A stretch of DNA of 64,000 nucleotides from Physcomitrium patens (Eukaryota > Streptophyta > Bryopsida > Funariales > Funariaceae): contig NC_037257.1 of NCBI RefSeq assembly GCF_000002425.4, forward strand, positions 20,384,208 through 20,448,207, in the 5' to 3' direction. The translations under genes and the position numbers were made by a program. Positions 1 to 64,000 of this stretch are shown one piece after another; within the stretch, counting starts at the first letter, position 1, and every line of letters starts with the position of its first letter. Under the pieces are notes generated by a model. The model was given only the letters and a program-made list of their open reading frames with translations. It was not told the origin of the DNA and ran no database searches.

Positions 1-815
1 TTTTTAGAAGACTTTATGAAATTATTTTATATTTACCTACTTCTACTTAATCATATAAGTAACTATTGAGATAAATATATATATTTGTGATACCATAACT
101 ATCAATAAAATGACTTACTCACTATCTTTGAATTATATGTGCTGTCTTCAACACCCTATAACTCCTTCATTTTGACTTAGAATTCATCAAAAAAATATAT
201 AAAAAATGTAGCCAAGAAAGTGCTCTCTTTAGTCTTAATTACTAATTTATTATTGCTCTCTATATATACATGTTATGCTCCAAAGAATGATAGTAGGTAT
301 GAATTTGATACCTTAACTTTGAATGCCTATAATTCCTTCATTAAAATTCTAAATTACAAAAAAATTGTACTAAAATTGTATCCAAAATCCTAAATTTCCT
401 GATTTAAGCCTTAAAAGTTCAAATGACTCTAAAAAAGAAACCCTTATCCCTAATAAGGCCTAAGCTAGCCTCCTTGAAGGCCATTGGATATGACATTCGA
501 TCTATAGGGATGAAGATATTCATCCCTTGCCTTTATCCAACTATACCTTGTTTTCATCCTTTTCAATAAGCCTCCTATTAGTTTAGACTCTCATCTTTAG
601 ATTCCAACCTTCTCTTAAGCTTTATACCAAATATCTAAATGCTACATAATATAAACACTATAATCAAAATAAATAAACCTCCAAATAAATTTTCTTATAT
701 TATCTCTCTTTATATTTACTTACTAATCACTCTAATCTACATCAAGACTTACAAGCATAATATACATTTTAATTAATTTTTACATACTATAAGCAACTAC
801 TACATGATTCTAGAT
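1..815 (+). repeat. R6 repeat, partial copy at left edge
   Basis: This AT-rich stretch aligns by eye with about 16690-17480 in the same orientation. The best anchor is the segment around 480-590, which matches about 17165-17280 (shared words such as GGATGAAGATRTYCA and CCTTRCTTTCAT-like blocks). No coding frame is visible. It is probably the right part of a long LTR, but neither end is fixed because the copy runs off the window. Confidence is good that it is a repeat and low for its class. Confidence 0.55.
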
Positions 816-1057
816 CATATAAGTTCTTTGTGACTAAGTCTAATGAAATTAATGGCATATATGAAGGTTGCTAAAAATATATTAATTAATGTGGGTAAGT
901 CTTTTTGAAAAACTATATATTAAAATGATCCAATTGATAGTCTATGTATATATGCATATATTGTAATGAGTCACCATAAAGCATTAATAAAAAAAGAATA
1001 ATAGAAAGATGAAAATAATGAGGGAACATAAAGAATAACTAAAAAAAAAAAAAAAAA
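816..1057. other. AT-rich spacer, no gene seen
   Basis: Short AT-rich sequence between the R6 relic and the LTR of G0, ending in an A-run at about 1041-1058. I see no coding or regulatory signal. Confidence 0.5.
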
Positions 1058-2398
1058 ATACATTATTATATTACATATTGTTCTATCTGAAAATGCATCA
1101 AGCATCTTGTTGTCAAAGATGATGTTGTATTTTACAAGTATTCAAAAATCCTAATATATTTCACACTCATAAGAAGAATGTAATTTGAATTTTAATTCAA
1201 AAGAGCTTAAATCTAATACAAATTACTCAAAAATACTCTTCTAAGTAATCTCAACCATACATAAATTCCAATTACCTTGTTACTTTTATAATTGGGTAAT
1301 TTTGATTTTTTTTTGCAAGCCTTAATCCTAATCAATAAGATTTAGAAAGTTGTAGCTCTTAATCTAATCATTGAATTGAAGCAAAATTTTGCAAACAAAT
1401 ATCACTATAAGAATTTGATGTATTCAAAAGAATTCATTCCAATCCAACTTACAAATTGTGAAAAAACGCCCAAAAACCACATTAATATTACTTGGCCGCC
1501 AACTTGAAAGTTGATGCAAATGTTTCAGTAGTGATTTCTTCTTCTTCAATTGTCAACTTCAACTCAAAATTAATATATATTTGGATCTTCAAGTTATCTA
1601 ATACCATGCCAAATTTTACTTTGACACAATTACTAGGTCTAGATATCATAGAAATCCTATTCAACTCCAAATTATCAACTTCTGTCACCTTCTTGTATTG
1701 AAATCTAGATATCTCTCAACTACATGATTATAATAATACAATTAATGTAATTAAAATACCTAATTAATCAAATATTGTCAAATTTTGAATTTTAGATCTC
1801 AATTTAATTTCACAAATTAGTTGAAAATGCTAGTCTTAATTGTATTACATAAATTCTAAGTCACTAATACAAATCTTGACTTTAAACAATAATTTTAAAG
1901 TTAAAGTAAATCTTATAAAAATAAGCTTTACATTTCTAAAATAAGCTCTAGGCTAGCTCTTCAATTTTAATTGCCGATCTTCAAATATCCCTCTATTTTA
2001 TCCTACGCAGTCATTTTAGTAGCTAGAAGTCTAATTTTGACCCTGTCTTATAAACGGTTGATCCTTGGATATCAATCTAATCTATCTTAGGGATGTATTT
2101 AGCCCAATTGTATCCTCAATTTAATCTTAGTATCAACCATGCTTATTATTTACCTCTTTTAATCTGATTTTATTAATTTATGGTCTATCTAAGGTAATAA
2201 AAGAATCTCTATAGGTTAGAAGATAAAATTATTAACAAACCTTTAACCTATTAACTATTAAGATAAGAAAATAAATTAAGAGGCTTTTATAAAATCCATA
2301 TTTATATATCTTAAATTATTATTGAACTAAGATAATTAGATATTAATTAGAAATTTATTTTTGATTATATTTTTATCATACAATTATATTACAATGTA
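1058..2398 (-). repeat. G0 3' LTR (type L5)
   Basis: This LTR is read on the minus strand. It begins at about 2398 with TGTTACATTGTAAT, directly after the purine-rich tract of G0, and aligns along its length with the complete solo LTR at 22131-23454 (same orientation). The far end at about 1058 is approximate because an A-run obscures it. Its ends are decayed versions of the TGTYGT...ACGACA termini shared with G1. Confidence 0.65.
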
Positions 2399-4471
2399 AC
2401 ATCTACTTCTTTTGAACCTGTGCATCCTTTGATATGTACCAAATGAACCATATGTCATAATTGGCATTTTACCATCTCTTTATTTTTTTCCATTAAAACT
2501 TCCATTATTATTTTCACCATCCATTTCAAAACAATTATCTTCTACAAAAATATTGATATCTTTAGCATGATCCTCCACATTGATTTCTCTATCTTATCTT
2601 TTGAAAATCTTCACTTACTTCCCAACAACAAGTATCTTCAATCTTATACCATCCAACTCTCTTAATGAATATATGACATTATCATGAACCGTTACTATCA
2701 TATATGGTTCAAACCAATGTTTTGAAAAGTTTTGCAAAGTACTATGTTAATTATCCAAACTGCTATCATAAACAAATACCCAATCACCTTCTTCAATTAT
2801 TCTAGGCCTCAATTGATGTTGCTTATCAAATTGAGTCTTCTTTTCTAATCTCATCTTTTGTAGCCTTTTTAATGCTACTTCTACATCTTTAAATCTTTGT
2901 TCAAGTTATCAAATTTTAATAGCCAACAATTCTTCTTTTATCAATCTATCTTTCTATGGTAGCATATTCTAAGTTGGCACATATTCTTCAATTGGCATAA
3001 TTGATTTTTGACTTATCATAAGTTCCACCGACATATATCATATCATTCAACTATATATTTTTTGATCAGTCCATAATGCATAAGGTAGAAGTTAAGGCCA
3101 TTCTCTCACTCTTCCATTGCAAGCTTTAACTAAGGCTTTTACAATTGATAGTTTTTGACATTTATTTTTTATATTCTCTTTTGGATTATAACTAATAGTC
3201 AATGATAACTTAATTCCACTTCTCTTAAAGAATTCACAAAATTCATATGCATTTAATTCTCCATAATCTACAATGATCTTTTCCACACATCCATCGCAAC
3301 AAATAAAATCCTCAAGTAAAAAATTACAAATTTTCTCTATGGACTTTGTTCTTAGTGTCCTACTTTCTACTTATTTTGATAAATCTCACAAGCCAAAACT
3401 AAATATCTCATTTATCATAGTTCTATTAGCATAATAACCAAATCCACAATCTATTTTAAATAAATAGCGAAAGGATATGTTAGATGTAAACCATCTTGAT
3501 GTTGTGTATTTGAATAAATCTGACAATTTATACAAGATTCTATAATTGAAGCTATACCTCAATACATATTCTTTTACCAATATCCTTTCTTCAATTTAGC
3601 AAAAGTAATCCAAATTCCTCTATGCCCCACCTATAGATTATCATGAAACTCCTTGAGTAGTCTTTGTTGATCTTCTTTGGTACCTACTACTTATTGTGGC
3701 ATTCTAATATTCGATTTTGGCCTCTTTTATAGAAATCATCTTTATAATATGAACTTATATGCTTTTTTCTTGAATTTTTTAAATTTTTCAACCAACCATT
3801 TAGTATACTTGGTTAATGTACTTAAATAATGACCAATATTCAATAACTCTTTTTCATGATTTTTTTCATGAAATAACTTATCTTCCTTGCTCAATTGTGT
3901 AATTGAATAAAATTTTGTATCCACATCATCAACATCTTCAATCATCCCATCTTCTCTATGATATATTGCTCAAGATAAAATATTTGTTACTAAATTTTTT
4001 TTGTATGCAACATGCCTAAATTTCAAATTTAATGACTTGATATAAGTAATCTATCTCAATATCATAATATCTGATATTGTACAAATTATAGATTCATTCT
4101 AAATAAAAGAAAACTATCCATTTCAATTACCACCATTGTTCCAATAAAATAATCTTTTTCAGCTTTCATAGTTGAAACAACTTTCTATTATTTTCTTTTT
4201 ACCTATAAATATACATGTCGGTGAGTACTTAAAACCTTAGCTCCAAATTGCACTACAAATTTGTGTCTATTTGAATCATCTTGACCAACAATCCATCCAA
4301 TGGCAATAGAACTAATATCCACTATAAGAATCACTCATCTATAGCATTTATAATTAATTTTTTTCAACATTGGAGGTGATGTTCATAATTTCTTCAATCT
4401 TTGTACTCCTTCAATATGCTTTTCTTTCCATTTAGACTAATAGCTCTTACATAAAATTTCATATAATAGAT

Positions 4472-4475
4472 CCGT
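4472..4475. repeat. Target site duplication of G1, left copy (CCGT)
   Basis: CCGT here is repeated at 13263-13266 directly after the 3' LTR of G1. Removing G1 plus one copy restores a continuous G0 reading that aligns to the homologous place in G1 itself (about 9785-9800). The duplication is four bases, not the five usual for plant Ty3/gypsy elements. Confidence 0.85.
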
Positions 4476-5878
4476 TGTCGTGTTGTAACACGAGTATACA
4501 GTGAAAATAAAAAGAAAGGGGAATTTTATTAATATTCAGTTACCTCGAATATTGGGAGCATCGACCAACTCCAGTACAAATACTGAGTGGTCAGGTTCAG
4601 TGACTCCGTTACAGTCAGCCGGGGCATACTGAAATGCCCCGTTCGATTCCAATAACAGGAGTCAGCAGGAAGAGAAGGACCAATTCACACGACGGGTTCG
4701 AGGAGCCAATTGGATCCAATTTCGATAATCCAATCCGCGTCCTCTTACCCAATATGAGACCTGTATTGGTGGGGCAACCCAATGCAGTCTAGTTACGGAA
4801 AATCCAGGTCTTACTACGGGTCTTAGCCAATCTGACGCGAGGACCAATTTGACCCAGTTACGAGAAATCCAGGTCTTACTACGGGTCTTAGCCAATCTGA
4901 CGCGAGCACCAATTTGACCCAATTACGGGAACATCCAGGTTACTACGGGCATCTTTCCCAATATAGGACCTGAATTGGTCGGGCGACTCAATGTGGTCCC
5001 GATTACGGGGTTCGATTCTGTTTCAGGCTGTCCTGTTCTCTGTGCCGTCTCAGGGAACGTTGTTTTCGGTAAATGGATTTCTTAAAGGCAAAAACGGAGG
5101 AGAAAGCTTGACGGCAAGAGCCAATTTCGGATCCAAGCTTGAGGTGGGAGCCAATTCCGGATCTAAGACGGAAGATTGAAGAAATTCAGAGGATAAGGTT
5201 AGGTGGGATATAGTTTTGGGGTGTGGTTTTTTTTTAAGGGGAAATCGGGGGGGGGAGCGAGTTTTTTCAAGCTTCTGCAAGGTTACCAGTTCGGTTTTTT
5301 TTATTGGAGGTTTTTGAAGATCAAGGAAATTAGAGAGAGGAGCTTCATGCTTCGGGTCGGGGAAGGAAAGACATAGGATTTGGATTTTTCTTCTTCGTAG
5401 AGTTTTGGGGAAGACTGAGGCAATCGCTGCTGAAGTCAGTGTTGTAATGGTGAATCGGGATTTTTAAATGAAGTGGGTTTGAATACTCTTGACTGTTTTG
5501 TGAAATCGAGTTACGTCTATGATTGAAGGATTAAAAGGGTGTCTATAGGATTGAGTATGCGGAGTGAATGAAATTTATTGGGTTAATCTAACAAGACAGT
5601 CAGTGGATACAAGATCGTAAGTACAAAGCAGTATTGAAGGTTAACAGTTTGGGTTGTACGAGGTTCTCTGTAACGTCTAGAGACCTACCGGCTGGGGCAA
5701 AAAGGACTTCGACAAGCAGTCGAAGAGCACCCGTATAGATTTACGGTACATTGTTGCAGTCGTTTATATTTCAGCAGTCAAAAACTGATAGACTGCTTGA
5801 CTATCGGCGAATCTCCATACTACCTTCTATAGCCAGACGCCCGGCACGTTCTCGAGCAGGAAAGCACGTAATACGACA
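4476..5878 (+). repeat. G1 5' LTR
   Basis: 1,403 bp, nearly identical to 11860-13262. The ends form a six-base inverted repeat, TGTCGT...ACGACA, and the start folds into a small hairpin (CGTGTT, two-base loop, AACACG). It contains the 65-bp tandem repeat at 4792-4921. Short open frames occur in both LTR copies at the same places; they are by-products of the duplicated LTR. Confidence 0.93.
4792..4921. repeat. 65-bp tandem duplication inside the G1 LTR
   Basis: Two adjacent units, 4792-4856 and 4857-4921, differ at only a few bases; a third partial unit begins at 4922. The same array is in the 3' LTR (about 12176-12305). The LTR of relative G2 (35181-36391) lacks the extra units, which explains most of the length difference between the two LTRs. 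Confidence 0.8.
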
Positions 5879-5882
5879 TAAG

Positions 5883-5900
5883 TGGTGAACCCGACGTGAA
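5883..5900 (+). promoter_or_regulatory. G1 primer binding site, tRNA-Trp type
   Basis: TGGTGAACCCGACGTGAA starts four bases after the LTR. It is the exact complement of the 3' end of plant nuclear tRNA-Trp(CCA), including the CCA tail, as I recall that tRNA (…TTCACGTCGGGTTCA-CCA). G2 has the same site at 36396-36413 with two changes. The match of all 18 bases and the position leave little doubt that this is the primer site. Confidence 0.88.
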
Positions 5901-5949
5901 AGCTTGAGGTAGAAGGTATTGGATTTCCGTTGATTTTATCTTTATTTTT

Positions 5950-7800
5950 ATGGAAAACGAAAATAAAAATTTTGAAGGATTTTTGGGAGAAGTTTCTGGT
6001 GGGGAGTCTTCTAAAGGACAAGGTATGCACATGGATCCGTCTATTGCTAGTTTGTTTCAAGCCTTCTCACTGTCAATGCAGCAACAGCAAAGCAATGATC
6101 GAAAGGAAGCTTTGGCAACCAAAGCATTGCAAGCAGTGGTCAATAAAATTGATCAATTTGATGGGAGAAATATTTCAAGGTATTTAAGATGTTATGTTCG
6201 TGAAATGGAATTAAATCGGGTTTCTGAGAAGAAAATGGTTGCACAATTTGGACTTGCCACGATACCGGAGATAAGGGACCACATTACATCAATTACGGAT
6301 CGTTGTGGGAATTCATGGGAGGATTTTTCACATGCATTGAAAGACAAATATTTCTTGGAAGATGCTGATCGCGTTACTAAGAAGCTGTTTCTGGGATGGA
6401 TTGAACGGCCCAATAAGAATTTACAAGCAACAGAGCTACTAAGGGAATTTGAGAGGCAGTACTCTCAATTATCGAAGGTAGAAAAATTGACATTGGAGCC
6501 GAACAAAGTTGATCTATTTCTTCAAGCTGCTGATGGAGAATTGCAAGAGAAATTAGAACCCCTTCTTGAAGACAAAGAAGAAGATGAAGGATTGACAACG
6601 AAGTGGAAGAACGTTGAAGATGCGATGGGGTTGCTTACAATAAAAGAAAGGAGGAAGGATAGGAGTAATATTCCGAAACCAGTACAAGCACCCAAAGCTC
6701 CAGTACGTACTACACCATCGACAATGCCTACAGTTCAACCTTCGACATCCTTGTCAAAGAAAGCAGATATGGGTATGGAAGAAATTATACGAGGAATGCG
6801 AGATCTTCAAATCAAATTGGCAAGACTTGAAGAGAATACTTCTATAAACAATTCGAAGAATGTTTCAAAACAAAGATATGTACAAAGATGCATTTGGTGT
6901 GATGATGCTTCACACACTAGAAAAGATTGCAATGAATTTAATAATATGATACGGTAGGGAATTATTTGCTGGAAAGATGAGAAGATAGCATTGAAAGATA
7001 GGGAGGATCTTCTTCAAACCAATTTTGGCAAGGGAGGAATGAGAGCATTGGTTCAAGATTACTTAAAAGGGCATGAAATAGTAGCACGAGAAAGTGCAAG
7101 TTATGGTGCTAGAGTAGATGATGAAATTGGTGGAAGTACGGAAACTAGTGAGTTTTGGGCTTCTACCATTTCTACAATGCAAGAAGGGAAATTACCTCGA
7201 GAAGCGTTATTGAGAACTGCAGCTACAATACGTGGAAGAACAGGTTGGGAGGATCCCGTTGAGTCTCTTTCAGTTCATGCATATATTGCTAAGAGCCAAC
7301 ATGAAGCTTTGATGGAAGAAAAAAGACGAGGAAATTTTGATGATACTAGAGAAGGAAATTCTTTTAAGAGGCAAACTCGAGGAGACAAGGCTCGGGAGGC
7401 AGCTTCACAAGAATTGCCTGTAAAGGATACCTCAGCATCATTGGGAGAAAAAACAACGGAGACAAAAGATAAGGGCAAATCAATTGCTTATAAGCTACTT
7501 TCTGACATTGAAGCGGCAACAAATTTGAAAGGGGTGTTGGAAGAACGTATATTAAAGGCTAAGGTGGAATTCACATTGAAAGAAGTCTTGGAAATTGCAA
7601 AGAAGGAGTTTCATGATGTTATCATTGACAGTATTAAGCGAAAGAGGCAATTAATGAGCGAAACTGGAATGAGTCATGCTATTGATGCAAGAATATGTAG
7701 AGATGAAGAAGAGGTTGATATTGGTTACAAGCAACCAACAAATGAAAAGAATGGGTATAATCAGCGAGTACGTTTCGAAGATTTTAGTGACAAGGAAATG
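5950..7800 (+). mobile_element. G1 gag region
   Basis: The region begins with an ATG about 50 bases after the primer site. The N-terminal part is glutamine-rich (about residues 40-50), followed by a helical capsid-like part with FDGRNISRYL and WEDFSHALKDKYF motifs. A knuckle CIWCDDASHTRKDC lies around 6890-6930, followed by a basic, charged linker with DKAREAA and TKDKGKS stretches. The product would be the particle-forming Gag with a nucleic-acid-binding knuckle. The domain border to the protease is approximate. Confidence 0.75.
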
Positions 7801-7839
7801 GAAACTTTGAGCCATTATACTCGAAAGCATTGGGCAAGG

Positions 7840-8160
7840 GCAACTACTGAGGTATTGGTGAAGGTAGGAGATATAGAAGAACCAATAGTTGTTTTGGTGG
7901 ACCATGGTTCTGAAATAAATCTCATGTCTAAAGATCTTTATAAGAAGCAAAAATGGCCAATTGATATGGAACATGGATGGGCAATACGAGCAGCTAATAA
8001 CACACGAGGCGAATTATATGGAGCTTGTCCAGATGTCAAAATTCGGATTGGGGATGTTGCGACGGAGCAACATTTCTTCGTTCAAGATACAACGTCTTAT
8101 CCGTTGATTTTAGGACAACCTTATATCACGGCAACACGGATGGAAACAAAGGTACTTGAC
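7840..8160 (+). mobile_element. G1 aspartic protease region
   Basis: The motif VLVDHGSEINLMS (about 7889-7930) stands at the place of the retroviral-type D-[ST]-G active site, followed after about 70 residues by YPLILGQPY, which fits the second conserved block (hydrophobic-LG). The protein would cleave the Gag-Pol precursor. DHGS instead of DTG or DSG is seen also in G2, so it looks like a lineage feature. Confidence 0.75.
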
Positions 8161-8989
8161 GATGGTTCTGCTTATGGAAGGGTACGGAGCGAAGATGGGA
8201 GGAAAGCTGTACAATTTCTAACAGTACCTCCTAACCATGAACGGAATCGAGATAGGTTGAGGGAGAAACCATTGCTAAAGATTGTTGAAGGATTTAAGGA
8301 TTTTGGGGAGGTACCACTGTAAAGCGAGATTATGGACGTACAAAAGAGGAGGTACTCTCGCGAGATGAAGGTGCCTTTGATGCGAGTTTTATTGGTATAT
8401 TGGAGAATGGAAATATTATGTATAAGAAAGTTGAAGATTTGAAAAGAAAAGAAAGAAAAAGATTATATGATATTGAAGGACAGTTACGCAAGATAGGTAC
8501 ATTACAAGATGATGAGAGGATTTTGGGTATTTATGAAGAAAATGGGCTGGAAGATTCATTGGAATTGATTACATCTATTGGGTTAGGGGATAATGATAAG
8601 ATTGTTGAAATTCATTCAAGGAGGTTTATACCATGCTTGAATCTTTTCAAGCACCAGAAGTCACAATAGAGACGAGATATAAAACGGCAGATAAGAAGGT
8701 AAAGCCTGTTGCCGGACCATTACCAGAGGATTCTAAAGAACAAATGGGAGAAGCATCAAAAGAAGCAAGTTTAAGAGATCCAATGAGTATTGGACATCAG
8801 TTTACTGAAGAGACTTTTGAAGAATTGAAGATTGGTTCTGATGGTTCTTTATTGCCGGAGGAAATTACTTGCTTCAAAAAGATGTTGGCTAAACAAGGTA
8901 GATCGTTTGCCTTCGAATCTCATGAAATTGGGTGTGTGGATTCAAATATTATAACACCTATGGTTATCTTCACTGTACCGCATGTACCT

Positions 8990-10310
8990 TGGAATCTAAG
9001 ACCGATTCCAGTACCGAGGGCACATTTACCTAAATTGGTGGAACTATTGAAAGAAAAGATAAAGATGAAAATATTAGAACCTTCATTTGCGCCGTATTCT
9101 AGTCGATGGTTTACAGTACCTTAGAAGAATGGGTCACTGCGGTTTATTCAAGATATGCAGCCGGTGAATGCTTTAACTGTCAGGAATACAGGAATTGGAC
9201 CTATTGTGGATGAATTTGCTGAGGCGTTTGCTGGAAGGGCGATCTATTCAATGGGTGATTTGTATTCAGGTTATGATCAATTTTAACTTGCCGAAGGAAG
9301 TAGAGATATGACAACGACGAGAACACCGCTTGGATTGGTTAGAATGTGCACTCTTCCTCAAGGCGCGACCAACTCAGTTGCGCATATGATGAATGGGATG
9401 AATAAGGTATTGAGAGATTTTATTCCGGAAAAGACTATGCCTTTTCTGGATGATGTTCCTATAAAAGGGTGCAGAGAAGGAGACAAGGATGAAACTTTAG
9501 ATACGAGGGGATGTCGCAGATATGTTGTTGATCATATACAAGATTGTGAAAAGATTTTAACTCGGCTTGGAGAAGTTCATCTTATATTATCGGGTATGAA
9601 GTCCGTATTTGGAGTGCGAGAGGTTGTAATTGTTGGACATTTATGCGGATCTTACGGAAGAAAACCAGATCCGACTAAAGTTGATGCAATTGGAAGGATG
9701 AAAGAGGATTGTGGTTCTTTAACAGAGGTTCGCAGGTTTTTGGGTGCATGTGTATTTTATCGAATCTGGATCCCTCATTTTGCTCACATAGCAGATCCAT
9801 TATATGAACTGTTACGCAAGGGTTACCGATTTGAATGGAAAGAAAGGCATATTCAGGCAATGCAAAGATTGAAGAAATTATTGATGTCACCTCCAATATT
9901 GAGGAAGGTTGATTATAAGTGCAATAGACCAGTGATTCTTACTGTAGACGCTAGTTCAATTGGCGTTGGATGGGCGGTGGGTCAAGATGATTCGAATGGG
10001 AGTAGATTTGCAGTTCGATTTGGGGCTAAAGTTTTAAGTATTCGTCAACGTGCATATTCGCAAGTCAAAAGAGAACTTTGGGGAGTTGTTTCGGCTATGA
10101 AAGCTGAAAAGGACTATTTGATTGGGGCAGTAGTAGTAATTGAAACAGATTGCTTGCCATTGCTTGGAATGATTATTAATTGTTCAACGCCAGATATTGT
10201 AATGTTGAGATGGATTGCTTATATAAAGTCACTAAATCCAGAATTTAAGCATATTACTGGGAAGGACAATTTAGTAGCAGACATGCTATCTCGAGTAAGA
10301 TACGAGAGGG
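8990..10310 (+). mobile_element. G1 reverse transcriptase and RNase H region
   Basis: A Ty3/gypsy reverse transcriptase is recognised by TPLGLVRMCTLPQGATNS (palm/fingers), the catalytic block MPFLDDV (about 9440, the YxDD position reads FLDD), and the connection block EVRRFLGACVFYR. RNase H follows with LTVDASSIGVGWAVGQ (about 9937), AYSQVKRELWGVV, and ITGKDNLVADMLSR (about 10252). The order RT, RNase H, integrase is that of Ty3/gypsy elements. Confidence 0.85.
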
Positions 10311-10329
10311 AGGACGAAATGGTTGAAGA

Positions 10330-11797
10330 CATTGATGATGTCGGATTGAAATTCTATTCAATATCAAATCTCAACAAAGAAGACAAGCTATTTCTTGAAG
10401 AATCTTATGAAGGAGAATTATTGGATATTGGTCATTATTTGAATACCTTGTCTAAGCAGGGGAATTGGTCTATAGAAAAATTCAAACAAATAAGAAAAAA
10501 AGCATATGGATTTTTACTTCGAGATGGATTCTTATGGAAGAGATCGAAGAAAGGAATTGGGATGCCACAACGAGTGATAGGCAAAAAGGAAGTAAAACTA
10601 AAATTATTAAAGGAGTCTCATGATAGTTTATGGGCAGGGCATAGAGGAATCTGGGCTACTTTTGCTAAACTCAAGGAACGATATTGGTGGAAAAATATGT
10701 ATCGAGATGTGCTCTCATTTGTAGAGTCATGTGAAATCTGTCAATCGTATTCTAATATCCGACATCGAGATGGTCTTCATCCTACGTATCCTCTGGCTAT
10801 TCATTTTAAATGGGTTGTTGATTTGGTTATTATGCCGGTTGGGTTATGGCAGATGAGATATTTGGTTTTAGCTCGTGAAGATTTATCAAATCAAGTAGAA
10901 GGAAGAGCATTGAGGACAAAATCTACAGAGGGGATTTGTAGGTTTTTGCTTGAAGATGTCATTTGCCGTTACGGGTGCGTAGGAAAAATCACTGCAGATC
11001 GTGGAGAATTAAATGCACAAGAAGCTCGTAAGTTCTTTGAAAGATGTGGAGTTAAACTATCACTGACTACTGCTTATAATCCGGAAGGGAATGCGAAAAG
11101 CGAACGCGGTCACCCGCCGATTGTGAAAGCATTGGTTAAAGCTTGTAATGGGAAGGTTAAAGAGTGGCCACGGCTTTTGTCATTTGCATTATGGGCTGAT
11201 CGAACAACACATAGTTCGGTGACAGGATATATGCCAGTAGAACTTATGACAGGTCAAAAACCAATTATGCCGATTGAAGAAAAGGTACTTACTTGGAGTA
11301 TGCTACCATGGGAAGATGGATTGACAAGAGAAGAACTTCTGGCTATTAGGATTCGACAATTGGAGCAAAGAACGGAAGATGTCCAGATAGCATTGGAAAG
11401 GTTAAAAAGAGCAAGGTTACAAAACAAGGCGCGATTCGATAAGCAACATCGATTGAGACCAAAAGCAATCGAGGAAGGTGACTGGATACTTGTTTATAAC
11501 TATACTCTGGATAATCAACATAGTACTTTGCGAAAATTTTCAAAACGTTGGTTTGGACCATATGGTGTAACAACTATTCATGATAATGCGACTTACTCAT
11601 TACGGGAGTTAGATGGTACAAAATTGAAAATATCAATTGCAGGGAAGCGAGTAAAAATATTTAAACAAAGACACGCAGAGATGAATATGGAAGACCTTAA
11701 TGAAGGTATAGAGATTCCGCAGCAAGAAGATGAAAGTGATATGGATAATGAAGGTGACGAAGACGAACTAGACAAAGACATAGGGGATATATTCTGA
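10330..11797 (+). mobile_element. G1 integrase region
   Basis: The N-terminal zinc-binding HHCC motif is visible (SHDSLWAGHRGIWATF then SCEICQ, about 10617-10745). The catalytic core contains WVVDLVIMP (first D), TADRGELNA (second D) and the E-bearing block YNPEGNAKSERGH (about 11070-11115). A C-terminal part with GDWILVYN and KRWFGPYGV blocks follows, and the end is a very acidic tail. I see no chromodomain. The polypurine tract lies about 50 bases beyond the end. Confidence 0.87.
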
Positions 11798-11847
11798 ATC
11801 AAACAGCAATAGGGTAAATTGGTGCATACCGGAGGATGCACAGGTTC

Positions 11848-11859
11848 AGAGGGGGTGGA
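11848..11859 (+). promoter_or_regulatory. G1 polypurine tract
   Basis: AGAGGGGGTGGA directly abuts the 3' LTR and is the expected primer for plus-strand synthesis. The stretch before it (GGATGCACAGGTTCA) is conserved in G0 and G2. Confidence 0.85.
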
Positions 11860-13262
11860 TGTCGTGTTGTAACACGAGTATACAGTGAAAATAAAAAGAA
11901 AGGGGAATTTTATTAATATTCAGTTACCTCGAATATTGGGAGCATCGACCAACTCCAGTACAAATACTGAGTGGTCAGGTTCAGTGACTCCGTTACAGTC
12001 AGCCGGGGCATACTGAAATGCCCCATTCGATTCCAATAACAGGAGTCAGCAGGAAGAGAAGGACCAATTCACACGACGGGTTCGAGGAGCCAATTGGATC
12101 CAATTTCGATAATCCAATCCGCGTCCTCTTACCCAATATGAGACCTGTATTGGTGGGGCAACCCAATGCAGTCTAGTTACGGAAAATCCAGGTCTTACTA
12201 CGGGTCTTAGCCAATCTGACGCGAGGACCAATTTGACCCAGTTACGAGAAATCCAGGTCTTACTACGGGTCTTAGCCAATCTGACGCGAGCACCAATTTG
12301 ACCCAATTACGGGAACATCCAGGTTACTACGGGCATCTTTCCCAATATAGGACCTGAATTGGTCGGGCGACTCAATGTGGTCCCGATTACGGGGTTCGAT
12401 TCTGTTTCAGGCTGTCCTGTTCTCTGTGCCGTCTCAGGGAACGTTGTTTTCGGTAAATGGATTTCTTAAAGGCAAAAACGAAGGAGAAAGCTTGACGGCA
12501 AGAGCCAATTTCGGATCCAAGCTTGAGGTGGGAGCCAATTCCGGATCTAAGACGGAAGATTGAAGAAATTCAGAGGATAAGGTTAGGTGGGATATAGTTT
12601 TGGGGTGTGGTTTTTTTTTAAGGGGAAATCGGGGGGGGGAGCGAGTTTTTTCAAGCTTCTGCAAGGTTACCAGTTCGGTTTTTTTTATTGGAGGTTTTTG
12701 AAGATCAAGGAAATTAGAGAGAGGAGCTTCATGCTTCGGGTCGGGGAAGGAAAGACATAGGATTTGGATTTTTCTTCTTCGTAGAGTTTTGGGGAAGACT
12801 GAGGCAATCGCTGCTGAAGTCAGTGTTGTAATGGTGAATCGGGATTTTTAAATGAAGTGGGTTTGAATACTCTTGACTGTTTTGTGAAATCGAGTTACGT
12901 CTATGATTGAAGGATTAAAAGGGTGTCTATAGGATTGAGTATGCGGAGTGAATGAAATTTATTGGGTTAATCTAACAAGACAGTCAGTGGATACAAGATC
13001 GTAAGTACAAAGCAGTATTGAAGGTTAACAGTTTGGGTTGTACGAGGTTCTCTGTAACGTCTAGAGACCTACCGGCTGGGGCAAAAAGGACTTCGACAAG
13101 CAGTCGAAGAGCACCCGTATAGATTTACGGTACATTGTTGCAGTTGTTTATATTTCAGCAGTCAAAAACTGATAGACTGCTTGACTATCGGCGAATCTCC
13201 ATACTACCTTCTATAGCCAGACGCCCGGCACGTTCTCGAGCAGGAAAGCACGTAATACGACA
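11860..13262 (+). repeat. G1 3' LTR
   Basis: 1,403 bp, the partner of 4476-5878, with about three base differences visible by eye. Followed by the second CCGT target copy at 13263-13266. Confidence 0.93.
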
Positions 13263-14599
13263 CCGTTATGTGAGCATAGTAAGGAATCCAAATACAAAAG
13301 AAATATACATGCATCTAAAAAGCTACAAACCTCTGTTAAAGAACTACAATCCTCTTTCATTCTCCTAATTGCATCAACCTTGGTTGGATCTGATTTTCTT
13401 CTATGAAATCCTTGTAAATGTCCAACAATTATGACCTCTTATACTCTAAATGTAGATTTTGCATCCGATAATGTAAGATGAACTTCTTCATGCCAAGTCA
13501 ATATTTTTTTACAATCTTGTATATAATCAACAATATACTTGCAACATCCCTTCTTATTTAAAGTTTCATCCTTGTCTTCTTCTTTGCACCTCTTAATAGA
13601 AACATCATTTAGAAAAGGCATAGTCTTTTCAAGAATAAAATCTCTCAACACTTTGTTCATCCCATTCATTATATATAAAACTGAGTTAGTTATGTCTTGA
13701 AAAAGAGTACAGATTCTAACTAATCCAAGTGGTGTTTTCATCATTGTCATATCTCTACTTCTTTTTCTAAGTTGAAATTGGTCATAGGCCAAATACAAAT
13801 CATCTATTGAATAGATTGACTTTTTTATAAATGCTTCAGCAAATTCATCTACTATTGATCTGATTTCTACATTTTGGATAATCATCACATTCATTGGTTG
13901 CATATCTTGAATAAATCATAATGATATTTTTTTCTTAGGCATTGTAAACCATTGACTAGAATATGGTGTAAAAGAAGGCTTCAAAATTTTCATCTTTATC
14001 TTCATTTTTTCTTTCAATAATTCCACCAAGCTTGATAAATGTGCCCTTGGTACTAAAATTGGCCTTAAATTCCAAGATACATGTGGTACAATGAAAATAA
14101 CTACAGGCGTTGTAATATTTGGATCTACTCACCTAACTTCATGAAATTCAAAAGCAAATGATCTATCTAGTTTTGCCAACATTTCTTTGGAACAAATAAT
14201 TTCCTCTGATACCAAAGAACCATCAAAACCAATCTTTAATTTTTAAAAGTTTCTCTAGTAAACATGTGCCCAATATTCTTTAGATTCTTTAAGTTTTTTT
14301 TTTCACTTAGTGCTTCTTTGATTTATTCTTTAGAATCTTCTGGCAAAGGTTTAGTAATAGGTTTCACCTTCTTATTTATTGTCTTATATTTTGTCTCAAT
14401 CATAATCTTTGATGCTTGAAAAGATTCAATCATATCATAAACTTTTCTTAAATGAATTTGTATTACTTTATCATAGTTATCTAATCTAATAGATGCAATC
14501 AATTTCAAAGGATCTTCTAGTCTATTTTCTTCATAAATACTAGTAATCTTTTCATTATCTTTTAATATTCCTAATCCTCACAATTCTTTTTCAATAGCA

Positions 14600-14602
<3 letters not shown>

Positions 14603-14633
<31 letters not shown>
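14603..14633. repeat. T-run of about 31 bases inside G0
   Basis: An uninterrupted T-run (A-run on the element's own strand) lies in the decayed Gag-Pol region of G0. The length may vary between cells or assemblies. Confidence 0.7.
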
Positions 14634-14636
<3 letters not shown>

Positions 14637-15087
14637 TCTTCAATCTTCTTATACATAATATTTCTATTTTTAAAATACTAATAAATCTTATATCAAAGGC
14701 ACATACATCTTGCAAAGGTACCTCTCTTTTTGTACCTCTATAATCTTACTTTATAGTGGTACCTCCAAAAAATCCTTGAATTCTTCAATAATCTTTAGTA
14801 ATAGATTTTTTCTCAATTTGTCTCGATTTCGCTCATGATTTCGAGGCATAGTCAAAAATTATACTACCTTCTTCTTATCTTCACTATAAATTTGTGTATA
14901 AGTTGAACCATCATCAAATACCTTTTTTTCCATCCAAATTGTAATAATATATGATTGCTCCAAAATAAGAAGATAAGATGTTGCATCTTGAATAAAGAAA
15001 TTTTGTTCTATTGCAATGTCATTAATTTAAATTTTTACATCTAGACAAGGACTATATAATTCATCTTGTATATTATTAGCTGTTCAT

Positions 15088-16307
15088 TGTCATGTTGCAT
15101 GATTTATAATATAAAAATATACTGGTTACTTAGCTATAGATAATTTAGCTTTAACTTATTTATTCATCTTTTAACTTATATACAAATTCTTGCTTCTCAA
15201 AATCTCTTCACTTTATATAAAATATCTAAATTGTAGCAAAATCTCATAAAACATATTTTTTTCATTAAGAATTTTTTCTTCCCAAACTTTAGAAATTCAT
15301 ATCTCTATATCCAACTATTTAATTTTTTTCAAATTCTTACATAATGTAACTATTATGCTTAACCTTTACCACAAAAAAAATTAACTATAAAATTACTACC
15401 AAACTTCTCGCATCTTAGAAACCCTAACTTGTGCTTTAAATCCTAACTTACAAGCAATACATCAAGCTAAAAATCACAGTGGCTATTCCAACAGACTTAA
15501 TCTTCCGTTCTTACAGAGGTAACACTTCTCGATGCCACAACAACATGCAAAAGAAGTGTTCTACAACTCTTGTTACTGCTCCTTATGAATTAAGCCTTAT
15601 TGTCACTCATGTTCTTGTATTCTAACTAATCAACCACAGCTTGAGTGATTCAAGAATGTCACTACAATTGATCTAAGAGGGAATTCAAAGATTCAACAAA
15701 GGTACAAGTAAAAAATTCATAGTCACCTTTGATCTCTTCCTGGTAATTAAAAGAATTGGAAATTGAAATTTCAGGTAGAAGAACACAAGAAAGAAGTCTG
15801 ATTTGAATAAACTTACTTCTTTTAAAGAATTCCAAATATGATAATAAAATAATGGAAGAACTTATGCGAATGAGGGATTGATGAAATAGAAGAAGATGGA
15901 ATAATGTGCAATGCAATAGCTTCGCCATCATGAATAATAACAATAATGATAAGATAGCTTCTCACCTAGGAATTGCAAAGCCTAAACTTGTGGCCTACAT
16001 TGAAATATCACTAAGTCTTAGAAGGTCAAATTATCCAACTTAAGTGAGAATTCTAATAATCAGTGCAAAAATTGTTGACAAAAATGGAAATCAACACGAT
16101 ATAACCAAAAACCTAACAGAAGAGAATAGCCACCAGATTGACAACTAACAAAAGCAAAATCCACAACACAAAGAAGATGCGACTAAATTAGCAGTGAGAG
16201 AAGAATGGTGTCAGGGTAGAGAGAGTTTGCTTCAAAAAAGCACTAGGTTCTTAGTTGTTACTAATTGTTCAATCAAGTCTTAAGATAAGAAAGATCAAGT
16301 ATTTATA

Positions 16308-16355
<48 letters not shown>

Positions 16356-17480
16356 ATTTTTAAAAGTAATTATATCAAACATATAATTCTAAAATTTCCA
16401 AAAATATCCAAAATATGATAAAGTTTCTAAATCCTTATATATTCTTATGGGGTATTATTCTCAAACTTCAACAACTCATATCTCTAAATCAGACTATTCA
16501 AACACATTCAAATTTTACATGAAGTACTAATGTACTTTTAACAATTATTATAATAAATTTCAACTATAAATTCATTGTGGATCTTAAGATATTACCAAAA
16601 TCCTAGTAGCAGCTTCAAACCCTAGTTTTTATATACTTACATGCAATTTTCTTCATATCTCACAAACTAAGTACTCAAATGCCACAAAATTTGTATATAT
16701 AGCTTTTTAGCAAATTAATCTACCTTTTAAAAAGATTTGAACCAAAAATTTGCTTGTAAATTCAAGATATGGTTCCAACTATTATTATGAACAAAATTAC
16801 TCACTTACTACCTTTGATTTGGATGTGTAGATTTCAACTTTTTATAATTTTTTCATCCAAATTCTAAATATAACAATTCTTTGATAAAAGATGTAAGTCA
16901 TAAAATTACTGTTTCAACCACATTTTTTGATTTCCAAAAATTATCATAAAACTCTTTATATGCTCAAATGAGCAACAATATGCCTTAAAATGATACCTTG
17001 ATTTCAAATGGCTATAACTTCTTCACCCTAACTCCAAACTCACTATTTTTAACACCTAAATTTTAGCCCAAATTCTAAACCTTATAACCTTACTTTGTGA
17101 TTCTCAAATGCCCCTTTGAGGTTGCCAACAACTGTTCTTATGATTACAAATTATCTCCTAAAAGCTTATTGGACATGGCCATTGACTAATAAGGATGAAG
17201 ATGTCCACTCCTTGCCTCCATCCAACCATACCTTACTTTCATTTCTTCTAACAAGCCTCTTACTAGTTTAAATTTTCATCTTTAAGTTCTAATCTCCTTT
17301 CAAACTTTCATATTAAACATTTAGGTCCTATAATTTTTTAAGTGCGACATTCAAAGTAAATAAAACTTAAAATAATTTTTTTATATCCATTTTTTTAAAA
17401 TTAATCTATTAATTTAAAAATTTATGAAAAATTTGTATATTTTAATTTAATTTTTCCATACTATAAATAATTACAATACA
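15088..17480 (+). repeat. R6 repeat, probable LTR relic
   Basis: It begins at the abrupt end of the G0 homology with TGTCATGTTGCATG, which resembles the palindromic start of the G1 LTR, and its right part matches 1-815. The end is uncertain (about 17480). It contains a (TA)n microsatellite and a less AT-rich middle (about 15480-16270). No protein domain is recognised. The flanks do not show a convincing target duplication, so it may be a truncated element rather than a clean solo LTR. Confidence 0.45.
16311..16352. repeat. (AT)n microsatellite
   Basis: About 21 AT units in a row inside R6. Confidence 0.9.
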
Positions 17481-17482
17481 AT

Positions 17483-17554
17483 AACTAAAAAATAGAGACA
17501 ACCAAAACTCTATTAGACAACTAAAAAATAGAGACAACCAAAACTCGATTAGAG
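17483..17554. repeat. 36-bp direct repeat, two units
   Basis: Units 17483-17518 and 17519-17554 are nearly identical (AACTAAAAAATAGAGACAAC core), differing by about one base. It marks the edge between R6 and the GC-richer island. Confidence 0.8.
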
Positions 17555-17849
17555 ATAGGCGATCAACAACAATCACTTCTTGTAAGATTCAAAAAATTTA
17601 TAAAACAAGGTTGACAATCTTCCATATAAAGACAACTAGAATTGCATCCATATACCATATAACCCTCCTACAAAAAACATACCACTCCTACTGCCATTCA
17701 TAGATGATTCATGTCCAAGGACCATATGTAATGAAGTTTACAATGGAAATTTCCAAAATCAATGAAGCATCCTTATGAAGCATCAATGAAGCCTACCTCA
17801 AGAATGATTCGGTCTTGTTCATAATAAAGGAATTGACCTTTTATAGCTA

Positions 17850-18790
17850 CACCCGACTTATCACACGCCTCCCCGTTGTCATTGTCAAACATCAAGACGT
17901 GATCACAGTGGCCAGAATCACACCTACCTTCTCCACATGCGCATCCACTTCTGCAACTGAATAGCAATAACGAGCAGTGCCACCTCGCCCAGTAAGCACG
18001 GGGCTTCAGATCCCTGCCTTTCCGTAGAGTCACCAAAGGAAGAGAAAAACTACGCACTGAACACTGAAAAAATACAGGGCCGTCGCTCCAACCCAAGCGC
18101 AGACTAAACAAAAACCAGTAGCCATCGACACCACCAGAGAACTACCACCACAGAGCACAGAACAGGAATATGAGCATCCGACACGATCGCACGCTACGGA
18201 GAAGAACTTCGGCGAGAAACTCGGAGCTCTGAGAATCAGCAACAAAACTAAGAAAGCAGAAACTCCAGCCACACCGCCGAACACTAGTCGAGAGAGAGAT
18301 AGAGTAAAATGCAGCCGAAGAAGAGTCGTCCACTAGCTGACGTCGATAACATGCAACTCCAACCTTGCAATAGCACCCACGCTAAGATCGCACGGTCTTT
18401 CTAGGTACAAGAACACAGCTCACCAGTAGTCGACCGTTTTGGCGACGACCAATAGAACAGAATTGTCGAGTTGGAATCCACAACCAAGAAGAAAACATGA
18501 ACTAGAACAGCAGCAAAGAACTTGCAAGTCAGAAAGATTCCCAGCTCACCGAGCGAGAAGTTGATAGCAGCAACGTTACAAAATAGAGAACACCCAATTG
18601 AGCAAGAGCTCACTAGACAAGGCACAGGGAATCGCCGCAACAGGAGCGACAACACCGCACGCCCACGCACACAGCCAGAGAGCCTTGGAGTACGCCCTAA
18701 CCTCCCCCGCACAAACAGTGATGCGGCGCTAGAACAACAACACCGCAACCCTCTAGAGACTGCGGAGCATCTCAATCCCATAAACAGAAC
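17850..18790. other. GC-richer island, nature unknown
   Basis: About 0.9 kb with markedly higher GC and many CpG dinucleotides between AT-rich decayed repeats. Neither strand gives a protein I recognise. The longest frame (18401-18862, minus) is a string of hydrophobic and cysteine-rich residues without domain features and is probably chance. On the minus strand CTATAAAAGG (about 17834-17843) could be a TATA box. It could be a host promoter or 5' exon region, a captured gene piece, or part of a less decayed element. Confidence 0.4.
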
Positions 18791-19392
18791 CAAAAAACAC
18801 AGAAAAAATAAAAATAAATAAAAAATAAAAAATAAAAAAATAAGATAGAGACACCAGATCATCCCTCATCGGGATTCCTTCCCGAAAACTTGAATAAGTG
18901 CCATTCTTCTCCAAGTTCCACTGTTCCCTGTTAGTGACAGTAATCGCTTGGTGAGAGTAGTGATTATGAGGGCAGCTCTCATCACCACAGTTATCAGAAA
19001 TTGTTGTAATGCATATAATTTTAATTGTGATTGTATCTATTAACAAAACTGTTTAACTTTGTCCTCAACTTACACCATCAATTTCAAACATTTCTTTAAA
19101 TAAACATTTTGTACCTTGACAAAGAACAATGGAATGTAATAATGTTGAAACCATATTTAGTGTATTTTTTAGGTTCGATAAAATATTAATAGAAATACAT
19201 GTGCAAAGGATGGGATTTTGTGGAATTATTTCACAGATAAGTTACATGAATCAATCATGGTAAACAAAAAAAAATTAAAGTTAAATTTGCATTTATAAAC
19301 TTTTCATAGTGTCAAGGAAATTAATAAAGATTTATTTTTTTAAAACCACTAGGTCTAATAGTTTTATTTTAATAATTTAAAAATATTCAATT
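18791..19392. other. AT-rich sequence without recognised genes
   Basis: Spacer between the GC-richer island and element K. I see no gene, RNA or repeat that I can name. Confidence 0.5.
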
Positions 19393-19397
19393 GGATC
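19393..19397. repeat. Target site duplication of K, left copy (GGATC)
   Basis: GGATC is repeated at 25740-25744 directly after the 3' LTR. Five bases is normal for Ty1/copia elements. Confidence 0.75.
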
Positions 19398-19590
19398 TAT
19401 TAAAGTAAATAAATATTACCATAGGTATAATAAAGTAAGTAAATATTACTTTAGGTAAGTTGTTTATAGTCAAAGGATAGCAAATGGGTGAAGGGAAGTA
19501 ACTAAGGTGGCGATTAGGATTTAGGTGGTAGCTAGGTTAAGAAAGAAACTAGGGTTTAGTTAGATGAAGTAGAAATGGATGTAACATCTC
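19398..19590 (+). repeat. K 5' LTR, recognisable part
   Basis: The sequence starts TATTAAAGTAAATAA and matches the 3' LTR (TGTTAAAGTAAATAA, from 25418) over about 195 bases. Beyond this the two no longer align, so the LTR-leader border cannot be placed. Confidence 0.7.
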
Positions 19591-20046
19591 GTTATTGTAC
19601 TTATGTGGAATAGATCTTATGATATTTGCTGATATTAGGATTTCTAAAATTGAAACTTGTGTTTTGGACATGAAGAGGTGCTGACTTTGATCTTGTAGTT
19701 CTCTAATATTGCTTTGTGGGTTCTTATTTCCTAAGATTGAGAGTTTTAAGACATTATAAAAAGACCTTGATAGTAACTTTTATTTTTCTGATGTTGTTTC
19801 ACTTATCTTATGTGTATAGTGAAATAGTTGATTCCAAAGAGTGAGAGTTTATGATAGTGAGGATTATTGGAATAGACATACTTATTAAAAGCTTTAGAGC
19901 TTGAGTTGAAAGTGTTTTGAGTGAGAAAGCACTCATTTAATCAGAAGAAGGCATTCTGAGATTCTGCTAGTGTTAAATTGTTTTGATGATTTCAAGCTCA
20001 TAGTGACTCCTTTTCTTGATATTTTTTAATACAGTCCTTCTTAGAC

Positions 20047-20628
20047 ATGGCTTTTAGTGAAGGGAAAGGTTTGAGAATAATTGAAAAGTTTAGAGGAGAG
20101 AATTTTTACCATTGGAAGGTCAAAATGGAGCTTTTGTTGGCATCTTTGGACCTTTGGGACATTGTAGATGAAAGTGAAGAGGCTCCAAGCATACATGCAA
20201 ATGCTAAGGAGACGAAAGACTTCAAAAGACATGAAAAGAAGGTTTTTAGCATAATTGCCATCAATTTGGATGAAGTCAATTTTTCTCACATCATCTCTTA
20301 TAAAGGACCAGCAAAAGCATAGAAGACTCTTTGCAACATATATGAGAGCAAGAACTTGTCCAATATCATCTTTACAAGGAAGAAATTCTTCACTTGTAAG
20401 ATGGAAGAAGGTGAAGATCTCATGGTTCATATCAATAATGTAAAGGCTCTTGCAAATCAATTAGCAATTGTTGAAAAGCCTTTAGAAGAAGGAGATATTG
20501 TCATGACCTTGTTGATGAGTCTTTCGGAGTCCAACAACTACTTGATTGTGGTATTGGAATCCATTAAGTTGAAGGAACTTACAATGGACTATGTGATGGC
20601 AAGACTTGCTCATGAAGTGACCAAGATG

Positions 20629-20674
<46 letters not shown>

Positions 20675-20850
20675 CTCAAAGTAAAGATTCAACATTCTAT
20701 TCATGTCAAAGCAAGAGCAATCTTTTATACCAACGAGATAATGTCAAAACTTGCTTCATTTGTAGAAAATTAGGTTATTTTACACGAGATTGCTATAAGA
20801 CTAGAAATAAAGATAGAGAAAGTGCCAACAATGTATATGAGTAATTTGGA
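20047..20850 (+). mobile_element. K gag region with long A-run
   Basis: A gag of the plant copia type (UBN2-like) is seen: FRGENFYHWKVKMELLL near the start and a CCHC knuckle CFICRKLGYFTRDC near the end (about 20752). Between them is an unbroken A-run of about 44 bases (20629-20672), which would encode a polylysine stretch. Confidence 0.75.
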
Positions 20851-21572
20851 AGAGATTATTTTGCATTCATGGCAAGCAAAGGAACCTCCATAGCTGCCAT
20901 ATCTAAGTGGATTGTTGACTCAGGTGCCATTAAGCATATGACACTATACAAATGTTCATTTGACACTTATGAAGAAATTTCAGCAACAAATATCCTTATG
21001 GAAGACAATGGCATGGTATAAGCTATTGGAATAGGCTCCATTGTATTGGAGATTATTGTGAGAAGAAAAACGAGGAGGATCAGATTGAAGAATGTCTTGC
21101 ATGTACCTAAGATCAAGAAAAACCTATTTTCAGTGAATAAATTAGTTTCACATGGTTGCAAGGTACAAATGATAAGAATAAGTGCTTTATAAAGACTTTG
21201 GATAGAGATGATGTTGCTAATGGCTTTAGAGATGGCAACCTTTACTTCATCAAGTCTAAAATGGTGAATGGAGTTTAAGTGGCTACATTTATTGAATTTC
21301 TACTTGATCAAGATAAGTTTGGCATTTGGCATGGATGCCTTGGTCATTTGAATGCCAAGAGTATGAAGGAACTCTAATCTATGGTAAGTGGCATGGATCT
21401 TGGTCAATTTAGCTACAATGCCAATACACTTGCTTGTGAAGGTTGTATTCAAGGCAAACAACAAAAGACCTTATTTTCAAGTGGAGTAGCAACACGTGGT
21501 AACAAGTTATTGGAAATTGTACATTCAGATGTTTATAGATCTATGAGGACACCATCAATAGAAGGAACATGG

Positions 21573-22125
21573 GATCATGGACATATACATGTAAGCCAAT
21601 AATTAAATGTATAAATAAGTAGAAGTAAAAGTAGATAAAAATAAGTTAATTCTATAGTATTTGATATAGAAGCTTCTTAGAAGCTTCATAGATACTACTT
21701 TGACTTTATAGGTGTCTTTAATTGACTTTTTGGATTAGAAACGTAGTTAATAAGTTAGCCATGTGCCACACATGTTGTTAGCTTGGTCTTCAAGCTAACT
21801 ATGTGGCCCACACGTAGAAAAACTTACTTTGTAAGTCAAGGCATGTGTCCTACAAAGTCAACACATATTGGAGGTCCTATAGAATGTCACCACATAGTCC
21901 CTAGTTAGATAGTATATATAGAGACAAGAGTGAAGCCTTCTTTACTCTTGTCAACTCTTTTCTTGCTTCCAGTCTAGTTTCAAGGATCTCTAGTTTTCTT
22001 GACTTTTAGTAATAGCCATTCTAGTTTCTTTCTTAATATATATATCAAGTTATTTCTATTTTATCATCTTTCTTTAAGAGAAGTCTCACTTATTATTTAT
22101 CTTTATCATGTTCTTGTCCTTGACA
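21573..22125 (+). repeat. Solo LTR of the S2 family inside K
   Basis: 553 bp that align end to end with the 561-bp LTRs of S2 (39472-40032 and 45300-45860). The flanks CATGG (21568-21572) and CATAG (22126-22130) are a five-base duplication with one transition. It includes the TATA box and the start-site hairpin (21926-21949). It directly abuts the L5 LTR. Confidence 0.85.
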
Positions 22126-22130
22126 CATAG

Positions 22131-23454
22131 TGTCGTATTATATGTTGTCATGCTTTGGAATGCACCAGACACCTAGTTGTGGAACGTGAGGTTGTATTTC
22201 ACAAACAACTAAAAAATCCTAATAGATTTCATCCATATGAGAAGAATATAATTCAAATTTTGATTCAAAATTGCTAAAAAAAATTCTTCTTAGTAGCCTC
22301 AATCACACATAAAACTCAATTATCTTATTACTTTCATATTTAAGTAATTTAGATTTTTCTTATGAGCCCCAATCCTAATGAATGAGCTTTAACAAGCTGT
22401 AACTTCTAATCTAATCATCTGCTTCATGTAAAATTTTGTATGCAATTGTCAATGTAAGTCTTCTATATGCTCAAGAATTTTCAGTCCAATCCACTTTACA
22501 GATTGTGAGAAAACCTCTACAAATTGCACTGATGTTATATGGTTGCTAACTTGAAAAGTAAAGCAAAAATCCTAGCTATGATTTCTCCTTCTCCAACTAT
22601 TAACTTTAACTCAAAATTGGTATGCAACTTGATCTTCAAGTCTTATAATACTATATCAAATTTTACCTTGATCCAAGTGGTAGTTCTCTAGATATCACAA
22701 AAACCCTACCCAACTCCAAACTGCCAACTTCCAAAACTCTTCTTGTGCTAAAAGTGAGATATCTTTAAACCACATCGTTAAATTATCACAAATTTTTTTG
22801 TACACTTAGCACACCCAATAATCCAAACAATAAAAAATTTTGAACTATAGATATAACACCAATTGTATGAAGTGGCCAAAATTATTAGCCCTAATTATAT
22901 TATATAAAATCCAAATCACCAATATAAACATTGACTTTGAAGAATAATTGCTTAGTCTTCAAAAATCCTACAAAAATAATCCTTATGCTTTTAAAAAGAA
23001 CTTCAAGCTAGCTATCAAACTTTCATCTCCAATCTTCAAATGCCTCCCTAATTTGCCCTAAGCAGTCATTTTAGTGACCAAAAGTCTAATTTCAATCCTG
23101 CCTCATAAATGGTCATCCCTTAGGTATCAATCTAATCTATCTTAAAGATTTTTTAGTCCAATCCTACCTTTAACTTGACCCTAGTATCAACCATATCCAC
23201 CATTTATCTCTTCTATCCTAATTTTAATAATTTATGGCCCTTCTAAGGTAATAAAAGAATTTCTATATCTTAGAAGGTAAAAATACTAACCAACTTTTAT
23301 CTACTTGCTATTAAGACAAGAAAATAGGCTAAGAGACTTTCATAAAAGTCTTATTAAAATATTTTGAATTCTTCTTGAACTAATGTAATAGAGTATTAAT
23401 TAAAAAATTATTTTTAGTTATATTTTTACTATATAATCATGTCACAATACAACA
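22131..23454 (-). repeat. Solo LTR of type L5 inside K
   Basis: 1,324 bp, read on the minus strand from TGTTGTATTGTGACATG at 23454 to ATAATACGACA at 22131. It is the same LTR type as G0. Four-base flanks ATAG (22127-22130) and ATGG (23455-23458) fit one duplication with a later transition. Confidence 0.8.
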
Positions 23455-25417
23455 ATGGTATTTTATCATATTCATTGATGATTTTTCAAGGAAGTTGTGG
23501 ATTTACATCATCAAATACAAGAGTGAGTGCTTTTCTAGATTCAAGAAATTTAAGGCACTTGTGAAAAAACAATGTGATTATAAGATCAAGGTGTTGCGCA
23601 TAGATAGTAGAGGTGAGTACATGTCAAAGTATTTTGATGGGTTTTTGAAGATTCAAGGCATTGCAAGACAAACCTCTACTCTTGACACTTTATAATAAAA
23701 TAGAGTTCTTGAAAGAGCAAATCATACCATTGTGGAGATGACAAGAAGTATGTTACATGCACAAAACCTTGGATTTGAGTATTAGGCAAAAGTCGTGGTA
23801 ATAACAATATATACAAGAAATAGGTACCTTACAAGTACACTTACATCAAAAACTCCCAAAGAAGCTTGGAATGAAAAGAAACATTATGTTTTACACATGG
23901 GGACTTTTGGATGCATTACCTATGTAAAGGTACTAGATTGTATGAGGTCCAAATTTGATGCAAAAGGTACAAAATGTGTGTTTGTTGGATATTAAGAAGG
24001 TACTAAGGCATATAGACTAATGGGTTTGAATATCAAGAAGATCATCAAAAGTTGTGATGTAGAATTTTTGGAACATAACAAAGCTTATGAGCACTTGGAG
24101 ATGTGTCCAAGTGGGAGTAATAGTGTGTTTGTGGACACATCTTTAATTTCAACAAAGAAAAAAGAAGATATTGATAGCAATGAAGATGGTATGAATGAAG
24201 ATGAAGAGACAAAGAAGATAAAGAAAGAGGCCTCTACAATTTTTAGGACTAGCAATGAAGATGTTCAAGTTTGAAAACTTGAAATGAAAGGAGATATCAT
24301 TTGAGAGATAGAAAACAACTTGATGAATGGTTAAAGACACATTCTTTCTAAATGAGGGATTTATAAAGAGCAAGGCTGATCATTCTTTATATGTGATGCA
24401 ATCAAATGAATTTATATTGATTGTTATCATCTATGTTGATGATTTGATCATATTAAGTAATACCATGAAGAAGATGGATTAATTAAAAGTAAAATTAGAA
24501 GAAAAATATGAGATAAGTGACTTGGAAGAATTCTACTATTATTTAAGAGTGGAATTTATAAGAGATCATGGTAACAAGACCATTACAATGAGCCAAAGCA
24601 AGTACATTAAAGAAGTATTGAAACGATTCAATATGGATGATTGCAAGTCCATTGGAACATCTTTGGAAGTCAACTTGAAATTGAAGAAGCTTACAAATGA
24701 AGAATTTACTGAGGTTGAAGATGAAATGAAAAGTATTCCATATAAGGTACTAATAGACTCATTCATGTATGCAATGGTTGGCATAAAGATAGATATTGCA
24801 TATGCCGTGAATGTTGTGAATTAACACATGTCAAAGTCTAGACCAATCCATTGGGCAACCATCAAAAGAATCATGAAATATTTAAAAGGTACTTTAAACT
24901 TCAAATTATATCTTGGAGGGAGTAATATTACATTATATGGTTATTATGATACAAATTGGATTAGAAATGCAAATGATAGAAGATCAATAACGAGATATGT
25001 ATTCTTTGTTGGAATGGGAGCAATCCCATGGAATTATAAGAGATAACCAACAGTTACAAGGTCAACAATAAAGGTAGAATATATGGCAGTAAGTCATGGT
25101 GCAATATAGGCAATTTGGCTAAGACAACTTTTAGAAGACATTGAACTAATGCAAATAGAAGCAATTCCAATGAAGTGTGATAACTAAGGATGTCTTCCTT
25201 TTGTAAAGAATCCAAAGCATCACTCAAGAATCAAGCATATTGACATTCAACATTATTTCATAAGAGAGAAGATTGAAATGGAAGTGATTGACATGAAGTA
25301 TTGTGCAATAGAAGACATGCTTGCTGATTTCCTTACAAAAGCACTAGTGAAGGATAAACAACAAAAATTAACAAAAGTACTAGATTTAATAGCATTTGAT
25401 CAATAGCAAAGTGAAAG

Positions 25418-25739
25418 TGTTAAAGTAAATAAGTATTATCATAGGTATTGTAAAGTAAGTAAGTATTACCTTAGGTAAGTTGCTAATAGTCAAAGGGCAA
25501 CAAATGGGTGAAGGGAAATAATTATGGTAGCGGCTAGGTTAAGAAAGAAACTAGGATTTAATTGAATGAAGTAAAAATGGATGTAACATCAAGAGGATGG
25601 AAGTTGTCTCATTGATTAATAACCACCACTTATAAGTAAAGGATGTTGGAAGTGGGAGGCATCTCATTCCATACTTCTCTTGTGAGCAACCTTGCTCATT
25701 TCTATTTACTTGTGTCTTGCTTGTTGTATTTCTTCAATA
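25418..25739 (+). repeat. K 3' LTR
   Basis: It starts TGTTAAAGTAAATAAG right after a purine-rich stretch (AGCAAAGTGAAAG, 25405-25417) and ends at 25739, where the second GGATC begins. About 322 bp. Confidence 0.75.
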
Positions 25740-25744
25740 GGATC

Positions 25745-28006
25745 ATAATAAAAATTTATAAATTCAAACTTAAGTTTTATTTATATTTTTATTTTGTTAC
25801 TTATTTTATTGCAATCATTAGACCAACCATAAATTTATCATAAAATCAATTATAATATACATTATTTTTTATAAAACCATTCTTTTTTCTTTTATTTTTA
25901 TTTTTTTACAAACTAGATACAAGCACATTTCCTATATAAAAGTAAATAAATAAATAAAATTCATCTTTTGATTATAATGCTACAAGTTTATTACATATAA
26001 ATGAGAAATTGAGATTTTTTCCTTTTTAAGATACATTAAAAGCCTAAACTCACATCAAAATATTAAAATGGTTTCTTTGAAATTAAGCAATTTTTTCCAT
26101 AATTACTATTTAATTTTTTTTATCTATTCATCAAATAGAGTTTAAAACAAATATTACATAATACAAGAATTTTCAGACAAGATTTTGGATCTAGTCTTAT
26201 ACTAAGTCATTTTAAAAATTAAGACTTTTCTTCCTTGTACTTCTTAAGTTTTTGGTTTTTTAACCTTGTGACTTAAATAAAAAAATCTGTATAAGTAAAT
26301 AAATAATATATACTAAATTTAATGTGTATATATATATATATATATATATATTATAAATAAAATATTATGTTTTAATCCTAAATTTTTTATAAAGCTAAAT
26401 ATTTTTGGATATCTAGAACTTCAAATAAATATATGAATATTCTTTAAAGGCATCTTTAATAATATTTTTTAAAAAATTATTTTTAACATCACCAAGATCT
26501 TGAAAAAAAATTTAGAAGAAAATATTGGTAGTTTAAATTAACTTCTAAAATAAAATAAATACATAAATATTATTAAGAATATTAATTAACATTTTTCTAT
26601 TCTACCTAAAATTAACATTAACTCATTAAAATCATTAAAATAAAAAATATATCGTTTCAAATATCATACAAATATGTACGTATTCATATTGTTTCTAATC
26701 AACATAAGATTCTAAACTTCAAGCTTGATCTGTCTGAGGAATCTAATATTTTTATTAAAAGCATAAAAATTTATAATTTTTTTATAAAATAGAAAAATAT
26801 TTAATTGTGGTTTTGTACAAAAATATATTTAGTGTCCTTATTTAGTGTCAACCTCATCCCCCACTTCCACGCCCTCTATTATTAAACTATCCTTATTCCT
26901 CTGCTTGTCAATTGTAATCTGTTTCATTTGCCTACTTTGGACTTTGTGTTGTAAGGAGTCAAATTTATTTTGACAGCGTTTTACTTATATTTCTGTGAAA
27001 AGTTCGAAATAATAACACATACAAAAAAAATAGATAAATAAATAAATAATAATCTTTCAATAAGTGCATACTTTTGCAATGTTTAAAACTGTTTTCCTAA
27101 ATGCCTGTCAAAAATGCATCTGCATGTGGTCTAAGCATGTTATCATTGTTCATATCTCATGCTCAATAAAACATTAAGTTCTTATGCACAATAAGAATAT
27201 GTTCTTATTCTAAAGACATTGCTTCCCTTTTGTTCTATTAAATCTCTAATCTCTTTACTTTGCTTGTAATTTTCAATTCAGACAACAGCTTCAGAACAAG
27301 TGATTATAAAACCCTAAAATTAATATTTACTTTACAAAATCCACACATCAAAAAATGTGCTTATGTTATCATCTTTTTGTGTCATATGAAATAATTGTAA
27401 TGCAGCCGATGAAAGTAGACACATGCTCATTTTTTTTATTATTATTATTATTATTATGATTCATATCTCTAAGTTTTATTTCTGTCTCAAGTTCCTGTAA
27501 GTTCAAAGCAGTTAAAGTTACCACTGGTGAATCATTTTGTGTAAGAAGATCCAAGTAAATACATAGGTGAGAATAGGTTGCAATAATATTTAAATCAGTA
27601 GGTAAAAAAGAAAAAAAAAGAAAACTAAACAGTAATTAAATTATTGTCTAATAAAATCCCATTAGCAATGCATCTGTATATTCATCTTTGTTTGACAGGT
27701 GAATACAAAATACAATAGTCCTATCACCAGATTATGTTTTACAATATGTGAATCCATTTTTTAAATATAATTAATCAACATTTTACAAGAAATTTCAAAA
27801 TCTATCGTGTAGTATATTTTTTGAAACAATGTAGAAAGGAATAATTTGAAAATATTGAACACAACAGCAACGTGTTGTCAATAAAATATAAATTTGCAAA
27901 GTTTGAAATTTAGCAGAATTTTTTGAGATATTAGACCTTTTTCTTTCCTTCCTTTATTCCTTTTTGTTTTATTTTATTTTATTTCCTTTTCTTATAAAAT
28001 TATAAT

Positions 28007-28047
<41 letters not shown>

Positions 28048-28655
28048 TTATCAAAGGTTGCTGAAAAATGAAATGAGTATCAAATATCTAGCCTTAATTC
28101 TTATAAGTTGTGAGCCTATGAATAAGGCAACCAAAAACTGTGGTGAAGTTGGAAGATCTCAAAAAACTGCTGCAAAACTGAGATCAATAATGGTTTGAGG
28201 ATCAGTTTTGAAATCAAATGGTGAGTGGCTTAGTGAAACCGAGTAAAAACTGAAGACATGTTGAAAATTCATGAGTTGAAGGTTGGATACAAATTTGAAA
28301 TATAAATAATAATAATCATAAAGATAAAACTAAAAAGAAATATTATATCTTTTAAAAAAGATTTCTTAACTTTTTTGAAAGAAAAATTTGTGTATCTATT
28401 TAAATGTTGCAAAATTTAAATAAATTTAAAGTGTTCAATAAACACGTAATATGTGGTTATTTTGGTTTGAAAAACCAATTTTCCAAAGCTTGTAGAATCC
28501 TTCTATCAAATTATAGACATAGATAGAAAGACTTTTGGACTTTCTATCATATTGTAATTTCAAACTTAGGCATAATTCTAGACATTTGAAGAGGAAATGA
28601 TTTATTTTATATACAAATGAAGTATAAAATGTAATCAATTTTATTTAATGCTAAA
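25745..28655. other. AT-rich region without genes
   Basis: About 2.9 kb of very AT-rich sequence. I see (TA)n tracts at about 26327-26351 and 28012-28041 and an ATT-type microsatellite at about 27434-27457, but no coding frame, RNA gene or element end that I can support. The part from about 26880 to 27560 is less biased and may be low-copy sequence. Confidence 0.55.
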
Positions 28656-28659
28656 AACT

Positions 28660-29150
28660 TGACAAAAAGATTTTCAAGATGGCCATGTGGTACACATGTT
28701 GAAAACTTATCTTGCAAGTTAGACATCTATCTTGCAAGTTGGATACATATTAAATGACCTATAGAATATTGTCGTGTAGATTTTTAGTTAGATAATATAT
28801 ATATATATAGATGCAAGAATGATGGCTTCATCATTCTTATCAACTCCTTTCTTACTTCTAATCTAGTTTTAAGAATTTATAGCTTTTTTCTCTTTGAAAA
28901 AAGTTATTTTAGTATTTTTTTGAAAATACATATTTTCTCATTCGCATTATGTCATCTTTCTTTGAAACACATTTCACTTATTTAATTATATTCTTTGAAT
29001 TTTTCTCCTTAACATATTGACAAGAATACACTTATAAATTTAAAACTTTGTCTTTTCTTAATAAAAAGTGGATAATCTCTTTTTCTTTATATGCATATTA
29101 GAAGGTGTAGATAATCCACTTTTAACTTGATATTATTTTTAGATTTTTTA
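28660..29150 (+). mobile_element. S1b: decayed LTR and leader of the S2-type chromovirus
   Basis: 28660-29014 aligns with the right two thirds of the S2 LTR. The start-site hairpin is at 28815-28838. Two bases after the LTR end comes TTGACAAGAAT (29017-29027), the equivalent of the S2 self-priming site, followed by a decayed copy of the leader stem-loop module to about 29130. No gag is seen afterwards. It is an old fragment. Confidence 0.75.
28815..28838 (+). promoter_or_regulatory. Start-site hairpin with compensatory change (S1b)
   Basis: Arms AAGAATGATG and CATCATTCTT pair perfectly over ten bases around a GCTT loop. In S2 the arms are AAGAGTGAAG and CTTCACTCTT. Both arms changed, including an A to T in one matched by T to A in the other. 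Confidence 0.75.
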
Positions 29151-29311
29151 AAATATTAAGTATATTTTAACTTATTTCTAATAATATTAATAGTTATCTT
29201 TTATATTGTGTTATTATGAAAAAAAATTATTAAAATAAATAATGTAACAATACAAAAATAAGAACAAAAAAAAAAAAAAAAAAAAAATGCAATACATCAA
29301 TTCAATTTATT

Positions 29312-31341
29312 TGTCATAGACATAAAAATTTACTCCAATAACTATCTATATGATTAGATAGAAGTAGATAAAAGTAGATTAATTTCATAATATCTTCTAT
29401 AAGTGGAGCTTTGATTTTATACGTACTTGTAGTAAATTAATAGGTTAATAACTTGGTCAACAAGTTAGTTATGTGTCACATGTTGTCATGTTGTAACATG
29501 ATTATATAGTAAAAAATAAAAATATGTATGTTATTATAGAAGAGCCTAATGAAAAGATGTAATAAAAAAATAATGATAAATAATAGAGAGGTAGTAAAAG
29601 ATTTAGACTTAATATTGTTTTTGTAGAAGGAACTTCTATTTACTTTGTAGAGGCATAAATGAAACAAATCAAAGTAAATGAAATAAAAAATTAATATAGA
29701 TATGTTTAAGAGAAAATTAATAATATATTAAATCAAAATTACCTTAAATTACCAAAAATTGATACTCAAAGAAGATTAGTTGTTAATTAAGATCAAAATC
29801 AGATCCTTAGGTACAATATTACACTTTTATAGCGACTCTAGGGTTTTTTTGGAGATTAAAGAGTAGAATTTGGGAAAAAGCTTGAAAAAAATATTTTAAG
29901 AATTTTTTATGTCTTTTAAATTAATATTAAAATTTTGAATGATTTTCAAAGTTAGTGATATTTTTGGTAGATTTACAATTTAAAAAATAAAAATATATTT
30001 ACAAATTTAAAGGTTTCTTGAGTATTGTAGTATGTGTATAAGTGAAATTTAAGTAATTTATTGATATGCTTGTTATGAATGTGTATGAAAAATTTGAGGT
30101 CAATCAAATAGTTAAATTGAAGCATATTAGGATTTTTGTAGATTAAGGTCTCAAAAATTGGAATTTTAGGGTCAATAAGTGTTTCTAAGATCTTTAGCCA
30201 TTTGCCAATCATATTAGAGTAAAAAATATTTATATGAATAATAGACTTGTTTTTCAAAATTTTAATAAAATTTGAGAGTAATTCAACAATTCAAGAAGGA
30301 GATATTGACACTATAAGTTTAGCATTAAGTTTAGAGTAGGAGGCCACTCAACAACTAATTGGATTATCTTGCATTTCTCTCAATTAGTAAGTGCATTCAA
30401 TTTCATTTTTCTTATGCTTGTATCTAACTAAGTTATTAAGAAGTAAGCAAAATTTGAATTGATATCAATATTTCAATCATTCATTGTTGAGGTTTCAATC
30501 TGCTATAGGATTTGTTAAGAATTTGTTTAATATTTTGAATTTGATTAGGATTTTCTTGAGATTTGGTTTATGATTTTTCTAGGATTTAGGATTCATTAAG
30601 ATTTCAATTAAGACTTGAAATAGGATTTGATTAAGATTTATTAGAATTTATTTAAGATTTTTATTTTTAATATTTTTTAAAGATTTCTTATTTTTTTCTT
30701 TCAATTTTTTTATTTCAAATATTTTTTAAAGTTCATTGTTATTTTTTAAAAGTTTTATTTTTATATTTTATATTTTTTTTCTTTGAAATTAGTTTAGGAC
30801 TTCTTTATATTTCTTTTATAACTTCTTTAAAGTTTATTTTGAATTAGTTAAAGTTTGATTAGAATTATTAAGGTTTACTTGAAGTTTATTTAAGATTCTA
30901 TTAGACTTCGTAGAATTGTTGTTGCATTTCTACTTACCTTCTACAGTTAGATGCCTAATATATTTTAAAAGAAGAATACACGTAATATGACAATATATTG
31001 GTAGCTTGTAGAACAAGCTATTTATATGGCATACATTAAAAAAACTTTCTTTGCAAGTTAAAACATGTGTCTTACAAAGTCAACATATATTGAAGGTCAT
31101 ATAGGACATTGCTATATAGGTTCTAATTAGATAATACATATAAATGCAAGAATAAAGCCTTTTTCACTCTTATCAATGTTTTTTTTTTTTTAATTTAATT
31201 TCAAGAGTCTATACTCTTTTTGTCTTTGGCAATAGCTATTCTAGTCTTAATACTATATTACATTTTGAATAAATATTTATTCTTCTTTAATTACAGAAAG
31301 ATATTTTAAGGTTTTTGTTGTTTTGATTCATATCTTTGATA
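29312..31341 (+). repeat. S1 5' LTR, split by an L4 solo LTR
   Basis: It begins TGTCATAGACATAAA, matching the S2 LTR start, is interrupted at 29484-30992, then continues with the TATA-region hairpin (31148-31171) to about 31341. Two bases later lies TTGAAAAGAAT (31344-31354), the decayed self-priming site. Confidence 0.75.
29484..30992 (+). repeat. Solo LTR type L4, first copy
   Basis: 1,509 bp starting TGTCATGTTGTAACATG and ending GTAATATGACA. It aligns with 49531-51071 and 56216-57813; all have a tail rich in AGGATTT-like words. Flanks ATGT (29480-29483) and ATAT (30993-30996) fit a four-base duplication with one transition. The ends resemble those of the G1 LTR. Confidence 0.8.
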
Positions 31342-31724
31342 GTTTGAAAAGAATACTAATTCATTATTCTTATCTTGTTTTAGAAGCAGATAGATTATTT
31401 TACTCTATTCTTGTATTTTAAATATTACAAATTATCATTTTTTAAACAAAAAATTTAATTTTTTAACATTTATTTTTTTTTAAAGAAAGTAAAATATCTT
31501 TTTGTGAAAATTTTAATTTTATATTTGAGGTTGTAGATTATCCTCTTCTAATTTAATTCATGGATTTATTAAATTATTTAAAATGGAAGAAAAAATCATA
31601 AATGCTATACTTAAAAAAAATGAGAATAGATTTGTAACTATTATATATCTTTATAAGCTTGTAACATTCTTAGAAAAGAAATTTCATACATCTCCAATCT
31701 CAACCACAAAAGCACTATTCCTAT

Positions 31725-32092
31725 TGTTAGGGACATAATCTTTAGAACCATCTAGAGACAAGTTTCTAGAACCTTCTAGAAGAAAGTCTTTTGAACCTTT
31801 TAGAAGCTTCTTAGTTGGTAGAAGATATTAGGGACATAGTCCTTAGAACCTTCTAGAGATAAGTTTCTAGAACCTTCTAGAAGCTTCCTACTTAGTAGAA
31901 GTTGCTTGAGAAGCTTCCTAAATAGAAGTATATATTGGAATCGAGGCTGAAGAGTTCTTCAGTTTCGACAATACATCTCTTGAAGCTCTAGCTCACCTCT
32001 CTAGTGTTGTTCTCATCTGATTAATCTAGTTCTTCCCAGTTCTTCTTGAACTTCTTGTTAGATCTCGAGTCTATAATTCTGTGTCCATGACA
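31725..32092 (+). repeat. S3 5' LTR (368 bp, with internal duplication)
   Basis: It matches the 291-bp 3' LTR but has an extra tandem copy of its first part: the TTAGGGACATA block at 31727 recurs at 31828. The rest (TATA box, hairpin, right end TGTCCATGACA) agrees with the 3' LTR. Confidence 0.88.
31928..31971 (+). promoter_or_regulatory. S3 TATA box, start-site hairpin and presumed mRNA 5' end
   Basis: GTATATATT (31928-31936) is a TATA box. A hairpin at 31941-31968 has arms TCGAGGCTGAAGA and TCTTCAGTTTCGA (13 pairs counting two G-U). The segment CAGTTTCGACAA (31960-31971) lies about 31 bases after the TATA box and pairs with 32095-32106 past the LTR. I infer that transcripts start near 31960. 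Confidence 0.65.
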
Positions 32093-32094
32093 CT

Positions 32095-32106
32095 TTGTCG
32101 AGACTG
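32095..32106 (+). promoter_or_regulatory. S3 candidate self-priming site
   Basis: TTGTCGAGACTG begins two bases after the LTR and is complementary to CAGTTTCGACAA (31960-31971) over 12 bases with one G-U pair; in the 3' LTR the partner reads CAGTGTCGACAA. No good tRNA complement is found at this position. This is the layout of Tf1-type self-priming. Confidence 0.65.
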
Positions 32107-32129
32107 CACTCACCTCAGATATCAGAGCT

Positions 32130-32330
32130 AGTTTATTCTTTATTAGAGTATGGATTACCCCTCTACTTAGAAGTGTACTAGCATTTTAGAGGTTGCGGAT
32201 TATCCTCCTCTAAACTGATACTTCTTTTGTTACAATATTGGAGTCTTATTCTTCTTGGAGAGAGTGGATTATCCCTTTTCTTGAAGTTTTTAAGGCATTT
32301 TAGAGGTTGCGGAGTACCCTCTTCTAAACC
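32130..32330 (+). promoter_or_regulatory. S3 leader with repeated stem-loop modules
   Basis: The block TTAGAGG…GGATTATCC…CCTCTAA (32186-32213) can fold with a seven-pair stem, and a second copy lies at 32300-32327. Related blocks with GGATTACCC and GGATTATCCC (about 32153-32166 and 32269-32281) precede each. The same module occurs once in S2 (40081-40150) and in decayed form after the LTRs of S1b and S1. Role unknown; packaging, dimerisation or translation control are possible. Confidence 0.55.
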
Positions 32331-32372
32331 AATATTACCTTCTTATAGAGTCATTTCTGTCCTTCTCTTAGA

Positions 32373-33390
32373 ATGGCCAGGGGTCAAGACATTAGTATGA
32401 CGAAAAGTTCAGAGTCCAAGTTGGATGCTATCATGAATGCCCTCGCTACGTTATCACAAAGAACTACAGAGATTGAAGGAGTTGTGGCAAGGCTTCATAA
32501 TGATGGAGCATCTGGAATGGCACAATCTAGGTTGCACCAGCCTCAAACTTCTACACTTGGAGAAGCAACTTTGCCTTAGGTTCGACAAGCACCGCTAATT
32601 CTACAACATAAGGAGCCCCGAGTTAGCCTTTCGAAAAAGTTCGATGGAACGCGTTCCAAGTTTCGAGGATTCGTCAACCAAATCAGGTTGATAATAGTTT
32701 TACAGCCCGAATGCTATCCAACGGAGGAGTCACGTGTTGGGCTTATTGGAACCTTATTTACAGGGCAAGCTCTATCATGGTTTGCTCCTTTGTTTGAGAA
32801 ACGATCCTCCATACTAAACAACTTTGAAACCTTTTTGGAGGCGTTTATGGAAGCATTTGGTGAACACGACAAGGTTCGATGGGCTACAACAAAGATCCGG
32901 TCACTACGACAAGGGATGCACTCTACATCAGTGTATGCATCGGACGTCAGGCAATTACATGCGACATGAATTGGGACAAAGAAGTGTTGATGAGTCAATT
33001 CTATTGGGATTTAACGGACGATGTGAAGGATTTGCTGTTAATTCTTCCTGATCCACAAACGCTCAACAAAGCTATTAGCCAAGTTATGAAGTGTGATAAT
33101 CGCCTATTCCAACGCTGCCAAGATCAACGTTCAAGACAACATACGGTTCGCCACGTCCCAACTATGTTGGCAAGCAGCGTGAATTCACATTCAGAGGTAG
33201 AAGACATGTAAATTAATGCGGTACGTGTCAAATCTCTTATTCTAGAAGAAAAAAAACGGCGTATGGAGGAAGGTCTATGCTTGTATTGTGGTGAAGAAGG
33301 CTACAAAGTTAGAAACTGCCCCAAGAAGCAAAATCGACGTATTGTCAAGACTAGGGGCACGTTTATTCAAAAAAACGAGGATGCCCAGCC
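32373..33390 (+). mobile_element. S3 gag region
   Basis: Starts MARGQDISMTKS after the leader. It includes a capsid-like retrotransposon gag segment with FDGTRSKFRGFVNQI (about 32640), TGQALSWFAPLFE (about 32760) and FMEAFGEHD, and ends in a CCHC knuckle CLYCGEEGYKVRNCPK (about 33278-33325). Same architecture as S2. Confidence 0.78.
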
Positions 33391-33499
33391 ACAATAGGAA
33401 CCGTGCGGCTGGACAGTAAAACATCGCAACAACAACCAGGTTCCTTTCGTTTCGCTCAACCTACCCTTTGTTTTACAATCCCTTTGCTTATTGGCCCTT

Positions 33500-34690
33500 A
33501 GAAACTGAGAACCTTAGCATTATTAGATTCAGGAGCATCTGCTTCTTTCTTAGATGAAGAATTTGCGAAGCATCATAAGATCCCTTTAGTACAAAAATCC
33601 AAACCTGTTCACGTTGAGGTCATAGATGGGCGACCTTTATTGTCTGGTAGTGTCACCCATGAATCAGAACATATAGAAGTGATATTTAAAGGCCATAATA
33701 GTCATATTATTTTCAATATTATTAGAACCCCATCAAATCCTGTTATTCTTGGTCTTTCCTGGTTGAAAAAGCATAACCCATCCATAGATTGGAAGTTACG
33801 GAAGATGACCTTTCCCACAAAACCACCCAAGAGCAAGCCTAGTAGAAAACCCCGAATAGAGAAATCCTTATTTATTGTAGCAAGAGCGTTTATAAGATCA
33901 TCTAAGGAAGGCACACCGTTTATCATTTATGCGGCTCCAACTACCGGAGAGAAGATCTCGACAACAAGTATATCAGAGCAATATAAGGATTTTAAAGACG
34001 TGTTTCAAAAGAAAAATGCCGACATGCTACCGGAACACAGACCATATGATTGCGCCATAGACTTATAGGAAGGAGTACAACCGCCTTTTGGCTCAATCTA
34101 CAATCTATTGCAAACGAAGTTGGCGAAGTTGCGGAAGTACATCGATGAGAATCTAGCCAAGAACTTCATCCGTCATTCAAAATCGTCAACTGGAGCACCC
34201 ATCTTATTTGTGAAGAAGAAAGATGGCTCATTGCGGATGTGCGTGGACTATCAAGGCCTCAAAAAGGTAGCAAAGAAGAATCATTACCCGTTACCCTTGA
34301 TTTCTGGTCTCTTAGAACAACTTGGAAGTATAAGGATTTTTACAAAAATTGATCTAAGGAGAGCTTACAACCTCGTAGGAATCAAGGAAGGAGATGAGTG
34401 GAAGACAGCATTCCGTACAAGGTATGGCCATTTTAAGTATAATGTCATGCCCTTTGGTCTTACCAATGCTCCAGCGATCTTTCAACATATGATGAATGAC
34501 ATTTTTTAAGAGTATCTTGACGATTTTGTTGTCATCTATTTTGATGATATTCTTATATTCTCCAAAAATGAGGAAGAGCATGAAAAGCACGTTCGTTTGG
34601 TCTTGTAGAAACTACGCGAGCGAGGACTATATGCTAAGTTGGAGAAGTGTTTATTTCACCAAATAGAGATGGAATTTTTGAGGTTCATTG
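33500..34690 (+). mobile_element. S3 protease and reverse transcriptase region
   Basis: The protease block is LDSGASASFLDEEFA (about 33523). The reverse transcriptase shows the Tf1/sushi style: [71 protein letters not shown]. Its YxDD position (about 34538) reads FDD in this copy. Confidence 0.82.
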
Positions 34691-35180
34691 CGACTATAGA
34701 AGGCTTGAAGATGGATTCCAAGAAGGTGGAAGCAATTGTGTTCTGGGAGGTTCCGAAGACGGTGAGAGACGTACAATGCTTTCTTGGCTTTGCCAACTTC
34801 TATCAGATCTTCATCAAGAATTACTCTCAAGTTGCTGCTCCTCTCACTCGGTTGACATGCAAGGATAAGCTAGAATGGGGACCTCTAGCGGAGAAGGCGT
34901 TTCAAGACCTAAAAATCACATTTACTACGGATCCAATCTTGGTACATCCAGACTTTATAAAGGCCTTTTATTTAGAAAATGATGCTTCAGATTTTGCTTT
35001 GGGAGCTGTACTTTCACAAATGGGAGAAGACAAGAAGCTCTATCCGGTTGCATTCTATTCTTGAAAGTTCTCTACTGCTAAAATCAATTATGAGATCTAC
35101 GATAAGGAACTTCTTGCTATAGTGGATTCTTTCCAAGAATGGCATCATTTTCTTGAAGGAGCTGCACACCCAATGACCGT

Positions 35181-36391
35181 TGTTGTGTTGTAACACGAGT
35201 ATATTGTGAAAATATAATGAAAGAAGACTTTTATTAATGTTTAGTTATCTCAAATATTAGGAGCAATGACCAATTCCAAAGCAAATACTGAGAGGCTAGG
35301 TTCAGTCATCCCGTTACAATTAGCCAGGGCATATTGAAATGCTCCATTCGATTCCAATAACGGCAAACAGCAGGAAGGAAAAGGACCAATTCACACGATG
35401 GGTGAGCCTGATTCGAAGAGCCAATTGGATCCAATTTCAAGACATCCAATCCAGATCCTATTACGGGCCTCTTATCCAATATGAGACCTGACTTGGTCAG
35501 ACAACCCAATGCGGACCAATTTTGAGAACATCTAGGTTACTACGGGCCTCTTAGCCAATATGAGACGTGAATTCATCGGGCGATTCAATGTGGTCCTGAT
35601 TACGGGGCTCCGATTCTGTTTCAGGCTATTCCGTCCTTTGTGCCATTCCGGGAACGTCCTTTCGATAAAAGGATCTCTTAAAGGTAAAAACGGAGAAAAA
35701 AACTCTGATGGCGGGAGCCAATTTTGGATCCAAGATGAAAGATTGAAGAAATTCAGAGGCTAGGATTTTGAGAGAGGAAAGAATTAGGGTTAAAGGGGAA
35801 GATAGGTTAAGAAATGAAAGGGGAGAGAAGAAGTTTTTTAGAAGGGTCGGAGAGCTAGTTTCATGCTTCGGGGCGGGGAAAAAAGATAGAGAATTGGGGT
35901 TTTTTTTCTTCATAGGGTTTTTGGGAAGACTGAGGTAATCGTTGCTGAAGTCAGTGTTGTAATGGTGAATCGGGATTTTTAATGAAGTGCGTGTGATTAC
36001 TCTTGACTGTTTTGTGAAATCGAATTACGTCTATGATGAAGAATTAAAAGGGTGTTTATAAGATTGAGTATGTGGAGTGAATGAAATTTATTGGGTTAAT
36101 CTAACGAGACAGTCAGTGGTTACAAAATCGTGAGTATAAAGCGGTATCAAAGATTAGCAGTTTGGGTTGTTCGGGGTTCTCTGTAACGTCTAGAGACCTA
36201 CCGGCTGAGGCAAAAAGGATTTTGGCGAGCAGTCGAAGGACATCCGTATAGATTTATGATATATTTTTGTAATTGTTTATATTCCAACAGTCAAAAACCG
36301 ATAAACTGCTTGAATATTAGCGAATCTCCATACTACCTTTTACAACCGGACGCCCGGCGCGTTCTCGAGCAGGAAAGCACGTAATACGACA
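35181..36391 (+). repeat. G2 5' LTR
   Basis: 1,211 bp starting TGTTGTGTTGTAACACG and ending GTAATACGACA. It aligns with the G1 LTR apart from the 65-bp tandem units and nearby sequence that G1 has in addition. Confidence 0.88.
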
Positions 36392-36395
36392 AAAG

Positions 36396-36413
36396 TGGTG
36401 AACTTGACGTGAA
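36396..36413 (+). promoter_or_regulatory. G2 primer binding site, tRNA-Trp type
   Basis: TGGTGAACTTGACGTGAA differs from the exact tRNA-Trp complement in G1 by two C to T changes. It begins five bases from the LTR end, as in G1. Confidence 0.8.
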
Positions 36414-36461
36414 AGCATGAGGTGGAAGGTATTGGATTTCATTTGATTTTATTTTTATTTT

Positions 36462-38850
36462 ATGGAAAACGAAAATAAAAATTTTGAAGGATCTTTGGGA
36501 GGAGTTTCTGGTAGGGGTTCTTTTAAAGGACAAGGTATGCACATGGATCCGTCTATTGCTAGTATGTTTCAAGCCTTCTCATTATCAATGCTGCAACAAC
36601 AAAGCAATGATCGAAAGGAAGCTTTGGCAACCAAAGCATTACAAGCAGTGGTCAATAAAATTGATCAATTTGATTGAAGGAATATTTCAAGGTATTTAAG
36701 ATGTTATGTTCGTGAAATGGAATTAAATCGGGTTTCTGAGAAGAAAATGGTTGAATTATTTGGACTTGCCACGATACCTGAGATAAGAGACCATATTACA
36801 TCGATTATGGATTGTTATAGGAATTCATAGGAGGTTTTTTCACATGCATTGAAAGACGAATATTTCTTGGAAGATATTGATCGCGTTACTAAGAAGTTGT
36901 TTCTGGAATGGATTAAACGACCTAATAAGAATTTGCAAGCAATAGAGCTACGAAGGGAATTTGAGAGGTAGTACTCTTAATTATCGAAGGTAGAAAAATT
37001 GACATTGGAGCCGAACAAAGTTGATCTATTTCTTCAAGCTGCTGATGGAAAATTGCAAGGGAAATTAGAACTCCTTCTTGAAGACAAAGAAGAAGATGAA
37101 GGATTGACAACAAAGTAGAAGAACGTTAAAGATGCAATGGGGTTGCTTACAAAAAGAGAAAGGAGGAAGGATAGGGGTAATACTCCGAAAACAGTACAAG
37201 CACCCAAAGCTCCAATACGTACAACACCACCAACAATGCCTACAGTTCAACCTTCGACATCCTTATCAAAGAAAGCAGATAAGGGGATGGAAGAAATTAT
37301 ACGAGGAATGCGAGATCTTCAAATCAAATTGACAAGACTTGAAGAGAATAATTCTACAAACAATTCGAAGAATGTTTCAAAACAAGGATATGTACAAAGA
37401 TGCATTTGGTGTGATGACGCTTCACACACTAGAAAAGATTGCAATGAATTTAATAATATTATATGGCAAGGAATTATTTGCTGGAAAGATAGGAAGATAG
37501 CATTAAAAGATAGGGAAGATCTTCTTCAAATCAATTTTGGCAAGGGAAGAATGAGAGCATTGGTTTAAGATTACTTAAAAGAGCATGAAACAGTAGCACG
37601 AAAAAGTGCAAGTTATGGTGCTAGAATAGATGATGACCTTGGTGGAAGAACGGAAACTAGTGAGTTTTGGGCTTCTGCCATTTCTACAATGCAAGAAGGA
37701 AAATTACCTCGAGAAGCGTTATTGAGGACTGCAGCTACAATACGAGGTGCAACAGGTTGGGAGGATCCTGTTGAGTCTCTTTCAGTTCATGCATATATTG
37801 CTAAGAGCAAACATGAAGCTTTGATGGAAGAAAAGAGATGAGGAAATTTTGATGATACGAGAGAAGGAAATTCTTCTAAGAGGCAAACTCGAGGAGACAA
37901 GGCTCGGGAGGCAGCTTCATAAGAATTGCTTGTAAAGGATACCTCAACATCATTGGAAGAAAAAACAAAGGAGACAAAAGATAAGGGCAAATCAATTCCT
38001 TATAAGCTACTTTCTGACATTGAAGTGGCAACAAATTTAAAAGGGGTGTTGGAAGAACGTATATTAAACGCTAAGGTGGAATTCACATTGAAAGAAGTCT
38101 TGGGAATTGCAAAGAAGGAGTTTCATGATGTTATCATTGACAGCATTAAGCGAAAGAGGAAATTAATGGGTAAAACTAGAATGAGTCATGCTATTGATGC
38201 AAGAATATATAAAGATGAAGAAGAGGTTGACATTGGTTACAAGCAACCAAAAAATGAAAAGAATGGGTATAATCAACGAGTACGTTTCAAAGATTATAGT
38301 GATAAGGAAATAGAAATTTTGAGTCATTATACTCGAAAGCATTGGGCAAGGGCAACTACTGAGGTATTGGTGAAAGTAGGAGATATAGAAGAACCAATTG
38401 TTGCTTTAGTCGACCATGGTTCTGAAATAAATCTTATGTCTAAAGATCTTTATAAGAAGCAAAAATGGCCAATTGATATGGAACATGGATGGGCAATACA
38501 AGCAACTAATAACACACGGGGCGAATTATATGGAGCTTGTCCAGATGTCAAAATTCGGATTGGGGATGTTGCGACGGAGCAACATTTCTTTATTCAAGAT
38601 ACAACGTCTTATTCGTTGATTTTAGAACAACCTTATATTACGGCAACACGGATGGAAACAAAAGTACTTGACGATGGTTCTGCTTATGCAAGGGTACATA
38701 GCGAAGATGGGAGGAAAGCTGTATAATTTCTAACAGTACCTCCTAACCATGAATGGAATCGAGATAGGTTGACGGAGAAACCATTGCCAAAGATTGTTGA
38801 AGGATTTAAGGATTTTGAGAAGGTACCACTATAAAGCGAGATTATGGAGG
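36462..38850 (+). mobile_element. G2 gag and protease region
   Basis: The sequence follows G1 closely from the first ATG (MENENKNFEG) through the knuckle CIWCDDASHTRKDC (about 37407) to the protease block ALVDHGSEINLMS (about 38402) and the TTSYSLILEQPYITATR block. The conservation of DHGS here and in G1 argues that this is the family's active-site form. Confidence 0.82.
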
Positions 38851-39471
38851 TACAAAAGAGGAGGTACTCTTGCGAGATAAAGGTGCCTTTGATGCGAGTT
38901 TTTATTGGTATTTTGGAGAATGGAAATATTATGTATAAAAAGTTGATTATTTTAAAAAAGAAAGAAAGAAAAAGATTATATGATATTGAAGGAGAATTAT
39001 GCAAGTTAGGTACGTAGCAAGAAGATGAAAGTGATTTGGATAATGAAGGTGACAAAGACGAACTGGACAAAAACATAGAGAATATATTTTAAATCAAATA
39101 GCAATTAGATAAATTGGTGCATACCAGAGGATGCACAGGTTCACAGGGAGAGGATGTCATATTGTAATACGAATATACTGTGAAAATATAAAGAAAGACT
39201 ACTTTTTATTAATGTTCAGTTACCTCGAATATTAGGAGCAACGACCAATTCCAAAGCAAATACTGAGAGGCTAGGTTCAGTCATCCCGTTACAGTCAGCC
39301 GAGGCATACTAAAATGCTCCGTTCGATTCCAATAACGAGAGTCAACAGGAAGGGAAAGAACTAATTCACACAATGGGTGAGCCTAGTTTGAAAAGCCAAT
39401 TGGATCCAATTTCAAGACATCCAATCCAGATCCTATTACGGACCTCTTACCTAGTATGAAACCTGACTTGG

Positions 39472-40032
39472 TGTCACGACCATAATCATGTAAGCTAATA
39501 ATTACATATACAAATAGGTAGAAGTAAGTAAAAGTAGGTAAAAATAAGTTAATTCTATAATATTTAATATGAAAGCTTTTTAGAAGCTTCCTAGATGCTG
39601 CTTTAACTTCATAGGTATCTTTAATTGGCTTTTTGGATTAGAAACGTGGTCAACGAGTTGGCCATGTGCCACACATGTTGTTAGCTTGAAGATCAAGCTA
39701 ACTATGTGGCCCACATATAGAAAAACTTGCCTTATAAGTCAAGGCATGTGTCCTACAAAGTCAACACATATTGGAGGTCCTATAGAACATCGCCATGTAG
39801 CCCCTAGTTAGATAGTATATATAGAGATAAGAGTGAAGGCTTCTTCACTCTTGTCAACTCCTTTCTTGCTTCTAGTCTAGTTTCAAGGGTCTCTAGTTTT
39901 CTTGTCTTTTGGCAATAGCCATTCCAGTTTCTATTTCAATATATATACTTGTTTATATATATTTTGTTACCTCTATTTGAGTGAAGGCTCACTTGTCTCA
40001 ATTGTTTTTTCATCGAGTTCTTGTCCTTGATA
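39472..40032 (+). repeat. S2 5' LTR
   Basis: 561 bp starting TGTCACGACCATAATCATG and ending GTCCTTGATA (the 3' copy ends TTGACA). It holds the TATA box and start-site hairpin. Confidence 0.92.
39816..39857 (+). promoter_or_regulatory. S2 TATA box, start-site hairpin and presumed mRNA 5' end
   Basis: TATATATA at 39816-39823 is followed by a perfect ten-pair hairpin at 39829-39852 (arms AAGAGTGAAG and CTTCACTCTT, loop GCTT). ACTCTTGTCAA at 39847-39857, about 31 bases after the TATA box, is the exact complement of 40035-40045. The 3' LTR has the same elements (hairpin 45657-45680, loop CCCT). Confidence 0.7.
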
Positions 40033-40034
40033 AA

Positions 40035-40045
40035 TTGACAAGAGT
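40035..40045 (+). promoter_or_regulatory. S2 candidate self-priming site
   Basis: TTGACAAGAGT starts two bases after the 5' LTR and pairs without mismatch over 11 bases with ACTCTTGTCAA (39847-39857), the presumed 5' end of the transcript. Tf1 of fission yeast is established to self-prime with the first 11 bases of its mRNA. Same layout in S3, S1b and S1. Confidence 0.7.
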
Positions 40046-40080
40046 ACACTTATAATATCAGAGCTTTATCTAATCTTGAT

Positions 40081-40150
40081 TAAGAGTAGATTATCCCTTT
40101 TTCTTGATAAGATATAAGCGTATTAGAGGTTGCGGATTACCCTCTTCTAA
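40081..40150 (+). promoter_or_regulatory. S2 leader stem-loop module
   Basis: Two stem-like blocks: AAGAGTAGATTATCCC… (40082-40105) and TTAGAGGTTGCGGATTACC… closing with CTTCTAA (40123-40150). S3 has the module twice. Found before gag. Confidence 0.55.
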
Positions 40151-40244
40151 ACTGATATTGTCCTTAGTATTTTCTTTGTCCGCAAGTCCTCTTTTCTATT
40201 TGCCTTGAGGGATATTAGATATCTTCTCTCTTCTAAGTGTTATT

Positions 40245-41230
40245 ATGGCAAAACTTCTTGAAATGAAGAGTACAATGGTACAAATACAAGAACAATTGAA
40301 GGAGTTAATGCTTGCAATGCATCAACTCAATTTACCACCACAAAGAGCAACAAGATTGGTAGGAAGTGAAGATATAGAAATGGTTGGAGTTGCTTCAACA
40401 TCTGTACCAAATCATGTCCTTTCTCCTATGGTCGAACGTCCTTCAAATACTAGAGAACCAAGAATTGCCCTACCCGAGAAGTTTGATGGCACCAGATCCA
40501 AGTTTCGAGGATTTATCAATCAAGTGCAACTTGTGATTGAACTTCAACCCCAAAGCTATCCAACTCCAGGATCGCAAGTTAGATTCATTGCTTCTTTTAG
40601 GTTCAGCATTATCATGGTTTTCATCTTTTTTTGAATGACAAGATCCAATATTGGATTATCTAGAGGCTTTTCTGGCAGAGTTTTGATTCATGTATAGAGA
40701 ACATGATACAATTTGTGTTCCAACCAATAAGATCCATATTTTACGACAAGGCAATTGATCAATAAAGTTATATGCTTCATAATTTTGACAACTTGCAATT
40801 GATATCAAGTGGGATGATGTTACACTTATTAGCCAATTTCTCTATGGATTATAATATGAGGTAAAAAAATTAATGCTCAACTTACTTGATCCTCAAACAT
40901 TGAGTCAAGCAATTGACTTTGTTGTGAAGTGCGACAATCGCCTTTTTGAATTCCGATCTGAGAACCGTACAAGTGGACCTCAACGTTACTATAATTCAAT
41001 GGCAATACCAACATCTCTTCAACACATACATTCGGAAGTAGAGGATATGCAAATTGATGCAGAACGTTTCAAACCTCTTACTGAGCAAGAAAAGACTTGT
41101 CATCGTCAAGAAGGATTATGTTTATATTGTGGAGAACCAAAGCACACTGCTCAGCATAGTCCAAAGAAACGATGCACTCACAAAATGAGGAGTATGGCTG
41201 TGAAAGAAGATAATATGTCGGAAAACTAGT
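40245..41230 (+). mobile_element. S2 gag region
   Basis: Starts MAKLLEMKSTMVQIQEQL, a likely short coiled coil. The core has LPEKFDGTRSKFRGFINQV (about 40470-40530). A CCHC knuckle CLYCGEPKHTAQHSPKK is at about 41117-41168. It would form particles and bind the RNA. Confidence 0.8.
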
Positions 41231-41369
41231 TTGTCTAGCTACAATAGGGACCGTGCGGCTGGAACCTTGCACAACTTCTAGTAAAGGTCATATTCTCTCC
41301 TCAAAGCCCTCTCCTTATTTTACATTAAATATTATTTGAGGACCTCAACATTACAAAGTCTTTGCCTTA

Positions 41370-43170
41370 TTAGATTGAGGAGCCTCAGCGTGTTTTTTAG
41401 ATGAAGAATTTACTAAAAGACATAGCATATCTTTAGTATAGAAAACTAAACCTGTTCATGTAGAAGTCATAGATGGTCGTCCATTATCTTCTGGAGATAT
41501 TACTCACGAAACCCTTCCTATAGAAGTAATAATCAATAGTCATAATAGTTTTGTAGTATTTAATATCATTAGATCTTCCTCTAATCCAGTCATTTTAGGT
41601 TTATCATGGTTAGAAAAATACAACCCATAAATAGATTGGATTTCCCGAATACTTACTTTCTCTAAAAGTATAACTAACAGTGTAGTTAAGCAAGTAGAGA
41701 GTCATAAGTCCAGTTCAATTAAATCCATATTTATAGGTGCAAAAGCTTTCTTTCTTACTACTATGAAAGAATCACCATACATTATTTATGCTACACCCGT
41801 TTCTACAAGTGAAAAGACTTCAAGTGGCATTCCAAGCCAATATCAAGAATTTCAAGATGTATTTGAAAAAAAGAATGTAGATACACTCCCAGAACATCGT
41901 CCCTATGATTCCTCAATTGACCTTCAAGAAGGAGCACAATCGCCATTCGGACCAATCTATAGTTTATCACAAAATGAGTTGGCTAAACTCAAGGAGTATA
42001 TTGAAGAAAATCTAGCCAAGAATTTCATACGCCATTCTAAATCTTCGACAAGAGCTCCAATTCTATTTGTGAAGAAAAAAGATGGATCGTTGCGGATGTG
42101 TGCTGATTATCGAAGACTCAACAAGATTACCATCAAAAACAGGTATCCACTACCTTTAATATCCGGACTTCTTGATCAACTGAATTAAGCTAAGATCTAT
42201 ACAAAAATAGATCTTCAAGGAGCATACAATCTAGTACGCATCAAAGAAGGAGATGAATGGAAGACTGCATTTCGAACTAGGTATGGACATTTTGAATACA
42301 ACATCATGCCTTTTGGACTTACAAATGCACCAGCAGCTTTTCAACATCTAATGAATGATGTTTTTCGAGAGTTTTTGGACGATTTTGTGGTATGTTATCT
42401 AGACGACATCTTGATCTATTCTAAGAATCCAAAAGAATATGAACTTCATGTTCGTCGTGTGTTACAAAAATTAAGAGATGCAAGACTCTATGCCAAGATA
42501 GAAAAGTGTGTATTCCACACTACTCAAGTCAATTTCTTAGGTTACATCATTTCAAATGATGGACTTATGATGGATCCTAAGAAAGTTCAAACTTTTATAG
42601 ATTAGAAGATCCCAAAAATGGTAAGAGATGTCAAATATTTTTTAAGATTTATCAACTACTATCAAATCTTCATCAAGGACTTGTCTCGACTTACAGCTGC
42701 ATTTACACGTTTGACTTGTAAAGACAAACTCCAATGAAATCAAGAAGCGGAAGTTGCTTCTGAATCTTTGAAGACAGCGTTTGTTTCTCCACCAATCTTG
42801 TATTGTGTTGATTTTTTTAAAGCATTTTTTATGGAAATAGATGCATCAAACTTTGTTCTAAATGCGGTTATATCATAAATGGGAAGAGATGACAAACTTC
42901 ATCCAGTAGCCTTTCATTCAAGAAAATTCTCAGCAGCAGAAATCAATCATGAGATCCACGACAAAGAACTTCTTGCAATTGTGGATTCTTTTCAAGAATT
43001 ACGTCATTATCTAGAAGGCGCTTCTGATCCAGTCACCGTGTATACGGATCACAAGAACCTCGAATATTTTATGTCAACACGCGTATTAAATTGTCGCCAA
43101 GATCGTTGGAGCACGTCTTTATCAAGATTCGAGTTCATCATTACTTATTGGCTAGGAAAATAACAAGGTT
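41370..43170 (+). mobile_element. S2 protease, reverse transcriptase and RNase H region
   Basis: The protease lies around 41370-41640 (LILGLSW-like second block near 41590). Reverse transcriptase has [69 protein letters not shown] and the catalytic [10 protein letters not shown] (about 42391-42420). RNase H has [20 protein letters not shown] and [11 protein letters not shown] (about 43037). The style is that of the Tf1/sushi-like chromoviruses rather than of common angiosperm Tekay/CRM/Reina elements, by memory. Confidence 0.85.
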
Positions 43171-43299
43171 TATCCAATGCCTTGTCTAGACGTTCTTATC
43201 TTGTACCAAAAGAAGGAAATGCAGCTTTTGAGCAACAAAAAATGGTTCTCTTGAAACCGAAACAATTTCATCTTTGAGCAATAAAATCAACATTGACTG

Positions 43300-44720
43300 T
43301 CGATTTAACTTTCCTTAAGCAAGTCCAATTAAGTATGTCTTCAGACCCTCTTGTTCATGATATCAAGAACAATTCTTCTAAATCTCATGATCCATTTAAA
43401 TTTGAATTCAAGAACAACCTACTCTATTTCGAAGGATGCCTATATGTTCCAGAAGGAGAAGCTCGTTTACGTGTTCTTCAAGCTCATCACCACTTCCTAA
43501 CAACAGGACATTTTGGATATAATAAGACTTTGGAGCTGATATCTAGGGATTTTTGGTGGCCTCAAATGTGGAAGGCAGTTAAAGATTTTGTACAATCATG
43601 TGAAGTTTACTCAAGATCGAAAACTCCTTGTCATTGACCTTTTGGACTTCTTCAGCCATTACCCATTCCAGAACAACCATGGTCTTCTGTTTCTATGGAC
43701 TTCATCACGGATCTTCCAATCTCAGGTTCTTATGACTCTATATTCCTGATAGTAGATCGTTTTACCAAGATGGCACATTTTGTACCATGTACAAAATCTA
43801 TCACAGGTGAAGAAACAGCTAAGCTCTTTCTTGGCAATATCTATCGCTATCATGGATTATCCAAGGATATTATATCAGATAGGGGAACTCAATTTGTATC
43901 AAGATTTTGGCGGACTCTTTTCAAGATTCTAAAAGTGGATATAAAACTATCTTCGACATTCCATCCTCAAATTGAAGGACAAACGGAGCGTGTTAATCAA
44001 GTTTTGGAGCAATATTTAAGATGTACCATTAATTACCAACAAGATGATTGGACAACTCTTTTGCCATTGGCAGAGTTTGCTTACAATAACACGGTACACT
44101 CTTCTACAAAACAAACATCTTTCTTTGCTAATTATGGTTATCATCCACGACTTGATACTTTTGACTTTTCAAAAGTTGATAATCCTGCTGCAAAAGATTT
44201 GGCGATTCATTTATCAGAGCTACATGCAACGATGAAGGCGTAGTTAAAAGAGGCTCAAGAACAACAAAAGGCCAATGCGGATGTCTATCGAAAGGAACAA
44301 CCATCATTCGTCTTGGGTGATAAGGTATGGCTACTTTGTCGCAATATCAAGACCACTCGTCCTTGTGACAAGTTGGACTATCGAAGGCTGGGACCATTTT
44401 CTATTTCTGCACAAATCAATCCAATTGCATATCGTTTATATCTATCGGAGTCAATGAAAATCCATCCAGTATTCCATGTGTCTCTTCTTGAACCATATAA
44501 GTCAGTGGACATACCAAGAAGACGACAAGCTCCACCTCCTCCTATAGAAGTGGACAATAATGAAGAGTTTGAAATAGAAGAAGTCTTAGATTCAAGGCGA
44601 CGCCGAAATAAATTAGAATATCTTGTCCATTGGCGTGGATATGGTATTAGTGAACGCACATGGGAGCCAATAAAGAATCTTACAAATGCAGCAAAGGCGG
44701 CGGAGGCTTTTCATCGATGA
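43300..44720 (+). mobile_element. S2 integrase with C-terminal chromodomain
   Basis: The HHCC part is H-x-FLTTGHFGYNKTLELI with DFVQSC (about 43487-43605). The core has VSMDFITDLP (first D), ISDRGTQFVSRFW (second D, about 43877) and a QTERVNQVLEQYLR block with E (about 43980). After a GPFSI and HPVFHVSLLEPY block comes a chromodomain: EIEEVLDSRRRRNKLEYLVH, then WRGYG and ERTWEP with the aromatic residues expected of a chromodomain (about 44570-44700). Chromodomains direct insertion to chromatin with particular histone marks. Confidence 0.88.
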
Positions 44721-44835
44721 CATCCATTAAAATCAAGTTGAAAACCTTCTTTATAAAAGAAACAACATCTAGGCAAGATAACATTCTATTTTCAATTCTT
44801 GTTCATAGCTTCATTGTAGTAGTGGCGCTCAAGAG

Positions 44836-45258
44836 ATGGAGAACCAACAACCAGCGGATTCAACTCAAGAGCCTTCATTTGCTGATCTGCCGGACGAGAC
44901 ATTACGATTGTCACAACCATCAAGACGATGCAATCGAGATGAAGATCTTCAAGAACAACATGTTCTTCCTCGAATAGATGGTGAGATACAACGCGTTTGG
45001 TATCACAATTTGGGAAGGGACTCCCAATGTTTGGTGATTTTGCTAGAGGTAGGAACAACTCCTGATGGTGTTCCAAATATTCTATTCGAAGGAAGTTACG
45101 AAGGCCTCAATAATGATCAAATAACTGGGTGGTCTTCCTGCCCTAGTATGGGACACTACCGATGGTTGAGAGGCCCTATCAATCATCTTCGAAGAGAACA
45201 GAGATCAGAGTATGTGGCAAATATAATTTGTCGCATCATAGATTTCCTTAACATATGA
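44836..45258 (+). CDS. Extra reading frame of S2, downstream of the chromodomain
   Basis: A 140-residue frame beginning MENQQPADSTQEPSFADLPD lies between the end of integrase and the polypurine tract, the place where envelope genes stand in some LTR elements. It is hydrophilic, acidic at the start, with a basic SQPSRRCNRDEDLQEQ stretch (about residues 27-42), a LVILLEVG strand-like block (about 67-74) and a conserved GHYRWLRGPINHL block near residue 110. I see no signal peptide, membrane segment or known domain, so it does not look like an envelope protein. Remnants of the same block (GHYRWLQG in S3 near 48830; YYQWLRGAINYL in S1 near 58300; HYHCLKRSIDYL in S4 near 59256) show that the frame belongs to the lineage. 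Function unknown. It would need its own start by splicing, re-initiation or an internal promoter. Confidence 0.7.
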   Translation: MENQQPADSTQEPSFADLPDETLRLSQPSRRCNRDEDLQEQHVLPRIDGEIQRVWYHNLGRDSQCLVILLEVGTTPDGVPNILFEGSYEGLNNDQITGWSSCPSMGHYRWLRGPINHLRREQRSEYVANIICRIIDFLNI

Positions 45259-45285
45259 TGACCGCTCCTCGTGGAACTCGTCTCT

Positions 45286-45299
45286 AGAAGGGAGGGTAA
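45286..45299 (+). promoter_or_regulatory. S2 polypurine tract
   Basis: AGAAGGGAGGGTAA immediately precedes the 3' LTR. Confidence 0.8.
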
Positions 45300-45860
45300 T
45301 GTCACGGCCATAATCATGTAAGCTAATAATTACATATACAAATAGATAGAAGTAAGTAAAAGTAGGTAAAAATAAGTTAATTCTATAATATTTAATATGA
45401 AAGCTTCTTAGAAGCTTCCTTGACGCTGCTTTGACTTCATAGGTGTCTTTAATTGACTTTTTGGATTAAAAACGTGGTCAACAAGTTGGCCATGTGCCAC
45501 ACATGTTGTTAGCTTGAAGATCAAGCTAACTATGTGGCCCATTCATAGAAAAACTTGCCTTGTAAGTCAAGGCATGTGTCCTACAAAGTCAACACATATT
45601 GGAGGTCCTATAGAACGTCGCCACATAGCCCTTAGTTATATAGTATATTTAGAGACAAGAGTGAAGCCCTCTTCACTCTTGTCAACTCCTTTCTTGCTTC
45701 TAATCTAGTTTCAAGGGTCTCTAGTTTTCTTGTCTTTTGGCAATAGCCATTCCAGTTTTTATTTCAATATATATACTTGTTTATATATATTTTGTTACCT
45801 CTCTTTGAGTGAAGGTTCACTTGTTTGAATTATTTTTTCATCGAGTTCTTGTCCTTGACA
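45300..45860 (+). repeat. S2 3' LTR
   Basis: 561 bp, partner of 39472-40032, starting TGTCACGGCC and ending CCTTGACA, followed by CTTGG. Confidence 0.92.
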
Positions 45861-46755
45861 CTTGGTCACATAATCCAATGCGGACCAATTTTGAGAACAT
45901 CTAGGTTACTACGGGCCTCTTAGCCAATATGAGACTTGAATTCATCGGGCGACTCAATGTGATCTTGATTACGGGGCTCTGATTCCGTTTCATGCTGTTT
46001 CATCCTTTATACCATTCGAAGAACGTCCTTTCGGTAAAAAGATCTCTTAAAGGTAAAAACGAAGGAAAAAGCTCTAACTACGGGAGCCAATTTCGGATCC
46101 AAGATGAAAGATTGAAGAAATTCAGAGGCTAAGGTTTTGAGAGAGGGGAGAATTAGGGTTAAAGGGGAAGATAGGTTAAGAAATGAAAGGGGAGAGAAGA
46201 AGTTTTTTTAGAAGGGTCGGAGAGCTAGCTTCATGCTTTGGGGCGGAGAAAAAAGACAAAGAATTGGGGTTTTTTTTCTTCATAGGGTTTTTGGGAAGAC
46301 TGAGGTAATCGTTGCTGAAGTCAGTGTTGTAATGGTGAATCGGGATTTTTAATGAAGTGGGTGTGATTACTCTTGACTGTTTTGTGAAATCGAGTTACGT
46401 CTGTGATGAAGAATTAAAAGGGTGTCTATAAGATTGAGTATGCGGAGTGAATGAAATTTATTGGATTAATCTAACGTCAGTGGTTACAAAATCGTGAGTA
46501 TAAAGCGGTATCGAAGATTAGCAGTTTGGGTTGTTCGGGGTTCTTTGTAACGTCTAGAGACCTACCGACCGAGGCAAAAAGGATTTTGGCGAGCAGTCGA
46601 AGGACATCCGTATAGATTTATGGTATATTTTTGTAATTGTTTATATTTCAACAGTCAAAAACTGATAAACTTCTTAAATATTAGTGAATCTCCATACTAC
46701 CTTCTACAACCAGATGCTTGACGCGTTCTCGAGCAGAAAAGCATGTAATACGACA

Positions 46756-48430
46756 TCGTATATACAAATCACAAGAATTTGGAGTATTTCATGTCGGCTT
46801 AAGTTCTAAATCGATATCAAGCTCGGTGGAGTATGTTGCTATCTAGGTTTGATTTTGTTATCACTTATCGACCTAGAAAGCAGCAAAGACTATCTGATGC
46901 CTTATCGAGGAGATCGTATCTTGTACCAAAGGCTAGAGAAGCAGCGTTTGATCAATAATGTATGACGTTGTTGAAGCTAGAGCAATTTCAACTTCGCGCT
47001 ACTATTGTGCCAATTGATGTTGACTTCTTGAATCAGGTACGTGTCGCAACCATTAAAGATTCAGTAGCTATTGATATCAAGCAGCATACCAATGATGACA
47101 AATTCAAGGTGGAGGGAGATCTTTTATACTTTGAGGAGCAGTTGTATATCCCAATAAGTCCAGCACGACTCCGAATTCTTCAATCTCACCATGATTTTCC
47201 AGCTGCGGGACATTTTGGATTCAACAAGACCTTGGAGCTTATTTCTTGAGATTTTTGGTGGCCCCAAATGTGGAAGGATGTGAAAGATTTTGTCCTCTCC
47301 TGCGACATCTGTTCAAGATCCAAGAATCCTCGGCATCGCCCTTATGGACTCTTACAACCATTGCCGATTCCATGTCGACCATGGTCTTCAGTTTCCATGG
47401 ACTTCATCCCGGACCTTCCATCATCGAATTCATTTGACAGCATCTTTGTCGTGGTAGATCGGCTTACAAAGATGGTGCACTTTGTTCCTTGCAAGAAGAC
47501 ATCATCCACTGAAGTTACAACAAGGCTCTTTCTCGATAATGTGTATTGATATCATGGACTACCAGATGATATCATATCAGATTGAGGAACCTAATTTGTA
47601 TCAAAGTTTTGGAGATCTCTCTTTGAGATACTGAAGGTGGATATCAAACTTTCTTCGGCTTTTCATCTTTAAACTGACGGCCAAACGAAACGGGTGAATC
47701 AAGTCTTAGAACAATACTTATGATGCAGCATCAACTATCAGCAAGACGATTGGACCACATATCTGTCGCTAGTCGAGTTTGCATATAACAACACCTTTCA
47801 TGCGTCGACTCAATACACACCATTCTTTTTCAACTATGGGTATCATCCGAAGCTTGATTTATTGAGTGTGTCAACAAACAACAATCTAGCAGCTGAAGGA
47901 TTTGCGAAACAACTATCAGAGCTTCAAAATACGTTGAAGCTTCAATTACAATCCGCTCAAGAATCCTACAAGGCGTCTGTAGACAGATTTCGGAATCAAG
48001 CACCTACTTTCAAAATTAGAGATAAAGCATGGCTTCTTCGATGGAATATCAAGACCAAGCGACCATGTGATAAGTTGGACTATCGAAGATTGGGACCATT
48101 TATCATCCAAAAGCAAATCAATCCAGTGACGTACCGTCTAGAATTATCGGCTTCTATGAAGGTACATCCAGTCTTTCATGTTTCTCTGTTAGAGCCTTAT
48201 CGAGAGTCGTCTTTTCTTGGAAGAGTACAATATCCGCCACCTAGTATTGAGATCGAGAACCACGAGGAATACGAGGTTGAAAAGGTACTGGACTCACGAC
48301 GAAGGTGGAACAAGTTGGAGTATCTTGTTCATTGGTGCAGCTATGATATTAATGAGCGAACGTGGAAGCCAGCTGAAAATCTCACCAATGCGCCACAAAA
48401 GGTACAGGAGTTTCATCAACAACATCTTCA
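46756..48430 (+). mobile_element. S3 RNase H end, integrase and chromodomain region
   Basis: The S3 homology resumes directly after G2 at the [10 protein letters not shown]-like block. The integrase has HHDFPAAGHFGFNKTLELI, DFVLSCDICSRSK (about 47286-47325), VSMDFIPDLP (about 47391) and GPFIIQKQINPVTYRL. The chromodomain reads YEVEKVLDSRRRWNKLEYL with WCSYDINERTWKP (about 48270-48410). Integrase and chromodomain are clearly related to S2 but in a different family. Confidence 0.85.
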
Positions 48431-48586
48431 TAAATCTAAGCCGGTTTGACGATAGCTTCCTTCTGAAGCTTGCTCACCTAAAAATATAAGAAAGGGGGAG
48501 AGTACCACCAAAATTTGTAGTTGATGTAGTTATTTTTTCCAAGATAAAATAGAATTTTTTCTGTAGCCATAGTTTGGTCTTCTGAT

Positions 48587-48960
48587 ATGGATAGCCAAGA
48601 GATAGAAATTATGCCAATCAGATTATCTCAACCGACTAGCTCACGAAGGCGACCCCGAGATGAAGAACTGCCTATACCATGACGACGACGGAGGATACCA
48701 AGTAATCGATCACTGGTGATTGTATTTGAATTCGAGCCTGCTTACGATGGTCAGCCAGAAGGCGTGTTTGCAGGACAATTTCATAATGAGGACACGAAAG
48801 TTCATGCTTTGTCAGAAGTTAAGGAGTGGGCCACTATCGTTGGCTTCAAGGGTCGATGAACCACTTGCCTCAAGAACAACAGTTGGAGTTCATAGCAGAC
48901 GTTATGCGACAGATCTTCATTTTCTTGCGTTGGTACTGATCAACAACATTGCTTCTCAAA
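48587..48960 (+). pseudogene. Remnant of the extra reading frame in S3
   Basis: A region beginning MDSQEIEIMPIRLSQPTSSR downstream of the chromodomain has LVIVFEFEPAYDGQPEG (compare LVILLEVGTTPDGVPN in S2) and a GHYRWLQG block near 48830. It is the counterpart of 44836-45258 and broken in this copy. Confidence 0.65.
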
Positions 48961-48972
48961 GACCTCAAAGCT

Positions 48973-48986
48973 AAAGGAGGGGGTGA
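48973..48986 (+). promoter_or_regulatory. S3 polypurine tract
   Basis: AAAGGAGGGGGTGA abuts the 3' LTR. Confidence 0.8.
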
Positions 48987-49277
48987 TGTTAGGGACATAA
49001 TCTTTAGAACCTTCTAGAGACAAGTTTCTAGAACCTTCTAGAAGCAAGTCTCTGGAATCTTTTAGAAGCTTCCCAGTTGGTAGAAGTTGCTTGAGAAGCT
49101 TCCTAAATAGGAGTATATATTGGAATCGAGGCTGAAGAGTTCTTCAGTGTCGACAACACATCTCTTGGAGCTCTAGCTCACCTCTCTAGTGTTGTTCTCA
49201 TCTGATTAATCTAGTTCTTGTCAGTTCTTCTTGAACTTCTTGTTAGATCTCGAGTCTGTATTTCTGTGTCCGTGACA
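48987..49277 (+). repeat. S3 3' LTR (291 bp)
   Basis: Starts TGTTAGGGACATAATC and ends GTCCGTGACA, followed by CCTAT. Hairpin at 49126-49153. Confidence 0.9.
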
Positions 49278-49530
49278 CCTATATATACGAAAGTAGTTTA
49301 AAGTCTATGCCAAAAGTTGTATAGTTGAAGGAAGCAAGTAAATCAACCTGACAACCAAATTCAAGAAGTCTTGTTTTTACAAACATGAGAGAGATAAGGA
49401 TTAATATGTATGAGAAGTTTGATAGAACAAGATCAAAATTTTGAAGTTTTTTACAACAAGTTAAGCTCTATTTAAGATTGCATCTTTTCTAATATCTTGA
49501 TGGATTTGTTTAAGTTGGATTCATAGACGC

Positions 49531-51071
49531 TATTGTGATATATCATGACTAATGAATGAAAGAGAAAAAAAATATTATAAAAAATTATCTTAAAATAAAG
49601 ATAATAGTCAAAAAATAGTAAAACTAAAAGATATTATTATTATTTTTTTACAAAATAAGCTTCTACTTACTTTGTAGGGCCATAAATTAAACAAAAGAAA
49701 ATAGATTAGAAAATAAAATGATATAGGCATGTGAAGGAAACAATTAATAGTAGATTTTAGCAAAATTTAATTTATAAAGTCAAGAATTAATATCCAAAGA
49801 GGACCGGTTGTCAACTTGGATTGAAATTAGACCCTGAGGTACATAATCATGCACTTATGGTGACTCGAGGGTTCTTTGGGGGATCAAAGAATAGAATTTG
49901 AGAGATAACTTGATAGAGTTTTTATAAACATTTATTTTGTATGATATAGATTTGTGATGACTTTTTAAGAATTTTACAAAGTAAAGGTTGTTTTAGATGA
50001 CTTGGATTTTTGTGAAATAAAATAAGGTGATATTTTGGATAACTTTAGAAGTTTTGTAGCAGATCTACAAATGAAATTTTTTAGGTTGGTGAATATAGTT
50101 GTGCTTGATGTGTGTTATCAATTTAAAGTCAATCAATAGTTAGATAAAATTTTATAAAAGTTTTTTTGGATTGAGGTTTAAAAAGTTAGAATTTGAGGCT
50201 CAATAAATATTTTTAAGATTTTTAGCAATCTATTAATCAGATTAAAATGAAATATTTTTGTGTAGAAATTAGAATTGATTTCCAAAAATTTAAGTAAATT
50301 TTGGAAGAAAACCAATAATTAAAATAGGAAATATTGGCTTTACAAGTTCAACATTCAGATTGAAGTAGGAAGCCAGCCAATATTTCAGCAGATTTTAGGA
50401 TTTTTCTTCCATTTGATAAGTGCGATTATCTTCAAATTTATTACACTTATCTTTAATTTAAGTATTGAAGGTGTATAAATTTTTAAGTAAGTTCAATGGT
50501 TTAATTAATAGATATTAGAATTTTAATCTACCTTAGGATTGAATAGGATTTATTTAAGATTTGATTTAAAGTTTAGGATTTTTTTAGGATTTAATTTAGG
50601 ATTTAGGATTTTTTTTAGGACTTAGGATTCTTTTAAAGTTTTTTTCAATATTTAAGATTTAATAAGGATTTTATCTAAAATTTAATTAAGATCTATTAAG
50701 ATATTAATTATAATTAAAAAAATGATTAGAATTTATTTAAGATTTATTTAAGATTTTTCTAATATTTCTTTAGGATTTTTCGTGAATTTCTTTTGGATTC
50801 TTTAGGATTTATTTAAGGTCTTTTTATTATCTCTTTATGATTTCTTTAGAATTCTTTTAAAAGTTCTTTAGGATTTCTTCATGTTTCTTTTGTAATTTCT
50901 TTAAGATTTTTTTTGGATTTAATTAAAGCTTAATTAGCATTATTAAGATTTAATTAAAATTTATCTAGGCTTCTATTAGAATTTTTAGGATCTTGTTGTT
51001 GCAATTTTTCTTCTATCTTCCATAGCAAAGTGCCTGGTACATTCTCAAGCAAAACATCATGTAATACAATA
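49531..51071 (+). repeat. Solo LTR type L4, second copy, in S1 gag
   Basis: About 1,541 bp aligning with the other L4 copies. It starts TATTGTGATATATCATG and ends GTAATACAATA. Flanks ACGC (49527-49530) and ATGT (51072-51075) fit a four-base duplication with two C to T changes. Gag of S1 continues on both sides. Confidence 0.75.
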
Positions 51072-52512
51072 ATGTATTTCTTTCTAGAAGTACTCTCTTT
51101 TGGTTTGTACTTTTGATGGAAAAGAATTCACAATTCCTTTATGATTTGATTTCATTCTTAAAAAAGTTTATAGTCATATTTAGAAAAAAAGATTGAAAAA
51201 GAGTAGTAAAGATTAAATTCTTATCTTTATAATAAGAATCATTGTCAACCACCATAAATGTTGTAAAATTCCAAAACCTTAATTACCACATGGATTGGAA
51301 TAATAAAGCCATTATCAATCAATTTTTATATGGATTGATGGATAACGTCAAAGATTTATTATTAAGAATGTCAAAAGTAGATTCTTTGAAATAATTTATT
51401 ACTCAAGCCATTGTATGTAGCAATTGATGATTTGAAAAGCATCAAGATTAAAGATTTGGCTAGAGAGAAATAAGTCAAGTAATGACAGCAGTTCCTAAGC
51501 TTTTAGAAACTTATTCATCAAGGCCAAAACCAATATAAATTGATACAATACATTAAATTTTTTACTAAGAAAAAAAAGATTCAATGTTATAAAGAGTATT
51601 TGTGCTTATATTGTAGAGAAGCTAAGTATACTTCTCAACATTATCCAAAGAAGCAACATAATCAAAAAATAAAAAGCATAATTGCCAAAAAAGACAATAT
51701 GTGGAAAAATAAGTTTCTCCAACTATAATAGGGACCATGTAGGTTGAATCATGTGTGATACTTAGTAAAGGTCCTATTCACTTCTCAAATCCTTCACCTT
51801 ATTTTATAGTAGATAAGTATTTAAAATTCGAAATCACAAATTCTTTGAATTATTAGATTTAAAAGCCTCAATTTATTTTATAAATGAAGACTTTATCAAA
51901 AAATAAGAAATATTTTTAGTCAAGAAAACTAAACCCATATATGTAGAAATCATAGATAGTTATTTATTGTCTTTTGGAGATGTTATTCATGAGATTTTTT
52001 ATTTAGATATAGCAATTAAAGATCATAGAATTATAGTAACATTTAATATAGTGAGATCTATCTCCAACTTGATTATTTTAAGATTATTATAGCTAAAATA
52101 ATATAATCTTCAAATAGATTGGATTTTTGATAATCTTGAATTTTTTTGTAATTTAATTCAAAATTATGTTAATCAAGTAGAAATAAATAAGTCCAATAAA
52201 TCCAAATCCTTACTAATAGGTGCAAGGACTTTTATGCATGCGACAAAAAAAGAATTATCTTTTGCTATATATATCATGCCCATTTTTAATGGTGGAAAGA
52301 TGTTAAGTTATATTTCTAATTAGTACCAAGATTTCAAAGATGTTTTTGAGAAAAAAAATATAAATATTTTTCTAAAACTTGACTCTATAATTGTTCAATT
52401 GATCTTAAAAGATCAACCACCATTCATACCAATTTACAACTTAACGTAAAACAAGTTAATTGCATTAAAAGAATATATTGATAAAAAATTGCCTAAAAAC
52501 TTCATATGCTAT
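51072..52512 (+). mobile_element. S1 gag end, protease and RT start region
   Basis: Remnants with a CLYCREAKYTSQHYPKK knuckle (about 51601-51655), a protease-like stretch at about 51830-52000, and the start of reverse transcriptase near 52320. All align with S2, with heavy AT-shift. Confidence 0.75.
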
Positions 52513-53936
52513 TGTGAGCTAAATTAAACCTCTATTAATTGAAGGTTTATTTTTTTATTCAAAACAAGTAAATAAAATCTAAAAACCTTAGAAATTTAGC
52601 CCTTATTTAAATCTTAATGAAATTATTCTTAATATCCTTAAATCAACTAAGTAGTCAAGCAAAAAACTTCATTACAACTTACACTTGTGATAGTAATTTA
52701 TTCCAAGCAATGCAATAAAAATAATATAAATTAATTTAAATAAAAAATAATAACATAAATAAATAAATAAATTATATATTTAATTTTTACAAAATCATTA
52801 ATTAATATGATTTATATTTTAGTTAAAAATTCATCCTTAAATAAGTTTTCATCTAAATATAAGTTTTTATTCAAGCATAGAATTTCATCCAAATATAAGT
52901 TTTCATTTAAGTTTAAAATTTCTTCCAAATATATTTCCATCCAAGTTAATTTTTCTTATTCAACTTAGATTGTTTATTCTACTGACCTAATTTAATTCTA
53001 ATCCTATTCATCCAAATCTATTTAATCAGCTAATGATACACATTTGCTAAAAATTTCATCCAATTGAGAGGTTCTGGGTAGCTTATTACAATTTGAACTT
53101 AGGTTTAGTTCTACTGCTGAGGTGATTCGACTTATACCTCTACAATTGATGAACTCAACACAATCTAGAATTCCCTTGCAATTTTTAGTCATCTTTAAAC
53201 CTCTCAGTAAGCAACTGAGCATCTGTTGGTAGTTGTCCAATCAATCTCTCAAAATGGCAATGTCAATGAGCTTAGAAAATTTGGAATAGAAGAGGCCATT
53301 AAGACCATCAATTTTATTGCACACAAGTAAAAAATAATGATGACAACAGTGCATGTCGATGTAGCTATTTGGAATTGTAACATAGGCCATTGACTTTTGT
53401 TGAAAGTAACTCAATTAACATGGGAAGAACATAAAAAAAATAGGAAAAAAAAAAAAAAAAAAAAAAAAAAACAAGAAAGGGATCCAAGGCGGCTAGAATA
53501 CCTATTGACAAAGAAGCTACTACCATATAGGGGCAGCCTCTTGCCTTCTTGATCACTCTTTATGTTTATGTTTATTTTATTTTTCTTTCTTCTTTTTACT
53601 CTTTTAAACTTTTTATTTATTTATTTATTTATTTATTTATATATTATAATATTTATATATGTGTTTTAAGAATTATTATTAAAATAGATTATTTTTTCTT
53701 TTTAGACCACAAAAACTACTTCCATTGGTCATCATCTTATATTAACTACAAAAAACCTATTTTTCATAGAAATTTGTCTTAATAAATTCTATTCTTGGCT
53801 GCATATGTATTATGAGCAATCTATTTTTCTATTTTTTTCTAAATATTTTACTAATATTTTAAAAAAAATTAATTTTAAGCATAATAAATATTTTTTTTAT
53901 AGTAAATACTCTAGTGAGTCAATTTAGGGACTCACA
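52513..53936. repeat. Solo LTR type L7 inside S1
   Basis: 1,424 bp bounded by TGTGAG and CTCACA, a six-base inverted end pair of LTR type. Flanks GCTAT (52508-52512) and ACCAT (53937-53941) match GCCAT of S2 at the same place, each with one transition, so a five-base duplication is supported. Contains degenerate 30-bp-like repeats at about 52825-52945, an A-run at about 53449-53470 and a (TTTA)n tract at about 53611-53640. No protein recognised. Orientation unknown. Confidence 0.65.
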
Positions 53937-56215
53937 ACCATTCAAAATCTCTAGTAGGAGCTGATATCTTATTTGTGAAGAAAAATGATGGATCTTTGTA
54001 GATAAGAATAAACTATTGAAGATTTAACAAGATCACCATCAAAAATATATATTCCCTACTTTTGATTTTAAGAATTTTTAATTAATTCAATATACCAAAG
54101 ATCTATATAAAAATAGATCTATGAGAAGCATATAACTTGGTCCATATTAAAAAAAAAGAATAAATAGAAGATTACTTTTAAAATTAGGTATGGATATTTT
54201 GAATATAATGTCATACCTTTTGGATCCACAAATGCATTAGCCACTTTTTAACATCTTATAAATGACATTTTTTGTGAGTATCTTGGTAATTCCATCTTCT
54301 ATTATTTAGATGATATTTTAATTCCTTTTAAGAATACAAAAGAACATAAACTTTATGTTTATTGTGTGTTACAAAAATTTAGAGATGTAAGATTATATGC
54401 CAAGATAGATAAGTGTGTATTCTACACTACTCAAGTTGAATTCCTAAGATATATTATTTCTAACAAAGACCTTATGATGGATTACAAGAAGGTTCAAACT
54501 ATTATGGATTGAAAGTTTCCAAAAACAATTAGAAATATATAGCATTTTTTGAGATTTACTAATTATTACTAAATCTTTATCAAAAAAGTTTTTCAAATTG
54601 TGGCTCTTCTTATGTGTTTGACTTGTAAAGATAAAATTAAATAGAAAAAAGAAACTCAAGCATTTTTTGAAGCCTTAAATATAATATTTAGTTCTATATC
54701 AATCTTGTATCACGTTGATTTCTTCAAAGCATTTTTCATGGAAATAAATATATTAAACTTTGTTATAGATACAATTTTGTTACAAATGTAAGAAAATATC
54801 AAGCTCTTTTTAATAACTTTCTATTCGAAGAAATTTTTAGTAACGAAGATTAATTAAAAAATCTACAATAAAGAGCTTTTTGTAATTATAAATTTATTTC
54901 AAAAAAGACATCATTATTTAGAAGGCCCTTACAATCCAATCATCATGTATATGGATTACAAGAATCTTGAATATTTCATATTGATATGTGTTTTGAATTG
55001 TCACCAAGTCCATGGGAGCATGTCTTTATCAAGATTTGATTTCAAGTTCATTTATTGATTCAAAAAATAACAAGTTTTCTTACTTTCTCTTTCTAGACAT
55101 TCTTATTTTATATCAAATGAAGGAAATGATACTTTTTATCAACAAAGAATGATTTTTTTGAAGCCAAATCATTTTTATTTTTAAGCAATGAAATCAACAT
55201 TGATTGTTGATTCAATATTTCTCAAGTAACTTCAATGAAGTATATTCTTTCATCTTCTTGTTATGATATTAAGAGTAATTCTTCTAAATCTTATGATACT
55301 TTTAAATTTGAGTTCAAAAATAATCTACTATATTTTGAAAGAAGATTATATATTTTAGAAGGTGAAGCATAATTACATGTTCTTTGAGTTCATCATAACT
55401 TTCCAATAGTCAGTCATTTTGGATATAGCAAGACTTTGGAATTAATATTTAGAGATTTTTAGTGGCTTCAAATATAAAAGGCGGTTAAAGACTTTGTACA
55501 AACATCTGATATTTGTTCAAAATCAAAAACTCCTCATCATTGATCTTATGGATTTTTTAGCTATTATCTATTTTGGAACAACTATAATTTTTTTTTCTAT
55601 ACATTTTATCATGGATCTTCTCATCTCAAATTTGTATGGTTCTATATTCATGATAGTAGATCATTTTATCAAAATAACATATTTTATATTATATAAAAAA
55701 TCTATCATAAATAAAAAAATAGCTAAGCTTTTTTTTAACAAATATCTATTCCTATTATGAATTACTTAAGAAGATTATATCAAATAGGAAGACTCAATTT
55801 ATATCAAAATTTAATTTTTTTTTAAGATTCTAAAGATGGATATAAAACTATCTTTGGCCTTTTATTCTCAAATTAATAGTTAGATAATGTATATAAATCA
55901 AATTTTGAAGCAATATTTAAGGTGTACCATCAACTACTAACAAGATAATTGGATAATTCTTTTGCTATTGACAAATTTTGCTTATAATAATACATTACAT
56001 ACTTCTATGCAACAAATATCTTTCTTTATTAATTATGGTTATCATCTACAATTTGATGGTTTTGACTTCTCAAAAGTTGATATTCTTCATGGGAAAGATT
56101 TGGCAAATCATTTATCTAAGCTCTATACAATAATAAAAGCACAATTAAAAGAAGCTCAAGAATGACAATAGACCAATATAGATGCTTATTACAAGGAGCA
56201 ACCTCAATTCTACAT
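53937..56215 (+). mobile_element. S1 reverse transcriptase, RNase H and integrase region
   Basis: Decayed counterpart of S2 41930-44280: YGYFEYNVIPFGSTNAL-like block at about 54190, a YLDD-like region at about 54300, RNase H to about 55050, integrase from about 55200 with IMDLLISNLYGSIFMIVDHF (about 55610). Many breaks. Confidence 0.75.
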
Positions 56216-57813
56216 TGTTGTGATGTAACAAGGCTAATAAAAAAAAGACAAGAAAAAACATTATATTATACAAGATCTTATTTTAAAATATTATAGCAAA
56301 TTATCTTAGAAATATAGATAATAGTCAAAAGGATAGTAAAACTAAAAGGTATTAATACTGCCTTTTTACAAAATAGGCTTCTATTTACTTTATAGGACCA
56401 TAAATAAGGCAAAACAAAGTAGATTGAAAAATTAAAAAAATATAGGCATATTTAAGAGGAAATTAAGAGTAGATTTAAATAAAATTTACCTTAAGAAACT
56501 AAAAATTGATACTTGAAGAAGACCAATTGTCAACCTATATTGAAATCAGATCTTGGGGCACAAAATTGTACAATTATAATGTTTTCGGGATTTTTTTAGA
56601 GATTATAGAGTAAGATCTGAGAATTAACTTAAAAAAAGATTTTTGAACATTGGATTTATATCAATTGAGTTAATATTGAGTTTTTGAGAGATTTTCAAAG
56701 TTAATGATGTTCTTACTTGGTTTAGATCTTAAGGAATAAAAATAAATTCATAAATTTGAAATTTTCTTAAGTTTTGTTGTGTATATGGATGAATTTTGAA
56801 CAATATATTGAGGTGCTAGTTGTTAATATGTATGCAAATTTTGAAGTCAATCAAATGATTAGATCAAAGTGTGTAAAGATTTTTGTAGATTGAAGTTTCA
56901 AAAATTGAAGTTTGAGGGTCACTGATTATTTCCAAGATCTTTAGGAATCTATCAATTAGATTGAAGAGAAATTTTTTCGTATGGATATTGGACTCAATTT
57001 CCAACATTTAAGGTGAAATTTGGAAGCAATTCAATACTTTAAGAACGAAATATAGGCACTAGAAGTTTAGTATTCAAATTGGAATAGGAGGCTGTCTAAT
57101 ATCCAATTGATTTATTTTAAATTTTTTTTAATTAATAAGTATGATTCATTTCATTTTTCTTGTACTTATTTTTAACTGAGATGTTAAGAAGTATATAAAT
57201 TTGGAGTTGATATCAATGATTCAATCATTACTTGTTGAGGTTCCAATTTGCTATAGGATTTGATTTAAGGTTTGTCTACGGTTTGGTTAGGGCTTAGGAT
57301 TTAGTGTAGGATTTAGTTAAGATTAGGATTTACTTGGAATTTGGTTAAAAACTTGACTAGAGATTAACTAAGATTTATCTAGGATTTATTTAGGATTTAT
57401 GATTTATTTAGATTTACTATAGGATTTGATTAAGGTTTAATTAGGATTTCAATTAGGATTACAATAGGATTTTTATTTTTAATATTTCTTTGAAATTCTT
57501 TATTATTTATTTTAAAACTTTCTATTTTTATTATTTAAAAAATATTATTGTTATTTCTTTAAAATTTTATTTTTATATTTCTTTAAGATTTCTTGTTGTT
57601 TTTCTTTGAGATTAATTTAGAACTTTTTGTGTTTCTTTTATAACTTCTTTTAAATTTATTTTGAATTGGTCAAAGTTCAATTAAGATTATTAAGGTCCAT
57701 TTAAGATTATTTAAGATTCTATTAGACTTGATAGGATTGTTATTGCATTTCTACTTACCTTCCACAACTAGGCACCTAATGCATTTTTAAGTAAGATTAT
57801 ATGTAATACAACA
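56216..57813 (+). repeat. Solo LTR type L4, third copy, in S1 integrase
   Basis: About 1,598 bp from TGTTGTGATGTAACAAG to GTAATACAACA. Flanks ACAT (56212-56215) and ATGT (57814-57817) could both derive from ACGT by one transition each. Confidence 0.72.
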
Positions 57814-57969
57814 ATGTTAGCAACAATGTATAGTTAGTTCATCATAATATCAAGATTAAGAATAGTAAATTATTGCTATAAAAAAATATTAAAAAATATA
57901 AAAAAATCCAAAAAAGATAGCATTTTACTATCTTTTTTTCTTTGAAATTTTTGTGTATTTGTGGTGATA

Positions 57970-58400
57970 AGAAAATGGAAAAAAAACAACTAGAAAATTC
58001 AATTCAAGAGTTATTATTTGCTGACTTATTAGATAAGACATTGCAATTATCACAACCATTAAGAAGAAGTAATTGAGATGAAGATCTTCAAGAACAACAT
58101 ATTTTTCTTCAAATAAATGGCAAGATGCAATGTATTTAATATGACAACCTAAGAAGAAACTTCTAATATTTGGTATTTTTATTAGCAATAGAAATAATTC
58201 TTAATAGTATTTCTAATATTTTATTTAAAAAAATTTTAAAAAAACCTCAATAATAATCAAATAATAGGATGGTCTTTCTATCCTAGTATAGGATACTATC
58301 AATGGCTAAGAGGAGCTATCAACTATCTTCAAAGAAAACAAAGATTAAAGTATGTGACAAATATAATTTTGCCACATTTTGGATTTTTTCAACATATGAT
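57970..58400 (+). pseudogene. Remnant of the extra reading frame in S1
   Basis: DNA-level match to 44836-45258 of S2 from the ATG region (MEKKQLENS-like) to the YYQWLRGAINYL block near 58300. Broken; noted because it shows that the frame was already in the older lineage. Confidence 0.65.
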
Positions 58401-58440
58401 GATTGCTCCTTGTAGAACTTGTTTCTAGAAGAAGAAATAA

Positions 58441-58590
58441 TGTCACTCAAATACATATTTATTCCAATAATTACTTATATGATTTGATAGACATAAATAA
58501 AATTAGATTGATTTCATAATATCTTTTAAATAAGCTTTTTAGAAGCTTTATAGATGCAGCTTTGACTTTAAACATGTTTGTAATTTATTA
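58441..58590 (+). repeat. S1 3' LTR, left part only
   Basis: TGTCACTCAAATACAT after the purine tract 58424-58440 aligns with the S2 LTR start. The homology ends near 58590 where S4 begins. Confidence 0.65.
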
Positions 58591-59345
58591 ATGGATTTAT
58601 AAACTTTATTTGAAATATTTGATAGTAAAAAATCAAAATTTCAAGGATTTTTTGATCAAGTACAACTTGTGATTGAGCTTTAATTTTAAAGTTTTTCAAC
58701 TCCAAGACTATAAGTTAAGTTTATTAAAATACTCATTTCACATTTAATTTTATTATGGTTTCTATCTTTTTTAAACAAGATAATTTAATATTGAATGATT
58801 TAGAGGCTTTATTAAAAAAATTTAATCCATGTATAGAGAATATGATATAATTTTTATTATAACTTACAAGGTTTGAATTTGGCATCAAAGCAATACATAA
58901 AAGAACTCATCTTAAGAACCATTACTTTATTTTACAATAGACATTTTTTAAGATCTAAAAATTACAAAGCCTCTTTAGTATTAGATTCAAGAGTATTAAC
59001 TTATTTTTTAGATGAAAAATTTGTTAAAAGATAAAAAATATCTTTAGTAAAGAAAACAAAGCTTCTACAAGTAGAAGTCATAAATAGTTATATTTTGTCT
59101 TTTGAAAATATTATCTATGAAATTAATCTTGTAGATGTAGCAATAAATGGTCATAATAGCTTAATTTTATTAAATATTATTACATCTCTTTCTAAAATAA
59201 TTATTTATAATAATAATAATGAAATAATAAGATAATCTTTTCATATTGGTATAACACACTATCATTGCTTAAAAAGATCTATTGATTATCTTCAACAAGA
59301 AATTTTAATTAATATATAGAAGAAGCATAAAAAAGAAACATCATG
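58591..59345 (+). mobile_element. S4: short chromovirus fragment
   Basis: Pieces resembling S2 in order: gag (SKFQGFFDQVQLVIEL, about 58630), protease (about 58960-59170) and the tail of the extra reading frame (about 59250-59310). Reverse transcriptase and integrase are not seen. Strongly decayed. Confidence 0.6.
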
Positions 59346-59652
59346 GCTTTTTAATTATCAATATAAAAAAATAGATATACTTTTTAAATAATTTAAATTT
59401 AATTTGTTATTATAATAAATTAAAAGATAAAAAATAGTCTTAAATTAATATTAAAATCTTAAATATATTATAAGAGTTTTTAGAATTAATATAGAATTTA
59501 TTTACATATTTTAAGTATTTTGAATACTTATTTTAAAACTTTGATAAAAATAATTTTATTACTTTAGAATGCCATTGTAAAGAATTGAAGCAAGAATTGA
59601 TGGTTTTATAGAGCATGTAAGCTAATTTGATGTTTTTAAATTCCATAATTTT

Positions 59653-59691
<39 letters not shown>

Positions 59692-60690
59692 AAAAATTAT
59701 ACTAATGAGTAGCAAGGATTATACTTATAAGAAAGGATGTTTATATTTTCTATCTAGATTGTAGCACCTTAGATGTAGGTAGGAAGATTAGACTAAGACC
59801 TTGTAGTCTCTATAATATAAGATACACTACTTTGTAAACCTTGATGTAGAATGGGTAGAAATTAATTTTTGTAGGACATTGATTAGATATTGATAAAATT
59901 GATTAATCATCTATAGGGCAGTCAATTCAAGAGGTAGGATGGATGATTTAGTAAAAAAAAATGGTTAAGAATTGTTGGTTGGAATCTCTGTTTCGGAATA
60001 AATATAAATCGGTTGAAGAAGAAGTAAGAAGGGCTAGACTATGTTAGTCATGAGCCAAGGTAAGCTTGGTGCTACCTCTTGTTTTTATTTTCTTTATAAA
60101 AGAAGGATAATAGATAGAATTTGAATAATGTGAAGTGAAATTTTGAAATAAAAGAAAGATTTGATTTATATGTTGTCTAATGCAAAATTGAATTTATTGT
60201 GTGCTGAATTATAAGTGAAGAATTAGAAAGTCAATAATAAAAGATGTTTATAAAGTATGGATATGACTAGAAGAATTATAATACATTGATTTTTGAGAGT
60301 TGAGAGTGTGCCACAAGAAAAATTCTATGGAGTCTAGAATTATGTGAAGTAGATTATTGAGAATGACAATTAGTTTGGAGAATTCTAGTGATTAGATTAT
60401 AGAATGTTTTATGTAGTCTTTTAAGATGGAGAAGTATTACTTATTCTTGTCATAAGTTTGGAAAAGAGAAGAGATAGTGAATGCATAAGATAGAATTATC
60501 AATTGTAATATTTTATTTGATAGAATGTAAAAGGCATTCTCGGTTTTTTGAGTGTTTAAGTTGATCAGGAGATAGTTAATTGTGTGAACCTAATGTAAAA
60601 ACTCATGCGGCTAGTCTTTTTTCGTATTTAAATCCCTTTATATAAGTTTATTCTGATTAAATTAGTCTAGAGTAAGTAAAATGATAATTA
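59346..60690. other. AT-rich region, probably holding the LTR of element T
   Basis: No coding frame recognised. It includes the (TA)n palindrome at 59645-59700. As the primer site of T begins at 60697, at least the right part should be T's 5' LTR, and TTTATATAAG near 60640 could be a TATA-like box, but I cannot place the LTR start. Confidence 0.4.
59645..59700. repeat. 56-bp palindrome: (TA)n between inverted arms
   Basis: ATAATTTTTGT (59645-59655) and ACAAAAATTAT (59690-59700) are perfect inverted copies enclosing a TA tract, so the whole can fold into one long hairpin. Confidence 0.85.
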
Positions 60691-63600
60691 TATTTTTGGC
60701 ACCACTGCCATGGAATTGACAATAATATTAAGTATTAGGAATTAACTGCAGAACAAGTGATTTTGGTATTTTATGATGAAAAGTTTATGGTTAATAAGAA
60801 TGAAAATATTGCACTAAAAAAAATATGCCAGTTGAAAGGAAGACAGGAGAAATCACAAGCAAAAAATTTGTTGTAAGACAAGCAAGAACATAATCTAAAA
60901 AAGAAGCATTGACAGAGTTAAATTAAACCATGGTTGCATGCATGTTGGCATATCCGAGCATATCTAGAACTTGACAGACCTTTAATATTTTAGACATATA
61001 TATTGTTAAGAAAATTATCAAGAGCACATGCGGAAAATTCTATCAACAATCTAGCATATTCCTTGAGCTTGTTAACTGAAAGTGAAGGAGGTACATAAGA
61101 ATTGGGTACTCCATTGGATATTTTTCCAATAGTAGATACAACCGATTCTGACAAGATTAGTTCTTTGTAATGGCATAATTTTAAAAAAATTTGAAACACG
61201 CTAAATTACTTGCCAAAAAGGGCCAATTTAGCATGTTTCAAAATCTGTTATTTTTACCTCCAATTCAATCAATAAAATTATTTGTAAATAATAATAGTAA
61301 ATTGAGGAGGCTAAAAAGTTTGAAAAAGATAATTGAGAAAGAAAGTGTTTATTTAAATAAGGAATTAAGTGAAACATTATTATCTTCAATCGCAACATGA
61401 GGTCCAATAATTTCAATTGCGGTCCAAATTGGTGCAATGGATAGTCGCACAACTAGCGTAGCTCCATTGTCTACTTTAAAAGGTTTACGAAGTGTAGATC
61501 CAAATTAACATTTATCTCAATTCCTGATTGCATGTATAGTCAATAATGGTAGAACTAAAGATATTTAATTGAAGTGGTTGCCAACGACCTTGAAAGATAC
61601 AATATTTGAATGGTATAATCGCCAGCCTATGGGCCAATTTTCTAATTGGGAGGCATTGAAAAATACATTTCTAACCCGTTTTTAATCAATTGGATTTAAA
61701 AAATATCTCAAGAAAAGGTTAATGAATAGTAGAATGTTACCAAGAGAAGTAATCCAACCACATTATGGCCGAGTAGTAGATATCCTTTGTAAATGGTTAA
61801 ATAACCAAATGCCAAATTTGTTTGTTTTTTCCATATTAGTTAATGAACTATATCCACTAGAATTGAAGATGTTTGTAAAGGAGGCCTAATCGACCATTGT
61901 TGCTTCTTCACTTGATTGAGCTAAGGTATGAAAAGAATGTCATTATGACCAATTTCTAACCACAGAAGCCACAATGATTCTATCTTAGAAAGATTATCAA
62001 ATGCTAGCTTGGAATGGAGCAGTGGGCAGTTATCCAAGAATGATTGATTATGGTACAAATTTTAGTGTTAATCTACAAAAAATAGTTAATGTTCTCTCAT
62101 TGCAGGCTATACCACCAATAGCAGTAGTTTTATATTTGTCATACCTCCCATATCAAAAATTAGTACCTGCAAAAGAGTTACTTAATGAATTAATATGAAA
62201 GGATTCAAATGAAGCTTTGTTGTTAATTTTGACAAAGAAGATGGATGAATTGGCTGTTAATCTAGTGAAGAATAATGAGAAGAGGCATAAATTGATTAAT
62301 ATACCCTCCAATATTTAGTACAGTAATTATAAAGGATAAGGCCATATGATAATAGAATGTTCTTTACCACCCCAAATGATTGTACAATCTTTATTTTGTG
62401 GAAGTAAGCATGCAACCACCAATTGTTGGAATTTACAAAAGCAACAATAGTTCAGTAATTAGACCATGATTCAACCAACTTTGTGGAATATTAATTAAGT
62501 CCAAAAAAGAAATAGATTTGGCTGGAATAGGAATCATTTGAATAAATAAAATAGGATTTTTTCTAATTTTCAAAATTTTGTGTATAACCAAGAATGTGGA
62601 CCCAATTTTCAATATATTGAGCAAAATCAGCAAGAATATTTCCAATATTCATCCATTCAAAAATCAATTTTAGATTCTATAGTACCAACCAGATAGCTGG
62701 GATCATTTATCCATCCAACTTGGAACAAGCTTAGTCGGTATATACTAATAGAAACATCTAATATTACTGATGGAGTTGAAAGAAGACCACTTTGATGTTA
62801 TTGTTGCAAGCAAATAAGACATTATGCTAATAAATGTCCCAATCGAAGAGCTAGTAATGAATATGCTCCAGTATGTGGAAATTGTAAGCAGTCAGAATAT
62901 ACATATCAGTAGTGCAATGCTCCATTTAATTTTAATAATCGAGAATAAAAAATCCAACTGTATAGTAAAATAGAGGAAAATAATTGAGGCCTTAAGATTC
63001 TCCTATAAATTGAATCGAATACACTCATACAATACTTATTAAAAGCCAATAAAAAGAAAAAGATTCAATTCAATAATTGGATGCACCAGTTGCAAAGGAC
63101 CACTTTATACTAATTATGAGAATTCTAGATCCAATACTTGTACCAAAAACATTACCAATAATGGGACTTGGTCCGTCTGTGCAATCCAACAATATTTGTA
63201 CTATCAAGGTATTGATTCAACCTAAACTAATACCATTATTTGGAAAGTTCTAAGAGTTGTCTTATATATATTAAAGAAACTTCTTATGGATGAACATTTC
63301 AAAAAAGTTTATTCACTTATTTCACATCCAAATTTCATAAAGAAAGATATTTTATCTAAAGGAGTTAAGTTGAAATCTATAAAAAAGAAAAGGGCCTTGG
63401 AAATCACTATCAATATAGAACCGTATGATATTTTGAAATATTTGGATGTAATTCAGTTCTTTATTACAATAAAATAACTTTTGGTAATAGTCCTGAAATA
63501 TTGTTCTATATTGAATTCCTCACTAATAAGATGTAGGTTTTGTAATAGAAAAATTCATGAAGTAAGTTTAAGTTTCAATCCATGAGTATCAACTATTGAT

Positions 63601-64000
63601 GTATCCATCGATGGTATTCTTATTTCTAGAGTTCAAGTAGATGGTGGCTCTAGTATAAATCTAATGAATATCAATATAATAGAGGACTTGAACTTAAAGC
63701 AATTATTATCCATGACATTGATATTAAAAATGGCAGATCATAGTTAAATAAAACCAATGGATATCTTACGTAATATTGATACTGTAATTGTTAAAATCAT
63801 ATACAAGATTGATTATATTATTTTTATTTACACAGTCCTACATTATCCTATCCAATCTTATTGGATTGATCATGGCTCTATTAAGCCTAAGTTAGGAATG
63901 ATTGGAGCTGTAAAATGTTGGTTATTGAAAAAGAAAAAGACAAGATTGTGTTACAAATGTATCCAGTTCAATATCATGGAGAATCTCAAATTCTGGATTC
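60691..64000 (+). mobile_element. T: Tat/Athila-like Ty3/gypsy element, runs off the right edge
   Basis: Primer-like site at 60697-60714. Gag has a retrotransposon gag core TTLKDTIFEWYNRQPMGQ and FSNWEALKNTFLTRF (about 61585-61680). Two knuckles follow: CYCCKQIRHYANKC (62796-62837, perfect CX2CX4HX4C) and CGNCKQSEYTYQ.C (about 62874). The protease block VDGGSSINLMN (about 63639) is the DGGSS form common in the plant Tat/Athila group. Broken more than ten times; reverse transcriptase would lie beyond the window. Confidence 0.75.
60697..60714 (+). promoter_or_regulatory. Primer binding site of T, decayed tRNA-Asp type
   Basis: TGGCACCACTGCCATGGA resembles TGGCGCCGTTGCCGGGGA, the tRNA-Asp complement that I recall for plant Tat/Athila elements, with about five changes. 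Confidence 0.6.

Follow-up and report, generated by a model that had tools for sequence, protein, structure and literature searches.

Evidence for mRNA self-priming in the family of a decayed chromovirus from Physcomitrium patens

S2 is an LTR retrotransposon of ~6.4 kb in the window, by which we mean the whole 64-kb stretch of Physcomitrium patens DNA that was analysed. The copy is dead, and the chromovirus family that it represents very probably primes reverse transcription with its own mRNA. Self-priming of S2 had been proposed in a sequence-only reading of this DNA. The proposal is strengthened here by a second element of the window (element C) and six contigs from elsewhere, in which the geometry recurs although the 11- or 12-mers are different ones, and by a pairing that covaries, all of which was obtained by sequence comparison.

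The features of S2 and of two neighbouring elements are collected in Table 1. The two LTRs of S2 are 561 bp each and share 94.6% identity over 559 aligned bp, and the terminal CA of the 5' LTR has decayed to TA. Because reverse transcriptase, integrase, SH3_Tf2-1 domain and chromodomain sit between the LTRs, S2 is assigned to the chromoviruses. Its pol frame (41631 to 44718) carries in-frame stops at 42186, 42603, 42735 and 42876, and further ones at 43161, 43275, 43635 and 44241.

Table 1. Positions of S2, C and B features in the window
Feature	Position	Strand	Remark
S2 target site duplication CTTGG	left 39467-39471, right 45861-45865	.	same letters on both flanks
S2 5' LTR, TGTCACGACC...CCTTGATA	39472-40032	+	aligned to 3' LTR, plus target site duplication
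S2 TATA box TATATATA	39816-39823	+	first T 31 nt before predicted RNA start
S2 inverted repeat over predicted RNA start	39826-39855	+	13-nt arms 39826-39838 and 39843-39855; 4-nt loop
S2 predicted mRNA nucleotides 1-11 (self-primer) ACTCTTGTCAA	39847-39857	+	second copy 45675-45685, in 3' LTR
S2 predicted self-primer binding site TTGACAAGAGT	40035-40045	+	2 nt past 5' LTR
S2 folded leader module	40052-40161	+	closing stem contains iMet-like TATCAGAGC (40056-40064)
S2 reverse transcriptase piece (RVT_1)	42189-42605	+	bounded by in-frame stops
S2 integrase core piece (rve)	43638-44243	+	
S2 integrase SH3_Tf2-1 domain and chromodomain	44244-44720	+	
S2 3' LTR, TGTCACGGCC...CCTTGACA	45300-45860	+	aligned to 5' LTR, plus target site duplication
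S2 inverted repeat, 3' LTR copy	45654-45683		
C target site duplication CCTAT	31720-31724 and 49278-49282		
C 5' LTR	31725-32092	+	
C predicted self-primer AGTTTCGACAA	31961-31971	+	3' LTR copy AGTGTCGACAA, 49146-49156
C predicted self-primer binding site TTGTCGAGACT	32095-32105	+	2 nt after LTR
C 3' LTR	48987-49277		
B predicted self-primer ATTCTTATCAA	28833-28843	+	10/11 pairs
B predicted self-primer binding site TTGACAAGAAT	29017-29027	+	2 nt after LTR end 29014

Primer and binding site in S2 and its neighbours

The 11-mer TTGACAAGAGT is complementary to ACTCTTGTCAA at 11 of 11 nucleotides. Because the target duplication marks where the LTR ends, the site in S2 can be said to begin 2 nt after it. 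The positions of both 11-mers and their full complementarity are as described in the sequence-only reading, and the 2-base gap is borne out by the LTR pair and the CTTGG duplication. The placing of ACTCTTGTCAA at the expected mRNA start also stands, with the TATA box upstream and a predicted RNA start at A39847 in a CA dinucleotide.

In the mechanism that we propose, RNA polymerase II would start at A39847, as the TATA spacing and the CA start suggest. Nucleotides 1-11 of the mRNA would then fold back to the primer-binding site (PBS), for which both the complementarity and the covariation described below argue. By analogy with Tf1, the RNase H of the element would cut behind nucleotide 11, and from the 3' end so released minus-strand DNA would be primed through the 2 spacer nucleotides into U5. 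Plus-strand synthesis would later copy the attached primer back into the binding site; thus primer and site would stay matched in each cycle.

In the first chance test, random 16-nt stretches of the window were compared with any place in the LTR; a draw landing on the LTR itself was passed over and not replaced. Out of 3000 draws each, an equally good match turned up 31 times for S2, 98 times for C and 175 times for element B. Equal matches are not rare in this AT-rich window, hence the bare match of S2 is not overwhelming. At the predicted start ±3 nt, a match was reached by none of 4000 shuffles for S2, none of 4000 for C and 5 of 4000 for B. As a further control, three PBS-like patterns preceded by GACA or TGACA and a 2-nt gap were collected from IMG/VR stretches, giving 73 occurrences that were taken as chance. 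An exact complement 60-700 nt upstream was present in 0/73, and for 71 of them the upstream sequence ran to 300 nt or more.

Element C is a second chromovirus in the window, with the same geometry as S2 and a different 11-mer. Its primer AGTTTCGACAA lies 32 nt past a TATA box and forms 10 Watson-Crick pairs and one G-U pair with TTGTCGAGACT; the 3' LTR copy AGTGTCGACAA makes 10 of 11 pairs with the same site. The complementarity predicted for other copies of the family is kept at all three 5' LTR/PBS junctions of this group found in the window (11; 10 plus G-U; 10/11).

Two non-chromovirus gypsy elements of the window, M and N, served as controls. TGG stands 4 nt past the LTR in both, as is usual for tRNA-primed elements, and the best LTR complements at their sites reach 9/11 and 8/11, respectively. 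Element M (4476-13262) is young, with LTRs of 99.8% identity and an open 836-aa pol frame, and its primer site TGGTGAACCCGACGTG is presumably tRNA-Trp-like. Among the 120 listed of the 251 matches to the 836-aa frame, only Riccia sorocarpa, R. fluitans and the fern Adiantum nelumboides are named. These names point to a non-seed plant as host, probably a bryophyte. In element N, 37923-38726 matches DUF4100 weakly, at 24.1 bits and so under the cut-off of 27.9, and DUF4100 is also found on a Riccia sorocarpa retroelement protein among the listed matches of element M. The repeat map points to nested insertions in 31725-49277, where N (~35.2-46.8 kb) would lie within C, and S2 within the 3' LTR of N.

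Relatives outside the window and covariation of the pairing

Scanning of GTDB genome contigs with a reverse transcriptase alignment yielded 19 contigs (L001-L019), which are taken to be eukaryotic contamination in bacterial and archaeal genomes. Six of them, namely L001, L002, L004, L005, L006 and L016, show the complete geometry together with an exact pair of 11 nt. The pair of L002 extends to 12 nt, and that of L001 is the perfect form of the primer/PBS pair of element C. In the other five contigs the pair begins 2 nt past ...ACA, and a TATA box lies 32-33 nt upstream. The six were picked by exact complementarity, and the 2-nt spacer, the TATA box and the CA start were no selection criteria. 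LTR ends in the outside contigs were placed by the ...ACA before the spacer and not by an LTR pair, a search for which found none in L001-L019. L002, L004 and L015 each begin and end with the same 55 bp, which looks as though the assembly had circularised one collapsed LTR, and L007 holds a 66-bp repeat of 75.8%. L007 also retains a PBS, TTGTTCACCTC, with a decayed primer copy. No match with the geometry was found in the remaining 12 of the 19 contigs, many of which are without the upstream region or have LTR ends that could not be placed.

A Trichormus MAG of run ERR2144891 is the origin of L002-L007, L016, L018 and L019. Since Trichormus azollae lives as a symbiont of Azolla, this fern is the likely source of the contigs, and five of the six geometry-bearing contigs are probably from Azolla. 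For the pol of L001, the closest of the outside elements, the named relatives comprise six frogs, one chytrid, one alga and one amoeba (nine named among 120 listed of 7956 matches). The description of S2 as both sushi-like and a plant element agrees with these kin of L001 and with the liverwort Riccia as kin of element M.

Nine elements (S2, B, C and the six contigs) were compared position by position. Standard pairs between R and the PBS occupied 98 of 99 cells, a count inflated because the six outside contigs had been chosen for exact pairing; slid controls gave 32-48 of 99. Position +2 alone is occupied by four pair types (CG, TA, GC and AT). S2, B and C were chosen independently of pairing, and S2 and C differ at 3 of 11 positions with the change on both sides. 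At the start position, none of 4000 shuffles reached the R:PBS score of eight of the nine elements, and 5 of 4000 did so for B. RNA folding gave mean R-PBS pair probabilities of 0.60-0.96.

The inverted repeat over the predicted start and other readings of the match

A second covarying partner of the primer was observed upstream. In eight of the nine elements, an inverted repeat links the end of U3 (20-odd nucleotides) to R nucleotides 1-9, with its centre ~6 nt upstream of the predicted start. Its perfect stem (Watson-Crick plus G-U) measures 13 bp in S2, 10 in B, 12 in C, 13 in L001, 12 in each of L004, L005 and L016, and 9 in L006. Such stems were reached by few of 4000 shuffles (S2 1, B 12, C 10, L001 1, L004 0, L005 0, L016 0, L006 49). 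No start-straddling repeat was found in L002, whose value was reached by 860 of 4000 shuffles. Across the eight elements, R:U3 pairs filled 68 of 72 cells compared with 23-32 after sliding, a count that leans towards pairing because the repeat axes came from stems found beforehand; position +2 again shows four pair types. Folding of the 3' LTR copy of S2 gave -20.3 kcal/mol (z -5.15). When the U3 side is included, R1-9 is paired to U3 at a mean probability of 0.88-1.00 in the eight elements and 0.18 in L002.

An RNA that starts at +1 has a 5' end without the U3 arm and hence without the hairpin, and its 3' end can fold. Since only the 3' copy can do so, the hairpin may lock the second primer copy. 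It would hide that copy at the RNA's 3' end as well as the corresponding complement in minus-strand DNA, and the 5' primer copy, which starts inside the repeat, would stay free for the binding site. We tentatively suggest, at somewhat less than even chances, that in plant self-priming chromoviruses the hairpin acts as a lock on the 3' primer copy, that the U3 arm amounts to a further copy of the PBS, coevolving with the primer, and that this arrangement reaches ferns as well as bryophytes. A self-priming RNA has the primer sequence at both ends, which raises the question of how the wrong copy is kept from competing, a problem that tRNA-primed elements never face.

The same repeat is what speaks for a different reading, in which the primer match is real but secondary: U3, R and the leader would have a repeated motif in common, such as the dyad of a transcription factor, and the element would be primed by another route. 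An inverted repeat of the same sequence straddling the start in eight of nine elements is what such a motif would give. A protein site, however, would conserve its letters, and here the letters vary and the pairing is kept, both between R and U3 and between R and the PBS. Moreover, the exact 2-nt spacer past the LTR is a prediction for a primer site, and in L002 R pairs with the PBS although the dyad is missing. This reading is therefore considered very improbable.

Slightly less probable still is that S2 is an ordinary tRNA-iMet-primed plant chromovirus, with a decayed PBS TAATATCAGAGC at 40053-40064 and a coincidental 11-nt match. TAATATCAGAGC is identical at 10 of 12 letters to TGGTATCAGAGC, which we take to be the plant iMet primer site; a score of 10 occurred in only 19 of 3000 random 96-nt stretches, and in element C almost the same position is taken by AGATATCAGAGC. 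Yet neither S2 nor C has TGG, the partner of the CCA end of the tRNA; the candidate site is 20 nt off the LTR, and TATCAGAGC, found in S2 and C, is absent from the eight other junctions checked (B, L001, L002, L004-L007 and L016). A PBS resembling TGGTATCAGAGC was not found 0-5 nt after the S2 LTR. A good tRNA complement at the site would have spoken against the sequence-only reading; TGG is absent from the first 8 nt past the LTR at 10 of 10 junctions. TATCAGAGC is, in addition, one strand of a compensated stem that closes a folded leader module. In S2 this stem is formed by AATATCAG, the 5' strand holding TATCAGAGC, with CTGATATT; the same stem is formed by AATATTGG/CCAATATT in the second module of C and by ATATTGG/CCAATAT in L001, and it is lost in B. 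The iMet reading of S2 was rejected on the missing TGG, the distance from the LTR and a motif explained by the stem, and the tRNA resemblance of TATCAGAGC is best taken as coincidence.

Leader modules were also observed at 32112-32338 (two in tandem, in C) and at L001:300-410. Folding of the module is only moderately above that of shuffles (z -2.08, 8/200), and a packaging or translation signal is a possible role. Rfam and ARAGORN searches of the 64-kb window returned nothing.

Relation to known self-priming elements

Priming by the element's own mRNA is described for Tf1 of fission yeast. According to the available text of PMC7175516 and PMC10085805, the first 11 nt of the Tf1 RNA act as primer, the RNA is cut between nucleotides 11 and 12, and the complex is a pretzel of three duplexes. 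Like Tf1, S2 has next to the 5' LTR a site to which the first 11 nt of the predicted RNA are complementary, and an integrase with a chromodomain (PMC7175516, PMC10085805, for the parts accessible). The three-duplex pretzel is not significant in S2. The central duplex is present in all nine elements. The upstream flank, between the LTR end and the post-primer sequence, is significant in L002, L004, L005 and L006 (reached by 4, 1, 2 and 0 of 300 shuffles, respectively) and non-significant in S2 (29/300), L016 (68), C (125), B (231) and L001 (279). For the downstream flank, L006 alone may reach significance (14/300).

S2 most likely belongs with the Tf1/sushi-like chromoviruses and to the Tcn1 type of non-seed plants. 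In a reverse transcriptase tree of 25 rows, built without seed-plant or named Tcn1 references, 4 of 22 forks were well supported, which is too few for clades to be placed. The chromodomain was aligned to CDY/CDYL, and the cage aromatics are kept at all three positions in S2 (F/W/Y) and C (Y/W/Y). These positions correspond to Y24, W45 and Y48 of group I chromodomains in the accessible text of PMC3350952. Among non-seed plants, cage-type chromodomains are described there and in the available part of PMC6317226 for Tcn1, for the algal Chlamyvir and for some Galadriel-like Selaginella elements. Since such Galadriel-like elements keep the cage as well (PMC3350952, as far as its text is available), the cage is no proof of Tcn1.

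The sequence-only reading had held a self-priming chromovirus lineage in a plant to be new, and this was overstated. In the available text of PMC6317226, from 2019, most Tcn1 chromoviruses of mosses and club-mosses are predicted to be self-priming, and other chromovirus groups of plants are stated not to use this mode. The self-priming of S2 is thus not new in kind, being preceded by that prediction. Non-seed host, predicted self-priming and aromatic-cage chromodomain are all shared by S2 and the Tcn1 elements of mosses and club-mosses (PMC6317226 and PMC3350952, in their accessible parts). As reported in the portion of PMC2864245 available, neither a tRNA priming site nor self-priming was found in SM-Tcn1 of Selaginella, Tcn1 is present in basidiomycetes too, and Tcn1 PCR was positive in 0 of 26 ferns and horsetails, although the authors allowed for failed PCR. 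The difference from Tcn1 as hitherto described is that the probable Azolla contigs carry the layout into a fern, where the PCR of PMC2864245, in the same portion, was negative. Two points thus go beyond the earlier prediction: the probable fern members, and the inverted repeat over the transcription start that covaries with the primer. Neither the hairpin nor self-priming in ferns was found described in the open-access literature searched, as far as its text was available.

The seed-plant chromoviruses (Tekay, Reina, CRM and Galadriel) share with S2 the order gag-PR-RT-RH-IN-chromodomain. They differ in being mostly tRNA-Met-primed, and the cage is limited to non-seed plants (PMC6317226 and PMC3350952, in the text available); S2, by contrast, is without TGG at the site and has kept the cage. 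Plant self-priming has also been predicted for the TAR lineage of Ty1/copia (Houba, Osr-1) in the accessible part of PMC6317226. That lineage belongs to another superfamily, whereas the reverse transcriptase and integrase of S2 are those of a chromovirus.

The comparative evidence over sequence-unrelated primers argues that self-priming chromoviruses are real and are maintained in non-seed plants, a fern probably among them. It also bears on how such elements came to be shared by fungi, animals and early plants.

Three protein scans of IMG/VR viral contigs found no relative. The neighbours of the S2 reverse transcriptase include one from the rust fungus Austropuccinia (59%), and protein P0002, filed under Kitasatospora, matched it at 81%. 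A fungal host, in which self-priming would be nothing unusual, had been considered in view of the Austropuccinia match, the weak DUF4100 match and the presence of Tcn1 in basidiomycetes (PMC2864245); with Riccia prevailing among the named matches of element M, and DUF4100 found on a Riccia protein too, this reading was rejected as very improbable. Between the chromodomain and the 3' LTR of S2 lies a 149-aa open frame (44809-45258) without a Pfam match. This region has a diverged copy at 57889-58597 with 70.7% DNA identity, and the alignment extends into the LTR.
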